64,000 nt of DNA from Nereocystis luetkeana (taxonomy: Eukaryota; Sar; Phaeophyceae; Laminariales; Laminariaceae), in contig JARUPZ010000024.1 of NCBI GenBank assembly GCA_031213475.1, positions 3,651,991-3,715,990 on the forward strand, given 5' to 3'. Position numbers and translations under genes: made by a program. The notes under the pieces were generated by a model. It saw only the letters and a program-made list of their open reading frames with translations, made no database searches and was not told where the DNA came from. Each line of letters opens with the position of its first letter. Positions within the stretch are counted from its first letter, which is position 1. This document shows, in pieces, positions 1-64,000 of this stretch.

Positions 1-400
1 CGGGGCATATACCCGGAAAATATCCTACAGAGAACTTTTGTCATTTCTGAAAGACATTTCTACCCGTACCCGGAACTTCTGTAAGTTCTGTACGACCTTC
101 ATACCCGTACCCGAAACTGCTATAAGTTCTGTACGCCCCGTTTCACAATAATACTCGGGGTACCGGTACAACTCTTTTATGCCTGCTCGGAGCTTCTGTG
201 AGTTCCGTACGCCCGTGCCATAATACCCGAAACTTCTGTGAGCTCTGTAAGGGTTTTATACCCGTCCCCGGAACTTCGGTAAGTTCTGTAAGACATGCCT
301 TCCCGTACCAGGAACTTCTGTAAGTTCTGTAAGACCTTCGGCAAAATACTCGGGGTAGGGGTACACCCTCGGCACAATATTCGGGGTGCCGGTACAGATA
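1..400. repeat. Degenerate minisatellite with an embedded hairpin (array 1)
   Basis: Imperfect tandem units of roughly 40-60 bp share a core like CCGGAACTTCTGTAAGTTCTG. The core contains the inverted repeat GAACTT-CTGT-AAGTTC, so each unit can form a 6-bp stem with a 4-nt loop. Units are separated by variants of TACCCGTAC and by stretches ending in CGGGGTACCGGTAC. Open frames here are only translations of the repeat (Cys/Ser-rich FCEFC-like peptides) and are not called genes. The same repeat returns at about 1320-1850. Confidence 0.75.
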
Positions 401-1320
401 GATTAGGATGGCGTCGAGGGTTGAGGAGCAAATATGTCGGGAGACAGGACTTTCAACCCTTGACAGACAGCAGCTTTGCCTTGACATGCCGTGACTGATA
501 CCAAACTACTAGGTTTAAGTGTAGAACACTTCAGCCGTACACCCTTGACAGCGCATGCTTTGCCTTGCTTGACATGTCTCCCGACATCTTTCTTTGAGGA
601 GTTTTGTTATGGATTCTGACGTCATGCCTCAATGATCATCAGTGACACACACCAAAAACGAAATGACGAAATCACATTTTACCACCCACCTCGCTCATGG
701 CCACTCAATAACCGAGCACACCAACAAACACATCCGTGCAACTGCATCTAGCTGTGATCTGTGTACCGGGGAAGAGGGATTATGAACCCTGCATATTCTC
801 GAGGATCTCCGTCAGACAGGGGTGGCGGCAGTTCACCTATGACCGCGGAAGTCGTTCCCATGAAACGGTCCTTACCGTGAAAATAGTGAAAGGCAGCTAG
901 AACAGAAACGAGCTACAATGGTACGGAGGCGTTCCACGATAGAGGTTCACCCTAATTTTTCAGAGGTTCCTATGCCCCCCGAAGGTAAAATGCGGAATTT
1001 AACAGACTTAAACATATGAAGACGCCTAATGCTTGGGGTGCGCGGGGCGCGCACTTTCCATACTTACGTACAGGTATCGTTCCGCCTTCAACCGGCACCC
1101 GGTAAGGATGCCGTCGTGGTTCAAAAAGATTCCCCCCAAAATGTGATACCTTTACCGTAGAACGCCTCTACGTGCATGCTATATACGCGTTATTACCGGT
1201 ATAGTGTGTCGTGTATGAAGTACACCAACAACAGTGTTTCGGAATGCTTTTTACGTATTTGTTTGACCAGTAAACTCGTTCTTTTTTCGCTCTCTTGGGG
1301 TGGGTATTTACCATGGTGCA
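401..1320. other. Non-coding stretch with a small inverted-repeat pair
   Basis: No gene is supported. A perfect 13-bp inverted pair, ATGTCGGGAGACA at 434-446 and TGTCTCCCGACAT at 575-587, brackets 154 bp that also holds two direct copies of a TTGACA(G)-GCTTTGCCTTG motif. It could be a tiny TIR element, but no target duplication is visible. The rest is unremarkable. Confidence 0.4.
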
Positions 1321-1850
1321 GCGTAATGCCCGGAACTTCTGTAAGTTGTGTACGCTGGGCCACAATCGGAGCTCCCGTGAGTTCTGTACCCCCCGTTCAA
1401 CAATAAATACCCGGAACTTCTGTGAGTTCTGTACGCCCGTGTCACAACACCCGGCACTTCTGTGAGTTCTGTGAGGCCTTCATACCCGTGCCCGAAGCTT
1501 CTGTAAGTTGTGTGCGATCGAACCACAACACCCGGGGTACCGGTACACCATCTTCATACCTGCTTGAAACTTCTGTGAGTTATGTACGCCCGCGCCACAA
1601 TACCCGGAACTTCTGTGAGTTCTGTACGACCTTCATACCCGTACCCGGAACTACTGTAAGTTATGTAGGACGTTCGGCACAACACCCGGGCTACCGGTAC
1701 AACGGCTTTTCACCTGACCGGAATATATGTGAGTTCTGTACACCCAGGCCACTATATAGAGAATTTGTTTGAGCTATGTAAGGGTTTTATACCCTAACCC
1801 GGAACTTCTGTAAGTTCTCTACCACAATCATACCCTAACCCTAAACCACA
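1320..1850. repeat. Degenerate hairpin minisatellite (array 2)
   Basis: Further units of the repeat at 1-400, with cores CTTCTGTAAGTT or CTTCTGTGAGTT recurring about every 45-70 bp. Near its right end, 1789-1845, it contains CCCTAACCC and CCCTAACCCTAAA, short telomere-like words. Overlapping frames on both strands are repeat translations. Confidence 0.75.
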
Positions 1851-2067
1851 AACTTTACTCGACGATCGTACAGAACCTAACCATTTTTTCTTTTTTCCCA
1901 CAGCGGCGGTACAAGCAATTTTTTGTCTATTCTTTGAAAGCAATATATTTAAAAGAAAACGTTTGGACTTCGCGATTTCATTGGCAGAGGTCTTGGCGTA
2001 CGAGGAGAGTGTTTTCCAGTTTTTTTTTCAGTATTTGCCTAATAATACTGAAAAACAATGAACAACG

Positions 2068-2157
2068 GTTAGGACCGCAGTCCCCCGTTTTGGGGACAAA
2101 TTACTCCGAATCCGAGTGGTTTGTCCCCAAAACGGGACTCCACTCCTAAAAAGGTTA
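2068..2157. mobile_element. piggyBac-like MITE, degenerate copy
   Basis: Inverted arms (CGCAGTCCCCCGTTTTGGGG on the left, CCCCAAAACGGGACT on the right) enclose a short centre and end with AAAAGG then TTAA. It is a diverged relative of the clean TTAA-flanked element at 7045-7133. The left terminus is decayed and no TTAA is visible there. The flanks share the word AATAATACTGAAAAA (about 2040 and 2194), so it sits in an older repeat. Confidence 0.6.
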
Positions 2158-2229
2158 ATATCGACTCTACCTTATTAGGGTCGATCTCAGCAAGAATAAT
2201 ACTGAAAAAAAAATAAAAAACACTCCTCA

Positions 2230-3655
2230 TTAATATTGACCCTTATTATTTGTATCTACGAAGGGTTGTACGTCGTTACCCCCCCACCGACGCTCCAACA
2301 TTTTCCTCCCGGTCTGGCGACATATCGTCTACACTGGTGCTGCCTCTGCGGAGTAGGGTACCATGGAGTCTACCCCTAACTCTTGCTCGGTATGTCGGGA
2401 TCCGCTGCGCTGTGCCAGCTCCGCAATACGGCGCTGATTTACGTCCATATATTCCACTAACTTTTGGTTGGAGACTTGGTTCGCCATTCTAGGTGTGTGT
2501 ACTGGCTGCACGGATTTTCGTCTCCACCAGAATGCGCCGCAAAAGATTGTCCGAATTGCCGTTCTAGGCAGATGTTGACTCGTACTCATTGCCACTTGTA
2601 CAATCAGACGAGTACCTCATGTATGTGGTGCCTACGCCAGATTCGAGCGTGGATGACAGCCTTAGCATATATATATGCTGGTGGCCTTATTTTCTAACCT
2701 GCATCTGGATGGGGACTTCCTCCCCCTCGCGTGTCGTGCGCGTCTGCTTCGGCACCAACCTCCGGTGTCGGGCGCACTATGCTGTTCCCTGTAGTACCCG
2801 GTGTTGCTTACCTATTTCTGTGGACAAAGTAACGCTGGTGTGTAAGATGTTCGAGTACATACGCTGCCGTTAATGATGCCAACATTTTTTATTATAATTC
2901 ATTCATGACTTTTTCTTGTACACACCAAACCTCCTGCTGCATGTATGTAGCAGCGTCTGCCTTGCGCGTCCAAAAGTGCATCCCTTTGATTTGAGTACGA
3001 GTATGTAATATTGTTTTAGGCCATATCTTGTTATGGGCAGCGAATCGGGCACTGAGACTGACATCGATCTCGTTGTTTTTATCCCCAGTAACGTCGCCAT
3101 CAATTTCGTCTTCGATCGGGAACGACGATTTCATTTGCAGAATATTAACCACGGGTAGCTTAACGTTTTACCAACTTTTTTTTTGCGCACATGCGCTGAT
3201 GACATGTCGCGGTCAGTGCGTCCAAACTTCGAGTCCTAGGCTTAATTCGCAGTGCTTCACGAGATACGACTCCATGATAGTTTGTGGCGGGTTTCAGGGC
3301 TGGCCCAGCTCGTAATTGTACTTGGTATGTACCGGGACACCTCGTCCTGCCGGTGCGTGTATTTCGATTGAGTAATCACCACGCCTCACGCCGGGCTTGG
3401 AACGCGTGGTTTCTCTTTGATGCGAAATAATAATCCATGAATAGGGTTTTCGCGTCCCAGGCAAAATATACGTCGACCATGCATGATGTACGCCCCTTTC
3501 CTCTCAGCTTCCAGTATGAATCGTAATCTATAAGACGCGGTCCCGGCGATGGCGGTGATGCTATCCGTAGACCCAACAGTGCCGATATCACTGGGACCCG
3601 CCATCTATCTGTGTTGCACTGCTGTCCACGAAACATAAACAAAAACAAGGCTTAT
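2230..3655. other. Unassigned region with weak minus-strand open frames
   Basis: Several short minus-strand frames (for example 3152-2892, beginning MVNILQMKSS, and 3648-3376, containing YDSYWKLRGKGR) lie one after another and read more like protein than random sequence. They could be exons or remnants of a decayed transposon gene. I recognise no domain and could not join them with convincing splice sites, so no product is given. Confidence 0.25.
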
Positions 3656-3990
3656 CACGGCATTTCGACGGGACGGTAACGGCGGCAACGGCGGGACGGA
3701 ACGGGACCGGACGGCCAAACCGCCGTCAAAACGGTCCCGTCGTCCCGCCCTGTCCCGTCCCGCCGACAACTTCCCTGACCGTCGACACATACCGTCCGCT
3801 CCCGCCCATAACATCTCTCCTGTTGAAAAAATACGTCGCATGCCACCGTGACATCGAACAAATTCCGTCCCGTCCCGCCGTGACACCGAACAAATACCGT
3901 TCCGTCCCGCCGTGACACCGAACAAATACTGTCCAGTCCCGCCCGTAAAATCTGTGCCGTAGGAAATTATTGTCACGTCCCATCGTGACA
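3655..3990. repeat. GC-rich tandem repeat (CCGTCCCGCCGTGACA units)
   Basis: Three clear units of about 39 bp at about 3837-3960 carry CCGTCCCGCCGTGACA followed by CCGAACAAAT. They are preceded by simpler CGGGACGG/CGGCAACGG runs. The minus-strand open frames rich in RDG/RCHGG are translations of the repeat. Confidence 0.7.
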
Positions 3991-4115
3991 CTACTCTCAG
4001 CGGACATAACTTGCCTTTTCCCAGCGACATTCATTCGTGGTCGTGTGTTCCCATGCGCTGCCACCACGATTTACGAAATTAGTAGAGAAATTTCGAATTG
4101 TACTAAATTTCGGTA

Positions 4116-4230
4116 TTACGGGGGACCACAGTTAATAGGACCTACGGTACACACAAAAACCTACCTGGTATACATTTCCGATTTTTTACTAATAATAATA
4201 TTTGGTCCTATTTACTATCGTCCCCAGTAA
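4116..4230. mobile_element. Mariner-like MITE, copy 1
   Basis: A 115-bp element with terminal inverted repeats TTACGGGGGACCA...TCGTCCCCAGTAA and subterminal GTTAATAGGACC/GGTCCTATTTAC. It is flanked by the dinucleotide TA on both sides (4114-4115, 4231-4232). Two further copies are at 15859-15964 and 38484-38588. TA target duplication and short TIRs fit a non-autonomous Tc1/mariner derivative; no transposase is encoded. Confidence 0.8.
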
Positions 4231-4234
4231 TAGT

Positions 4235-5160
4235 ATTCTTTTATAAAGGCACATGTTATCATTAATTGTGCTCAAGTCCTATACTATTAATACTACTGTG
4301 AATGAAATACGTTTTGAATCGCAGTAGTAGCAGGCGTATGACGCAGCATGGAAAATCGAGAAGTACTGCTCTGTAGCCAAGATTAAGTACGTTGTTTCGG
4401 CTGTCTGTGTAGAACGAGCTGGAGGAATCCAGACGTCGTCATGAGTACGTTCCTCCTTCTCGTTCTACAGCAGAAACAAATACTTGGCTACAGGAGTACA
4501 AGAAAAGTAAATTTCAGGCGCCTGGAACCACATTTTCAATCTTCAGCGACAAGGTCCGGCCCGAAGGAGGACACGAAAAGTGCTGTCGCTTTAACGCACT
4601 TTTTTGCTCTGGGGCAGCCGGCAGCAAATTCGAGAGGAAGGGCATCCATGGTGTACAGGACTAGGTGTCAGAGAGTCTGTGGCAGGTGTGGGCAAGGATG
4701 GTCTCGTGTTGGAGTGTGTTAGTGCCAGACTGATGAAAGTTCGCATTCAACTTGAGGGCCAACCAAAATCCTGTTTGTTCTGTTCTGTTGTCGGCTATAC
4801 CCCTACACTGGATGCACCCGTTCGCGAGAATTTTCACCTTTTGGAACGAACTGAACAAAGTCGTCTCGGGGGTCCCAAGACTTAAAGTGTCGAGATCACC
4901 TAGATGTATGCGCTCATGAATGCGAATGCTCGCACCGGCAAGCGATCGAGCGGATGTGCCGGCAGCAAGGTGATGAGTACGCACGGGCGTGATGAATTAA
5001 ACAACAACGGAGAGAGATTACTCCCCCAGGCAGCCGACAACAGACTTGTGCTCCTCAACGCGTTCTGTGCCACACCTTCTCGTGGAGTGTCGTACACTTT
5101 TCAAATCTCCAAACTCTGGGCAGGGTCGGCGATAAAAAACTGCGCATTTTCTTGCTTTAT
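4235..5160. other. Intergenic DNA, nothing recognised
   Basis: Open frames at 4441-4722, 4604-4885 and 4904-5509 overlap each other, have no recognisable motif, and the last one runs into the tandem repeat that follows. I see no RNA gene or transposon end here. Confidence 0.4.
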
Positions 5161-5164
5161 TTTG

Positions 5165-5515
5165 CTTTCGAGTGGTCTATCGTATCGAACGGCCCGCTCA
5201 TATCGGGAACCCACCATTACTGCTAAACGGATAGGATGGCCAGCTCATATCGGAGCCCCTCGACACAAAGCCGTCTACGGTACTTACTTGCGCGTGCATC
5301 TCGGGTGGTCTACCGTGACAACGGCCCGCTCGTATCGGGGACCCACCGCGATTACCAAGCGATTTTTCCGTCCAATGGTTCCGTTTTCTAACGGCGCGCT
5401 CATATCGGGAAAATCACTGCTAATCGATCACTACGTACACGTGCTATCGAGTGGTCTACCGTATCTAACAGCCCGCTCGTATCGGGAACCCGCCACGATT
5501 GCTAAATGATTAGGA
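5165..5515. repeat. Three-copy tandem repeat of about 140 bp
   Basis: The phrase CGAGTGGTCTACCGT, followed by GGCCCGCTCATATCGGGAAC, recurs starting near 5168, 5301 and 5448. Partial half-units lie between at about 5238 and 5390. Each unit contains a CCCG-CTCATAT-CGGG hairpin. Copies are diverged by scattered substitutions. Confidence 0.7.
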
Positions 5516-5663
5516 TGATCCTCTCACATTGGATCACCACGATAATCGACTGCCTAGGTGCTCTGCCCTCTTCCCCTCCGTTTGCCCGTCCGCCGTGAAA
5601 ACATTTGGGAGGGTGGGTGGGTAAAAAACAAAAAATCAAACCTGAAACCCAAACAAAAACGAA

Positions 5664-5959
5664 GCCTGATGGATCGACGCCGCTCCCTGCTCGGCGTCTG
5701 ACTCTCCCCTGCTCGTGCTGGGCTTCACCTAATATTTATCGACTTTGACTATCTCGCTGCTCCCGCTGCTCTCCTCTCTTCCTTACTTGAAGTGCGATTG
5801 ATCCTGCTACGAGTGTCCTTTTTGTCTTTCTCGTGTTACCCCCGTACTCAACATGCCGTTAGTTCCGTGTGAAATCCCCCATCTTCGATTTTTACTCTTT
5901 ATTCATATATTTTACCCGTTGTTGTTCCAAACACCAGGTTGTCTAACAACCTTCCTCTT
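5664..5959. repeat. Terminal direct repeat of the DIRS-like element (3' copy)
   Basis: Aligns by eye over its whole length with 12092-12387: it starts GCCTGATGGATC, shares GCTCGGCGTCTGACTCTCCC and GTGCGATTGATCCTGCTA, and ends CTAACAACCTTCCTCT. Both copies are 296 bp with scattered substitutions. An A-rich stretch precedes both, so the true repeat may begin a little earlier. Confidence 0.8.
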
Positions 5960-6289
5960 TGGATGGTACTTCCACGAACGATGCTTTGAACTAAATAAAC
6001 AGTTGAAGGGGGAGGGGGGAAAGGGGACTGCTCGGCTCATTTTCCCCGCGTGCGTCAGCTTCATTTTCACCAATAAAGATAGCCAAGGGGTGGGGGGAAA
6101 GCTGCCGCGCCGCTTCTTTTCCCCCCGCGTGTTAACGCCTTCCGCGAAACACATAACAAACGGCGGCCGACCTTCCTACCTGTCGCACTCGTCGAATGGA
6201 ACTCCTCCCTTTACGAGGGCGCGGTGTTCTTATCTATTTCTGTTTTCACCCCCATCTCGTCCCTTGCCCCGTTTGTCGCTCGTACTCCC

Positions 6290-7545
6290 CGACCCCTCCC
6301 CCTAGATCCTCTGAAACCCATACTGGGTCTTCCATCTTCGCCCTAACGTACACCATGAAAGCGTCCGATGACCACCTTCCTTCCTTCTTAATCACCGCCT
6401 CCGGCACTTGCTTTGCTGCGAGTCTTGTGCCCCCCTCCTATCCTCCCCGAATGCAACGCGAACTCTTCCGGAACCAGCCTCGCCCCCGCCCCCCACCCTT
6501 CATTCCTCCACCTCCCCCAGACGTCTGCTATGCCACTTCTCGAACATTGGGTTGCTTGTCCCCTAGACCATATCCTCCATCCTTCCCTCCCCCGAGACGC
6601 CATCAAAGGGGCTTCCCCTGTGAGCTCCTCGCTGTTGTACATGCTGAAAGGTTCCACCAACAGGCCGACTGCCCCCCCTCCCTCTCCTACCCTCCATCCT
6701 TACTAGGACGGCCCCCTTCCTGCATCAATCTCCTTTCGATCCCCTGAACCTCACCTCCACCGTAACCACCTCCTGTCTCTTGCTCTTCCCCAGTTGCTCA
6801 TTCTTTACGAAGAACACCACAACCCCCCCTCCGCAAACCATAAATATAGTGAAACTCCCCCTTCTCGCCCGCGAACAATTCCGATGCCCTCAACATCAGA
6901 AAATATGACAACGCCAAGCCTATCCATACCACCCTTCCCCCCACCTTCCAGAGGGAATGCTCTCCTACAATTGCGTCAGCATACCCCACGTCAGTGGCCT
7001 TCTCATGCCCTGCTGCGTACCCGTATCTGCGTGCGCCCTGTTAACCCCTTTAGAACCGCAGTCCCGTTTGGGGACAAAACTACTTGAAATTGGACTGGTT
7101 TGTCGCCAGAACGGGACTGCGGTTCTAAAAGGGTTAATTCCTTGTGTTACCGATCGGATCAGCGGATTACCTAAGGGCAAAGACAGCCCCACGAACTGCT
7201 CGTGATACAATTGAACCGCCACCAACTTGCCCGCGATTGTCGACGCCTTGTTCCCTTTTCTCGCGCAACAGCACCCCATAAACTCTGTCAACTCTGCTGC
7301 AAGCTCTGCATAACCCACCCCCATCTGCAACCAGCACCCTTCCCCCACGAAAGACTTCCAAGTCACCCACATCCCCACTTCGCCTTGTATGTACTTCTAG
7401 TCGAAGCCGCGACTCTTCCAAAAGCACACTCTCGCGCAATATCTCCGTACAAACGAGCTTCTCCCGGCCCCCCAGCCCTTAAACCTACCAAGCGATATCG
7501 GGGCGTTTTGCTTTTAGTTTCTCGGGGATCTGCGCCTCTTTCCAC
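6290..7545 (-). pseudogene. Tyrosine recombinase of the DIRS-like element
   Basis: A site-specific recombinase expected to integrate the element's DNA. In order on the minus strand: an N-terminal core-binding part (7545-7150) with AASTRSTYKAKWG and GNKASTIAGKLVAVQLYHEQ; then, after a MITE insertion, RRPLTWGMLTQ and WIGLALSYFLMLRASELFAG (about 6940-6850); then PEEFALHSGRIGG (about 6500-6460); then KKEGRWSSDAFMVYVRAKM (about 6400-6330). These supply the R...HxxR...Y residues of the family: Arg in MLRASEL, His and Arg in HSGR, Tyr in MVYVR. At least two frame changes separate the blocks, so it is a pseudogene even though every catalytic residue is legible. Confidence 0.8.
7045..7133. mobile_element. 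piggyBac-like MITE inside the recombinase gene
   Basis: An 89-bp element that is almost entirely inverted repeat: CCCCTTTAGAACCGCAGTCC on the left, GGACTGCGGTTCTAAAAGGG on the right. It is flanked by TTAA at 7041-7044 and 7134-7137. On the minus strand the host frame reads VTQGIN up to the insert and NRAHADT after it; removing the element plus one TTAA closes the frame. TTAA duplication and CCC-starting TIRs are typical of piggyBac-type elements. Confidence 0.85.
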
Positions 7546-7989
7546 CTCGTCAGTCCGTCTGCCAGTGGGTTATCTATCTCCCGTACATGCCTTGCTTGAA
7601 AACACCACCACCCTTCCAAGGCCCCCATTATACTCATCAATGCCCCGAATCACACCTGCTTCTTGCCCCCTCCCCGGCACTTCTTAACCCAGGCTACACC
7701 CGCTTCTCTATCCGCTCTCATTTGGAATGTTTCCCCCCCTCCTAACTGGTCTCTCCCCCCTCATGTCTACCATCACGTACGCAGTCATTACCATCGCCAT
7801 GACCTCCAGTAAGTCTATCGAAACCAAATCGCCCACTGCCTGCCCTCACCCGATCGCCGTTAAGGAGGCGTTTGAGAAACACGTTCTGTTGGGCAGCTGC
7901 TTAACGAAGCCGCACGATGGCGCTGGTATCCTCTCGCCCCCGTACCCCCCTCGCCACCCCCTAAAACCCACCTCCACCACCCTGCGTCT

Positions 7990-9294
7990 ACCTTGAATTC
8001 GCGTGACAACAGTACAACTCTTCTTGCATCATCAGCCTGCTCCCGGCACCTAACCCACGCCCCCCCCCCCCCCCGGCCGGCTCCGCCCCATTAAGATACA
8101 GATTAAATAACTGCAGAAGCCGACGAACGAAGTACGGTCCGGGCCGGATTACAAAGGACGCGTGGTGCAACTTCCCTGCTAGTACTAAAGCTTCCTTTAC
8201 CGTGGCCGTTTCCCGTCCCGGTGGCCACTCGACCACACTCGCGCGCAACTCGTCTACCTTTCGTGCTGGCAGGGAAACAGTCGTACTCTCCGTATCGATA
8301 TCGTACCCCAATACCTGCTGCTGTGTCGCCCAGCCGATCACATTTTTTGTTCGATAGTAACGGCTCGTTCTCCTCCCACCGCTCGCTCATAGCCTGAAAA
8401 TGAATGGACGCTAACGACCGTGGCAAGTCTAAAACCCGCCCCCCGTTCTTATCCCACTGTACCGCTATCGAGATGGCATCATCCTTGAACAATCGCCACG
8501 AATGATCTGTTGTTCGTCTCCCCTCCTTCCGCTGGTCACACTAGGCATTCTGCCGGCCAACCGACTACGGGACGCCCCGTCCTCCGCGCTATCGCCATGT
8601 GCGCTACCGCTCTGTCCCCCGCCTGCGAGAATGACGCAGATTATCAAGTTGCGTTACGCTGCACATGCCGCATCGCCGCCGTTATCACACCCCACCACCC
8701 CGGACTGCCGCTCCACCTCAAACTGCAAACGCAGGTCAACAATGAGATAACGACCCAGCACGCATCTAAAGGCCGCTGCGCCGTTGGGGTCTACTGGAAC
8801 CATCCTGAACGCGTTTTTGACGTCCATTTATTTAATGAAAACCGGGCTCCGTCGCCGTACTTGGCCCTAAGACTAAGCACCCTATGTCAAACCTCACGAA
8901 TCACTCCTGCCAGAGGGCAAGCTGGAATCTCAATCCAGCCTGTCGTCGCATTCACCGACCCCCTTTATTGCCCGCTCCTGTGCTCGACAGTCATATCGTG
9001 AATAATTTGTATATTTTCGCGCTCTTTTATGACTCCTACTGGTGACACCCGTAATCCCGGTACCTGCCCCGCTTGTTCCTTCGGGAAACCAATCGCTCTA
9101 CTCCCCGCCACGTCTGCCACCGCCTTATCCCACACTGCCTCAACAATTTTCCCGGCGCTCGAATGGTTCTCGTACGCGAGCTCCTCCGCCAGGTCCCCGC
9201 CTGGCAGTACGTCAACTGGAACCTCGACGCGCGCGATATATTTAAAGTTATCGATTGCCGGAAAACTGTGCTTGTCTCCGAAGAACGCCTGCAC
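7990..9294 (-). pseudogene. Reverse transcriptase of the DIRS-like element
   Basis: Copies element RNA into DNA. Starting at 9294 the minus strand reads KAVADVAGSRAIGFPKEQAG and GLRVSPVGVIKERENIQIIH, an N-terminal RT palm region. At about 8450 it reads LFKDDAISIAVQW, the position of the catalytic xDD motif; both aspartates are kept but Lys precedes them where a hydrophobic residue is usual. From about 8340 it reads VLGYDIDTESTTVSLPARKV, then AGKLHHASFVIRPGPYFVRR, the RT thumb/connection block seen in DIRS-type polyproteins. Stops and shifts between 8960 and 8480 break the frame. An RNase H domain would be expected between this and the recombinase but could not be defined. Confidence 0.75.
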
Positions 9295-10047
9295 GCGCTA
9301 CAGGTTCACATGGGGTGCTGTCAACGACCAGCCCAACCAACGCACCACATGTCCTACACCTCCCCTCCCCCCCCCTGCCCCCCTCCCTGGATACTTCGCG
9401 AGAACATGTCTCCGGCGGTCGTGGCTAAGACCCCCATCAAACGCACGGCCCATCCGTCCCGCCCCCTACCTTCCCTAACAACCCCTGTGCTACCCGCCAA
9501 CGCCCTTGCCTCTCCCTGCGTTCGTCGGACATCGCACAATTTTCTGACATAACCACCAACCCTGGAGTCGGTCCCCCGCCGTGGCTCAACCCCCAATTCG
9601 ATCTCTCCGCCCCGGCCCTCGTCGTGGGTGCCTCGGTACCGCTGCCGGTTTCTCGTGTGGTTGGCCCCGCCGTGTTGCGGAGTCCATGCCCTCATTTCCT
9701 CGTTGACCTGTCGTCGCCCTCCTTCCTCTCTCCGCCCCCCTTCCGATCCCCCGCATCACTCTCCTCTTCCTCCCTCTTGGGTTTCCCCAACTCCCCCTCT
9801 TCCCGCGGTACGAACGTACCGTTCGGGAGCTTACGACCGTTCTCGTGAACGTACCTGCACGGCTTCCCTTTCTGAGGGTTGTGGGTACGCGCGCCCCATC
9901 GGGTGTAATCGTCGCAGTGGTGCACCCCATCCCTCGCCCCCCCTCCTCCTCCTCCCCCTCCCCCCCCTCCCCCCCCTCTGCTCCCTGTCCCGCCCGCCCC
10001 CCCTCCCCCGCCCTGCTCCCCCGGCTCCGCCGAGCCCCCCTTCCCGC

Positions 10048-12025
10048 CTATAACCCTTCCCGATGTCCCCCCCCCCCGTCTCTCCCCCCTTCCCCTCCTA
10101 TCCAAGAGCCGGACCCCGCCATGTGCACCAGCTGGATCGGTGCCGCTGTGATCTGCCTGTACGCCCGCGACAACGGAGGCAGCGGCATCGGTCCCGCCTT
10201 GTTCGGGCCAGGCAATGAGCTCCCTGGTTCCTGCTGCAGCAAACGCCCCCGCCTGGTTACCTCTTCCGTCCACTCGTGCAGGTCCTCATTGAAGCACTTC
10301 ACGAACGTCAGCTGGAAATACCTCGATGCCGCTACCCGCGCGTTCAGTGGGCATGGAACGTCCGGATGCCTTGGGCGACTACCCTGAGGAGTTCCGACAA
10401 GGCGCCCGACCGCCGCAGTGCTGCCCGCCAGGGGGCCGCGGTGCTGTCCACTACGTACTGCGCGGAATTCATGAGATGGAGATACAGCGCCTTCACCCTG
10501 AGGTCCAGGAACACGTCCACCTCCTTCCCCTCCTAGCCAAAATGTTCCTTTCGGGGAAAACTTCGTATATCAATCCCGCACAGCGATGCCACCTGTTGCG
10601 CCCCCTCCCGCTCTAGCATAAGCCCGCGGAGGGTCAGCTTCACGAGGTCTGCCGTTTCGGATGGGGGAGGCAACCCGTTCCTGCGCAGTGTTGCTCAGGC
10701 TACTTTGTGGTGCCCGGCCTTCCGCCACATCGTCTCTGAAACGGGAGGCTTGCCACCCCCCACCCCCCCCCCCCTCCCCCCCATATTTTACCCCTCCTCC
10801 CCTCCCCCCTCCCCCCAAATGTTCGGCTGCCCGGAACAAAAATCCGGCGCTCCCCCCACACCTTCGAACCCCCGGCGCGTAGAGCCTCCTTCTTCTGGTT
10901 CCCTCACTGCAATCCGGTGTCGTGCGTTCTGTCCGCCCTATCCCCCCACCCCAGGGTTGGCCCCGGGTGTCTCTGCTCTTCCGGTGCTGCAACTGCTGCA
11001 GCTGCAGTGGCGGTCTTGCCGCTCCTATTTCCCACTGGTTTCTACCTTCGAAGTCCCCCCGCCTTTTGTACGACGGCTTGAACAGCCGCTGCGGCAGGCC
11101 GGACTGCTGTTGCTGTATCTGTCGCTGTCCCGGTCCGTTATCCTTCCACAGGCTTACACCCCCGAACCCCCCCGAACCTTCGTGTGTCCGCCCTTGCTGC
11201 TGTTGAGGCAGACCTGGCTGCTGCTGCTGCTGCAGTGGTAACGCCACCTCGTCCCTCCAACGTGCTACACCCCCCCCTCTCCTGCCCCCCCCCCTGCAGT
11301 TGCCACTGCTGCAGATCTAACTCCTGCTGCTGCTGCTGCTGCGAGTGCGCCGCCTCCTCCACCCACCGCCCTCCCCCCCTGCCCGCCTCCTGGCATGGCT
11401 GCCATGGCAGCGGGCCTGCCGAGTTCCTAGTGGCCCGAAATTGCCCCAATTGCTCGCCCAGCGAGTTGTACTGGCCGTTTCCCCGTGGCCTCCCCGCCCC
11501 TAGCTCATACGAATTCCATCCCCCCGCCCATGGGGGGGGCTGACTACTGGACGGGGCGAAACAAATGTTGTTGCTGTTGCACGGGGGAGGGATACGGTGT
11601 GTTGACAATACCTGCGCATTGCCCCAGTTGGTACCGGGCCCTTGCCCACGGCCCTGTGACGTGCGAGTTCCCCTGCTCGGTGATAGGCTGTGATCTATTC
11701 TGCGCCCTCCCCTCCCTGGTAACGCACGAATGCCCGGCGAGAATTCACTGTAGTGCTGGTATGGCACTACCTCCCAACGTGTTGTGCACATTACCGTTGC
11801 CAGCCCCTTCACTTGACGGTGCCATGCCCACTACGCCGCCTGCCGCCCCTTGCCCCAGGCCTGCTCCGGGCCCTGGTGGTCCTGGAGGGCCCTTGCCTCC
11901 ACGGTCCACCCCTCTTCCTCCTCCTCCTCCTCCTCCTCCTCCTCCTCCTCCTCCTCCTCCTCCTCCTCCTCCTCCTCCTCCTCCAGGTGGTGGTTGATAC
12001 TTGGAAGGTTTCCGAGACGTACCAT
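10048..12025 (-). pseudogene. Gag-like, Gln- and Gly-rich region of the DIRS-like element
   Basis: Two long overlapping minus-strand frames (11812-11138 and 11247-10570) are rich in Gln runs, Gly and Arg. A shorter frame (10302-10048) reads KCFNEDLHEWTEEVTRRGR and SRAYRQITAAPIQLVHMAG, a helical stretch resembling a structural Gag part. Position upstream of the reverse transcriptase supports Gag. Low-complexity runs, including a trinucleotide repeat at the 5' end, make the frame uncertain. No zinc knuckle is seen. Confidence 0.45.
11917..11983. repeat. (CCT)n trinucleotide microsatellite
   Basis: About 22 uninterrupted CCT units. Translated in different frames it yields poly-Leu, poly-Pro, poly-Ser or, on the other strand, poly-Glu, poly-Gly and poly-Arg, none of which is evidence of a gene. 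Confidence 0.95.
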
Positions 12026-12091
12026 CCTGCCCCCGAAAAAAACCCGAAAAATCTAAACACAAAGAACCGAACCCGAAACTAAAAAAAACGG

Positions 12092-12387
12092 TGCCTGATT
12101 GATCTACGCCGCTCCCTGCTCGGCGTCTGACTCTCCCCTGCTCGTACTGGGCTTCGCCCGATATCTATCGACTCTGATTATCTCGCTGCTCCCGCTGCTC
12201 TCCTCTCTCCCTTACTTTAAGTGCGATTGATCCTGCTAAGAATGTCCTTTTTGTCTTTCTAGTGTTACCCCCGTACAAAAAGATCCCGTTGGTCCCGCTT
12301 GTAACTCCCCTCCTTCGATTTCTACTGTTATTTTATCGTTCTACCCGTTGCCGTTCCAAACACCGGTTTGCCTAACAAGCTTCCTCT
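12092..12387. repeat. Terminal direct repeat of the DIRS-like element (5' copy)
   Basis: The partner of 5664-5959 and of identical length. It lies upstream of the Gag-like region on the minus strand, so it would hold the element's promoter. Direct rather than inverted ends would fit the Ngaro/PAT branch more than DIRS1 itself, but the internal half of a split repeat was not located. Confidence 0.8.
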
Positions 12388-12403
12388 CCATTTTGTCTGG
12401 GTA

Positions 12404-12660
12404 GTATGTGGTCTTCTCGGTTCCTGTGGCGACTTGTATAGCGTACCGCATATATGTGTATATTTATGTGATACGCACGTGCGCGGGCCTCTCTTCATAT
12501 GTGTGTTTTCTGAGGTGTAGATGCGCTTCAGTTACCAGGTGCACTAGTCTTTGCTTCTGTTTTATAGTTTTACCGAGGTATTCCACTACAGAGTTATTGG
12601 AGCCTGTCCTGCGACCACGGACTGCATTGTATTGTGAGTTAATGTGAGAACAACAACAAT
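12404..12660 (+). mobile_element. CAA-tailed repeat (family Q), 5'-truncated copy with no inserts
   Basis: Begins GTATGTGGTCTTCTCGGTT and ends in CTGCATTGTATTGTGAGTTA, ATGTGAG and an (AAC)n tail. It matches the two ends of the interrupted copy at 23182-26831 and shows what that copy looked like before the SINE and the hAT-like element entered. Its own flanks show no clear target duplication. A 3' end anchored by (CAA)n with variable 5' truncation is typical of LINE-mobilised sequences. Confidence 0.65.
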
Positions 12661-12816
12661 GAGGTAATGTGAGGACAACAACAGCAAGTGTAGGCTATTA
12701 ATAGACACTACATCCTTTAGGGTCGTTTCTAACGACATACTGAAATGGCAAAAAAAACTTGCTATTTTATAAAGTCATACTTTCCATAAAGTTGCCAAAA
12801 CCTTTTATCGGGAAAC

Positions 12817-13138
12817 GAGTAGGTGTAGGAATCTGGGAGAAGGGATCTTCAGGGATGTTGTTGACTTAAAAAATGCGTAGCGTTGTCTGCGCTTCGGAAT
12901 CATCGTCCGCAACTGGGAAATTTCCTGGTTCGATGCAAACGCGGCGCAGCCTCGTTTATGGCGAGTATTGGCCCGTTTTGGCTGCGGTTTGGGGTTAGGG
13001 TTAGGGTTAGGGTTAGGGTTAGGGTTAGAGTCAGGGGTTGGGTTGGGTCTTCGCCAGTACCTTGATCCCGACAGGAACCAAAGCACCTGAACAGCCTACC
13101 AACCTGAAGATCCCTTCTCCCAGATTGTTAAAGGTCCT
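12817..13138. mobile_element. Mutator-like MITE carrying telomeric repeats
   Basis: A 322-bp element with inverted ends sharing AATCTGGGAGAAGGGATCTT. It is flanked by perfect 9-bp direct repeats TCGGGAAAC (12808-12816 and 13139-13147), the duplication length of Mutator-type transposition. Inside is a TTAGGG array. A 154-bp relative at 33139-33292, in the opposite orientation, has both ends but lacks about 168 internal bp including the telomeric array. No transposase is encoded. Confidence 0.8.
12993..13030 (+). repeat. Interstitial telomeric repeat (TTAGGG)5
   Basis: Five perfect TTAGGG units at 12995-13024, followed by TTAGAG and preceded by GG. It lies inside a short TIR element and not at a chromosome end, since ordinary sequence and gene content continue on both sides. 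Confidence 0.95.
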
Positions 13139-14099
13139 TCGGGAAACACTGCATGTGTGGCAATATTTGGCAAGTATTCACAACGTAACGCCCTCAGGGT
13201 TTTCGTCAAACCTTTTACAGCAGCAGCAGGTAGCCGACGGCACGCCGACGCCGTCTATGGAGTAAATGCTGCCGCAGAAAGGACCCCAGGCGCAGCCAAC
13301 GTACTTCAGAGGTCAGCAGTTCTTCCAACCAGGCCAAAACCCCCTGGGAAAAGCTGGGACGGCTGGGAAAAGCTGGGACGGTTGCTGTTTGTGATCCTGC
13401 TTTAGTCCCCGCACAAAACAGTACCCAGGTCCCATCCACCCACGGCTCACGGCCAGTGTCGCCAGCCCTATCATCGCAGTGATCAATGCCACCTGGTATC
13501 CTTCGTATCTCCCTCCATTTCACAAGTTAGAGCGAGTCTAGCGTGGGTCGTCGTGGGGTGGTCTGGTTTGTACAACCTTGCGTAAGCGTTATTGGGCAAA
13601 AATAGCAAATTCGTAGCAAATGTCACTTCCCATAAACTTGCCAACGAAGCAGAACGGAAATAACCAAAAAAACTTTGGCAAGTGTTTTGCTATTTTAGCA
13701 AGTCCACATTTCCATGAACTTGCTATTTTGGCAAATAATTTGCCAAATATGTGTCGTTAGAAATGCCCCTTCCTCGCCGAGTTGATCGACGCTGGTCCGT
13801 AACATGACAGTACGGAAACCACCAGTGGGTAAGCATGAATTTGACCACAACCTCTTGGTCTGCAAAATTCGCCCCTCGGGCCGGTTTGCACCGAATCGTA
13901 AGGTGAAATCAGGCAAGGGGAAGTGAGGCATTGATATAAAACAACGGTTGATGGCAGACCCCCGTCTCCGAGCGGGCCCCAATAGGGAGATAACCAAACT
14001 CACACCCCCACAGCCTGGTCACGAAAGATGGGGAGAACGCGCCGTTCACCGCCACCGCAGCCTGCTAAGTGTACAAACAAACGACCGAGTTTTGTTCGG

Positions 14100-14600
14100 G
14101 CGGGGCTATCAGCGCAGATTGGACGAGCTGAAGTGTCGAGGTAACGTGTCGACTCCAGAAAGCATGGGCGGTGTGCGCCTACGCTTAAACGTGCGGATGC
14201 TGAGAGCCGAGGGGATCGAAACGTTGATCTACGGTTGCGTTACTTGGAGACCGAGCAAGACTGATTACGGTAGGCTACGGGAGGCCCACCACAAGATGAA
14301 CCTCCGATGCATCGGCTGGCGAAAACGAAAGCGAGGAGACCACATGCTATCCTATGCTAGTGCGCTTCTCCGGACAAACTCTGAGAGCGTTGAGACGGGT
14401 AGGTAGGCAAACATAAGATATTGTTTGCGGGCTTTGTGACACGCATGGGAGAGGAGCGTCTGCCGAAGAGGGTGATGTTTGCGGAGATGGTCGGGGGTAA
14501 GGGCTACTCCGGAAGACAGCAGTGGGACTGGATAAGGCACCTTGAGGGGGTGGGCGAGGGGGGGGGGGGGGGGCGTACCCCCTTGTTGCTTGCCTTTGTC
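14100..14600 (+). pseudogene. LINE 3' fragment
   Basis: The frame reads GYQRRLDELKC, LRAEGIETLIYGCVTWRPSK, LREAHHKMNLRCIGWRKRKR, then after a stop and frame change GFVTRMGEERLPKRVMFAE. This is the region C-terminal to the reverse transcriptase in LINE ORF2 proteins and is co-linear with 28700-28950 of the other plus-strand LINE (LYGCVTWALGQEHFV, LRTAHHKLLLRVIGF). Everything upstream, including the RT core, is missing. It ends in a run of about 17 G residues at 14558-14574. Confidence 0.7.
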
Positions 14601-14879
14601 ATTTGACCATTGACCATGCATCCCTTTCGAGACGGAGTACCGTTCCTACCCCTAATAGAGACACCTCCAACAATTGGACGCTCATTGCTTAGTTTCCGTA
14701 TTATACATAGAAACGTTTTTCTAACATTTCCCCCTTCCTGTTTGGCCGCCTGTGGCCACCATCTATCTCTTGGGATATTGATCGCTTTCTCGCTGCTATC
14801 TAGTGTGTCAAGCTCCTCCATGTCACATTCGTCTATTTTCCTCATCTCCTCTTGTAACACATTTTGTTCCTCCTTGCAT

Positions 14880-17245
14880 ATTTCACATTATCTTACTGTG
14901 TGAGTTCTACGCTCTTTTGCTTTGCGACATGGGCACATCTGTGCATTTGTTTATTTCTCCTTTCAGCTACTGGTATGCCTCTTTCTCCTTTCTGGCAGGT
15001 CCAGGTCACCTACACGAAAGCGGAGCTTCAGCGTTTTCGCGAAGTCCATTTGGCAGGGCATATAGGTTTCCATTCCTATCTGTGCCCTCAATCCCCCGTA
15101 CATCTCTACCTGGTAGGTGTTTTTCCGATTACACCTTGTTTCGTAGCGCTAGCTTTCCCTTCTTCCTATCCTTTCTTCTACTTGTGCCTTGTACTTTCCA
15201 AACTTCCCGGCGGACATCAGGTCTTCTTGGTTTCCGCCTATATTCTTCCATACTTTCTCAACTACGCTATCCCACCTTATTCTGGCTCGTCCTTTTGATA
15301 CTTTCTCCCATACTGCTCTATCAACTATTATAGCCGGCAACCTCTCTTTTGGCATGTTCCTTATTTTATATTGCCATTTCAACTTTCTCATATATATCCC
15401 TGTTGGTCTTGAGTGGGTGCATTCCCAGTTCTGCTTAATACTGTATTATTAGGCGTACATGCATCTTGGGGTTTTTTTGTTGCTGTCACCTGTACTGTTT
15501 CCAACTGTTTTACCAGTTTCTCATTCCTTTCCCATACTTGTCCTGCATATATATTATTCTAGCTTTGGTACTATCACATTCATTAGCATACATCTCTTAA
15601 TCCTGGTGTCGAGGTGCGAGTCTGTTAGGATCGCATCCATCTCGCCTATGTGGTTTACCCTTTCCTATTTTGTTTGCTATATGTGTATCCCAAGAGTAGT
15701 ATTTTAAGATCTCTACGCCAAGGTACGTACCCTGGTCTACGATCGCCAATTCATCTTCTTCCCACTTCCAACTGAAATGTATCGGGTTCACCTTTATCTT
15801 CGTTAGAACAACAACTACTGCGCAGTTCTTGACATTCGCCGTCACCCTCCATTTTCTATCACGGGGGACCATCGTAAGTAGGACCAAACATTGTTAGTGA
15901 TAATATGTAAATATACAGGTTTTGTCTGTGTACCGTAGATCCTATTAACTATGGTCCCCCGTTATAGTGTATTCTAGCGCCTTCTCTGTTTTTTTCTGCA
16001 ATCCTTCGAGTGTTTCTGATATCCCCGCGTAGTCACCCGCAAACCTTACTCCCGACACTTTATCTTCCCCTACCGTGACTCGCTGCCTTCCTGCTTCGAT
16101 GGCTACTATCAGGTCGTTAGGTCGTTGATATATATGTTGAATAGGTTACGTGACAAGGTACATCCCTGTGTAACTCCTCGTACAATATCGACATACTTCG
16201 ATAATTCCCCGTCCAGCATCACAGCATTTCTCGCACATTCCATCATATTTTTCATCATCCTCCACATCTTTCCCCTGATTCCTATTTCCCAACGTTTTTT
16301 TCACTATCCTTTTCACCATACATACTGTGTCGTAGGCTTTCTGTACACCTAGAAATAAACAGTACGTTGTTGGTTGTCCCGGTATTTCCCTCCTTGGATT
16401 ATCTTACCTAGAGTGCACGCATGATCTACGCAGCTACGGTTTGGCCTAAACCCTACTTGCCCTTCACCTATTTTGGCTTCCGTCCCCATCATCGTTCCCG
16501 TTCTATTGTTCAAAACCTTAAAAAAGGTTTTGCCTAATGCGCCTAGTAGCGTTAACCCTCTATAGCTCCCCTGGTCAGCCTTATCTCCTTTCTTTCTTGA
16601 ATAAGTTTATTGGCACTACTCCTTCTCTCCACCTTCTGGGTGCTTACTTGGTTTTTCATATCCAGTTATACAACGTAACCAGCATGATGGTAAGTATTCC
16701 TTCTCGCCCGCACTTCATAAATTCATTCACTATTTGGTCTGCCCCTGCTGCCTTTCTATTTGTAGGTTTAGCTACGCATTGCTGAACCTCTCCCCTTGTG
16801 AACTCTCTCTGCACCCCTTCCGAACCACTGTCTTCCCTTTCTGATGCATCTAAGTTCGCCTGTGCCCAAGCGTTGATATCCTTATCGAATTCTGCGTCGA
16901 ACGTTTCGTTGGCTGTGGGCGTTCCTAGCCTTCAGTAATGCTCGACCAGTACTTCCCGTTTTCCCTTCGAACTGCTAACCATTTTTTCCGTTCTGTGATC
17001 TTAAGGTAGGTATTCCCGTGGCTGCCTCTCTGCTTGTTCGCCCAGTATCGCTTTCATCCCTACCCACATCTGCCTCATCCCGCCCTCCAAGTTTTCATTC
17101 GCTTTGTTTCCTACGTCTTTCCATAAAACTTTCTTCTTATTCTCAACCGTCATCTTCGCTTTTTTCTATTTAGCAATATCATATTCCTCCCATCCTGTCG
17201 TAGTTTTGCTCGATGTATACCTTGCGTGTGCCTTTCTCCTCACTG
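14880..17245 (-). pseudogene. LINE ORF2 (reverse transcriptase), decayed, minus strand
   Basis: A non-LTR retrotransposon polyprotein that would reverse transcribe its own RNA. Reading leftwards from about 17090: GGMRQMWVGMKAILGEQAER, then EVQQCVAKPTNRKAAGADQI (about 16790-16700), GSYRGLTLLGALGKTF (about 16570-16520), EGQVGFRPNRSCVDHA (about 16470-16420), VSGVRFAGDYAGISETLEGL (about 16060-16000), RKWRVTANVKN (about 15860-15830), VDQGTYLGVEILKYYSWDTH (about 15740-15690) and a C-terminal block MRKLKWQYKIRNMPKERLPA (15391-15330). The catalytic xADD motif reads FAGD, so the first catalytic Asp is gone. A mariner-like MITE splits the coding sequence at 15859-15964. The Copia element is inserted at its upstream end. 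Related minus-strand frames may continue to about 14500. Confidence 0.75.
15859..15964. mobile_element. Mariner-like MITE, copy 2, inside the LINE
   Basis: A 106-bp element, left end TCACGGGGGACCATCG, right end CTATGGTCCCCCGTTA, flanked by TA at 15857-15858 and 15965-15966. On the minus strand the LINE frame reads EKALEYT up to the insert and RKWRVTAN after it. Deleting the element with one TA restores a continuous frame, which fixes the ends to the base. Confidence 0.85.
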
Positions 17246-17250
17246 TTGGG

Positions 17251-17495
17251 TGTTCATTTGGACCGTTCCAGCAGCGACGGTTACAAGTTGTAGAGGGTTG
17301 CGTAGATCTTCGCAGGCGATATTGTGAATTTTGCCGTGTGTTTATGAGGAGAGCTCGAGCCCACCGTTTTCCGCTCCGAGCTGCGAGCCAGGCTCCGCTC
17401 TCTCTCCTCCTCCTCTGTCCTCTAATACAACGGCTATAAATAATCTCATCAGACCACGTGGTGGTCTGGGCATCCAGGTTTGGACTCTACGAACA
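17251..17495 (+). repeat. 5' LTR of the Copia element
   Basis: 245 bp, TGTTCATTTGG...TCTACGAACA. It contains a TATAAATA box at about 17434-17441, a plausible LTR promoter, and a CCACGTGG palindrome near its 3' end that the other LTR also keeps. It is aligned with 22935-23176. Confidence 0.95.
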
Positions 17496-17520
17496 CACTA
17501 GTGACTGGACGATTGAGGTC

Positions 17521-17533
17521 TGGTACCAGAAGC
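17521..17533 (+). promoter_or_regulatory. Possible primer-binding site
   Basis: TGGTACCAGAAGC resembles the initiator-tRNA-Met primer site TGGTATCAGAGC used by many Copia elements. It lies 25 bp downstream of the LTR end, further than the usual 0-5 bp, so the assignment is tentative. Confidence 0.35.
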
Positions 17534-17640
17534 CAAGCTGCCTTCGGAGAGGTCGGCTCACGTGGAGCACTATTCTCCGGGTGAAGTTCAAATATCTGAG
17601 GCGCGAGCTAAAGCTGGCGATTGAGCACAGTCAGGCATCG

Positions 17641-19152
17641 ATGATGAATGCCACGAGGGACATGATAGCCGAGTTCACGAGGGACAACGGCCGATCGGAG
17701 TCCGGCAGCGCTGAGGGCAGCGCTACTATTGGGCAGATCCCGCGTGGGATAGTGCCCACTGCTGTAACAGGAACCCCTGCTGCTGCTGTAGGCATGGCAC
17801 GGGATATTGGAGCAGTAGCTGAGACAACTTTGCGTGAGGGCGCCTCGCCAGATTTGGGAGCAACTGGGCGAGGAGGAACTGCGTTGCCTGTCTAGGTTGG
17901 CCCACGGAGGGGTCAGCCAGAGCAGCGTGGGGGGACTGGAGAATGGGGTGCATACCCTGGCGGTGAGTTGGATGGTGGGTTTGATCTACCTCTCTCGCGT
18001 CATTTGGCATTCAAACATACTCCTGTGCCATCGTTTAGTGGGCTGAAGCCTGAGTTCAACTCCTGGACAAGAGACGCTAGGTATTACGCCAAAGGAGTGG
18101 GTTTCTTGTCTGCCTTCGTGTCCGATCCACCGCAGTACATTCCCGTAGGGGAACTGGACACTGAGAACTGGATGCTTGTCGCTAGGGGGTTTAGCCGCGA
18201 AGGTGTGCGCGTGCATACTCTGGCGTGGAATTTCCTGTCGACTGCGCTCCAAAACAAGAGCGACAAGAGCAGTTTACACAGGTGTACCTCGCTGAGGCAA
18301 GCGTGGGACGCTCTCCTTGCGTGGTACGGCCCTCAACCGACGGGGGCCAAGTCGGACCTCTCGAGGCGCCTAAATAGCTTTAGGATAGCGCCGGGGAGCA
18401 ACCCGCTCGAGGAGATGGGCAGGATCGAGGATCTTGCCGCGGAAATGCGCGCAGCAGGAATGTCAGAAGACGACAACATGCTGTACACCCTCGATATTGG
18501 CGCTCTTCTTGCTGAATACGAGGTGGAGGCTCGGAACCTGGCATCACGTGACAGCATCGGCCGTGATGACATCATCAAGGCTGTTCGAGAACGGCATCAA
18601 CGACTTTCTGGAAACGGGAAGCAGGGGTCAAATGCTCGCCACGCAGGCCATGCTATGTACGCCGGCGGCGGCGGCGGCGGCGGTGGTCGCGGACAAGGTG
18701 GAGGCAATGGCAGAGAAAAAGGCGAAACGGCGACGACAGCCTGGACGAGGTGGAAAGGCACCAACAAGGCCGGTGGTGGCTCGGCCGCGACCGCTCGTGG
18801 CGATGTCAGCAGCGCCAAAGCCACCAGCGGAAGTTTTCCAGTGGGAAAATGTCATAGATGTGGCAAGAAGGGTCATTGGAAGAGCGACTGCACGGCGAAG
18901 CTATGCAGCCGATGCCAAGGACGGGGGCACTCTGCGGATGCCTGTCCCAAGTCCATGGACCGATGCAGTCGATGCAACGGGCGGGGGCACGCTGCGGATG
19001 TCTGCCACTCAGCGAAAGAAGAAGAAGCTGTCATGGCGGTTGCGAGCGAGGTTGGGGCAAGGGATGACGCCCAAGAGAAAGGCACGGTCCAGGCCTCAGC
19101 TTTCAGGCCGAGGAGACAAGCAAGAACGGTGATGGTTCGGGGGATACGATAG
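17641..19152 (+). pseudogene. Copia Gag (capsid plus three zinc knuckles)
   Basis: The structural protein that would package element RNA. One frame runs from the Met at 17641 to a stop at 19150-19152, but it is interrupted by an in-frame TAG at 17893-17895; downstream the same frame is open for about 419 codons. It contains a Copia-type Gag core (FSGLKPEFNSWTRDARYYAK, LHRCTSLRQAWDALLAWYG, LSRRLNSFRIAPGSNPLEEM), a Gly-rich linker, then three CCHC knuckles: CHRCGKKGHWKSDC, CSRCQGRGHSADAC and CSRCNGRGHAADVC (18848-19010). Three knuckles are more than the single one common in Copia Gag. The alternative start at 17968 would give a stop-free protein. Confidence 0.85.
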
Positions 19153-19650
19153 TGGTGCGTCTACTTCCATGACGCCCTCAGCAGATTGCATGATCAAGTA
19201 TAGAGAATGCAACCTCAAACTGCGAATCGCCGATGGATCCACTCGATCGATCTAAGGTTACGATGACATACGGGTTGTCTTTCGTTCCGGAAACGGTCTC
19301 GTGCAAGTGCTGCTTAGGAATGTTGCGCACGTGCCGGTTCTCCGCTACCACCTACTTTCCCTCCCCACTATCGTCAAAACGGTCACACTTTCGAAGGGCG
19401 CCTCACGGGGGTTGTAGTCAGGCTTAAGGCAGAGCGTTCGATCGTGTTTCCGCTGAGTGGGACCCTTTTCAGCCTGTACGGCTACCGGGTCGACCGCAGT
19501 TGTGGTGAAACTGCCTGTGCTGTACTCGCCCCGGGGCAACCGCCCCACAAGTCTGCGATCAACATCAATGATTTCCACTGCGCGGCTGGACACTCCCATG
19601 AGGTACTACTCCGCAAGACCGCGGAGCAGCAGGGGATTGTCCTCTAGGGA
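19141..19650 (+). pseudogene. Copia protease and integrase zinc-finger remnants
   Basis: Directly overlapping the Gag end in another frame is GYDSGASTSMTPSADCMIKY, the aspartic protease active site D-S-G-A; this frame stops at about 19254. Further on, in shifted frames, are VAHVPVLRYHLLSLPTIV and then NINDFHCAAGHSHEVLLRKT followed by CRECSMAKG, the HHCC zinc finger that starts Copia integrase. Changes of frame show decay. Confidence 0.75.
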
Positions 19651-19729
19651 GAGCTGCTGGAGTGCAGAGAGTGCTCCATGGCGAAGGGTCTCCGCAACGG
19701 TATCAAGCAGTCCACACACACGACCAGAT

Positions 19730-20150
19730 AAGAAGTTGGGTTTTTTTTTTGTGGATTTGAGTGGATCTAAGGTGGTAGAGTCTCTCGGAAGGAAGCGGTA
19801 TATTCCCATAGTACGCGACGATGTTTGACCGTATACGTGGGTGTACTTCATGCGCCACACGTCGGACGCCACGGAATTTTTCCAACTGTTTCTTGCGGAT
19901 TCTCGTGCAGATGGTGTCCCGTCTACTGTGGCAATCGTCCGATCTGATGGAGGTGGCGAATTCCGCGGGGGCAAGTTCTGCGACCTGTGCAGATCACGAG
20001 GGATCAAGCAGGAATTCACGACGGCCGACAGCCACCAATTCAACGGAGTAGCAGGGCGCGCGCTGGGTTTTATCGAGGCGGCCGCATTGGCGGGCCGAAT
20101 CCAGGCTAAATACCTTTTTTCCCGCGCGCAACTCCCGGCCAATGCGTCAT
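19730..20150 (+). pseudogene. Copia integrase catalytic core with a lost Glu
   Basis: Reads FFFVDLSGSKVVESLGRKRY (first Asp), then in another frame VAIVRSDGGGEFRGGKFCDL (second Asp) and QEFTTADSHQFNGVAGRALG. The third catalytic position, normally Glu in NGVAERA-like sequence, is Gly (codon GGG at about 20057), so strand transfer activity would be lost even without the frame shifts. Confidence 0.75.
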
Positions 20151-20337
20151 TGTGAGCGGAGGCGTCCCACTGGGCGTGTGACGCCTTGAACCGCACAACA
20201 ACGACAGCTAACCCTGAGAGCAAGTCGCCGCATGATATGTGGCCTGGTAGCTCCCCCCCGGTAGTATTACTACCTTTCCTCAAGTCTGGCTACTGCAAGG
20301 TGAAGAGGGAAAACAAGTCACAGGCGAAAGCACAAGA

Positions 20338-21180
20338 GTGCTTTTACCTTGTCCCTGCACGAGCCAACGCACTGTGCTGATCACGCGAAATCTTAGCTGG
20401 CAACGCGTGTCGTCTGCACCACCTGTACCTACCCAGGCGAATGACTCCCTGTCTGCGGAAAGGGGGGGGGGCGAGGCGGACGACGTGAGTTTGTCGGATC
20501 GAGGTGGTGGGGGGGTGGTGGATGACCTGGACGACGGTCTGTCTCACTTGAACGACCTCGACGTGACGTGGGGGTTTGACCTGGACCCGTTTATGCAGGA
20601 GCGCACACATCAGGTACCTGCCGCCGGCGAGGCCGGCGACGAAACAGCCTTGACGATGGGTTCGTCTCAAGGGGGCGCCGTGGACGCCTCCTCGGTCCCG
20701 GCCGGGAGGGCCGAAAGCAACCCGGGTGCAGCATCAGCCTCCGACACCGGCCAAGGGAAATGTGAGCCCCCCCCCGCGATCCTGTCGGGCAGGCCAGCAC
20801 ACGAGCTGAGCAGCTGGAAACGGCTCCTTCCAACAGTACGGGGCCGGACCCGGGGTCAGAGCCAACGCCTGGAGGGTGAACCTTTCGTGAACCAGCTAAG
20901 GATGGGCAAAGGAGCCGCAGACGCGCTGCTTGCGACAGCGTACGAGTTGTCGACGACGCCTGGGAGTATCCTGAATCGTACGTCATGGACGACGGAGGAC
21001 GCAGTGGCCTTGATGGCCGGAGGACCTGCTGTGGAGAATAAAGGGGAGTTGAGCATGTGCATGACGAGTGGTTCCCCGGAAGACGTAGAACCGCCCCCGC
21101 AGTCCGTAGCAGATGTAGAGCGTTCCCGGTATAAAGCGGGATGGCACGAGGCCACGCAAATTGAGTTGGACGGTCACTAA
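20338..21180 (+). pseudogene. Copia Pol linker between integrase and reverse transcriptase
   Basis: A 280-codon open frame. It starts in the region matching the integrase C-terminus (TRNLSWQRVSSAP) and continues through an acidic, Ser/Gly-rich low-complexity linker. It ends just before the RT start (ADVERSRYKAGWHEATQIEL is the usual lead-in, where W...A...E precedes the RT palm). It is the longest undamaged part of Pol. Confidence 0.65.
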
Positions 21181-22617
21181 ACGACGGGTACATATGACGC
21201 CGCGACACCGCCACGAGGACAGAAACCTAGATGTGCCAAAAGGGTGTTCACCTACAAGACGGATAAGGATGGCATTAAAGTAAAGACAAAGGCCAGACTT
21301 GTGACTGACGGTTTTAGCCAGGTGCAGGATGTAGATTAGTTTCAAACGTTTGCACCAACTCCTCCGTCAGCGTCAGTTCTGGCGGCTGTTGCCAACGGAT
21401 ATGGTCTGAAGGTTTTTCACACAAGACGTCGCACAAGCTTTTGTTCGCGCGAAACTCGACGCCGAGATATACGTGAAACTACCCGGTGGGTGTGGTGACC
21501 TGTCAGGAAGGATCCTCCGCTTAAACAGTCTCTTTATGGTCTAAAGCAGAGCGGACGCCAGTGGGCCGGATTATTGGTAGAGACCGTTGTAGAGTACGGT
21601 ATGGAGCAGGGTAGGTCTGACCGGCGTGTTTTTCGGATGGATGTGGACGGCAAGGTAGAGCTGATCATGGCTGTCCATGTCGATGACATCGTGATCGCAG
21701 AGATTCCCAAGCCGCGCTAGTTACGAAATTCCCCACAAATAACTTCGGCGAACTGACTTGGTATACCGGTTGTGCTTTCAAACGCGACTGGGAATTGTGA
21801 ACATTGGAGATTACGCAGAACACGTTTTTTGAGAGCATGCTGAATCGTTTTGGTGCTGACTCCCCCTCTGACACCCCCGCGACCCCCGGTGTGGAACTGG
21901 GTCCAAGAGAGGAGGGCGAAATTAGATGAGACTGGCCGTACAGGGAGGCTGTGGGCAGCTTGATGTGGCTGTCGACCATGACGAGGCCCGACATCTCGAA
22001 TGCTGTGCGTGATATGGCGCGCCACTCCCATAACCCAACGGAGAGGCACTGGAAGGCACTTTTGAAGAATATGGCCTACCTCCATGGGGCCAAGTTTATG
22101 GGATCGACTTTTGTGCGGGGTTCGAGATTGGATTATCCTGCGTATAGTGATGCTGATTATTATGCTGGTAAGTCGAACGATAGGCGCTCGGTATCGGGGA
22201 CGGTAATTACCGTAGGGGGTGGGGCCGTCAGTTGGGCAAGTAGCACGCAGAGGTGTGTTACGTTGTCGACAGCAGAAGCAGAGTATGTCGCCCTGGGTGA
22301 AGGGGTGAAGGAAGCTTTGTTTGCGGGCGCAATGTTGTCGTTTATTTTTCCAGAGCTAAGCGGATCATGTGTTCGGGTTTTCGAAGATATCCAGGGGACC
22401 ATAGCGTTGGCTGAGAACCCTCTCAGTTCTGCACGAAGTAAGAATATTGACTTGCGTTTTGATTTTGTCAGAGACCTACTTCGTGCTGAGAAGATCAACA
22501 TTCAGTTCGTAGCTTAGGAAGAGCAGCACGAGGATATTTGGCCGAAATCCCTTGCTGCGACCCCATTTAAGTCTCATCGTAGGTTCTTGTTGAGTCTGCC
22601 TTTGGAGGGTGAATAAT
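21181..22617 (+). pseudogene. Copia reverse transcriptase and RNase H
   Basis: RT blocks appear in several frames: CAKRVFTYKTDKDGIKVKTK with ARLVTDGFSQVQ (about 21230-21330), APTPPSASVLAAV (about 21353), VAQAFVRAKLDAEIYVKLPG (about 21430-21490), GLKQSGRQWAGLL (about 21538) and MAVHVDDIVIAE (about 21667), where VDD is the catalytic motif. RNase H follows in one frame 21951-22517 with DYPAYSDADYYAGKSNDRRS, STAEAEYVALGEGVKEALF and ARSKNIDLRFDFVRDLL. An in-frame stop at 22515-22517 is followed by the rest of the usual C-terminus up to about 22610. Confidence 0.85.
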
Positions 22618-22920
22618 AATGGGGTTTGAGCATTGTTCTATAAGTACCATGTTTGAGTGATGCGAGGAATAATTTTTCAGCTAGCCAACCCTGTGCTACT
22701 TTGAGGGGCTTGGGGGAGTAGGGCCCCGCTTGGCATTTTATTTTCTGGCTATGGCCATCGTTTGGAGTGCGGCAGTTGTTTCAATTGCAATAGTTTGGAG
22801 TATATTTGCTATACAGGGGGTTTTGACCCGGAGGCCGGGTTTCCTCATGCGGGACTGTCGTTGGCTGTTCTTAGGTCCTAGCGAGTCTTGAATGTCTCTT
22901 CGGTCTCGTCACTGCTGTGA

Positions 22921-22934
22921 AGAGCCAGGGAGGG
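22921..22934 (+). promoter_or_regulatory. Polypurine tract of the Copia element
   Basis: AGAGCCAGGGAGGG abuts the 3' LTR. It is purine-rich apart from a CC interruption and sits where plus-strand DNA synthesis of LTR elements is primed. Confidence 0.55.
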
Positions 22935-23176
22935 TGTCCATTTGCATCGTTCCAGCAGCAACAGTTACAAGTTGTAGTGGGTTGCGTATACCTTCGCAGG
23001 CGTTATTGTGAATTTTGCCGTGTGTCCATGAGGAGAGTTCGAGCACTCCGTTCTCCGCTCAGCTGCGAGCTAGGCTCAGCTCTCTCTCTCCTCCTCTGTC
23101 CTCTAATACAACCACTGTAAAGAATCTCATCAGACCACGTGGTGGTCAGGGCATCCAGGTCTGGACTCTACGAACA
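22935..23176 (+). repeat. 3' LTR of the Copia element
   Basis: 242 bp, TGTCCATTTGC...TCTACGAACA, followed directly by the TTGGG duplication. It differs from the 5' LTR by about 26 substitutions and small gaps. Confidence 0.95.
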
Positions 23177-23292
23177 TTGGGGGGGGGGGTGAGGGGGAGG
23201 ATAGGGGAGGGGGAGGCGGTCCGCCCAACAGACTGAAGCCTCGGTATGGGCATCATCGTCATGACGCACTTTCTTTTTTGGGGCCCATGTAA

Positions 23293-23540
23293 GGGTCATT
23301 ATTATCGGAGAGCTTTTTGTCCAAATTTTCGACATTTATTTCGCGCAATCTTTCAATCTTCCATAGTTTCCAGTTTTTTTTCCAAAAAATATTGGAATGT
23401 TAACGAACTTGATATTTTTGGTTCTGGAGAATTTCACGAATAGTGACAGAACGCCTACGTATATCGATACACATCTCCAATAACTACTTCCAAACTTTGG
23501 AAATTAATTATGAAAAAACACTCTCCGATAAGAATGCACC
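23293..23540. mobile_element. PIF/Harbinger-like MITE
   Basis: A 248-bp element with ends GGGTCATTATTATCGGAGAG and CTCTCCGATAAGAATGCACC (imperfect inverted repeats). It is flanked by TAA on both sides (23290-23292, 23541-23543). The paralogous uninterrupted site at about 34017-34024 reads CAAGTAATTAG with a single TAA. A 3-bp TAA/TTA duplication with GGG-starting TIRs is the Harbinger pattern. Confidence 0.85.
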
Positions 23541-24237
23541 TAACTACCGCAGCATGGTGCCGCCAGGGCAACTTTACGTGTCTGTAGGCAATTAATTCCT
23601 GCCTTTCATATAATATTTTTCCCCCGCCTTTAAGTGACCCTTTTTTGTCCCTTCTCTTCATGTTTCCTTTTTTCCCCTTTGTTCCTTTTTGTGTCTCTGT
23701 CTTTATCTTCCGTTTTCTTTTTCTGCTGTCTGCTTTCGTGTTTGCTTTGCTTCCTCTTCCTTAGTTTTATTTTTTGTCTTTCAGTCGCTTTTTTCTTCCC
23801 TGGTGTTCGCGGAGTACGTATGTTTCTCTTTCTGTTCATATCTCTGCTCTACACCCCTCGCGTAGGGTGCGAGCCTGCAATTTCCTGCGAAAAATTGCGC
23901 ATTTCCTTGTGTGCTTCCTTTCTTGATTTCTTGCTTTCTATCGCGCCCTTGCCTGACTTGGACTTTTTTTTTCTCTCTCTCTTCCCCTTTGGATTTAGTA
24001 AAAAAAAAAAGAAGCCGTTAGGTGTGTGTTCAACCGATCGGCAGATCGATCGATACTCAACTTACTTAGCAAGCTCCGTGAACCGTTCGAGCGATTTGTA
24101 ATATTTTCGAATATGATTTCGATTTTAAGACGTCGAGTTTGTTGTTATTTTCGTCCTGTCTATTTTTTATGGGTTGAATGTGGTCTTCTCGGTTTCTGTG
24201 GCGACTGTTTGTACAGCGTACGGCATGTTTCTGATAC

Positions 24238-24432
24238 TTTTTTTTTTTTTTTTTTTTTCCATCCCATTCATTATCTTCGCCCATCTTCTTCTCTCTCTCC
24301 TTCCAACTCGTAACTCAGATCCGGGGTCACATAGCAGGCTCTTCTCCCCCCTTCCCGCTACGGTACGTGCCTTCATTTTTATCGCGAGAAGATTTCAGCC
24401 TTTTCTTCCCTCGTCGACTCGCATCGAATTGT
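24238..24432 (-). mobile_element. SINE family 1, copy f (headless, minus strand)
   Basis: Only the second module of the SINE is present, ending in a T-run at 24238-24260 (a poly(A) tail on the minus strand). The tRNA-like head and the first 35 or so bases of the body are missing. It interrupts the CAA-tailed repeat relative to the site at about 12462. Confidence 0.75.
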
Positions 24433-25049
24433 ACGTACGTGCGCGAACCTCACTTTTAGGCCTAATCTTCTAAGAAGAGCGAAGCGAGCCGTAAGTCGGA
24501 CTCGGAAATCGAGCGTAGCGAGGTATTAAGACGGCCGCAGGCCTAATTTTTTTGGACTAAGTCGCGCGAATTTTAATCGTCTTAATCCATATTTTGCGTC
24601 TTAGCGCGTCTTGGACTCGTCTTAGCGCGTCTTGGCGCGTCTTAGACTCGTCTTAGCGCGCCTTAGACACATCTTGGCACGTCTTACATTCGCCTTGGCA
24701 CGTCTTAGGTTCGTCTTGGCACGTCTTAGGTTCGTATATATATAGGCACGTCTAAGCTCTTGGCAGTACTAAAAAGCAAGAATTATGTCGAAAACTAAGA
24801 GTTAGCTACTTCAACGAGGCACGGGTACAGCAATACAGCACAACAACCACACAACAACGTAGAGCGCCCGGAAATACGGAAATAATCCAAGTATCATCAA
24901 GCTACCGGTACCTGATAAGTAAGTGCGATTATTACGTATATTGATGGACGAACATTATTATTATGTACCAGGTACCTCGTACTCCTACGTAGTAGTTCCT
25001 TGTTTGTTGGCATTTATTTGACGTCACGCACAGCAGTACATAATTGAAT

Positions 25050-25190
25050 TTGTTGTTGTTGTTGTTCTCACATTAACTCACAATTCAATGCAGTCCGTGG
25101 TCGCAGGACAGGCTCCAATAACTCTGGAGTGGAAGAAATACCTCGAGTAAAAACAGAGGCAAAAAACAAAAAACAAGCATACGCACTCCA
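25050..25190 (-). mobile_element. CAA-tailed repeat (family Q), short copy inside the hAT-like element
   Basis: Reverse orientation: starts TTGTTGTTGTTGTTCTCACA, the complement of the (AAC)n tail, and is 5'-truncated at a GTGGAGTGCGTATGC-like point. The second hAT-like copy lacks it (compare about 39880-39890), so it landed after the two copies separated. Confidence 0.75.
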
Positions 25191-26193
25191 CCATACCTGG
25201 TACCAGGTATCTATATAGATGTGTATTTGTTTGTACATTCATTCGTACATACGTGCCCGTATTCGAAGTGAAAGCTCCGAAATCGCATTGCGAATAGAAG
25301 GCACCAGGTACCTGGTTTTATTGCGTCGTTTGTTTTCTACGAGGACGAATATCATACCGTCAGCAGCCGTGGATACCAACAAACTCAGACATATTTTTTC
25401 ACGTATTAATAGTTTTAATAGTAGTATTACCATTATTATTATTTCTCTTGCCATCCGACAACGTGCAGCTTGATCTGTGATCTTCAACATGAATCACTCA
25501 TAACCTTCCCGAAAGAAGAAAACCTCGGAAACAAAAGGAAACCCATGCACCAAGTCTACCTCCCTTCCGTGCCAACTTTCAGCTTGTCTACTCTATAATT
25601 GATAACAACCTACGAAGCCACCAACTTAAAACAGAAAGTCTTGAGAGAATACAGCAGTAGTATTTGTCCTAAAGGATGTCGTTCAAAGAACGACACGTTG
25701 CTTCCGGTGGTGGTGATGCATCCGCGGTGTAAGCATACCAACGGATTTTGGGCAAACCACTACTAATAATATAACAATAATAACTGCCCTGCCCACCGAA
25801 CACAGAAAGAGAGCAGTTGTTGTCCTATTATGTTGGGCGTCCCAAATAAGGCATTATGTCACCTATACCTGGTATAGTATTATACTGATGTACCACGGTA
25901 TATAGCAATACTCGCAAAAATACAGAGAAAACGAACAGCAGGAGGATCGTAGTCGCCGTAAAGTATACCATCAGGATGCAATTCTGTTTTTGCAATACCA
26001 AGTACCTGGTACGAGTATATAATAAGACGTTAGCAACCAACACAATTTGAAACAAAAAACAGAGGTAGGTATAGGTAGCAGTATTCCTCAGGTAGTATGT
26101 CGAAAGAAATTGGAGTGGACCTTCCCCCAACCCAACTGCCACGTAGGGAGAGAGGATACAGATCATGTTTTTTTCATTAAAAAAAAAATAAGA

Positions 26194-26454
26194 ATGCCAT
26201 CCTCGAAAATACGGAGAACCGGGTTCGATGTCCCCGGTGCCAGGGAAGAGCGCATGGAGGCCCTAAAAAAGAAGGCTCGAAAGAAGCAAGCTGAAGCAGT
26301 CGATTCATCTGCCGTCCTCGCTGTGTTTCCACCTATTTCCACAGCTCGCTGTGGTCGTGTCGACCCCCTAAGACGCCTCGACCGGCGCCTGGTGCATTCT
26401 AAGACGAATCTAAGACGTGCTAAGACGAATCTAAACGTGCCAAGACGAATCTAA
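26194..26454 (+). CDS. Small conserved open frame in the hAT-like element (copy 1), function unknown
   Basis: 86 codons, starting MPSSKIRRTGFDVPGAREER, then a Lys/Arg-rich stretch and VDSSAVLAVFPPIS. The C-terminal third (RRLDRRLVHSKTNLRRAKTN) is simply the translation of the CTAAGACG subterminal repeats. The copy at 40704-40964 keeps the same frame with only four substitutions over about 235 bp by hand count, whereas flanking parts of the two copies show indels. It may be a first exon of a lost transposase, a captured host exon, or chance. I recognise no domain. Confidence 0.3.
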   Translation: MPSSKIRRTGFDVPGAREERMEALKKKARKKQAEAVDSSAVLAVFPPISTARCGRVDPLRRLDRRLVHSKTNLRRAKTNLNVPRRI

Positions 26455-26726
26455 GACGTGCCAAGACGCGATATTATATAGCGAGTAAGACGGGCCTCTC
26501 TCTGAGAAACGGATTAAAACGTATTTTAAGACACGTCTTAAAATATTCGACCTACTCACTTTTTTATGTTTAGTCTGAGAGGTGTACATGTGTTTCAGTT
26601 ATCGTGTGAAGTGTACTATTCTTTGCTTTTGTTTTATATTTTTTTCGAGGTATTCTTCCACTCCAGAATTATTGGAGTCTGTCCTGCGACCACGGACTGC
26701 ATTGTATTGTGGCGACGAGTTAAGAC

Positions 26727-26745
26727 CAACAACAACAACAACAGC

Positions 26746-26831
<86 letters not shown>
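26727..26831. repeat. (AAC)n tail microsatellite
   Basis: About 35 AAC units with one interruption. It is the expanded 3' tail of the CAA-tailed repeat. The poly-Asn, poly-Thr and poly-Leu frames across it are artefacts. Confidence 0.95.
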
Positions 26832-26832
<1 letters not shown>

Positions 26833-27212
26833 AAAAACAACTCACGGGAGCGCACCAATATCCGGTCTACCAAAGTCCGCCTCGATGGCATGGTTCGGAG
26901 CTAGAGTAGAAAAACGAAATGTCCTCAGCATAAAACCTTCGGCATACGTGCTTCCATGGTCTATGTTGTAGGGGCGTTTGGCAGTATCCGTTTTTTTTCG
27001 TGGGCAGTGCCGCATGCAGGGCAACGCTCTGCGCGCTATGCTGTGCGTACTCCGCAACAAACAGGCATTCCTGCAAGCCAGGAAACTCAAAGGTTAAAGA
27101 TTGTTGGATAGTTGACACCGCCGCAACAAAAATACCCACCAGGTAGCTACTAGCTGGCGACTACTGTGAAAGAGTCAACCAACTTGTACTGCTGTACCTT
27201 TACTGTACGCAT

Positions 27213-27325
27213 GAGGCTGTTTCCTACCATATGCGGTTCGCTTTTTGAGCTTCAGATTTTGACCCGATTGCTTTTTCAGATGTGGTCTTGGCAAATCGAA
27301 GCCGTCATAGAGTGCGGCAAATTAA
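27213..27325. repeat. Short repeat bracketing the LINE, left copy
   Basis: Shares GAGCTTCAGATTTTGACCCG and CTTGGCAAATCGAA with 29263-29375, in the same orientation. The two lie immediately outside the LINE on either side. Confidence 0.65.
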
Positions 27326-27344
27326 GATTTAAGGCGTGAAGCGA

Positions 27345-29255
27345 GCAGTTCATCCGGGACGAGGAGGGCACGCTGCTAAGTAAGGGACAAGGTGCGCATT
27401 CTTGAACGGTGGGCGAGGTTTTTTCATCACCCTCCCGACCACGAAGTCGTCTAAGCTTGATCCAACCATCAGCGCCCTATTTCCACAACAACGGCCGTTG
27501 GCACCATCGCTTGGAGATGAACCGACCATGGAAGATATGACGGGAGGTAATTCGGGGTTGCCAAACTGGAAAGCGGTGGGACCAGACTCCCTTCCGGCCG
27601 AGTTACTGAAAATCGACCACCCGAGTTCATCCGGTATTTTCACAACCTACTTGTCCATGTGTGGAGAACGGGTGACGTCCCCCAGCAATGGAAAGATGCG
27701 ACCATTAAGGTCCTTCATATGAAGAAGGATCACTCTGATTGCAACAATTTCCGAAGTGTTTTCGCTTGTTGCCCATTCAGGTAAAGTTTTGCTGAAAATG
27801 GTCACGTCCCGCCTCAGTAACTACAGCGAGGCCAAAGGGATACTCCCCGAGAAAAAGTGCGGCTTTCGCCCAGCACGATCAACGGTCGACATGCTGTTCG
27901 TTGTGCGCCGATTGCAAGAACTCGGACGAGCTCGAAAACCCCCCCTGTACATGTATGTGCTTCATCGACCTGCAGAAAGCACATGACTCCGTCGACCGTG
28001 AGCTACTACTACTGTGGGTGGTGCTCGCACGCTTAGGCGTACCAAAGAAGATGCTTACCGCTATCCACCAGTTCCACGAAGGCATGCGCGCCCGCGTGTG
28101 TCCGGATGACGGCGAGCACTCGGAATAGTTCGACGCCACTCAGGGGCTGCGGCAAGGACGTGTCTTGTCAGCACTTACTTCTGTTCAATGCCTTCTTCGC
28201 TGCTGTGATACACACCGTGCCGATACGCTTCAGTGAAGACGCAGATTTTTTTAGGGACTTGGTTCACCTCGAGGAGGACCTCGGCGAGGACGGGGTGAAG
28301 GTTGACCGACTAACTTACGTACGGAGGGCCGTGTGGGGTATGCTATACGCGGACGATGCAGGCATTGTGTCCAAGTCGACGGAAGGCCTTGCGAAGATGA
28401 TGACCGTCATTGTGACCGTGTTCGAAGCGGCAGGTCTCACCGTATCCGAAAAGAAGATTGAGACCATGCCGCTGCGGACACCGAATCAGGCACCCCGGAC
28501 CTCACCGCTCGTCATCAAGGCAGCGGGACAGAGGTATAGGCAGGCGATGCAAGTTTTGTACCTGGGCGGCCTTGTCGTCGCAAGCGCTGACATTATGCCA
28601 GAGACCATGCGACGGATCGGACTCGCATGGGCATACTACAATCGGTTCAAACGGGAACTGTATGATATGGAGGATGCCCCGCTCACTCTAAAAGTGCGCA
28701 TATATATATGCTTAAGGCCGAGGTGATGGAGACTCTGCTGTACGGGTGCGTGACGTGGGCTCTTGGTCAGGAACACTTCGTTTAGCTCAGAACGGCACAC
28801 CACAAACTTCTCCTACGGGTTATTGGCTTCCAGCACCGGCAATGGACTGACCACCTCATGTCGTACGCCAAGGGACTCAAACGGGCACAATGCGAGAGCG
28901 TTGAGACGACCATCCGCAAACGACGTCTCCTCTTTGCGGCGGCCGTACAGCCGACGACCAATGAGCAACTGACCCGCCGGGTCCACGGAAAGCTCCCCCT
29001 TTCTGTTCGGAGTGGAGACGTTGTTATGGGCGAGGGCGGCTAAGAAGAGCAGGAAGTGGCACCGGGGGATCGTCGAAGCAGCGGACTGTTTCATGGCGAG
29101 GTGGCACAAGGACGAAGCACAGATACCGGCTGCGTCACGCATCAGAGGACGCCGAGAACGGCGACAAGCGGGGTGAGGAGCAGCTGCTCTGATACAGCTG
29201 TCGACGAATAAAACGAACGAAGTGATAGATCGGGTGGCTAGGTATCGGTTCGACT
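27345..29255 (+). pseudogene. LINE ORF2 (reverse transcriptase), decayed, plus strand
   Basis: Blocks in order: LPNWKAVGPDSLPAELLKID (about 27555-27610), [20 protein letters not shown] (about 27670-27720), [20 protein letters not shown] (about 27860-27915), [17 protein letters not shown] (about 27956-28005), WFDATQGLRQGRVLSALL (about 28130-28185), RAVWGMLYADDAGIVSKSTE (about 28325-28385), GLTVSEKKIETMPLRTPNQA (about 28435-28490) and VMETLLYGCVTWALGQEHF (about 28720-28785). The catalytic YADD motif is intact. Several single-base shifts and stops break the frame. No endonuclease domain is seen, so the 5' part is missing. It ends near 29255 with STNKTNEVIDRVARYRFD. It is better preserved than the minus-strand LINE. 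Confidence 0.85.
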
Positions 29256-29262
29256 AGCTCTT

Positions 29263-29375
29263 AGGCCGTTTCCTATGCGATTCGATTTTTGAGCTTCAGA
29301 TTTTGACCCGATCGCATTTATTTTTCAGATAGATGTGAACTTGGCAAATCGAAACAGCCTTCCTATGCGGAAAAA
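29263..29375. repeat. Short repeat bracketing the LINE, right copy
   Basis: Partner of 27213-27325. This copy shows GGCCGTTTCCTATGCGATTC at its left and GCCTTCCTATGCGGAAA at its right, an imperfect inverted arrangement that suggests a small foldback-type element. Confidence 0.6.
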
Positions 29376-29454
29376 TCAGATTTATTGTGTGTGTAGAGAT
29401 TCGAGTAAACGCCGAGACCAACTGCTGTTTTTGTGGTTTGGCGCCGCGAAGAGA

Positions 29455-29562
29455 CGCCCTGGGTGCGCTGCCGATACCCCGGTTTCTCACGAGGGCACCC
29501 CATGGTGATTCCCTACCCATATGTGCTCGGGCCGTCAGCAGACAAGCCGCGTGGCAGCCACA
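29455..29562. repeat. Inverted partner of the repeat at 31190-31290
   Basis: CCCCGGTTTCTCACGAGGGC, CCATGGTGATTCCCTACCC and CGCGTGGCAGCCAC reappear as reverse complements at 31190-31290, immediately next to the right arm of the long inverted repeat. The pair frames a 1.6 kb stretch of other repeats. Confidence 0.7.
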
Positions 29563-30215
29563 TGTGTGTGTGCGTGTGTGTGTGTTCTTCACATTAAACA
29601 GTTCTTTCTACCCGTCGACATCCAGCACAACCAGTGTCCGTGCCGATTCTTCCATCCTAGAAGAGATACAAGTTCTGTGGTCACAAAGCTACGCCACAGT
29701 TGAGCACGCCCCGGTGGTTCAAGTGGTTAACCTCGAATTCCACTTGTTTGAGTCCTGGGTTCGAGCCCCAGGCGGGTCGGACTTTGACTTTATTTGCAAA
29801 AAAAAAAAAAAAAAAAAAAAAAGGATTCAATTGTTGAGAGCGACTTGCAGCGTGGGTAGACACAATTCGATGCGAGTCGACGAGGGAAGAAGAGGCTGAA
29901 ATCTTCTCGCGATAAAAATGAAGGCACGTACCGTAGCGGGAAGGGGGGAGAAGAGCCTGCTATGTGACCCCGGATCTGAGTTACGAGTTGGAAGGAGAGA
30001 GAGAAGAAGATGTGCGAAGATAATTAATGGGATGAGCAAAAAAAAAAAAAAAAAAAAAAACAGAGATACTACGTTGCCACGTGTGCAGTGTGAACTGCAG
30101 TGGGCAATGCAAAGCCATGTCATCATACTAGATACGACAGGCACGACATACGCAATCTATGAAATAGTGAAACGAAAAGAAACAATCAAAGAGAAAACAA
30201 AAACAAGGTAGACAA
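29563..30215 (+). repeat. Repeat family S, copy A, split by a SINE
   Basis: Starts with a (GT)n run and TTCTTCACATTAAAC, then CCCGTCGACATCCAGCACAA, GTGGTCACAAAGCTACGCCA and (after the SINE) GAGATACTACGTTGCCACGT, CATACGCAATCTATGAAATA and an AAAC-rich end. The unbroken copy at 31672-31953 shows the original join at CCACAGAGATAC. Function and class are unknown. Confidence 0.75.
29700..30059 (+). mobile_element. SINE family 1, copy a (full length)
   Basis: A tRNA-like head, CCCCGGTGGTTCAAGTGG, carries an A-box-like TGGTTCAAGTGG. The T-arm is perfect: stem CTGGG/CCCAG around loop TTCGAGC, which holds the B box GGTTCGAGCCC. After GACTTTATTTGC come a run of 20-odd A residues, a 200-bp body beginning GGATTCAATTGTTGAGAGCG, and a final poly(A). 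It is flanked by ACAG (29696-29699, 30060-30063) and inserted into repeat S. The internal A run suggests a two-part element. Confidence 0.85.
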
Positions 30216-30714
30216 ATCGAAAAAGAAAAAGAAGAAAAATGAAAGCAAAATCTAAGAGAAACAATCTGTCGTGCCCCCCCCCCGCAGGCGAGGTGGCCAA
30301 CATTCGAAAAAGAACGAGCTGGAAAAAAGAAGAAATAACAAAAAACACCACTGCTTGTGAACAGAGTAAGACAAAGAACCAAGGAGAAAGTAACAAGGAA
30401 AAATAACAAAGGGGAAATAACAGGCAGACCAAAGCCCAAAGCACCTTCCAGGTGGCGGCAGCAGCTTGTGGTACGAGTAGTATAGCCAGATTCTCCCTGC
30501 TAATCCGCCTGGTACCTTGCTACCCAGACTGCCGTCTCCGCCCTGCGTTCGTCAACTATGCCCAGCCCCTTGGCGTCAGACAATAGGAGCCGAGCAGAGC
30601 AGGTTCGTCTTCCAACCACGCCACACGGCTCCTTGAGTACGGCTTATCAATCAGGAAAGGAAGAGGAAGAGAAAAAATGAAATGAAAATCACGGAGAGTC
30701 AGCGCAAGAAAGAA
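30216..30714. other. A-rich non-coding stretch
   Basis: An A/G-rich extension of repeat S (AGAAAAAGAAGAAAAAT-like), then about 75 bp (30556-30632, CTATGCCCAGCCCCTTGGCG) repeated at 41062-41136. No gene seen. Confidence 0.5.
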
Positions 30715-31193
30715 ATGCACTACCTCGGCCATCGTGCGCTTGCCAACCGGTCGTAGAAACTTGATCGGAACTTTATCCCAACGCGTCGAGCTCCGCTCCT
30801 ACTATGTTCCTCCTCTTCGACCCTGGGTATCCCATCTTTCGTTATTTTGGCACCCATTTTGTTTTTTTTTAAGTCTTCTGGGACTTAAAAAAACGAGATG
30901 TGAAAACGGAGGTATCGGGATCTCTACTTCTAATTTCTACAATTTGACCAATAAAACTCACGTACTCTTGAGTTCTGTATTTCGTTTTTTCATTTCGTTT
31001 TTTTTTCGTTTATTTTGCCCTCGAAAAGACCAGCCCAGAGGACTTGAAAAAAACGAAACGGGTGCCAAATAAACGAAATATGGGATACCCAGGGTCGAAG
31101 AGGAACATAGGAGGAGCTCGACGCGTTGGGATAAAGTTCCGATAAAGTTTCTACGACCGGTTGGCAAGCGCACGATGGCCGAGGTAGTGCATG
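30715..31193. repeat. Long near-perfect inverted repeat (hairpin)
   Basis: The left arm, about 30715-30886, and right arm, about 31028-31193, are reverse complements with few mismatches (for example TGCCAACCGGTCGTAGAAAC on the left, GTTTCTACGACCGGTTGGCA on the right). The arms are about 170 bp and the spacer about 140 bp. A transcript of this region would fold into a long double-stranded hairpin. Both inner edges hold AAAACGA/TCGTTTT-rich sequence. Confidence 0.9.
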
Positions 31194-31671
31194 TGGCTGC
31201 CACGCGGCTCGTCTGCTCGCGGCGCGAGCACAGATGGGTAGGGAATCACCATGGGGTGCCCTCGTAAGAAACCGGGGGATCAGGAAGTGGCTGTGGCGGT
31301 ATATTTTTCGATATGAGTCCCACACAACATTCAAACGTCTGCCATCGAACTGCGATGGCCGATACACAAGTTCTAGAGCACTCCGTGGGGAGCGGGTTGG
31401 ACCACGAGAACCGCCTGCTGTGGAGGGTGCCTTACGTATGCGAGTTGTGTCTATCCACCGTCGCTGTCGAGCGCTATCGCCGGGAACCACGTGCTGTGGC
31501 GGTTGAGTCATTCCGAGAAATTGCACCGCGTAAAAATTCGACTCGGCTTCTTATTTTTGTTTCGTTTTTTTTTCGTTTTTGTTTGCCCTCGTTAGGACTC
31601 AACCTGATGTTTTTTGCGAAAAACGAAAGTCTGTTCGTTTTATTTCGTTTTTTTTTCGTTTATTTTGCCCA

Positions 31672-31953
31672 GTGTGTGTGTGTGTGTGTTCTTCACATTA
31701 AACCGTTCTTTCTACCCGTCGACATCCAGCACAACCAGTGTCCGTGCCGATTCTTCCATCCTAGAAGAGATACAAGTTCTGTGGTCACAAAGCTACGCCA
31801 CAGAGATACTACGTTGCCACGTGTGCAGTGTGAACTGCAGTGGGCAATGCAAAGCCATGTCATCATACTAGATACGACAGGCACGACATACGCAATCTAT
31901 GAAATAGTGAAACGAAAAGAAACAATCAAAGAGAAAACAAAAACAAGGTAGAC
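31672..31953 (+). repeat. Repeat family S, copy B (uninterrupted)
   Basis: The cleanest copy: (GT)n, TTCTTCACATTAAACCG, through CCACAGAGATACTACG, to AAACAAAAACAAGGTAGACAA. It serves as the empty site for the SINE in copy A. Confidence 0.8.
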
Positions 31954-32545
31954 AAGTCTTCGATAAGACCGGCCGTGTCGTTGTGTTCTCGTACCCGGTA
32001 CGCTGACACTTCACCTGCTTGACACTTGAATTTGCGATTCAGTTTTATTTTTGGTCTTCCTCTGTCTCATCACAGTCTGTGACCACATAATCAGTCAGTA
32101 TTTCCCTAGGATCAGGACGGATAGGGAATCAGGACGGACACTGACTGGGTGCACTGGTGAAGCTGGGTAGAAAGGGCCAACAACAACAACAACAGCATTG
32201 TTGCGCATACGTGGCTGACTTCTGCCGCTGCTGCTGCTCTACAGCAGTGCAGTCTACAGGTAGGTACGTGTCCTCTGAGAGGCGTCAGCCAAATGCCTGG
32301 GCTCTTAGTCTCTAGGCCCGAGCCCACGCCCGCCGACTGTAGTTAGGCCACTGCGAGATGCACCGACAGTGCGCCGGGCTCGCAGTAACGTCCCTATAAA
32401 GCTGTCACCCAAGTGGGTCATCGGATTATCGAATCGATTTTTTTCCTGCTGCAGTAAATCCTTGTCAGATACTCGTATGGAGCACAAAATGAATGCCAAA
32501 CAAACCCCTTGTACCACTTGCGGACTTATACGTACCTGTCAGAGT
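31954..32545. other. Intergenic sequence with CAA and CAG microsatellite stubs
   Basis: Contains (CAA)4 at about 32179 and short GCTGCTGCTG runs. There is no recognisable gene, although frames of 60-130 codons exist on both strands. Confidence 0.4.
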
Positions 32546-32548
32546 AAT

Positions 32549-32717
32549 GTGTGTGTGTGTTCTTTCTACCCGTCGACATCCAGCACAACCAGTGTCCGTG
32601 CCGATTCTTCAATCCTAGAAGAGATACAAGTTCTGTGGTCACAAAGCTACGCCACAGAGATACTACGTTGCCACGTGTGCAGTGTGAACTGCAGTGGGCA
32701 ATGCAAAGCCATGTCAT
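32549..32717 (+). repeat. Repeat family S, copy C (truncated)
   Basis: From the (GT)n run to AAAGCCATGTCATC, nearly identical to copy B. The 3' A-rich part is missing. Confidence 0.8.
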
Positions 32718-32743
32718 CTGTAATGCGGACGATCCGATACGGG

Positions 32744-33138
32744 TTGTTGTTGTTGTTGTTCTCACATTAACTCTGACGAAGGAGTTGTGGTCACACAAAG
32801 GTGCTGGAGCCCTAGGAAGATCCGAAAAACCACAAAAATCGAAATTCCGCTGCCTAAAAATCCCCGGGACGAAGAAAGCGCACACAAGATAAAACCAATA
32901 TTGTGAAAAACTGAACTAACATGGCCGCGGGTAAATCCTCTCAACTATAACATAGAGTATCCCCGTTCCCACCACTAACCAAGTAGTGGTTGCTGACTAC
33001 AGCGGCTTCTGTCTGGAGTGCTGCCCGCACCGTACAAAACGCACGGCAGTCGTGAACACGAAAGAAGAAGACACCTATACCTGCTACCTGGAGTGCTGTC
33101 ATAGCGAAGACTCGCGGATAATATAATTGCACTCACAG
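32744..33138 (-). mobile_element. Repeat family P, copy 1 (CAA-tailed, minus strand)
   Basis: Its left edge, TTGTTGTTGTTCTCACATTA ACTC, is the complement of a GAGTTAATGTGAGAACAACAA tail, the same tail that ends family Q. It continues with GACGAAGGAG, GTGCTGGAGCCCTAGGAAGA and CATGGCCGCGGGTAAATCCT to about 33130. Other copies: 35487-35880, 41147-42120, and a fragment at 34491-34571. Confidence 0.7.
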
Positions 33139-33292
33139 AGGACCTTTAACAATCTGGGAGAAGGGATCTTTAGGTTAGTAGGCTGTTCAGGTGCTTTGGT
33201 TCCTGTCGGGATCAAGGTACTGGCCCAACGCTACTCATTTTTCAAGTAAAAAACATCCCTGAAATCCCTTCTCCCCGATTCCTAAACCTACT
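33139..33292. mobile_element. Mutator-like MITE, short copy without telomeric DNA
   Basis: 154 bp, reverse orientation relative to 12817-13138. It has the same ends (AGGACCTTTAACAATCTGGG and GATTCCTAAACCTACT). The internal junction GGCCAGTACC / AACGCTACTC marks where the longer copy has about 168 extra bases. No 9-bp duplication is visible here. Confidence 0.7.
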
Positions 33293-33362
33293 GTACTTGG
33301 AGAGTGGAAGAGGGGGAGGAGGGAGGGAGGAATCATTTTATTTATTTTTTTGATACCCTGGT

Positions 33363-33704
33363 ATTTTTTTTGCTCATCGCATTTATTATCTTCGCCCATC
33401 TTCTTCTCTCTCTGCGTCCAACTCGTAACTAAGATCCGGGGTCACATAGCAGGCTCTTCTACCCCCTTCCCGCTACGGTACGTGCCTTCATTTTTATCGC
33501 GAGAAGATTTCAGCATTTTCTTCCCTCGTCGATTCGCATCGAATTGTGCCTACCCACGCTGCAAGGCGTTCTCAACAATTGATTTTTTTTTTATTTTTTT
33601 TTTTGCAAATATAGTCAAATGTCCGACCGACCTGGGGCTCGAACCCAGGACTCGAACACAAGTAGAATTCGAGGTTTACCACTTGAACCACCGGGCGACC
33701 GGCT
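33363..33704 (-). mobile_element. SINE family 1, copy e (minus strand)
   Basis: On the minus strand it runs from the head (CGCCCGGTGGTTCAAGTGG, 33702 leftwards) through the T-arm CTGGG-TTCGAGC-CCCAG, an A-rich linker and the body, to the poly(A) tail at about 33363. The head A-box region is complete. No target duplication was settled. Confidence 0.8.
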
Positions 33705-33713
33705 ACATTTGCA

Positions 33714-33906
33714 TTGGGTGTGTGTGTGTTCTTCACATTAAACCGTTCTTTCTACCCGTCGACATCCAGCACAACCAGTGTCCGTGCCGATTGTTCAATC
33801 CTAGAAGAGATACAAGTTCTGTGGTCACAAAGCTACGCCACAGAGATACTACGTTGCCACGTGTGCAGTGTGAACTGCAGTGGGCAAAGCAAAGCCATGT
33901 CATCAT
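33714..33906 (+). repeat. Repeat family S, copy D (truncated)
   Basis: GT-run through AAAGCCATGTCATCATA, directly joined to the start of the CAA-tailed repeat at 33907. Confidence 0.8.
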
Positions 33907-34490
33907 AGAAAGGGGGACGAGGGGGAATGGCGGGGGGGGGGAGGGGAGGCGGTCTGCCCAACAGACTGAAGCCTGGTTATGGCCATCATCGTCATGATGC
34001 ACTCCTTTCTTTGGGACCCAAGTAATTAGCATGGTGCCATCTGGGCAACTTTGCGTGTCTGTATGCTCCAGTGCCTGGCTTTGGTATTTTCTTTCCCCCC
34101 CGCCCGTGATTATCGCTTTTTTGTCCCTTCTTTGTTTTCATTTTTCTTTCATTCCCGTTTGTACCTCTTTGTGTCTTTGTTAGTATGGTCCGTTTTGCCT
34201 TGCCTTTTTTTCGCGTTTTGCTATCTGCGTCTGTTTTAGTTTTGTTTTTGTTTTTGTTTTGCTTAGCTTCATCTTCTTTTTTTAGGTTTTTGTCTGCTAT
34301 TAATAGTCTCCTTTTTGCTTCCCTGGTGTCCGCAGTGGTGGAGTGCGTATGCCTGTTTTTTTTTATTTATTTATTTTTTGCCTCTGTTTTTACTTGAGGT
34401 ATTTCTTCCACTCCAGAGTTATTGGAGCCTGTCCTGCGACCACGGACTGCATTGAATTGTGAGTTAATGTGAGAACAACAACAACAACAA
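33907..34490 (+). mobile_element. CAA-tailed repeat (family Q), near-complete uninterrupted copy
   Basis: G-rich start, GGAGGCGGTCTGCCCAACAG, then GCATGGTGCCATCTGGGCAA, a pyrimidine-rich middle, TCCTGCGACCACGGACTGCA and (AAC)5. About 580 bp and no coding potential. It provides the empty site for the Harbinger-like MITE at 23293. It is followed at once by a family P fragment in plus orientation (34491-34571) and a family S fragment (34575-34647). Confidence 0.75.
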
Positions 34491-34649
34491 CCTAGGGCTC
34501 CAGCACCTTTGTGTGACCACGGTCTCCTTCGTCAGAGATTTAATGTGAGAACAACAACAACAACAACAACTATAAACGACAGGCACGACATACGCAATTT
34601 ATGAAATAGTGAAACGAAAAGAAACAATCAAAGAGAAAACAAAAACAGT

Positions 34650-35486
34650 ACACGGGTACAACAACCCGTGTTGATCCAATTGGTCAACTTCTCTCGTACA
34701 TAAAAAACACCTTCCAGGAATTTTCTTTTACCTTGATAATACTCCGCTGTAAGAAGCTGACGTATTTCATAATTTTATGAAACCTTTCACCTGTAACATC
34801 TCGTCGAGATCTACGCCAGGAACAGTATTTTATATTTTATAGCATAAACTTGGGGAGTATCCACAAAAAAATACGCTTGGCGAAAACTTGCCAATCCTAA
34901 TTTTCAAAAACCTGTTAGTTCGGCAAAAGTTTTGTGCCAAATACATGTGGTTAACCACATACCTGGTACTTATTATCCCAAGAAGACAACCCACGACGCC
35001 CACTTTGTACTTTACTACTGGTACACGTCTTCACGTTTCTTGGCCAGGAAAACGAACACCAGATTGGGCGCTCCAAAGGGCCACACCGACGCATCATATT
35101 ACATATCTGCCTGATTCCAAGTTCCACAGACTGGAAACCTGGAACTACCAAGTTTAGGTGAGTCATTCTCCAAAGTTTGTGCGCAACACACCAATTAGTT
35201 ACTCGTACCGGGTACTAGCTGGTACCTGGTACCTGGTACTGGTACATATTATTGTAGGTTGCGAAAGACAACAAACCCCAAACCCCGACTTCTCCGTTGC
35301 TCCTTGCTGCTGCCAGTCGTTCTACAGCATCTGCAACCTATACGCGTACAGCAGTACAACAGCATTATGTACCATATCAGGTACTGGTAGGTAATACTGT
35401 ATGAGTCCACGTTCAGATCACATGCCTCTTTCTTGGGCACCGAACCAGCAAACCCCTTGTTTTTTCTATTTTTTGCTTTTATATTG
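34650..35486. other. Intergenic DNA with GGTACC/TACCAGG words
   Basis: No gene is supported. A cluster of GGTACCTGGTACC-type words lies at 35217-35247; this partly palindromic word recurs across the window (for example 25195, 37950, 40512). Confidence 0.4.
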
Positions 35487-35880
35487 TTGTTGTTGTTGTT
35501 CTCACATTAACTCTCTGACGAAGGAGTCAGTTGGTCACACAAAGGTGCTGGAGCCCTAGGAAGATCCGAAAAACAAAAAAAAACGAAAATTCGGCTGCCT
35601 CAAAATACACGAGACGGAAAAAGCGCACACAAGATAAAACCAATGTGCAAAACTGAACTAACATGGGCGCGGGTATATCCTCTCAACTATAATATAGAAG
35701 AGTACCCCCGTTCCCACCACTAACCAACTCGTGGCTGCTGACTACAGCGGATGCTGTCTGAAGTGCTGCCTGCACCGTATGAAACGCACGGTAGTCGTGA
35801 AAACGAAAGAGAAACACACCTGCCTGCTATCTGGGGTGCTGTCAGAGTGAAGACTCGCGGATATGCAGTCAAAAAAGGTG
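35487..35880 (-). mobile_element. Repeat family P, copy 2 (minus strand)
   Basis: Co-linear with 32744-33138 from the TTGTTGTTGTTG edge through GTGCTGGAGCCCTAGGAAGA and ACATGGGCGCGGGTATATCC to GAAGACTCGCGGATA. It reads straight through the two places where the copy at 41147 carries SINEs. Confidence 0.75.
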
Positions 35881-36121
35881 CAATCGAACCTTACTACCAC
35901 ACGAATATCAACGATCGCCATAATCTCTTCCTGGACTGTCTGACACAAAAAAGTGCAGCACAGTTATGATACCACGTCCCTGATAATTGCGTAGGTTATT
36001 CCCCATGAAGGGTATACAACTCGTTAAACTACAAAGACCAGCAGTGACGACGTTTATAACAAGTACCGGTAGATACTATTCTGCCTCGTGAAAAACAATA
36101 CCAGGAAAAAACAAACTATGA

Positions 36122-36735
36122 CTGCTTCTCTCGTGATGATAGTGTGCGCGCAAATCATGGGTCTCCATGCACCGTCTTCCTGCCGCTCTTCATGGCCGCC
36201 TCATCGCCTTGGCCCAATCCACCCGCTCCTTTGCGCGTGCACTCGTTGCCATTCCCTTCCAGTCGTTTCCCTTCCTCCGTCATCCTGAAAAACAAAATGC
36301 TCCTCGCACTTGCGGTTCTGATCTGGAAAATAAAAATTCTCGCGCAGGGGGAGGTCAATCCGTCTCTTCCCCGCACGTCGACGCTCAGTCTCCCTCCTCC
36401 CTCGTCGTCGAATCCAGCCTCCTACCGGCGCAATAGACTGTGCCGTAGTGTGGCCTGTGGTGGCGCCTGCCTCCGCGCACGGACACCCCGATTGAGCATT
36501 GCTGCTCTGCCGCAGCTGCCTAAAAAGACGCGCGAATCGTAGGTGTCCGTGCCTGACGCACCACGTACGACCCAACTCTACTGCCGCCTGAGCCTCGCGG
36601 CCACAGGCAGCAGCGAGAAGGTATCACTCCTTGAGGGTGAGTCCGGCCTTACACCCGCCAGAAAGACCTACCCCACTCGCTATTAGCCGGATAGGGCATG
36701 CCTCGCAGCATTCCTTGCCGAGGCAGCGAGGGGAA
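36122..36735. repeat. Dispersed repeat of about 615 bp, copy 1
   Basis: Pairs with 42848-43465 in the same orientation. It shares phrases such as CGCTCCTTTGCGCGTGCACT, GACTGTGCCGTAGTGTGG, GCGCGAATCGTAGGTGTC and GGGTGAGTCCGGCCTTACAC, with many substitutions and indels. Short frames on both strands are not consistently kept between the copies, so coding is doubtful. Confidence 0.65.
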
Positions 36736-36769
36736 CGGAGTAACGTACCTGGTATTCGTTTTCTCTTTC

Positions 36770-37050
36770 GATTTGTCTTCTTCGTTTTATTTTTTCTCGT
36801 TGAATGTTTCCTTTCTTTTTTCTATTTCATAGAATGTGTATGTCGTACCTGTCATATATATAGTATGAAGACATGGCATTGCATTGCCCACTGCGGTGCT
36901 TACAGCATACGAGGCAACGTAGTATCTCTGTGGCGTAGCTTTGTGACCACAGAACTTGTATCTCTACTAGGATTGACGAATCGGCACGGACACTGATTGT
37001 GCTGGATGTCGACGGGTAGAAAGAACTGTCTAGTGTGGAGAACACGCACA
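36770..37050 (-). repeat. Repeat family S, copy E (minus strand)
   Basis: The complement of family S from the A-rich 3' end (at 36770) to TTCTTTCTACCCGTCGACAT and the GTGTTC edge near 37050. About 85-90% similar by eye to copy B. Confidence 0.7.
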
Positions 37051-37455
37051 ACCTAATGCAACCCGGACTCGACGTGCGCTATTAATAGATACCCTAGTAG
37101 CCTCAGCTTTATTCAAGCTTGGAATGCGCCGCCGCAGGCATTATATCACCACTGGCGGGTTGCTCCGTGGCCCACCCAGCGTGCATACCACTGCACGTTA
37201 GGCAGTCTTCATATATATTTCGGGTGCGAGGTGTTCCTCAAGAACAAAGTAAAAACGGACGCGGCACCACGGCCCACAATTTCCCACGTGTTGCGTCGTG
37301 ATAAACAATTTTGTTACACTAAACACAGGGTAATACCTGCAAAGGTTTGATTGAGGTGGTGTTCAAGCTGAACGAGCCGAGTTCCCCACCCCTTGAATTA
37401 ATTCCCCCCGCAGTCTGCAGTATCGATTGGAATGTCACCTATCGCTGTAGTTATG
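37051..37455. other. Intergenic DNA, nothing recognised
   Basis: No repeat partner or gene was found by eye in this stretch. Confidence 0.4.
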
Positions 37456-38011
37456 TGTGTGTCTGTGTTCTTCACATGAATGATACCGTTCTTCTACCCA
37501 TCTACAACACAACCAAGGACCGTGCCAATTCTTCAATCCTACAGGCCGGCGTCCCCGGTGGCTTGGTAGGTGGTCCGCGTGCCTATCAATATCAATTTCG
37601 TGGGTTCAAGTCCCACCGAGTGCACGGTCGTGGCTGTGTCTTGCAAACAAAAAAATGTTTTTCGCGGAATGCGCGAGAGCTTGAGTTAGCTACACTCGAT
37701 GAAAATCGACCAGCAGTGGGAATGCTGAACCCTGTGCGCGACAAAAAATAAAGGCACGTGCCGGGGGGGGAAAGGGTGGACACCTGTGTCCTCGGCTTGT
37801 CCAGAAGCTCGTTGAAAATTAAACCTCCCACGAGTGAGGCTGGAAAATAAAAGTGACGTTGAAAAAAAAAAAAAAAAGCATGTGATGTGTTGTCACAAAA
37901 CTGCGCCTCAGAGATACCACGTACACCTACATCGTTCCCTACTTTTGATAGGTACCAGGTACCAGGTATGCAGCAGAGTAGGGACAACGCAATGCCATGT
38001 CGCCATATGCA
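37456..38011 (+). repeat. Repeat family S, diverged copy G, split by a SINE
   Basis: The left part, 37456-37541 (TTCTTCACATGAATGATACC ... TCAATCCTACA), and right part, 37880-38011 (GTTGTCACAAAACTGCGCCT, CAGAGATACCACGT ... AATGCCATGTCGCCAT), are family S with several changes. SINE family 2 lies between and SINE family 1 copy b abuts its right end. Confidence 0.6.
37542..37876 (+). mobile_element. SINE family 2, copy a
   Basis: A tRNA-like head with a good A box (TGGCTTGGTAGG) and B box (GGTTCAAGTCC). The T-arm is perfect: stem GTGGG/CCCAC around TTCAAGT. The body has GTGGGAATGCTGAACCCTGT and AAAGGCACGTGCCG, and the tail is a run of 15 or so A residues at 37861-37876. It is distinct from family 1 in head and most of the body, but AAGGCACGTRCCG is shared by both bodies. 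Confidence 0.75.
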
Positions 38012-38334
38012 GCCGGTCGCCCCGGTGGTTCAAGTGGTTAACCTCGAATTCTACTTGATTGAGTCCTGGGTTCGAGCCCTAGGAGGGTCGGACTTTGACT
38101 TTATTTGCAAAAAAAAAAAAGGGATTCAATTGTTGAGAGCGCCTTGCAGCGTGGGTAGGCACAATTCGATGCGAGTCGACGAGGGAAGAAAAGGCTGAAA
38201 TCTTCTCGCGATAAAAATGGAGGCACGTACCGTAGCGGGAAGGGGGGAGAAGAGCCTGCTATGTGACCCCGGATCTGAGTTACGAGTTGGAAGGAGAGAG
38301 AGAAGAAGATGTGCGAAGATGATGAATGGGATGG

Positions 38335-38362
<28 letters not shown>
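38012..38362 (+). mobile_element. SINE family 1, copy b
   Basis: Head GGTCGCCCCGGTGGTTCAAG, T-arm CTGGG-TTCGAGC-CCTAG (one mismatch), linker of 12 A, body, and a final A run of about 29. It is flanked by ATGCA (38007-38011 and 38363-38367). Confidence 0.85.
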
Positions 38363-38365
<3 letters not shown>

Positions 38366-38483
38366 CATGGATGTACAGCAGCAGCAGTACGCGCAGAGTG
38401 TTTGCTCTTCGCACACTCTTCTAAATATCGGTGCAAACAGTATTTTCAAAAATGTGTTGATAGTAGTATTGCTAACGCATGTA

Positions 38484-38588
38484 TTACGGGGGGCCATAGT
38501 TAACAGGACCAAATATTGTTCGTAAAAATGGTTAAAAATATAGGTTTTTATGTATACGATAGGTCCTGTTAACTAGGGTCCCCCGTAA
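38484..38588. mobile_element. Mariner-like MITE, copy 3
   Basis: 105 bp, TTACGGGGGGCCATAGTTAA at the left and TTAACTAGGGTCCCCCGTAA at the right, flanked by TA (38482-38483, 38589-38590). The centre is AT-rich. Confidence 0.85.
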
Positions 38589-38590
38589 TA

Positions 38591-39338
38591 GTAGCCTGCA
38601 CGAACATATGAAGAGAGGGGCATACACTTCTGTATGATATCCGTGACCGTGTGGCCATACAGAAGCAGTCCGAGTCCGACCGAAACACAAAAGCCCACAA
38701 GCTTGCCAACTTGTTCGTGTCGTGAGGTGTTACGGAATACCTGGTACGATCTGCTTCAAGATGAAGGACCCGAAAATCCTTGCCACGGCTGCCGATTGCT
38801 ATTCCAGTTGAATAAACTGTCAGCATATGGACGTGGACATCCATATCTATTGTGATGTGCAGTCACTTCACGCGACCTTACTAAGAGTATCATATGATAG
38901 GAGCTTTAGATGCGGAGAAATACGATATGTGGCGAAACTTGAGTTTGTTCTTTCTTCCAGACGCACCACTGTTGTATTCGACTTATCTCTATCATACTGA
39001 TCGTAACGCAGGGTACCTAGTCTACCACAATACCTCGTAGGTAGCAGGTAACGTTCCATGAGTGCGCTACATAGAACGTTGCTGGGACATTGCTAGGAAC
39101 GGTTCACGGAACCTTGACGGGCTGCTGTAAAATAAACCTGCCCGTAGCATGGGCATTGTCTCGTGATCAGGTGATGGCAGCGCCCACCTCGATCATTCCT
39201 CTTCCATCTCTCTTCTTCCTTTCCTTTCCAGCTCCTCTCTTCTTCCTTTCCATCTCCTCTTCCATTCCTTTCCTTTCCTCTCTTCTTCTCCTTTCCTCTT
39301 CTCCTCTTGATCAATGTTTGGCCAATGTCGCCCCTGTG
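38591..39338. other. Intergenic DNA with a pyrimidine-rich microsatellite
   Basis: A TCTTCCTTTCC-type CT-rich run lies at about 39195-39310. No gene is supported. Confidence 0.45.
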
Positions 39339-41063
39339 TAGGCCTAATCTTCTAAGACGAGCGAAGCGAGCCGTAAGTCGGACTGGGAAATCGAGCGTAG
39401 CGAGGGGCAGACCGAAAAATTTTCGACTAAGTCGCGCGAATTTCAATCGTCTTAATCCATATTTTGCGTCTTAGCGCGTCTTAGCGCGTCTTAGACTCGT
39501 CTTAGCGCGCCTTAGACACGTCTTGGCACGTCTTATATTCGTCTTGGCACGTCTTAGGTTCGTCTTGGCACGTCTTGGGTTCGCACGTCTAAGCTCTTGG
39601 CAGTACTAAAGCAAGAATTATGTCGAAAACTAAGAGTTAGCTACTTCAACGAGGCACGGGTACAGCAATATAGCACAGCAACCACACAACAACGTAGAGC
39701 GCCAGGAAATACGGCAATAATCCAAGTATCATCAAGCTACCGGTACCTGATAAGTGCGATTATTACGTATATTGATGGACGAAACAGTATTATTACGTAT
39801 CAGGTACCTGGTACTCCTACGTATTAATAGTAGGTCCTTGTTTGTTGGCATTTGACGTCACGCACAGCAGTACATAATTGAATACTAGGTATCTATATAG
39901 ATGTGGATTTGTTTGTACATTCATTCGTACATACGTGCCCATATTCGAAGTGCAAGCTCCGAAATCGCATTGCGAATAGAAGGCACCAGGTACCTGGTTT
40001 CATTGCGTCGTTTGTTTTCTCACAACGACGAATATCATGCCGTCAGCAGCCGTGGATACAAACACACTCAGACATAGTTTTTCACGTATTAATAGTGTTG
40101 TTAGTAGTATTATTAATATTGATAACAACCTACGAAGCCACCAACTTAAAACAGAAAGTCTTCAGAGAAAACAGCAGTATTTGTCCTAAAAGATGTCGTT
40201 CAAAGAACGACACGTGGCTACCGGTGGTAGTGATGCATCCGCGGTGTAAGCATACCAACAGATTTTGCGCAAACCACTACCAATATTATAGCACTAATAA
40301 CTGCCCTGCCCACCGAACACAGAAAGAGAGCAGTTAGTTGTTGTCCTATTATGTTGGGCGTCCCAAATAAGGCATTATGTCACCTATATAGTATTATACT
40401 GATGTACCACGGTATATAGCAATACTCGCCAAAATACAGAGAACACGAACAGCAGGAGAGTAGTCGCCGTAAAGTATACCATCAGGATGCAATTCTGTTT
40501 TTGCAATACCAAGTACCTGGTACCATTATATATTACGACGTTAGCAACCAACACAATTTGGAACAAAAAACAGAGGTATAGGTAGCAGTATTCCTCAGGT
40601 AGAATGTCGAAATAAATTGGAGAGGACCTTCCCCCAACCCAACTGCCAAGTAGGGAGAGAGGATACAGATCATGTTTTTTTTTTCATTGTAAAAAAAATA
40701 AGAATGCCATCCTCGAAAATACGGAGAACCGGGTTCGATGTCCCCGGTGCCAGGGAAGAGCGCATGGAGGCCCGAAAAAAGAAGGTTCGAAAGAAGCAAG
40801 CTGAAGCAGTCGATTCATCTGCCGTCCTCGCTGTGTTTCCACCTATTTCCACAGCTCGCTGTGGTCGTGTCGACCCGCTAAGACGCCTCGACCGGCGCCT
40901 GGTCCATTCTAAGACGAATCTAAGACGTGCTGAGACGAATCTAAACGTGCCAAGACGAATGTAAGACGTGCCAAGACGCGATATTATATAGCGAGTAAGA
41001 CGGGCCTCTCTCTGAGAAACGGATTAAGACGTATTTCAAGACACGTCTTAGAAGATTGGACTA
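39339..41063. mobile_element. hAT-like non-autonomous transposon, copy 2
   Basis: 1725 bp, co-linear with 24457-26554. Ends TAGGCCTAATCTTCTAAGAC and, reverse complement, TAGTCCAATCTTCTAAGACG. Subterminal CGTCTTAG arrays sit at about 39465-39590 and the complements at 40880-40985. It lacks the CAA-tailed insert and about 150 bp present in copy 1 (25480-25600). No exact 8-bp duplication flanks it; its right flank (41062-41136) is itself a repeat also found at 30556-30632, so one end may have been rearranged. Confidence 0.75.
40704..40964 (+). CDS. Small conserved open frame in the hAT-like element (copy 2), function unknown
   Basis: The counterpart of 26194-26454: MPSSKIRRTGFDVPGAREER, then MEARKKKVRKKQAEAVDSSA. 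It differs from copy 1 by two amino-acid changes in the N-terminal two thirds. It ends in translated subterminal repeats. See copy 1 for the alternatives. Confidence 0.3.
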   Translation: MPSSKIRRTGFDVPGAREERMEARKKKVRKKQAEAVDSSAVLAVFPPISTARCGRVDPLRRLDRRLVHSKTNLRRAETNLNVPRRM

Positions 41064-41288
41064 TGCCCAGCCCCTTGGCGTCAGCCAATACGAAACGAGC
41101 AGAGCAGGTTCGTCTTCCAACCACGCCACACGGCTATATATACCTGGTACTGACGAAGGAGTCCGTGGTCACACAAAGTCGCTGGAGCCATATTAATAGG
41201 AAGATCCAAAGAATCACAAAAAATCGAAATTCGGCTGCCTGAAAAAATACACGAGACGAAGAAAGCGCACACGAGATAAAACCAATGT

Positions 41289-41633
41289 TGCCCCTGTGGT
41301 TCAAGTTGTCAACCTCGAATTCTACATGTGTTTGAGTCCTGGGTTCGAGCCCCAGGTGGGTCGGACATTTGACTTCATTTGCAAAAATAAAAATAAAAAA
41401 GGATTCAATTGTTGAGAGCGCTTCGCAGCGTGGGTAGGCACAATTCGATGCGAGTCGACGTAGGAAGAAAAGGCTGAAATCTTCTCGCGATAAAAATAAA
41501 GGCACGTACCGTAGCGAAGGGGGTAGAAGAGCCTGATATGTGACCCCGGATCTGAGTTACGAGTTGGAAGGAGAGAGAGGTAGAAGGAGATGTGCGAAGA
41601 TAATAAATATATGAGCAAAAAAAAAAAAAGTGC
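41289..41633 (+). mobile_element. SINE family 1, copy c
   Basis: Full length, with a perfect 10-bp target duplication AAACCAATGT (41279-41288, 41634-41643). The T-arm CTGGG-TTCGAGC-CCCAG is intact, while the A box is slightly altered (CTGTGGTTCAAGTTG). The A-rich linker is AAAAATAAAAATAAAAAA, and the 3' end is poly(A) plus GTGC. Confidence 0.9.
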
Positions 41634-41673
41634 AAACCAATGTGCAAACTAAACCAACATGGCCGCGGGATCC

Positions 41674-42014
41674 GGTCGCCCCGGTGGTTCAAGTGGTTAA
41701 CCTCGAATTCTACTTGTTGGTGTCCTGGGTTCGAGCCCCAGGTGGGTCGGAATTTGACTTTATTTGCAAACATAAAAAAGGATTCAATTGTTGAGAGCGC
41801 CTTGCAGCGTGGGTAGGCACAGTTCGATGCGAGTCGACGAGGGAAGAAAAGGCTGAAATATTCTCGCGTTTAAAATGAAGGCACGTACCGTAGCGGGAAG
41901 GGGGGAGAAGAGCCTGCTATGTGGCCCCGGATCTGAGTTACGAGTTGGAAGGAGAGAGAGAAGAAGATGTGCGAAGATAATGAATGGGATGAGAAAAATA
42001 AATAAATAAAAATA
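41674..42014 (+). mobile_element. SINE family 1, copy d
   Basis: Full length: head GGTCGCCCCGGTGGTTCAAG, T-arm intact, body, and a 3' end of AAAAATAAATAAATAAAAAT. It is flanked by ATCC (41670-41673, 42015-42018), a single copy of which exists at the matching point of the two uninterrupted family P copies. Confidence 0.85.
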
Positions 42015-42339
42015 ATCCTCTCAACTACCAGGCATAACATAACAGAGTATCCCCGTTCCCACCACTAACCAAGTTATGGCTCTGCTGATATTGTCGTATG
42101 GGTCATATTACAGCACTGCTGTGCACAAACACGGCAGTTCGTCCGCCCCACCCCGTGTCGAGGTGGTCTCAGCTTTGGTAGGGCAAAGATGATTTTATGT
42201 CTTGCAGTCGATCCCGCGAGGATCTTCGAGAAACGTCAAAGCTGGCAACGAGGGGGGGTGCCAGAATAGATGGTCTCGGCGCTCCCGCGGTCGCGAACAA
42301 ACGAAGCCCGTGGTGACCCTTTGCGGGACCAAGCGGAGC

Positions 42340-42588
42340 CCGTGGTACCTATAACAGGCTTATGTTTTTTGTCGCGCATAGGGTTCAGCATTCCCACTGC
42401 TCGTCGATTTTTATCGAGTGTTTTGTCATTTATAACTCACGCTCTTCTCGCGCTTTCGTACTCATTTTATTTGTTGTGAAAAAAATGGATATTTCGTACG
42501 AATATGCACTCGGTGGTATTTGAACCCCTTGAACTGATTATATTTAGAGTATGCACGCGAACCACCAAGCCACCGGGGACAGCGACTA
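42340..42588 (-). mobile_element. SINE family 2, copy b (minus strand)
   Basis: The minus strand reads GTCCCCGGTGGCTTGGTGGT (A box), GGGGTTCAAATACC (B-box region, T-arm changed) and GTGGGAATGCTGAACCCTAT, co-linear with 37542-37770. The 3' part beyond 42340 differs from copy a and its end is unclear. It is inserted next to a family S fragment (42588-42717, minus strand). Confidence 0.65.
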
Positions 42589-42717
42589 CTGCTGTGGCGT
42601 AGTTTTTTCCCACATAACTTATATATTTCTAGTATTCAACAATAAGCACGTACTGGTTGTGCTGGATGTCGACGGGTATAAATACAACGGTTTTGATGTA
42701 AGGAGCACACAACAATG
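42588..42717 (-). repeat. Repeat family S, copy H (minus strand fragment)
   Basis: Contains GTGGCGTAGTTTTTTCCCAC and TGTGCTGGATGTCGACGGGT, complements of the 5' half of family S, with more divergence than the other copies. Confidence 0.6.
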
Positions 42718-42847
42718 GTAGTTGTTTATAATGCGTAATCTATCGTTTTCTATGTTTACTACGTAGGCATGTTGACGAAGCTAATATAATGGTTGATGTT
42801 CACCTGATCACCAGTGACGTGAATACGGAAATCAGAAAATAAACGAT

Positions 42848-43465
42848 GGTTGTTGTTTTCGCGATGGTGTGCGCACCTGTCGTGGGTTTCCCTGTGCCGT
42901 CTTGCTGGTGTTCCCCAGGGCCGCTTCAACGCGCTTGCCCACTCGGTCCGCTCCTTCGCACGTGCTCTCGCCGTAACATCTTTCCAGGCGGTTGCCCATC
43001 TCCCCCGTCCTAAAACAAAAAACTCTTCTGTCAACTTGCGGTTCCAATCCGAAAAACAAACCGTCTTGCAGGGTGAGTTCACGACATATCTTCCCCGCGC
43101 GTCAACGCCTAGCCGTTCAGTCTCCCTGCTCTTTCATTGAATCCAACCTCCGGCCGGCGCAGCTAGACTGTGCCGTGGTTTGGTGCGCGGTGACGCCTGC
43201 GATATTCGCACGGGCATGCCGACTGAGATTTGCCGCTCTGCCGCTGCTGCCCAAGATAGGCGCGCGAATCGTAGGTGTCGTGCACGACGCACGACGTACC
43301 ACATAATTCTACTGCCACACCCAAGCCTCGCGGTTATACGCAAACGCAAGAAGGTATCACCCATTGAGGGTGAGTCCGGCCTTACACCTACTAAAACGAC
43401 CTACCCCGCTCGCTATCAGCATGATAGGACATGCTTCGCAGAATGCGTTGCCGAGGCATCGAGTG
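42848..43465. repeat. Dispersed repeat of about 615 bp, copy 2
   Basis: Partner of 36122-36735. Frames kept in one copy are broken in the other, so it is treated as repeat. It lies about 400 bp upstream of the monooxygenase gene. Confidence 0.65.
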
Positions 43466-43600
43466 GTGTCCTTCGTCTAATACAGCAGTACTCACGCTTG
43501 TCATATTGAATGCTACTTTTACATTTACACGGATGAATGGAAAGCCCTCAGCTGGCACTATAGAATTGGTGTCAACACAGACTGGCTATCAGTACACCTG

Positions 43601-43608
43601 TATATAAG
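43601..43608 (+). promoter_or_regulatory. Possible TATA box of the monooxygenase gene
   Basis: TATATAAG lies 263 bp upstream of the chosen ATG, in otherwise unremarkable sequence. It would imply a 5' UTR of about 230 bp. Based on the motif only. Confidence 0.35.
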
Positions 43609-43870
43609 ACAACAGGCACAGCAATGCACAGCATCAGCGGCACATCCGCCCTTAGCTTGCAAAAGTACCTCCACATCCGACGTCATTCGTGCCTACCTAA
43701 TTCACGTTCAAACTATTGCCTCCTCTTGATGTTGTGCTCGTAGCATAATCCTGTTTTCTAACCCGCACGCGTCCCCTCTACTTGCATTTTTCAAACCCAA
43801 ATACAATGCAGACGGCGTGACAGCGTAGTGCCAGGATTCGTGCGAAACGCAGGAAAGTCGAAATTCATCG

Positions 43871-46800
43871 ATGGCGAGGACACTTTTCCGAAGCCGGCTC
43901 TCGCCGGCTCGTGTCACGTCGACGCTGGTCATCCTCGCGACCGCCGCCGCCGTTGACTTTGATGGCTCCTCCTACGCTAGGAACGCGTCTTTGGACGTAA
44001 ACATGGATGTTTTTTGGAACATCGACACAGACCTCGAGACGATCCGTGTTGCGGTCCACGCAAAGGCTGCAGTCGGCTGGGCTGGGTTCGGAGTCTCCGA
44101 GATGGGCGGTATGGAGGGTGCTGACATCGTATTCTACGAGGTGTCGGTGAGTCAGGTTCAGCATTTTCTGTTTGGCTCCAACAATAGGTCAACACCCCGT
44201 TTGGAACTGCGAGAAACCTACCACTGTAGTCATGTTCACCATTGTACATATATTTCATACTCCGACATCCAGTACAAATACGAAATAGGATGCGCACGAA
44301 TATAGGGAGCGTGCTCAATCAAATAGCGGGTAAAAGGGAAATGAGATAAGGCTGCTGTTCTCGTACAGTACCTTCGAGTGGTTCAAGACCCCGATGGCCT
44401 TTTCGGGGCTACTGCAGGGTGATGGTAGCGTGAAGGTAGGTACTCTGGACGTACCCAGAGGACGGTCGAGCAGTGCTAGAATCGACGGGTGCAGCCTGCT
44501 GCCTTGTAGGGGTAGCGCTAAAGTAGTTCAGTGCGAGCTTCCTCGCTTGACTTCTGTATGAAAAACACCTGTTGGTGTTGTAGCTGCTGTAAATGTTGAG
44601 TTTATAGTTGTTTCTAAGTGTTGTTCGTGTAGTCGGTGCGGAGTTTTTAGTTGTTGTAGTCGTCGCGTTTGTAAGACTATCTCCACATGCCTTCATATTT
44701 GCGGGGGTCCCGCGGGCGAGCTGCCACGGAGGGTTGCGGCCCCGGGTCTCGATCTCGATGGTGAGTACGTGGGCATGGGGTGCAGACAAGAAGAAACCGG
44801 CCGTCACTCGCCGCGACAAACCGCGCTCGTCCGGAATCGAGGTCACGCCTGCCGGGATCGATGGGTGATATCTTTGGTATCATGCCGACAACGTAAGGGT
44901 TCTTGTTTTCTTCGCATAATTGTTTTTCATGTATATATATACATGTATTTATTGGCGGACAAAGCGGGATTTTGCACAGATCATTCTGCACGTGCAAGGC
45001 GATATTGCGCGAGTAGAAGAAAGAGCGCCACAAGACGCGGCGTACCGAGCGCAAGCCAGGTGCCGAGCGTGAGCGGGGTGCCTGGCGTGAGCCGGTCGCC
45101 GAGGGACACAGGGTCAGAGGGAAGGGGGGGGGGTGTCAAGCTTCTCCCGGGACGAGTTGGTGTCGAGGGGTGCAAGAGAGAGGCGTCGCGTTTTGAAGGC
45201 CGCCAGGTCAAGTTGCTTCCTATTGGTTTTTAATAGATCCCCATACAATAGGTGCAACCTTAAGGCCTACTGTTCTGGACAAGTAGGCAATGCTTGCAAC
45301 ACGACGAAGTTTCAGTGCAACCATTTCAGCAGTTTGAGAGAGCCCCGTCGACCATGAATAAATTGACCTCAAAATGTTTCATACCTGATATTCGATTCCT
45401 CTATAGCTATCGTACTACACCGTTGGGGGACAAAGTGGGGTGCTCAGAACATGAGCTGAGAGAAAGAAACGTTCGATAATCCAAGCATCTAAGATGGGTG
45501 TCATAGACAAAGTGTTCGTGGCCCTCCCCACAGTATTTCACGATCGTTTGAATACTTTCATGCACACAAGCTCGTCGGCAAATCGATTCGTCCGCAGAGG
45601 AGAAAAAATGGACGATCATTTACTGTAAGTGAACAGCGAAGCTCTACTCCGTGCAAACAAAGGCGCAGAACATTACCCGGGGTTGATGAGTGTACTGACG
45701 GAATGTTCCCAGGAAGTCAGTTTCGTGCAATACGCATTATCCCGCCAACCTCCTTTTTGTGCAACCCGCCGATCGGATTCTCAGACACTACATTTCCTAG
45801 AGGACATTTTATTGGGGGTTGTTGCTAAGATTCACATCTCGGAAAGATCAGCTCACGGCAGCTCGGACGAGCTTTCCAGAAGATCTAGATCGCCGGCGAG
45901 CTACGTGAGCTGTGCAGGTTTCCTTGGCTTGAGTTATAGGAGGATAGCCGATCTGCACATGTTTCCAAAGCTTGAAATATAGAGCACAGCTCATCTGCAC
46001 AGGTATGCCCAGAGTGAGCTATAGGAGCTAGATACATGAGCTAACTCATCTCCGAGATGAACTACAGGAGCTACATGAGCTGCACATGTTTCCCCCGTCT
46101 TGAGCTAAAGGCGGTAACTCAGCCGCACATGTGTTCGAAGCTTCAGCTATATACCGGTACACAATAGATGGGCTACAGTAGCTTATGAGCTTCCCGAGGT
46201 GTGAAATTTACATTATTATTTATTTTCTCTCAACGTAAGCTGAGGCTGCCTCTGGTTCCCCTCTGTTCCTGGTCTTGCACTAGATGCCTGTTGTTTTCTT
46301 GCACGCCGTGGAATGTGGGGTGGGCCTTTAGAGGGTTCCAACCCGAAGTACGATTGATTGTCACCTGGTTTGACTCATGACCAGGGCAGGGCCAGGATAT
46401 GCAGCAAGCATGGCGTCGGATTTGTTTCGTGTGTGGTCTCCTGGGTTACTGATCATGTGTAGCTATCCACGCAGAGTACTTGGTCAAAGCCGTAGTTGTC
46501 GACCCGCCTGGATATTGGAACTTTGTTGGCTGCAGGGCCAGCGACGGAATGTTTCCCCCGTGTTTCCGACACCGATCGGCAATGTGCCAACATATATCGG
46601 TTCCACTGCAAACCAGCCTGGCTCGACAGCTGTTGTTGTATCAGGCGGCACCAGGTGCTGCCGTCGCACGGTATAGAGCATGGGACGGAGTGTTCACACG
46701 GTCGGGATTAGAGAATGGTTTAAACTCACGAGAATGTTGTTCCTGCCGCGAATGCTACCGTAACTGCGGACAGAAGAATCCTGTGCCGACCGTCGCGCGT

Positions 46801-49800
46801 ACGAACTTGCTCTTGCGATAACCTTGCGCTACTTCGGCGTAGCCCTGTCATGGTCTGCCACAGTCCTCGCAAGAAGGCCAAGACGGTGTTACTGTTGCCT
46901 GGCAATCCGAGCATTACCACGCACCAGGGTATGTAGCACGATAATCACTACGTTATTAGCACCATGGTTGCCGCGGCCGCGCGTGCCCGCATGAAGGTAA
47001 CACAAGTAAGACAGACCCATTCACCCCTGTTGAATGCACCGACTCCATTGCCCCTGCGACGTATGATGGCGCTCAGGTTTGAAACAGCGTAAAGCTGTCA
47101 CGCGGGGAATCAGATAATTGTGCATGTTTTGACAAGGTTCCCCCTCGCGATGTGTGTAACGTGAAACGGGGGCGTCGCAAGGCGCAAAGGGAGTCAAAGT
47201 ATAGCTGTTTTGGGTGGAAGCGTCAGTCATGGTTTGGCGTATTGCTCGAAGCAGAGAGTATACTACTCTTTCTTCAGAGCGAAACACTAGCTCATGCCGC
47301 GCGTTCGCAACAGCAACTGACTTTGTCGCAACAGCAGTTGGACGCTAACATCACTATCAATAGGGAGAAACTCGGCTGTAATAAGTAATGTGCTGGTATA
47401 CATTCGGTTGAGGGCATCATGAAAAAATTTCTTCACATGTCATTAAAACAAAAACCCTTCGTGTAAAATAATGACTGTCATAAACAGTATATTCATGGTC
47501 ACAGCAGCAGACCCGTGGCAACAGCAGCACTATACGCCTACCTACTACTACTGCAACTGCTACCACTGTGACGAAAACTTCATACAATGGCAACAGAAGT
47601 TGCACGGTACCCGGAACCATGGGTTGAGGCATGACTACTACGTTGAAATATGCAATATACCCCTGGTAGGTAGAAGCGGCATGATTAAATATTACACTGT
47701 TGTATTAATACCATACACACGCAGTACCATGAGTTGACTCCTATGCTGTTGTTACAATACACCACCAACCCCACCACTACGCAGATGTAGTACAGGTAGA
47801 AGCAGTATGCACTCTACAAAATACTACACTAGTACGACTCCCTATTATACTACTCCTGAGTACCGCTGCTGGAGCATGACCAATGTTGGACAATACAGGA
47901 CATCATGGTTAACACAGAGGTCAAATAACCAAGCGAGACCATGGGTTGGAACATGACTACTATTATACTGTTCCTTTTCACCACCACTCCTACGTAGATG
48001 CAGTACAGGTAGAATCAGCATGATTATATGCTACACTAATAACTACTACTACTGCTACTGCTAAGGGCATGTCTTAACTCCCACCAAAGAGCATGGGAAC
48101 GAGCGGAACGGAACGAGGCTGTTCGTGGTCATTCGTTCCGTTCCCATCTAAAACGACGTGTTTGGGTCCATCCAGAATCCTGGGCCTCGCCAGCCGAATC
48201 GGCACGAACGGTATATTTGCACGTGCCACATAAAAGATTGGTGTCCACATCCATCTTCAGTGGTGTCCATCTACATCAAATAATCTGCTATTTGTTCCCG
48301 TTCGTTCGGGCCGTTCGGTAGTCCCCAAAAAATAAAAAGAAGTGCAACACTTCTTCCTCGTCATAGATAAACTGTTTTTCTCGGGCTGCGCTGACTCTAT
48401 TCGTTTCCCACGGCCAACCAACACCAATTCACGCGGCAAATGGCATTCCATTCAGTTCGTTCCAATGCTCTCTGGGGGGGCTTAAGACACACCTTAACTT
48501 TCGTACAACGGTAACCCTAGCATCGAAGTGGTACCATAGGTTGGGGGCATAACTGTTATACTATTACAATACTACAATAAACCGCGTCACTACTACGCGG
48601 ATAGATGAACTAATGGTAGAAGCAGCATGCACTCTACACTATACTACGACTGCTCATGCATTCTAAAAATGTAGAGGCTACGTATTTTATACGACTGAGG
48701 GTATCTGCTGCTACAGGCCAGGCGGAAGCCACATGCATGCGGCAACGGCACTATCGGACACAACAACGGCTGCCTCTGTTGCTACTACTATAGTACGGGA
48801 CTACTGCTATTGGACATGCATCACTAGAAGCAGCATGCACTCGTTAGCATACGTTGGAGCATGTGACCAAAGGCTCATACAACGGCAACATCAGCAGGCA
48901 TAAATATTACCCATTTAACTACGTCTACTACTACACGTAATATATACTACACGTTACTACTGCTATACCTGCGAGTCAAAAGCAGCGTCAATAATACAGA
49001 AAACTTGATGATTACTAGAAAGGTCAAATCCGAAACATCACAATTGATAAGAAACAGCTTCCCTGTATGTGTTAATGTATAGGTAAGAGTACGGTTGGGG
49101 CCCAATGAAGGAGCTATCTGCATTTATGTGTCCTGAAAAGTTCTTGATGACTGTGAAATACAGTATCCACGGCAACAGCACCTGAGTATTAATAATGGCA
49201 ACACTGCAGTTGAACTCTATTGATAACCTTACTTCCGATAGGCAGCAACTGTAGCTATTCGTGTTCAGGTATACATACGGGTATATATATATGGCTGAGG
49301 GCATCATGAAAAATATATGTGCATTTGCCATGAAGTATTTATCCCTCCGTAAATCCATGAGTGCCAAAAGTAGGGTACTCATGGCTACCACAACAGACTC
49401 GTGGCAACGGCAGCACTCATGGGTACTACCTAGTACTACAACGACAACAATTGAGGCAGTTTTGCGGTCACCTACGTGCTCGATGTGATATGTTTATTTA
49501 GTCAGAGGGATATTAATAGGTGAAACATGCCTGACGTGCGACAGCAGACGTGTACTGCTGCTCCTTTACCTGTTGCTGCAGCTGCTGCTGAACTTGAACC
49601 AAAATCATAACTGCACAGGTGTACGGGCGATTTTTTTCAAAATTGTTGGGATTTCCAGAGAAAATTCAGCTGAGCAAATCTTTTTTTTATGAGTGCCCAC
49701 AGCCCGTCGCATCGTACGTATCCTGAACTTTCAGTACAAATAGGATCGCAGCCCCGCCGTCGGACAATGTGAGCCGTGCCAGAGACAGGGGGCAGTACAG

Positions 49801-52800
49801 CGAGACGTGAGGCTTCGCTCTGTGGCTCTTACCCGTTGCGATTACCGACTGCTGAGAGAGTGCGACTGGACAACTCGCTAGGTATCACCCCAATACGTGG
49901 TACAAACGTCTCCCAATTAGACGGACCGAAGAAAGCAGTTTGATGCTCACGAACGTGCTCGGTGTTAGGTGTACCCCACTCGTCAAAGGGCTTGGTGCAC
50001 CAGATACGACGGCCGACATATGTGTACCGGTGCTGCTTCCAATGTATGTTTTATGTGGTGCTGTTGCTGCTGCTACTTCTATTTCTTCACCTGAGGTTGA
50101 AAACAAATATACAGCAGAGGGGACCTAAAGAGGCCTTGGAAGGTGGCGAGCGATGACTTTACGACAAAACAATGTAGAACCAAACAATGAAGATATTAAA
50201 TAGGAAAACATGCGGGTGGTTTATGTCACCTACTCGGCTCGGCGAGACGGACAGCAATCCCTTGTTGAATAGAGCCGGCTCAGCTAACGTAAAATGCCCG
50301 GAGCACCGCCACGGAGCGCGGCCGGGATCCAGAAATGTTTCTTGATGTACCCACGGCCTCCTTCCGTACCCCGCGGGCCAAGGGCGAGGTAGAACCCTCA
50401 CCCGCCGGAGAGCAGCATGCCAAGGAAGAGAAGTGCGTTTTTTTAAATACTTCGTATACATCAATGCCAAATGGCATACCCCTTGTACGTTAGACTGAAT
50501 GTAGAAAGCCGTACACGATTGAAGGTGTTTGATCGAATGGACATGTGCAATAGAGTAAAAAATATCGTTTATCTAGGGAAGAGTATTGTATCCTGACTTT
50601 ACTGGGGAGTTAGCGTATTCGCCCAACCCTTCTCCACGCGGCAAATGACCGCTGAAAACAGAAATCAACGAGCGCCCCCTGGTTTCAACCGACGAAGAAT
50701 GTATTGGGAGCGGGGTAGTCGATTGAGACGGTCCCGCACGGAGAAATGTTGCCGCTAAAGGCAAAAACGTGTCACCACTAATCGTAGCCCGCGTCCCGGC
50801 TAGAGTTATAACTTTTACCTGTACGTTTGTTCGTGCAGCAAGAAGTGGTCGTCAAACTTTTTGTTGAGGAGGCATTGAGCACTACAGTTGTATCGACTTG
50901 AGAAGTTGTCGGCACCCCCTTGGGGTTGGCACATTGCCCAATATTCCCCAAATGATATTGGTTGGGCCATATTGTGCAAGGGAGGAGTCGTGGGCAACCT
51001 GTGTTGTCGACTGAAGCGGCGCCCGGAAGAGTTGTAACTCCACCTGCGCCTTACAATAGCAAACGCTGTATGCTTAAGGGCAGTAGGACATCTTGTGTGG
51101 CTATCACATGCGGGGTATAACGTTCATCGTTTTCCAACATAGGACGAGGTCTAGAGGTACCGCAAGTGCACGATACGATCGGAGAGCAACCAAGGACACA
51201 CCAAGGCGTTTTGCTTGGGCAAACTCTACACCTCACCCGTAAACGGCGTTGAAACAAAATCGAGTACGCTAAGTAATCTTTTTTAGTTGGACTGTCCATG
51301 GACGACGCTGCCACGGTCGACCGCGAACGATCATGAACGACGCCATGGTCGACGGTGGCGACTCACGGCCCCGGCCATGGTCGACCAAGTATTGCTCATG
51401 GGTTTATCCATGGGCCGGCCAATGGACGCACACACGGCGTTGTACGGCTCTTAGGTTAGGGTTAGGGTTATAGTTGGGGGGAGGGTAAGGGTCGATCATG
51501 ACTTCGTCCGTGGAAGGGCTCATGGACACTGGCATGGATGTGTCCATCGACGTGCACATGATCGCTGCCATGAATACGTTCATGTGCCTGTCCATGGGTG
51601 AAGCCAGGGTCGTCCACGGGCACGGAATGTCTACGGCGCTGTCCATGGGCGCATGGTATTGATCACGGGGTACGTTGTGGTTGACCATTGTCGACGACGG
51701 TCCCGGCCATGGTTGACCATGCATTCGACCACGGGCGCGGTCGTTGTCGGCCCCGCTCGATCACGACCCTGCTCGATCACGGGCCCGCCCATGGTCCACC
51801 ATGGATTCGACCATGGCGGCGCCCAGGATATGTCCAACAAACGTAAAGCACACGCTTAGCCCGAGGAGCGAAGCCATCGCCCACGAAGTCCATCAATCGA
51901 AATCTCCTGTAGACGAAACAACTACGATGTTTGGCAGTTCCTCGTCCAGGTTCGACAACAACGTGGGGAGGAGGAACCGCCAATCGTCAGAACCGAAATG
52001 TCTAGGCACGACCCCCCTTTATCGTACCATGCGCGCTTGATGCGAGGAGCCTGGTTAATCTCAGAGAAACCGTCCTCAAGGTAGCTAGACCCTTCGTCTC
52101 AACAGCGTACGTCTACGTTGCCTGTCTGTGTTAAGGGTCTGTAGAACACGCTCGAGGGCATTGGTTTCCTCGGGCAACCCGCGATTGTCTCACAAGACGC
52201 GAAGGCACGCTTCAAGAGCCGTCAAGATTTTGTTTTGGTTGTTTTACTTACACCTCACGTGTGCCTCTCGGTCGTCCACAACCACAGCACGGTCTCGTAG
52301 CCATAGGCGAGGTCCTCGCCCTTTCATGTACTGTATGCACAAGGTGCGCATGTACCACAGGCAGTATTTTCGGGATGCCACAGCTGCTGCATTCTCGGAG
52401 TAGTTCTGAACGGGACTTTGCCATAACCGCTTCGCAGCTCAGGAGTTGTATTGATTGTTGATTGCTAGATGACTGCTCGTGCCCACGATCCCCCCTGCCC
52501 ATCTCATTTGCAGACGGACAGCGTCACAGATGCCCATTCGATCGAGCCAGGCCGCCCGGTAACGGATGAATGCACACAGGACTGGACACTGGTGTCTGCA
52601 GACGTCGACGCTGACGGTCTGGTGTTTGTGGCGGAAAGAGCTCTGAACACGGGCGACACGCAAGATCATGTGTTCGTCGACGACAACGCGGATGGTGAGC
52701 TCTTTGGTTTGTACCTTTTATTAAATAGAAGACTGACGACGCAAACGCCAACCTCGAACCGAAAAAGCAATCCGGTCTTAGACCGCTATTGGAGCGTTGT

Positions 52801-55800
52801 CGCTTCTTCTCTTGCAACTAGTGGATACTGACTTGGTGGTTGGGAGTATTTTTTTACACCGATTCTACGCTGTCAAGAGAGCACCAACGATGTTTTACTA
52901 GGTATCCAGTGCTCAGGAGGTGCAGCGTGCAAACATACCGGGCTACCAGCGAGATCCCATCGCATCTGACAAGGTCGGCTGCTGGAGGAGGTGGTTAGAC
53001 TGTGCTGTGTCCCGGCGGTCTGCCGAGTGCCTTCGCTACAGCCTCACGTCCGGGCGTAGATGGTGGGCAGTAAGGTGCAATTCCCCATTCAGGATTGTAT
53101 TGCGGTTCGGTCAAGGAGTCGGTTAGCTTCGTTCCATATCTTCTACCGCGTTTAAGCGGGACTACAGTAGTTTGGCCCTCAGATTTCATCTGTAGCAAGC
53201 TCACCAGCTAGCATGCCAAGGAAGGTGATTTAGCTACAGTTTGCCAGTTTAAAACCCGTCTCGAAAAACAGCAATCAAACGTGAAACAAATATTGCTGTG
53301 CACGCGCTGATGACGCAATGACCACAGGTGCTGCGTCTACCCGAATCCTCACCGCCTGGGGGGACCAAGACACGATCAGTTACCACGGCGCCGACTTCGC
53401 CAAGGGACAGGTTATTCTGTTTGGCGGCGTGGAGAATTCAGATTTCGACCCGATTGCGGAGGTCACGTCCGCGCCCGGCGTCTCGTATTTCGACCTGAGG
53501 GCGGTGAGGCAACTGCAGCAGCAGCGCGTAGCACGTACGTTCAGCCGATCGTGGTCTCGATAAGTTCATTTGGTTATCGTTGTTCTCGAGCGGAAAAAAA
53601 GGTAATATGCTACGAAAGAACGTAGGCCGCGGAGGGTGTTGAAATCAAACATTGGGGCTGCTTGCATGGGCTGCCTTTCGTTTGGGTTTGCGAATGGTGC
53701 CATGCTCGTCTTAGCTTTGAGGTTGAACATCCACACCATATTGATCGCGAATTTGGGATCAGAATTAGATTATGTTCTTGTAGACTGCTGCACGCGCATG
53801 GCACAGCAAGGAAAACCCGTTTTTACCCTCTCGGCACGGTCCATCCACCCCCCCCCGCCCCAACCTTCCATGCGCGCGGCTTGTATCGATCTGGCAGGGT
53901 AATTTCACCATCCCCGCAACCCGGACGACGTACGCAAACACTTGCTTCTCGGCATCGGAACTACCTGCAATCAACGAGGTACGACTAGGCACGGTGTTGC
54001 CTACGGTAAAAAACTTGTGGCGCGTGCTATACGATATTTTGGTGAATATACGTCCCTTCTGGGGCAAAATGTATTTCTGACTGACCGTGTTGGCCAACCT
54101 AATAAATGTCGTCGGAGTACTGTTTTGATCATCATGAACCCGCAGCAGTACATGCGCGCTCGGATTGCTTGCTATTTAGCTTTTCCTCAATATTCGATTT
54201 TCAAAGGGAGATATAGAGCTCCTCAGGCGAGCAGCTTCAGACCAGCTAGGCGCTACCCCTACAAGGCAAGGGCGTATATTGTACGGAAGACGCGTGTTAC
54301 GATATTTACATTCGCAACGATTCTGAGCTTTCCTCAACCGAGGGGGTTCCCACCTCTTGTAAGACTGACGTCGAGAAGAATCGAAGGCCTAGCCTGATGA
54401 AACCTTTGGGCTGGGTTCACAGCTGATAATATTGTTCCTCAACTATTGGAATACAGAAAAAATATGAATACAGAAAAGTTCCTCAGCTGAGGAGCTCCGC
54501 CTGTTAGACGCACTCCTCCCAAGACGTGCCATCATTTAGCAGTCCGCGAGTGAACCCACACCAGCAACGAGATAGGCTGCTCCCTCCTCAGCCCTCCTCC
54601 AGCGCCCCGACATGGTAGAAAACCTGTGTGTTCCTCTGTGTTCCCCCTTTTCACGCTCACACATCGCGCGTGCCCCCTTGAGGCTGGCTCTAAATGTTTG
54701 GATACATGACAATGCTGCGTGTGGGAGGTTCAGTTGAAGGGATATATTCAATCAAGGTGGACGCCTCTGTCGAACGACGACGGCTCTCCCGATAGACCGA
54801 TGCGAGACACATTGTTGTTCATTGTATACGTGTGGTCAATGGTATGCCACACCCCAACGCATTGAAATTACACGTCTTTGTAAACACTCTAATCGAGAAG
54901 GCGCAAGCGGAGTATGGCCCGTGCAGGCATGGTTTAACAGTGCGAAACATGTGTCTGTCGCTGCGGTGATGGTTGGATTGGCACCACCCCGGGGTTTAAA
55001 GTCCCTGGCGGAACGTGTGTTACGGGCGCGAGTGTCGACCGCGTCAGAGTGCTCGACGAGCCCATGCGAACTCTGTGTGGTGTAGCAATGCAAGGGAGTG
55101 GATGGCTATGTCGGTGTAATATTATATAAATGAATCCCGAGTCTGCCGAACCTGTACGCGTTGCTCCCTCCCGGCATTGTGCTAGGGATGATCGGGGAAA
55201 CGTTAGTGAAACAACTATGGCACATGCGTTACGGTGACCATGACCCCTTTTCTCTGTCACTCGTCCTCCCTCCCTCTCTCCCTCCTATTTCGTTTGTTCT
55301 GCGCACGTAAAACTCCATCGGCAACACACGGCAGTACCACGCTATCGGATTTGGGCCACTTATCAGCAACGACACATCGCACCATGTGCACCATCTCGTG
55401 CTCCAGGCGTTCACGATCGATCACTGCGCCGAGATGTGTATGAACATCAACTCGCCAAGCTCCTCTGAAATCTGCGCGGGCGTTAATTTCGCGGACATAT
55501 TCCTCTGGGCGCCCGGGGCATCTGACATTGCCTTGCCAGACGACGTGGGGTTCTTGCTCGGCAATGATTCCGGACGGTTTGTTTCTCTACAGATTCAGAT
55601 GCATTATAACAACCCCGACGAAGTGGAGGGCTTGATTGACGACTCCGGCGTGCGCGTGTACTACACAGAGGAACTGCGCGCGATAAACATGGGAGTACTA
55701 CAGCTGGGCGACCCGTTTGTCGCCCTCGAAGGCGTGGCCGTGCCGGAAGGCAAGTCTTCTCATTCCTTCGGGTGCCCGAGCTCCTGCTCCGAGGAATATT

Positions 55801-58065
55801 TTGAGGTGGGTGAATTGTAAACTGTTCGGCTCACGGGAAAATCCCGTGGACCCTCCGCTCTGTTCCATCCTAAATACCAGTAGCATGGAACGGTCGGGGC
55901 CATAGATCGACACACCCAGACAACTCCACCGGCCGTTGTCTGGAGAACTTTGATCCTACTGACCTTGCCCACTCAGCCATCCAACCGTCGTTGTTGGAGG
56001 CGTTCCAGTGTACGCCCCCTGCATCCTCGCCCGTGGGGAATGTCGCGGCTGATGTCTTAATAAATTCATACTTGTACGTGCGGCTTTCTTTTTCTGTCGT
56101 TCATGAGCAAACTGCAAATTTGTGGCGTTCGTTTTTTTCTCGAGCGATCCGACGTATTGTTGGGCCATACGTTGCCAGTCCTGTGGCCAGTACTCGCTTC
56201 ACCCCCGTGCGCCGGACGCAAACGGGGTGAGGTATGAGAAGTAGAGGTGTGAGCGAATGAACGATGCACGAACAATCATCAACCGTGTGTCGTCCTATCA
56301 CCGTCTGCGAGCGTGTTTCGATACTCGTTCTGCGCATCGATGCCCCGCGTTGCTTCGTGAGGGCGGTGGCCGATTAACAGCCATCTACATAGCGAAACAA
56401 AATCGTGTATTAATCGACGATCACCATACGCGTACTGTACTTCTGTCTCCCCCTGCGCTAAGAGTGGGCGCCCTCTGGTGTTTGTTCCGTTTCACAAGCT
56501 TGTATGCCCTCATATTCACCTTCGTGCGAGTTAGATGTATCTAGCACGGAAACATGCCGAGACACCCATTGGCGGAAGTTGGGGGCTTGTAACTCGGGTC
56601 ACGGCGAGCGTATACGTGGTATCCCTTCCGTCACGAAAAGGATGACCAAGTGTGAAAAACCCGGGTCCTGCGCGAAACACATATCCCAAGGAGAGAACCG
56701 TTAGAGGGGGTGGTAGGCAAATATTGACACGGTCTGCGTAGAAACCCCTTGGCTGAACCGCTGTTCGCCGAGGTGAGAAGATACAGCGACGGACACCGAA
56801 CATAAGTTTGGGCTTGGTGTTGTGTTTTTTGTGAAGACTGGCTCTCGGTTTTGCCGGAATCCTGTACAGACACCAGTGCAGTTGCTCGATGGTGTGGGAA
56901 TGTTCCCGCTCTGTTCCGTCTGCCGAACCATGAAGGTTGATGTTGGTTCTGCACTTGCAACGGTTTGCGATGCGTATTCCCCGTTGAGGTCCTAGGTTAT
57001 TTCGCTTTGCATGTCGTCTCGGCTTTTTATTTTCATGCTCTTACGCCGGGAAAATATATTCGATAATAATGTCTGATACCTGATAAGTACGTGATTTGAG
57101 AGGCCGAGGATAAATGCTTTCGCGTCTTGACATTTATAATACTGTTGGTTTTTGACTGACACGTTTTGTGGCAATGATGTAAACTATAAAATATCAAGTA
57201 TGTATCCCAAGAAACCATAATCATGACGACGATACCACGCGAGGTGGAGGTAACAACACCCACGAGTGTGTACGGGACTCGACCACGTGACGCGAAGGTG
57301 TTAGCACCCACGATTGTGTACTGGGCTCGGTTGGTGGTGGATCCGGGTTTGACGCCAAGTTTGACCAACGTGTACCGTACGTTGCCGTCAACTCCTCCTT
57401 CCCATTTCGTAAGAACACCGCGAATAGATTCAATCACGACAACGCCAGGCCTGGCGACCAAGGTATGATGTCAAAGCTTGATCGCGTGGCGCGGTATGCA
57501 AAGTTTCATAGTACCAGCGGTAAACAAGGGTCAAGTTTCTTGACATTTCATAGGCATCCGCATCAAGTCGGGGACATCGAACGAGTTTCGAAGCTATTTT
57601 AGCCCTATCATGTACCATGTATGTCTAACGTATGTACAAATCGAGCGCGACACGAAAGCGTCAGTGTTCTAGCAGTTTGGTAAGTATGCCGAAGAGTTGA
57701 TTGTGTTACCGATTTCCTTTCGCCTTGCGCACGCGCAAATCGGCACGTCAGCGGCGGCAATTTTAACCCGACGTTGCTCCCACTCTATCGTGCCCGGATC
57801 CGCCATATTTGTCTCTTCGTGCACAGGATGATACAGTAACCGTATTTTCGCACGGTCTCCACATGCACGAGAACGGACAGCGGCTTGAAACTCGACAGTA
57901 CCGTAACAACAGCGACGGTCAAGAGGTTCTGGTTCACTCTGCCGAGGTCGAGTACTACTCCTTCCTGCAAGCGGGCGCCTATCTTGTCAACCCCGACAGC
58001 GACGTGACTATTCAGGTCGGTGGATTTTTTCGAGTCAGAATCCCGCAGCGTAGCCAAACCGTCTC

Positions 58066-58099
<34 letters not shown>

Positions 58100-59385
58100 G
58101 GTTTTGGTTGTGCGTGAGGTGGGTAGTGATTGTGGAGGGTCGCGTTGAAGTCGGTTGGTCGACCGGCCGGCCACTGTTTCCCACATCAAGGTGGGGGCAG
58201 ACGGATTGCTGCCAATTGCTCCCTGGGCGACGGGGCTCCGAAACCGAGTATGTACCCAGCATCGTCATTGTTTCGCTCGACCTTCGTCGGAGACCCAGGG
58301 CATGGGATGTCTCACCGTGTTACCTGTGCAGTATTCTCACAGCCAGGGTTTTGCGTGAGACTAAGATCATCCAACTCCTCTAACGAGGAGCCTCAGAAAA
58401 CAAGGGATGAGCACCCCCATCGTACCTCGTATCGTTCTCACCATGACGGCCTCTGCCTCTGCCTCCCCTGTATCCACAATGCTGCTATATTGCACCGGCG
58501 AAACGAATGTTGTAGAAAGGGGACCGGTTCGAGACGACTTGCTATTACGACACCGACCTCTCTTCGGTGAACTCGAGCAACGTCACCTTCGGCCTCGGAT
58601 CTGAAAACGAGATGTAAGTTGAGTTTCTGTGCGTGCTTCTAACGGAGCCATAGAAGATGCTTGCGTGCGCGACAAGTCGTACCGGGATCAACCCAGCCCT
58701 TGGCAAAACTCTGCGAAACACCGATTGTCCACGCGTGGAGACTGCCCTATGATTATGAATGAAGACAGTGACACGGGACGTTACTTTTCTCGACATTCGC
58801 CTCCAGGCCGTGGGCCAAGAGTAGCGGAAATTGCCAACAACGAACGCACGGGGGGGGGCTTGGTGTACCTCCGCTACTGCAATGTCACTGTATTTTGCGA
58901 CCCCAAATAACATGGTTTGAGATACACACACACGTACATGTGGAACGTGATGGTGGCATGAACGATTGCGCCAGTAGCCCATATGTTGTAGGAAACCGAA
59001 CACCGATAGTTAACGACACACAGTTGCCTCACTTTTTTGCTTGACCTCCAATGGTACGACAAGCCTCCACCCTTCCCTCCCACATAACTCCCCGCGGGGG
59101 TCGCCCAGGTGTATGGACTTCATCTGGTACTACCCAGACCAGGACGTCCCGAATTCTGGGGCTTGCGGCGTTTATGCTTGCGGTGGAAGCATGGACGGAA
59201 CAGAAGTGCTGACCGCTGATTCTGACTTCGAGCGAACGTTCGGGGTGGTAGACGCGTGCTCTAACACCGCGGACGAACCTAACTCGTCGAGTAGGGCAAT
59301 CCCGGGACTGGTGTCCTTGACGTGGACCGTGACGGCCGCCGTTGCTGTCTTCTCTTCGCCGCTCATCGCTAACCTGCTGAAATAA
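43871..59385 (+). CDS. DOMON domain, copper type II ascorbate-dependent monooxygenase (DBH/PHM-like), 8 exons
   Basis: Exons: 43871-44146, 52514-52694, 53328-53503, 53898-53978, 55335-55805, 57827-58015, 58516-58613, 59109-59385. All introns are GT-AG and phases match, giving 582 residues. Residues 1-30 are a signal peptide (Arg-rich start, then STLVILATAAAV). A DOMON domain spans about 33-205. The copper monooxygenase N and C domains span about 210-500. The ligand sets of the PHM/DBH fold are all legible: His257, His258 and His328 (VHH and QMHYNNP) for one copper, His407, His409 and Met491 (LHMH and ENEMC) for the other. A hydrophobic C-terminus (about 557-582) suggests a membrane or GPI anchor. 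Family knowledge: hydroxylation using O2 and a reductant; the substrate is unknown. The start was chosen because the signal peptide follows it directly. Intron 1 is 8.4 kb. Confidence 0.88.
44147..47500. other. Intron 1, first part
   Basis: Intronic by the gene model. Holds an 18-bp three-unit repeat (about 45045-45105, GAGCGTGAGCGGGGTGCC type) and a region at 45850-46170 with many dispersed AGCTCATGAGCT/GCACATGTTTCC words. Open frames of up to 154 codons overlap one another without recognised domains. Confidence 0.55.
47500..49500. repeat. Degenerate tandem repeat in intron 1 (ACTACTACT-rich)
   Basis: Imperfect units carry CATGGGTTG, CATGACTACT, GTAGATGCAGTACAGGTAGA and AGCAGCATGCACTCTACACT at about 47615, 47938, 48530 and 48825. 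They are rich in CTACTACTA and CAACAGCAG triplets and interrupted by a TIR element at 48078-48480. Confidence 0.5.
48078..48480. mobile_element. TIR element (MITE) of 403 bp in intron 1
   Basis: Left end CTCCCACCAAAGAGCATGGG, right end (reverse complement) CCCCCCCAGAGAGCATTGGA. The similarity continues inward as GAACGAGCGGAACGGAACG against GAACGAACTGAATGGAATG. It is flanked by CTTAA (48073-48077, 48481-48485); since this contains TTAA, a piggyBac-type TTAA site is an alternative reading. No coding sequence. Confidence 0.7.
51290..51830. repeat. CATGG/TCGACC-rich low-complexity block in intron 1
   Basis: Dozens of variants of CCATGGTCGACC and GTCCATGGAC over about 540 bp. It includes a telomere-like run TTAGGTTAGGGTTAGGGTTA at 51451-51470. 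The 106-codon minus-strand frame here (Met/Pro/Ser-rich) is a translation of the repeat. Confidence 0.6.
55806..57826. other. Intron 5, nothing recognised
   Basis: A 2.0 kb intron with donor GTGGGT and acceptor CAG. Frames up to 142 codons occur on both strands but lack motifs and overlap. No transposon end was seen. Confidence 0.5.
58069..58097. repeat. (CT)n microsatellite in intron 6
   Basis: About 14 CT units, some 55 bp downstream of the exon 6 donor. Confidence 0.9.
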
Positions 59386-59386
59386 A
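59381..59386 (+). terminator. Possible polyadenylation signal overlapping the stop codon
   Basis: AATAAA overlaps the final Lys codon and the TAA stop of the monooxygenase gene. If used, the 3' UTR would be very short. The sequence alone cannot show whether it is used. Confidence 0.3.
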
Positions 59387-61450
59387 AGTACAGGTTATAT
59401 CAAGTCCATCAAATATTGGTTGGGGTCATGACAACGTGGTAGGGGTTTCTGGATCCGTGGTGGCGGGGAGCCTCTCGCCGGAGCATTGGTGGAAACCTTG
59501 TGGCTGCCGTCGTCAACATACGTTTGTGTGCTTGGCTTGATATTTGTGGTGACTTGGGCAACAGTCTGCATTTTCGTTCCAAGTCAGGTGGGCATAATGG
59601 TGTTGACTGTTCTCAGCGCCCACTGTATAGGCTTCATCCTGGGGCACACCATGTTCTCCTTTTCCCCCCCTTCCTAGAGGATTTTCGTGTGAATGTTGGC
59701 TCGTCTCCTGGCTCTGGGGGCCTCACTCAGTTCTACCACCCAGTCCCCGAAGCTTGAGCAGCAATCGTGTAGTAGTTCTGATTTTTCTCGGGTGGGGTTC
59801 CTGAAAAGCTCTGGACTCGAATTGAGGGACGGAGTTTCGTCAGCCGTTCTGGAGCGATATAAGAGGCAGGCGGAGCACACCCTTACTGGTATTCAGAGAA
59901 GGAGGGTGTATCCCTCAGTCCGATCACAATAGGGAACAACGGTGAATTCGATTGGTGTGCGTATGGCGTCCAAAGATCCCTTCAAAATTAAGCGTCAAGC
60001 AATAGCAGTCGACAACCGATACAACTGCTTATAGCAGCGTGTGTAGGCTCTCAAGACAAGAAAAAACACGTAATACATGTAACTTTTGTTTCCTCCGGCA
60101 CTCTTAACCTATTAGCGGGGCGTGGGTAGTGCGGGGTGTTGGATTCACATCCGCCTGCACCCTCGTCACCCATAATAACCGAAGCTTTCCTTGAAAGAGA
60201 ACATTCAAGTACGACACAACGAAACATGAAAAAAACGATTATCGACGCCAATTATATATTGTTTTCGCGTGCGCCCCCTCCTGTTTCGGTAGCTGTAGCA
60301 CCGCTGCAGACAACTTTGGTATCGTACCTACTGTGGTACAGGTCGCCGGTAGTCACAGGCTTAAATCACAAGTCAGTTCACAGCCGCTAGCACGGCCCGC
60401 TAGACTCAATCCTGAAAACTAGTGGGCATATTGTGGAAGGAGTGTAGGGGCGCGGTAATGAGCGACAGAGAGGAGCCCAGCGGGCTAGGGTAACCAGCGA
60501 GGAAGCAAGCGTGGTCAGCGGTGGGTGGAGTTGAGCGTGCGTCGATGATCACCGACCTTATTGTGGGTGGCGCCTCGAGAGATGCCTGTTTTCTTCTAGA
60601 CGTTAAGCCCATACTGTATAAACACAGGAACAGCCGTTGGTTGTGATAAACGACGTTGAACCAACGTTGGTTTCAAGGTCGTGCTTTGCGTCTTACACGT
60701 AAAGCAAGGTATATTTTTCTACATTATTGACTGTTGGTACGCCTACCACGATTGGCATTGCAACTTGTGTCGATCTTGAGTCCAAATAGAAAACCAGAAA
60801 CGACAAGGTACAAGGGAACCTGGGGGGCGACAGAGGGGTGTACTCGATAGGGGAGATGCCCTCGATACAAGGCACAAGGGAAGCTGGGGGGGCGGGAAAG
60901 GGGTGTACTTCATAAGGGTGATGTCCTCGATATCATGCTCGTAGTCGTAGGACCAGGTGGGGGGGGGGGGGGGGCGTTTGCTGCTCAAAACGCGTCTAGA
61001 GGCAAGGGGCACATAAATACCACACGTGGTCATTACCGTGGTTCAGGATACGTGTGATGGACGAGTCCCCACGTTGTGGACCCCCCTTATATTTTTATAT
61101 TTTCTCATTCAAGCTTTACGGCGTACTTCCCGCCAACGAACTTCTCCATCGCTTTTTTGCGTGCCGGCGCGCCTTGTCTGGTTTCCTCGGTATTGTTTTC
61201 GTTTACTTTTCTCCTTCCGGAAAGTCGCTCATTGGTGTTTCATAAGTTGATCGTCGAAGCCTCACTACGAGGTGTGGTGTAGATCTATCACCTCATTACT
61301 GTGTTGGATAGCCCCATCTTCGATATGTCCTCCCGAGGTTGGGGTGACATGTACATCATCTTTTATCGTCGTGTGCTCTGCGCTTACGACTATTCACAGG
61401 GTGGGACAATGAGATGGGGTAGCATAGTTATCGTATAGGAACGTACTTCA
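59387..61450. other. 3' flank of the monooxygenase gene with small repeats
   Basis: No second gene is supported. A two-unit tandem duplication lies at about 60808-60935 (CAAGGGAA-CTGGGGGG ... GGGTGTACT ... GATGYCCTCGATA), followed by a run of 16 G at 60959-60974. Frames of 60-96 codons on both strands have no motifs. Confidence 0.45.
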
Positions 61451-61600
61451 CCCGTTTGCGAATCTTATACAGCTAAGCTTAACTGTTAGGGAGCATCCCG
61501 TTTGCGAATCTTACACGGTTTCGCGTCGCGTTTTGGGAGCATACCCGTGAGCGAATCTTGTTTGTCTACACGTAGGTAGCGCTTCGGGAATCTTCTGGCT
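61450..61600. repeat. Three-unit tandem repeat of about 47 bp
   Basis: CCCGTTTGCGAATCTTAYACRG, then GGGAGCAT, recurs at about 61450, 61498 and (diverged) 61543. Confidence 0.6.
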
Positions 61601-61919
61601 GTATGGGAGTACTCGTATCTGGATACCAGGCTAGGTTTGGTTGGCGTCTTGGCTGAGTCGTGTTCCTGGCGAAGCCCACTGCCGCTCACTCGAGTTCTCC
61701 GCCTTCCTCTCAACTCACTTGAGGATCAATATTCAGAAGTTCGTGAACTACAAGCGGGGTGCTCTACCCAGCACCGACATCCCTGCCCCCCCTTCCCAGC
61801 TTATATCTCGGCATCCTCTTCGCAAAGAGTACACGTGAAAAAAAATAAAAAAATGCCAAACGTACCAGGTGCAAGAACACAAAATGCACGAGACGCAGTC
61901 CAAGAGACGCAATAATATC

Positions 61920-62450
61920 AACCCGGTACATCACCACCCCTAGATATCACCAGCAGCAGCAGCAACAGCAGCAGCCGCAGCAGCAGCATCAGCAGTATCC
62001 GCAGCAGCAGCGGTATCAGCAGCAACCACAGCAGCAGCAGCAGTATCATCAACAGCAGCAGCAACAACCCCAGCAACAGCAGTACCAGCAGCAGCAGCAT
62101 CGTCCCCGTCAGCATGATAGCAACCGGGGAGGAGCTTCGCCGGGGGGGACTACCGGCCCCAAATGGCGTTGAGATGCCGTGGCCTGCAGGTACCGTTGGG
62201 ATGACTCCGGTCCCGACCCCTTCGGTACGGGAGGGGCGGTCCCGCCCATGGGTTGGGTACCTACCGAGCCACCACCAGGGACAATGCCCCCTATACCCCC
62301 GCCGCCCGTAATGACTCCGGCAGGCTGGGGTCTCCCGCCGAGCAACACCCAACTGAGGAGCAAGGGGGTCTGCTTTCGGTGTGGCAAACACGGCCACTAA
62401 CGTCGCAGCTTGCCCGGTAGCCGCCCCGCAGATGAACGTCGCGGTCCCGA
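61920..62450 (+). pseudogene. Copia Gag C-terminus: poly-Gln and broken zinc knuckle
   Basis: 61951-62170 encodes a Gln-rich stretch (PRYHQQQQQQQQPQQQHQQY type) ending at a stop. In another frame 62179-62400 has a Pro-rich linker and SKGVCFRCGKHGH, then a stop right after the His. Skipping one base gives NVAAC, which supplies the missing Cys of a CX2CX4HX4C knuckle. So a single-base shift breaks the zinc knuckle. Confidence 0.65.
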
Positions 62451-63061
62451 GTACTGCTGCCCCTCCCCCTCAACAGATGTACTACGGAGGTGGCTGGCAG
62501 CAGGAGACGCCCTACGGCAGTGGTGGGTATACCTCAGCCGGAGCTTTCCCGTCACAACAACCCTCCTCGAGCACTTTCCCTTCCCCTGGCCCAGCGAACA
62601 ACGGCAACCCTACGCCTACGTTCGACCCGCACCTCCTTACCGCGCAGTTTGCGCACCAAGGCAAGAGTATTTTTAGCGACGATTTGTTTTGGGCTAGTGG
62701 GAGGGAAGAGTGGGTAGCGGATTCGGCAACATTTCACGTAACTGCTAACCCCTTTGGTATGGTAGGCTGTTACCCCCCTCCCCCCGGTAAGAGTAGTTTG
62801 GTCGTCGGTGACATGAGGTCACTGAAGGTCGAGTACGTCGGACAGATTCCGATGGTAAAGCACAGCGCGCAGTGTGATGTTCGAGTTAGGTGTTTGGATG
62901 TAGCCTACGTGCCCGGTGTTCGGTTCAACCTGTTTTCACTTCACGCAGTAATGCTGAAATGCCCGGTGACTTTAGATTCCCAGGGAGCTCACTTGTTGGA
63001 TGGGCAATTGTCTTTTATGCGAAAGGACGCAGGTTCGTACGTAGACTCCAGCGGACTGTAG
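62450..63061 (+). pseudogene. Copia protease region
   Basis: This frame, open from 62381, contains GREEWVADSATFHVTANPFG (about 62700), the position of the aspartic protease active site. The usual D-[ST]-G-A reads D-S-A-T here. It continues with LDVAYVPGVRFNLFSLHAVM, the typical protease C-terminus. It stops at 63061, and a -1 frame change is needed to enter the integrase. Confidence 0.7.
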
Positions 63062-63063
63062 AG

Positions 63064-64000
63064 ACCCCGATTGCTGCCGCTGTTTTGGCTCCCGGAAAAA
63101 TGCGGAGGATTGATATTAACGACCTTCACGTTTCCCTTGCCCACTCCCATGCTGACACTCTCCGTGAGACGGCACGCCAGATGGGCATTAAGGTTTTTGG
63201 GGAGTTGGTTTCGTGTGCTGGATGTTCTGAGGCGAAGGGGAGGAGGATGGCGGTACCGTGGACGACCGAGTGCCGCTCCACCAGGCCTCTGGAACGTCTG
63301 CTCGTGGATTTGTCGGGACAGCAGTCGACGTCTGCTGGCGGTGCGCAGTACATGATGATGATCGTCGACGACTACTCGCGACTGGGATGGCCGTATTTCT
63401 TGAAGCGGAAGTCCGGCGTCCCGAAGGTCTTCGCTGGTTTTCTGGCCGACATCAACGCCAAGGGTGTTCCGTCCATCGTGGAGTGCCTTCGCTCGGACAA
63501 CGGCACCGAGTGCACCAAGGCGGAGTTCGTGGAGCTGCTCAACCATCACGGTATCCGCCGCGAGCACACGCCCGTCGATTCTCCGAAGCATGACGGCGTG
63601 GTCGAGCGGCGAATTGCGATGGCGCTGGAGCTTGCAATGGCGTCCCGCCTGGAGGCCCCCCGCCTGTTCGGCGATGCAAGGATGCCGGCGACGCAGCCCC
63701 TTTGGGCTGAGTCCTGCTTGTACGCGAGCGACGTCATCAACATGACGGCAAGGGTGAGGGACAAGCCGGAAATGCACTCGCCGTACCGCAAATTTTATGG
63801 GAGAGCACCGTGTGCGCGGCTGCTCCCATTTTTGAAGCCAGGTTTCCACCACGTCGGGAGGAGCTTGAAGATCGAGCCGAAGGCGGAGGCTTGTTTCCAC
63901 CTCAACGGCGGCAACCACCACGCAACTGACTGCAGCAAGATTCTGCTGGCATCTGGCCGGAAGTCGTTCTCCCGCGACGTCACTTGGGAGCACCCGAGGA
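63064..64000 (+). CDS. Copia integrase, catalytic triad intact, continues past the window
   Basis: One open frame of about 312 codons to the window end. It has an HHCC zinc finger (LHVSLAHSHADTL ... LVSCAGCSEAKG, 63119-63240). The DDE core has Asp in RLLVDLSGQQ (about 63310), Asp in CLRSDNGTECT (about 63495) and Glu in HDGVVERRIAMALE (about 63600). It then reads ARLLPFLKPGFHHVGRSLKI and GRKSFSRDVTWEHPR, the integrase C-terminal region. Unlike the other Copia copy, no stop interrupts it. It would be expressed as part of a Gag-Pol polyprotein, and no separate start codon is implied. Confidence 0.8.

What the first reader, a model, noticed from the sequence alone, without database searches (positions are those of the whole stretch)
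29700..42014. A two-part tRNA-headed SINE family with readable empty sites
Six copies (29700, 33363, 38012, 41289, 41674 and headless 24238) share a head with Pol III A/B boxes and an intact T-arm, an internal A-run of variable length, a 200-bp body and a second poly(A). The internal A-run suggests a tRNA-SINE fused to a second poly(A)-ended module. Copies a, c and d can be compared with uninterrupted paralogues of their targets (31.7, 32.8, 35.5 kb), giving target duplications of 4-10 bp.
Basis: partly seen in the sequence, partly recalled or inferred. Interest (0 to 1): 0.75.

Follow-up and report, generated by a model that had tools for sequence, protein, structure and literature searches.

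The report
tRNA-headed SINE superfamily with shared core
The six repeats are real copies of a short parasitic DNA element, headed by a worn-down tRNA gene, that occurs thousands of times in this genome and shares its middle part with differently built relatives.

Summary
Five full copies and one headless copy of a ~345-bp element lie at the stated places. In the window's own 465-Mb genome a 23-base core word occurs 6,691 times and a head word 5,085 times, reversed controls 0. Flanks differ between copies, heads are tRNA-like with A and B boxes, tails are poly(A): a tRNA-derived SINE.

The internal "poly(A)" is mostly an inherited, T-interrupted linker: 25 of 33 parsed copies begin AAAAAT, 4 are pure A. 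Short target duplications are a minority: 9 of 34 copies have at least 4 bp at the expected place, against 10.8% of mismatched pairs.

This resembles the central-domain SINE superfamilies described from animals. Whether the heads were exchanged or merely diverged is open. Host identity, Pol III transcription and the partner LINE are untested. New member of a known kind, probably an undescribed SINE superfamily.

The parts
29700..30060 (+). family 1 copy a; 5' end TTGAGCAC is a variant shared with L008; target repeat ACAG
29700..29779 (+). tRNA-related head of copy a (A box near 29714-29725, B box near 29757-29768)
   Evidence: box motifs recalled, counted
29798..29822 (+). A-rich linker of copy a (pure A here; T-interrupted in most genome copies)
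29863..29936 (+). core of the shared central domain in copy a
33364..33703 (-). family 1 copy b; head called tRNA-Arg(tct) by ARAGORN at default
38012..38363 (+). family 1 copy c
41289..41629 (+). family 1 copy d; 10-bp repeat AAACCAATGT on both sides, GTGC after the tail
41674..42015 (+). family 1 copy e
24238..24436 (-). family 1 copy f, 5'-truncated just before the core
37546..37877 (+). family 2 SINE: other tRNA-like head, short A-rich linker, shared core, poly(A) tail
37692..37765 (+). shared core in family 2
42365..42585 (-). family 2 SINE, older copy broken after the core

Best explanation
A tRNA-derived SINE superfamily. Family 1 (~345 bp) has a worn tRNA head with an internal Pol III promoter, an A-rich linker, a ~200-bp body and a poly(A) tail. 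Copies are thought to be transcribed by Pol III from the head, then reverse transcribed and inserted by the enzymes of an unidentified LINE that accepts a poly(A) tail. Shown: anatomy, copy number, dispersal with different flanks, variable tails, 5' truncation. Inferred: transcription, the LINE and poly(A) recognition. The middle of the body is a core of roughly 75-95 nt that recurs in at least one other abundant family and in older elements with other heads and tails; it works like the central domains of animal SINE superfamilies. Whether sharing arose by exchange of heads and tails or by plain divergence of one lineage is not settled. What the core does is unknown; the best guess is an RNA structure of two adjacent hairpins that helps retroposition.
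For: Genome-wide: 39 near-full-length matches at 89-100% identity, one headless and three fragments, from 40 scored of 803 candidates; exact words 5,085 (head) and 6,691 (core), controls 0. Flanks differ among 21 independent loci. Of 35 full copies, 32 have a strict A box and 34 a B box; ARAGORN and 33 of 35 as the threshold falls, and on seven window heads 1, 2, 3 and 7 against 0, 0, 0 and 42 of 2,100 shuffles. Core of families 1 and 2: 50 of 70 identical, 0 of 1,000 shuffles. Core model R1: eight window copies 71-102 bits, next place 11 bits; in 200 kb of the genome six family 1 copies plus cores at 71, 39, 38, 33, 20 and 14.7 bits.
Against: Rfam's tRNA model does not report the family 1 heads and finds only the T arm of family 2 at 13.3 bits, under its cut-off of 29. 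ARAGORN at -ps80 searches places in the whole window, so that setting is lax. Family 1 heads resemble 20 E. coli tRNAs only weakly (12 of 200 shuffles as good by best score, 1 of 200 by mean). Most copies lack a visible target duplication (25 of 34) and a looser test was not significant (216 of 2,000). No LINE with the same 3' end was found in the window. The hairpins are weakly supported: RNAalifold's covariation term is about nil, and in 13 sequences the pairs with two-sided change are no more than in shuffles (346 of 500).
Confidence: 0.85

Rival explanations
1. Fusion or dimeric SINE: a simple tRNA SINE with its own poly(A) was joined to a second module (possibly itself tRNA-related), and the internal A-run is the fossil first tail.
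For: A-rich linker between head and body in both families. Three of five 5'-truncated family 1 copies begin inside the linker (L033, L056; C23). The first 75 bases of the family 1 body resemble E. coli tRNAs about as well as the head does (3 of 200 shuffles by best score, 1 of 200 by mean).
Against: 25 of 33 linkers begin AAAAAT and two lengths dominate, so the run is inherited. The matching stretch of family 2 is not tRNA-like (156 of 200 shuffles as good); ARAGORN calls nothing in the body down to -ps70 and Rfam lists no tRNA there. No head-only or body-only family was shown; 52 of 84 exact heads on part of contig C1 have an exact core 118-149 bp on, and the rest can be explained by mutation.
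Confidence: 0.1
2. A DNA element or segmental duplication that spread this sequence, not retroposition.
For: Nine of the 30 fetched loci (L015-L023) share flanks in two groups, so some copies were multiplied inside a larger unit. Several window copies sit in or beside repeat T.
Against: The remaining loci have different flanks and tail lengths; there are 5'-truncated copies and 3' poly(A); over all held loci 4 of 39 copies touch T against 4.05% of random points.
Confidence: 0.02
3. A retroposed family of some other RNA (for example a Pol II transcript that contained a tRNA-like stretch) and not a Pol III SINE.
For: No transcription data; heads score low with Rfam's tRNA model; short or absent target duplications.
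Against: Two families both begin at the tRNA-like head and both keep A and B boxes.
Confidence: 0.03

Closest known systems
tRNA-derived SINEs of fungi and oomycetes (AfuSINE2; Phytophthora infSINEs, as described in passages of PMC5063351)
   Same: tRNA-related head with Pol III boxes, unrelated body, short target duplications (4-14 bp reported there).
   Different: Poly(A) tail here, A-rich linker inside, thousands of copies, and a core shared among families. No sequence comparison with them was made.
Central-domain SINE superfamilies of animals (V, CORE, Deu, Ceph, Nin and others; passages of PMC6887750 and PMC8010984)
   Same: A middle domain common to SINE families that differ elsewhere.
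   Different: Their sequences were not at hand, so relation by sequence is untested; likeness is of build only.
RTEX-N1_Ec32 of Ectocarpus (PMC12477816; passages and part 1 of section 5)
   Same: Abundant short non-autonomous element thought to depend on a LINE; a possible SINE in a brown alga.
   Different: About 600 bp, 3' end like RTE-X LINEs, origin of its 5' region undetermined; the present element is ~345 bp with a tRNA head and poly(A).
Dimeric SINEs with an A-rich middle (e.g. Alu; recalled)
   Same: A-rich stretch in the middle and a poly(A) tail.
   Different: No second unit of known origin was identified in the body.

Membership tests
tRNA-derived SINE | tRNA-related head with Pol III A and B boxes | tested here: met
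   A box 32 of 35, B box 34 of 35; ARAGORN 1, 15, 19, 33 of 35 at falling thresholds; 7 of 7 window heads at -ps80 against 42 of 2,100 shuffles. Against: no Rfam tRNA match over its cut-off.
tRNA-derived SINE | Short, many copies, dispersed with different flanks | tested here: met
   nine of 30 fetched loci share flanks in two groups
tRNA-derived SINE | Simple-sequence or poly(A) 3' tail of varying length | tested here: met
tRNA-derived SINE | Target-site duplications | tested here: inconclusive
   9 of 34 copies with at least 4 bp, control 10.8%, 3 of 600 re-pairings reach it (that script scored d and e as none); looser test 216 of 2,000; L034 shows loss of about five to seven target bases instead
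tRNA-derived SINE | Partner LINE, 3' end shared or poly(A) recognised | not tested
   In the window BLAST of the copies found only SINE copies and a weak family 2 match besides A-runs; no genome search for LINE ends was made
tRNA-derived SINE | Pol III transcription | not testable with these tools
   no expression data
Central-domain SINE superfamily | Core shared by families that differ in head or tail | tested here: met
   Core 0 of 1,000 shuffles; tail 765 of 1,000, 5' body 561 of 1,000; heads 2 of 1,000 and no more alike than 44% of pairs among 20 E. coli tRNAs
Central-domain SINE superfamily | Domain conserved across distant species | not testable with these tools
   no related eukaryote genome was at hand; patterns found nothing in viral contigs or genome contigs
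Fused (dimeric) SINE | Internal A-run behaves as a former tail and free monomers exist | tested here: inconclusive
   Linker mostly inherited; no free monomer shown, none systematically sought

The most novel reading that the evidence does not exclude
A SINE superfamily defined by a structured central domain (two adjacent hairpins, the first with a GNRA-type loop in most copies) exists outside animals, in an alga, and has spread under more than one tRNA head and more than one tail to tens of thousands of copies. SINEs would then have gained a shared middle domain independently in another lineage, perhaps because it does something in the RNA, such as holding the reverse transcriptase or easing exchange of modules.
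Probability: 0.4. Interest if true: 0.6.

Novelty: new member of a known kind. Interest (0 to 1): 0.42.

Why it matters
If the host is a brown alga, this would be a clear Pol III-type SINE in a group where the most detailed survey that I read in part (Ectocarpus, PMC12477816) has no SINE row in its table and could only suspect one. Why some SINEs keep a conserved middle domain is an open question; families that share the core but not the tail would let it be tested in a second lineage. The copies are also ready insertion markers. Annotators may be filing thousands of such copies as unknown repeats (inference).

Tried and rejected
Second tRNA in the body: set out as a rival; not excluded, but not borne out by family 2, ARAGORN or Rfam.

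Target preference for repeat T: a, b, c and both family 2 copies lie in or beside T, but over all held loci 4 of 39 copies touch T against 4.05% of random points; not significant as it stands.

Parent tRNA: a search of the own genome with the tRNA family returned 63 matches, all with the same 70.5 bits, on small contigs, presumably one organellar gene many times over, so the parent was not found. ARAGORN isotypes differ between copies (of 33 called: Val 23, Arg 3, Ser 3, four others one each).

Weak Rfam matches (InvR, ylbH, CrcZ; ylbH and others; Plastid-ycf2) lie far under their cut-offs and are taken as chance.

Searches for relatives elsewhere: patterns in viral contigs and genome contigs found none; the reverse transcriptase fragment found none in viral contigs.

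Full report
What is there. The six copies are present at the stated places, 87-98% alike in pairs. Head and body words have 5 and 6 matches in the window, 0.24 and 0.00 expected. The element is about 345 bp: tRNA-related head (~80), a stretch ending TTTATTTGC, an A-rich linker, a ~200-bp body, poly(A).

Dispersal. The window lies in an assembly of 465,085,209 bases in 1,987 contigs, host unnamed. A search with copy a gave 803 first-look candidates, of which 40 were scored: 39 near-full-length matches at 89-100%, one headless, three fragments. Exact 23-base words: head T arm 2,569 + 2,516 = 5,085, core 3,328 + 3,363 = 6,691, reversed controls 0. On C1 up to 15.32 Mb, 84 exact heads and 98 exact cores form 52 pairs. 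Using that pairing rate for the whole genome gives about 10,800 family 1 copies (my arithmetic; it assumes that mutations strike the two words independently). A sample of 20 evenly placed 10-kb stretches on six contigs holds six family 1 copies, three of them in one stretch, which would be about 14,000 with wide error.

Head. Of 35 full copies in the held loci and the window, 32 have a strict A box and 34 a B box; identity to the window consensus is 91.6-98.2%, median 96.6. ARAGORN of 35 at default, 15 with -ps, 19 with -ps90, 33 with -ps80. On the seven window heads of both families it; on 2,100 shuffles 0, 0, 0 and 42; but at -ps80 it also searches places over the whole window. Rfam's tRNA model is silent on family 1 heads and gives family 2 a T arm of 13.3 bits. 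Likeness to 20 E. coli tRNAs is weak. I read the head as a worn tRNA with a kept promoter; isotype open.

Linker. It could be parsed in 33 of 35 copies; 25 begin AAAAAT, 4 are pure A. Head-to-core spacing peaks at 131 and 137 bp, fitting two inherited lengths. Tails are mostly pure A of varying length. The window misleads here: a and c have pure A-runs and b nearly so; only d begins AAAAAT.

Insertion sites. Copy a splits a repeat (T) whose uninterrupted copies show the target, with ACAG on both sides; d and e split another repeat. In a test of 34 copies, 9 have at least 4 bp, 5 at least 5, 3 at least 6 and 2 at least 7 at the expected place; mismatched pairs reach 4 bp in 10.8% of 1,122, and 3 of 600 re-pairings reach the observed count. 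That script scored d and e as none because of filler and an interrupted tail. A looser test on 25 elements, two of them family 2, was not significant (216 of 2,000). In L034 a copy sits inside a copy, and about five to seven target bases are missing. The integration thus leaves short duplications in a minority and sometimes small losses.

Truncation. Five 5'-truncated family 1 copies were seen: f, L030, L033, L056 and one on C23. Three of them begin inside the linker. Two further pieces at locus edges and the halves of the split copy in L034 were left out.

Second family and shared core. Window self-comparison showed a second family at 37546-37877 (+) and 42585-42365 (-): another tRNA-like head, a short A-rich linker, poly(A) in the first copy, and a core like that of family 1. 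By sections, family 1 consensus against the 37.5-kb copy: core 50 of 70 identical, 0 of 1,000 shuffles; head 2; linker 13; 3' body 5; 5' body 561; tail 765. Against the 42.5-kb copy: core 44 of 67, 0 of 1,000; head 8; linker 321; 5' body 549. The two heads score no better than 44% of pairs among 20 E. coli tRNAs, so they need not be one head; nor is that excluded. Core model R1 gives the eight window copies 71-102 bits, the next place 11. In the 200-kb sample it gives six family 1 copies and cores at 71, 39, 38, 33 and 20 bits, one at 14.7 bits (E 0.046) and one at 12.3 (E 0.27, not counted). Model R2, built with these six divergent cores, finds 12 in the sample; the six match by construction. 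Two more family 2 copies lie in loci fetched for family 1 (L011, L033). A word that mostly picks the family 2 core has 1,415 + 1,385 = 2,800 matches, control 0; of the 94 places listed with letters three have the family 1 form. The 12 cores in 200 kb would be some 28,000 per genome, with wide error.

Structure of the core. Two adjacent hairpins are possible, the first TCGAT-loop-RTCGA with GCGA or GAAA loops in most copies. On eight sequences 93.8% of cells pair; cells with two-sided change and the covariation score exceed all 500 shuffles, the number of such pairs does not (60 of 500); RNAalifold's covariation term is about nil. On 13 sequences 79.1% pair; cells reach it in 3 of 500 shuffles and the score in 1, pairs in 346. 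Suggestive only, since few independent lineages are involved.

Explanation. The simplest account is a Pol III-transcribed, LINE-mobilised SINE superfamily whose core is kept while heads and tails differ. Shown: anatomy, numbers, dispersal, truncation, shared core. Inferred: transcription, the LINE, recognition of poly(A), function of the core, and whether modules were exchanged or simply diverged.

What is known. Central domains shared among SINE families are described from animals (passages of PMC6887750, and PMC8010984). tRNA SINEs are reported for the oomycete Phytophthora (cited in passages of PMC5063351). For brown algae: part 1 of section 5 and passages of PMC12477816 show no SINE row; passages of PMC7058681 and PMC6418280 give 0.003% and 0.0024% SINE. 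Eight literature searches (open-licence papers, capped listings) showed me no described brown-algal SINE family; that is not proof of absence.

Noticed in passing
L015-L023 (own genome: C1854, C1560, C1512, C1437, C1274, C1268, C1075, C373, C6): Nine family 1 copies share flanks in two groups (4 and 5 loci), most on small contigs: a SINE carried along in a larger repeated unit.
   Followed up: partly
31672-31958, 32559-32718, 33715-33907, 36770-37050, parts at 29568-30218, 37454-37950 and 42592-42711: A separate repeat family (T), itself interrupted by SINEs at several points; its kind is unknown.
   Followed up: partly
24457-26551 and 39339-41061: A long, 86-94% identical duplicated stretch with internal short repeats.
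   Followed up: no
28106-28726: Fragment of a LINE-type reverse transcriptase (PF00078 at 6.2e-05, under the curated cut-off) with 1,240 relatives, mostly unnamed environmental contigs.
   Followed up: partly
17968-19152 and 62381-63061: Copia-type gag with zinc knuckle, and a Pol_BBD-like piece just under its cut-off.
   Followed up: no
L055:4803-4893: A 74% match to the 3' body of family 1 at a place where the core models report nothing: perhaps a further divergent relative.
   Followed up: no
L034:1341-1979: A family 1 SINE inserted into another family 1 SINE, with a small loss at the target.
   Followed up: yes
own genome, small contigs from C53 to C275: 63 tRNA matches with the same 70.5 bits, probably unplaced organellar contigs in the assembly.
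   Followed up: no
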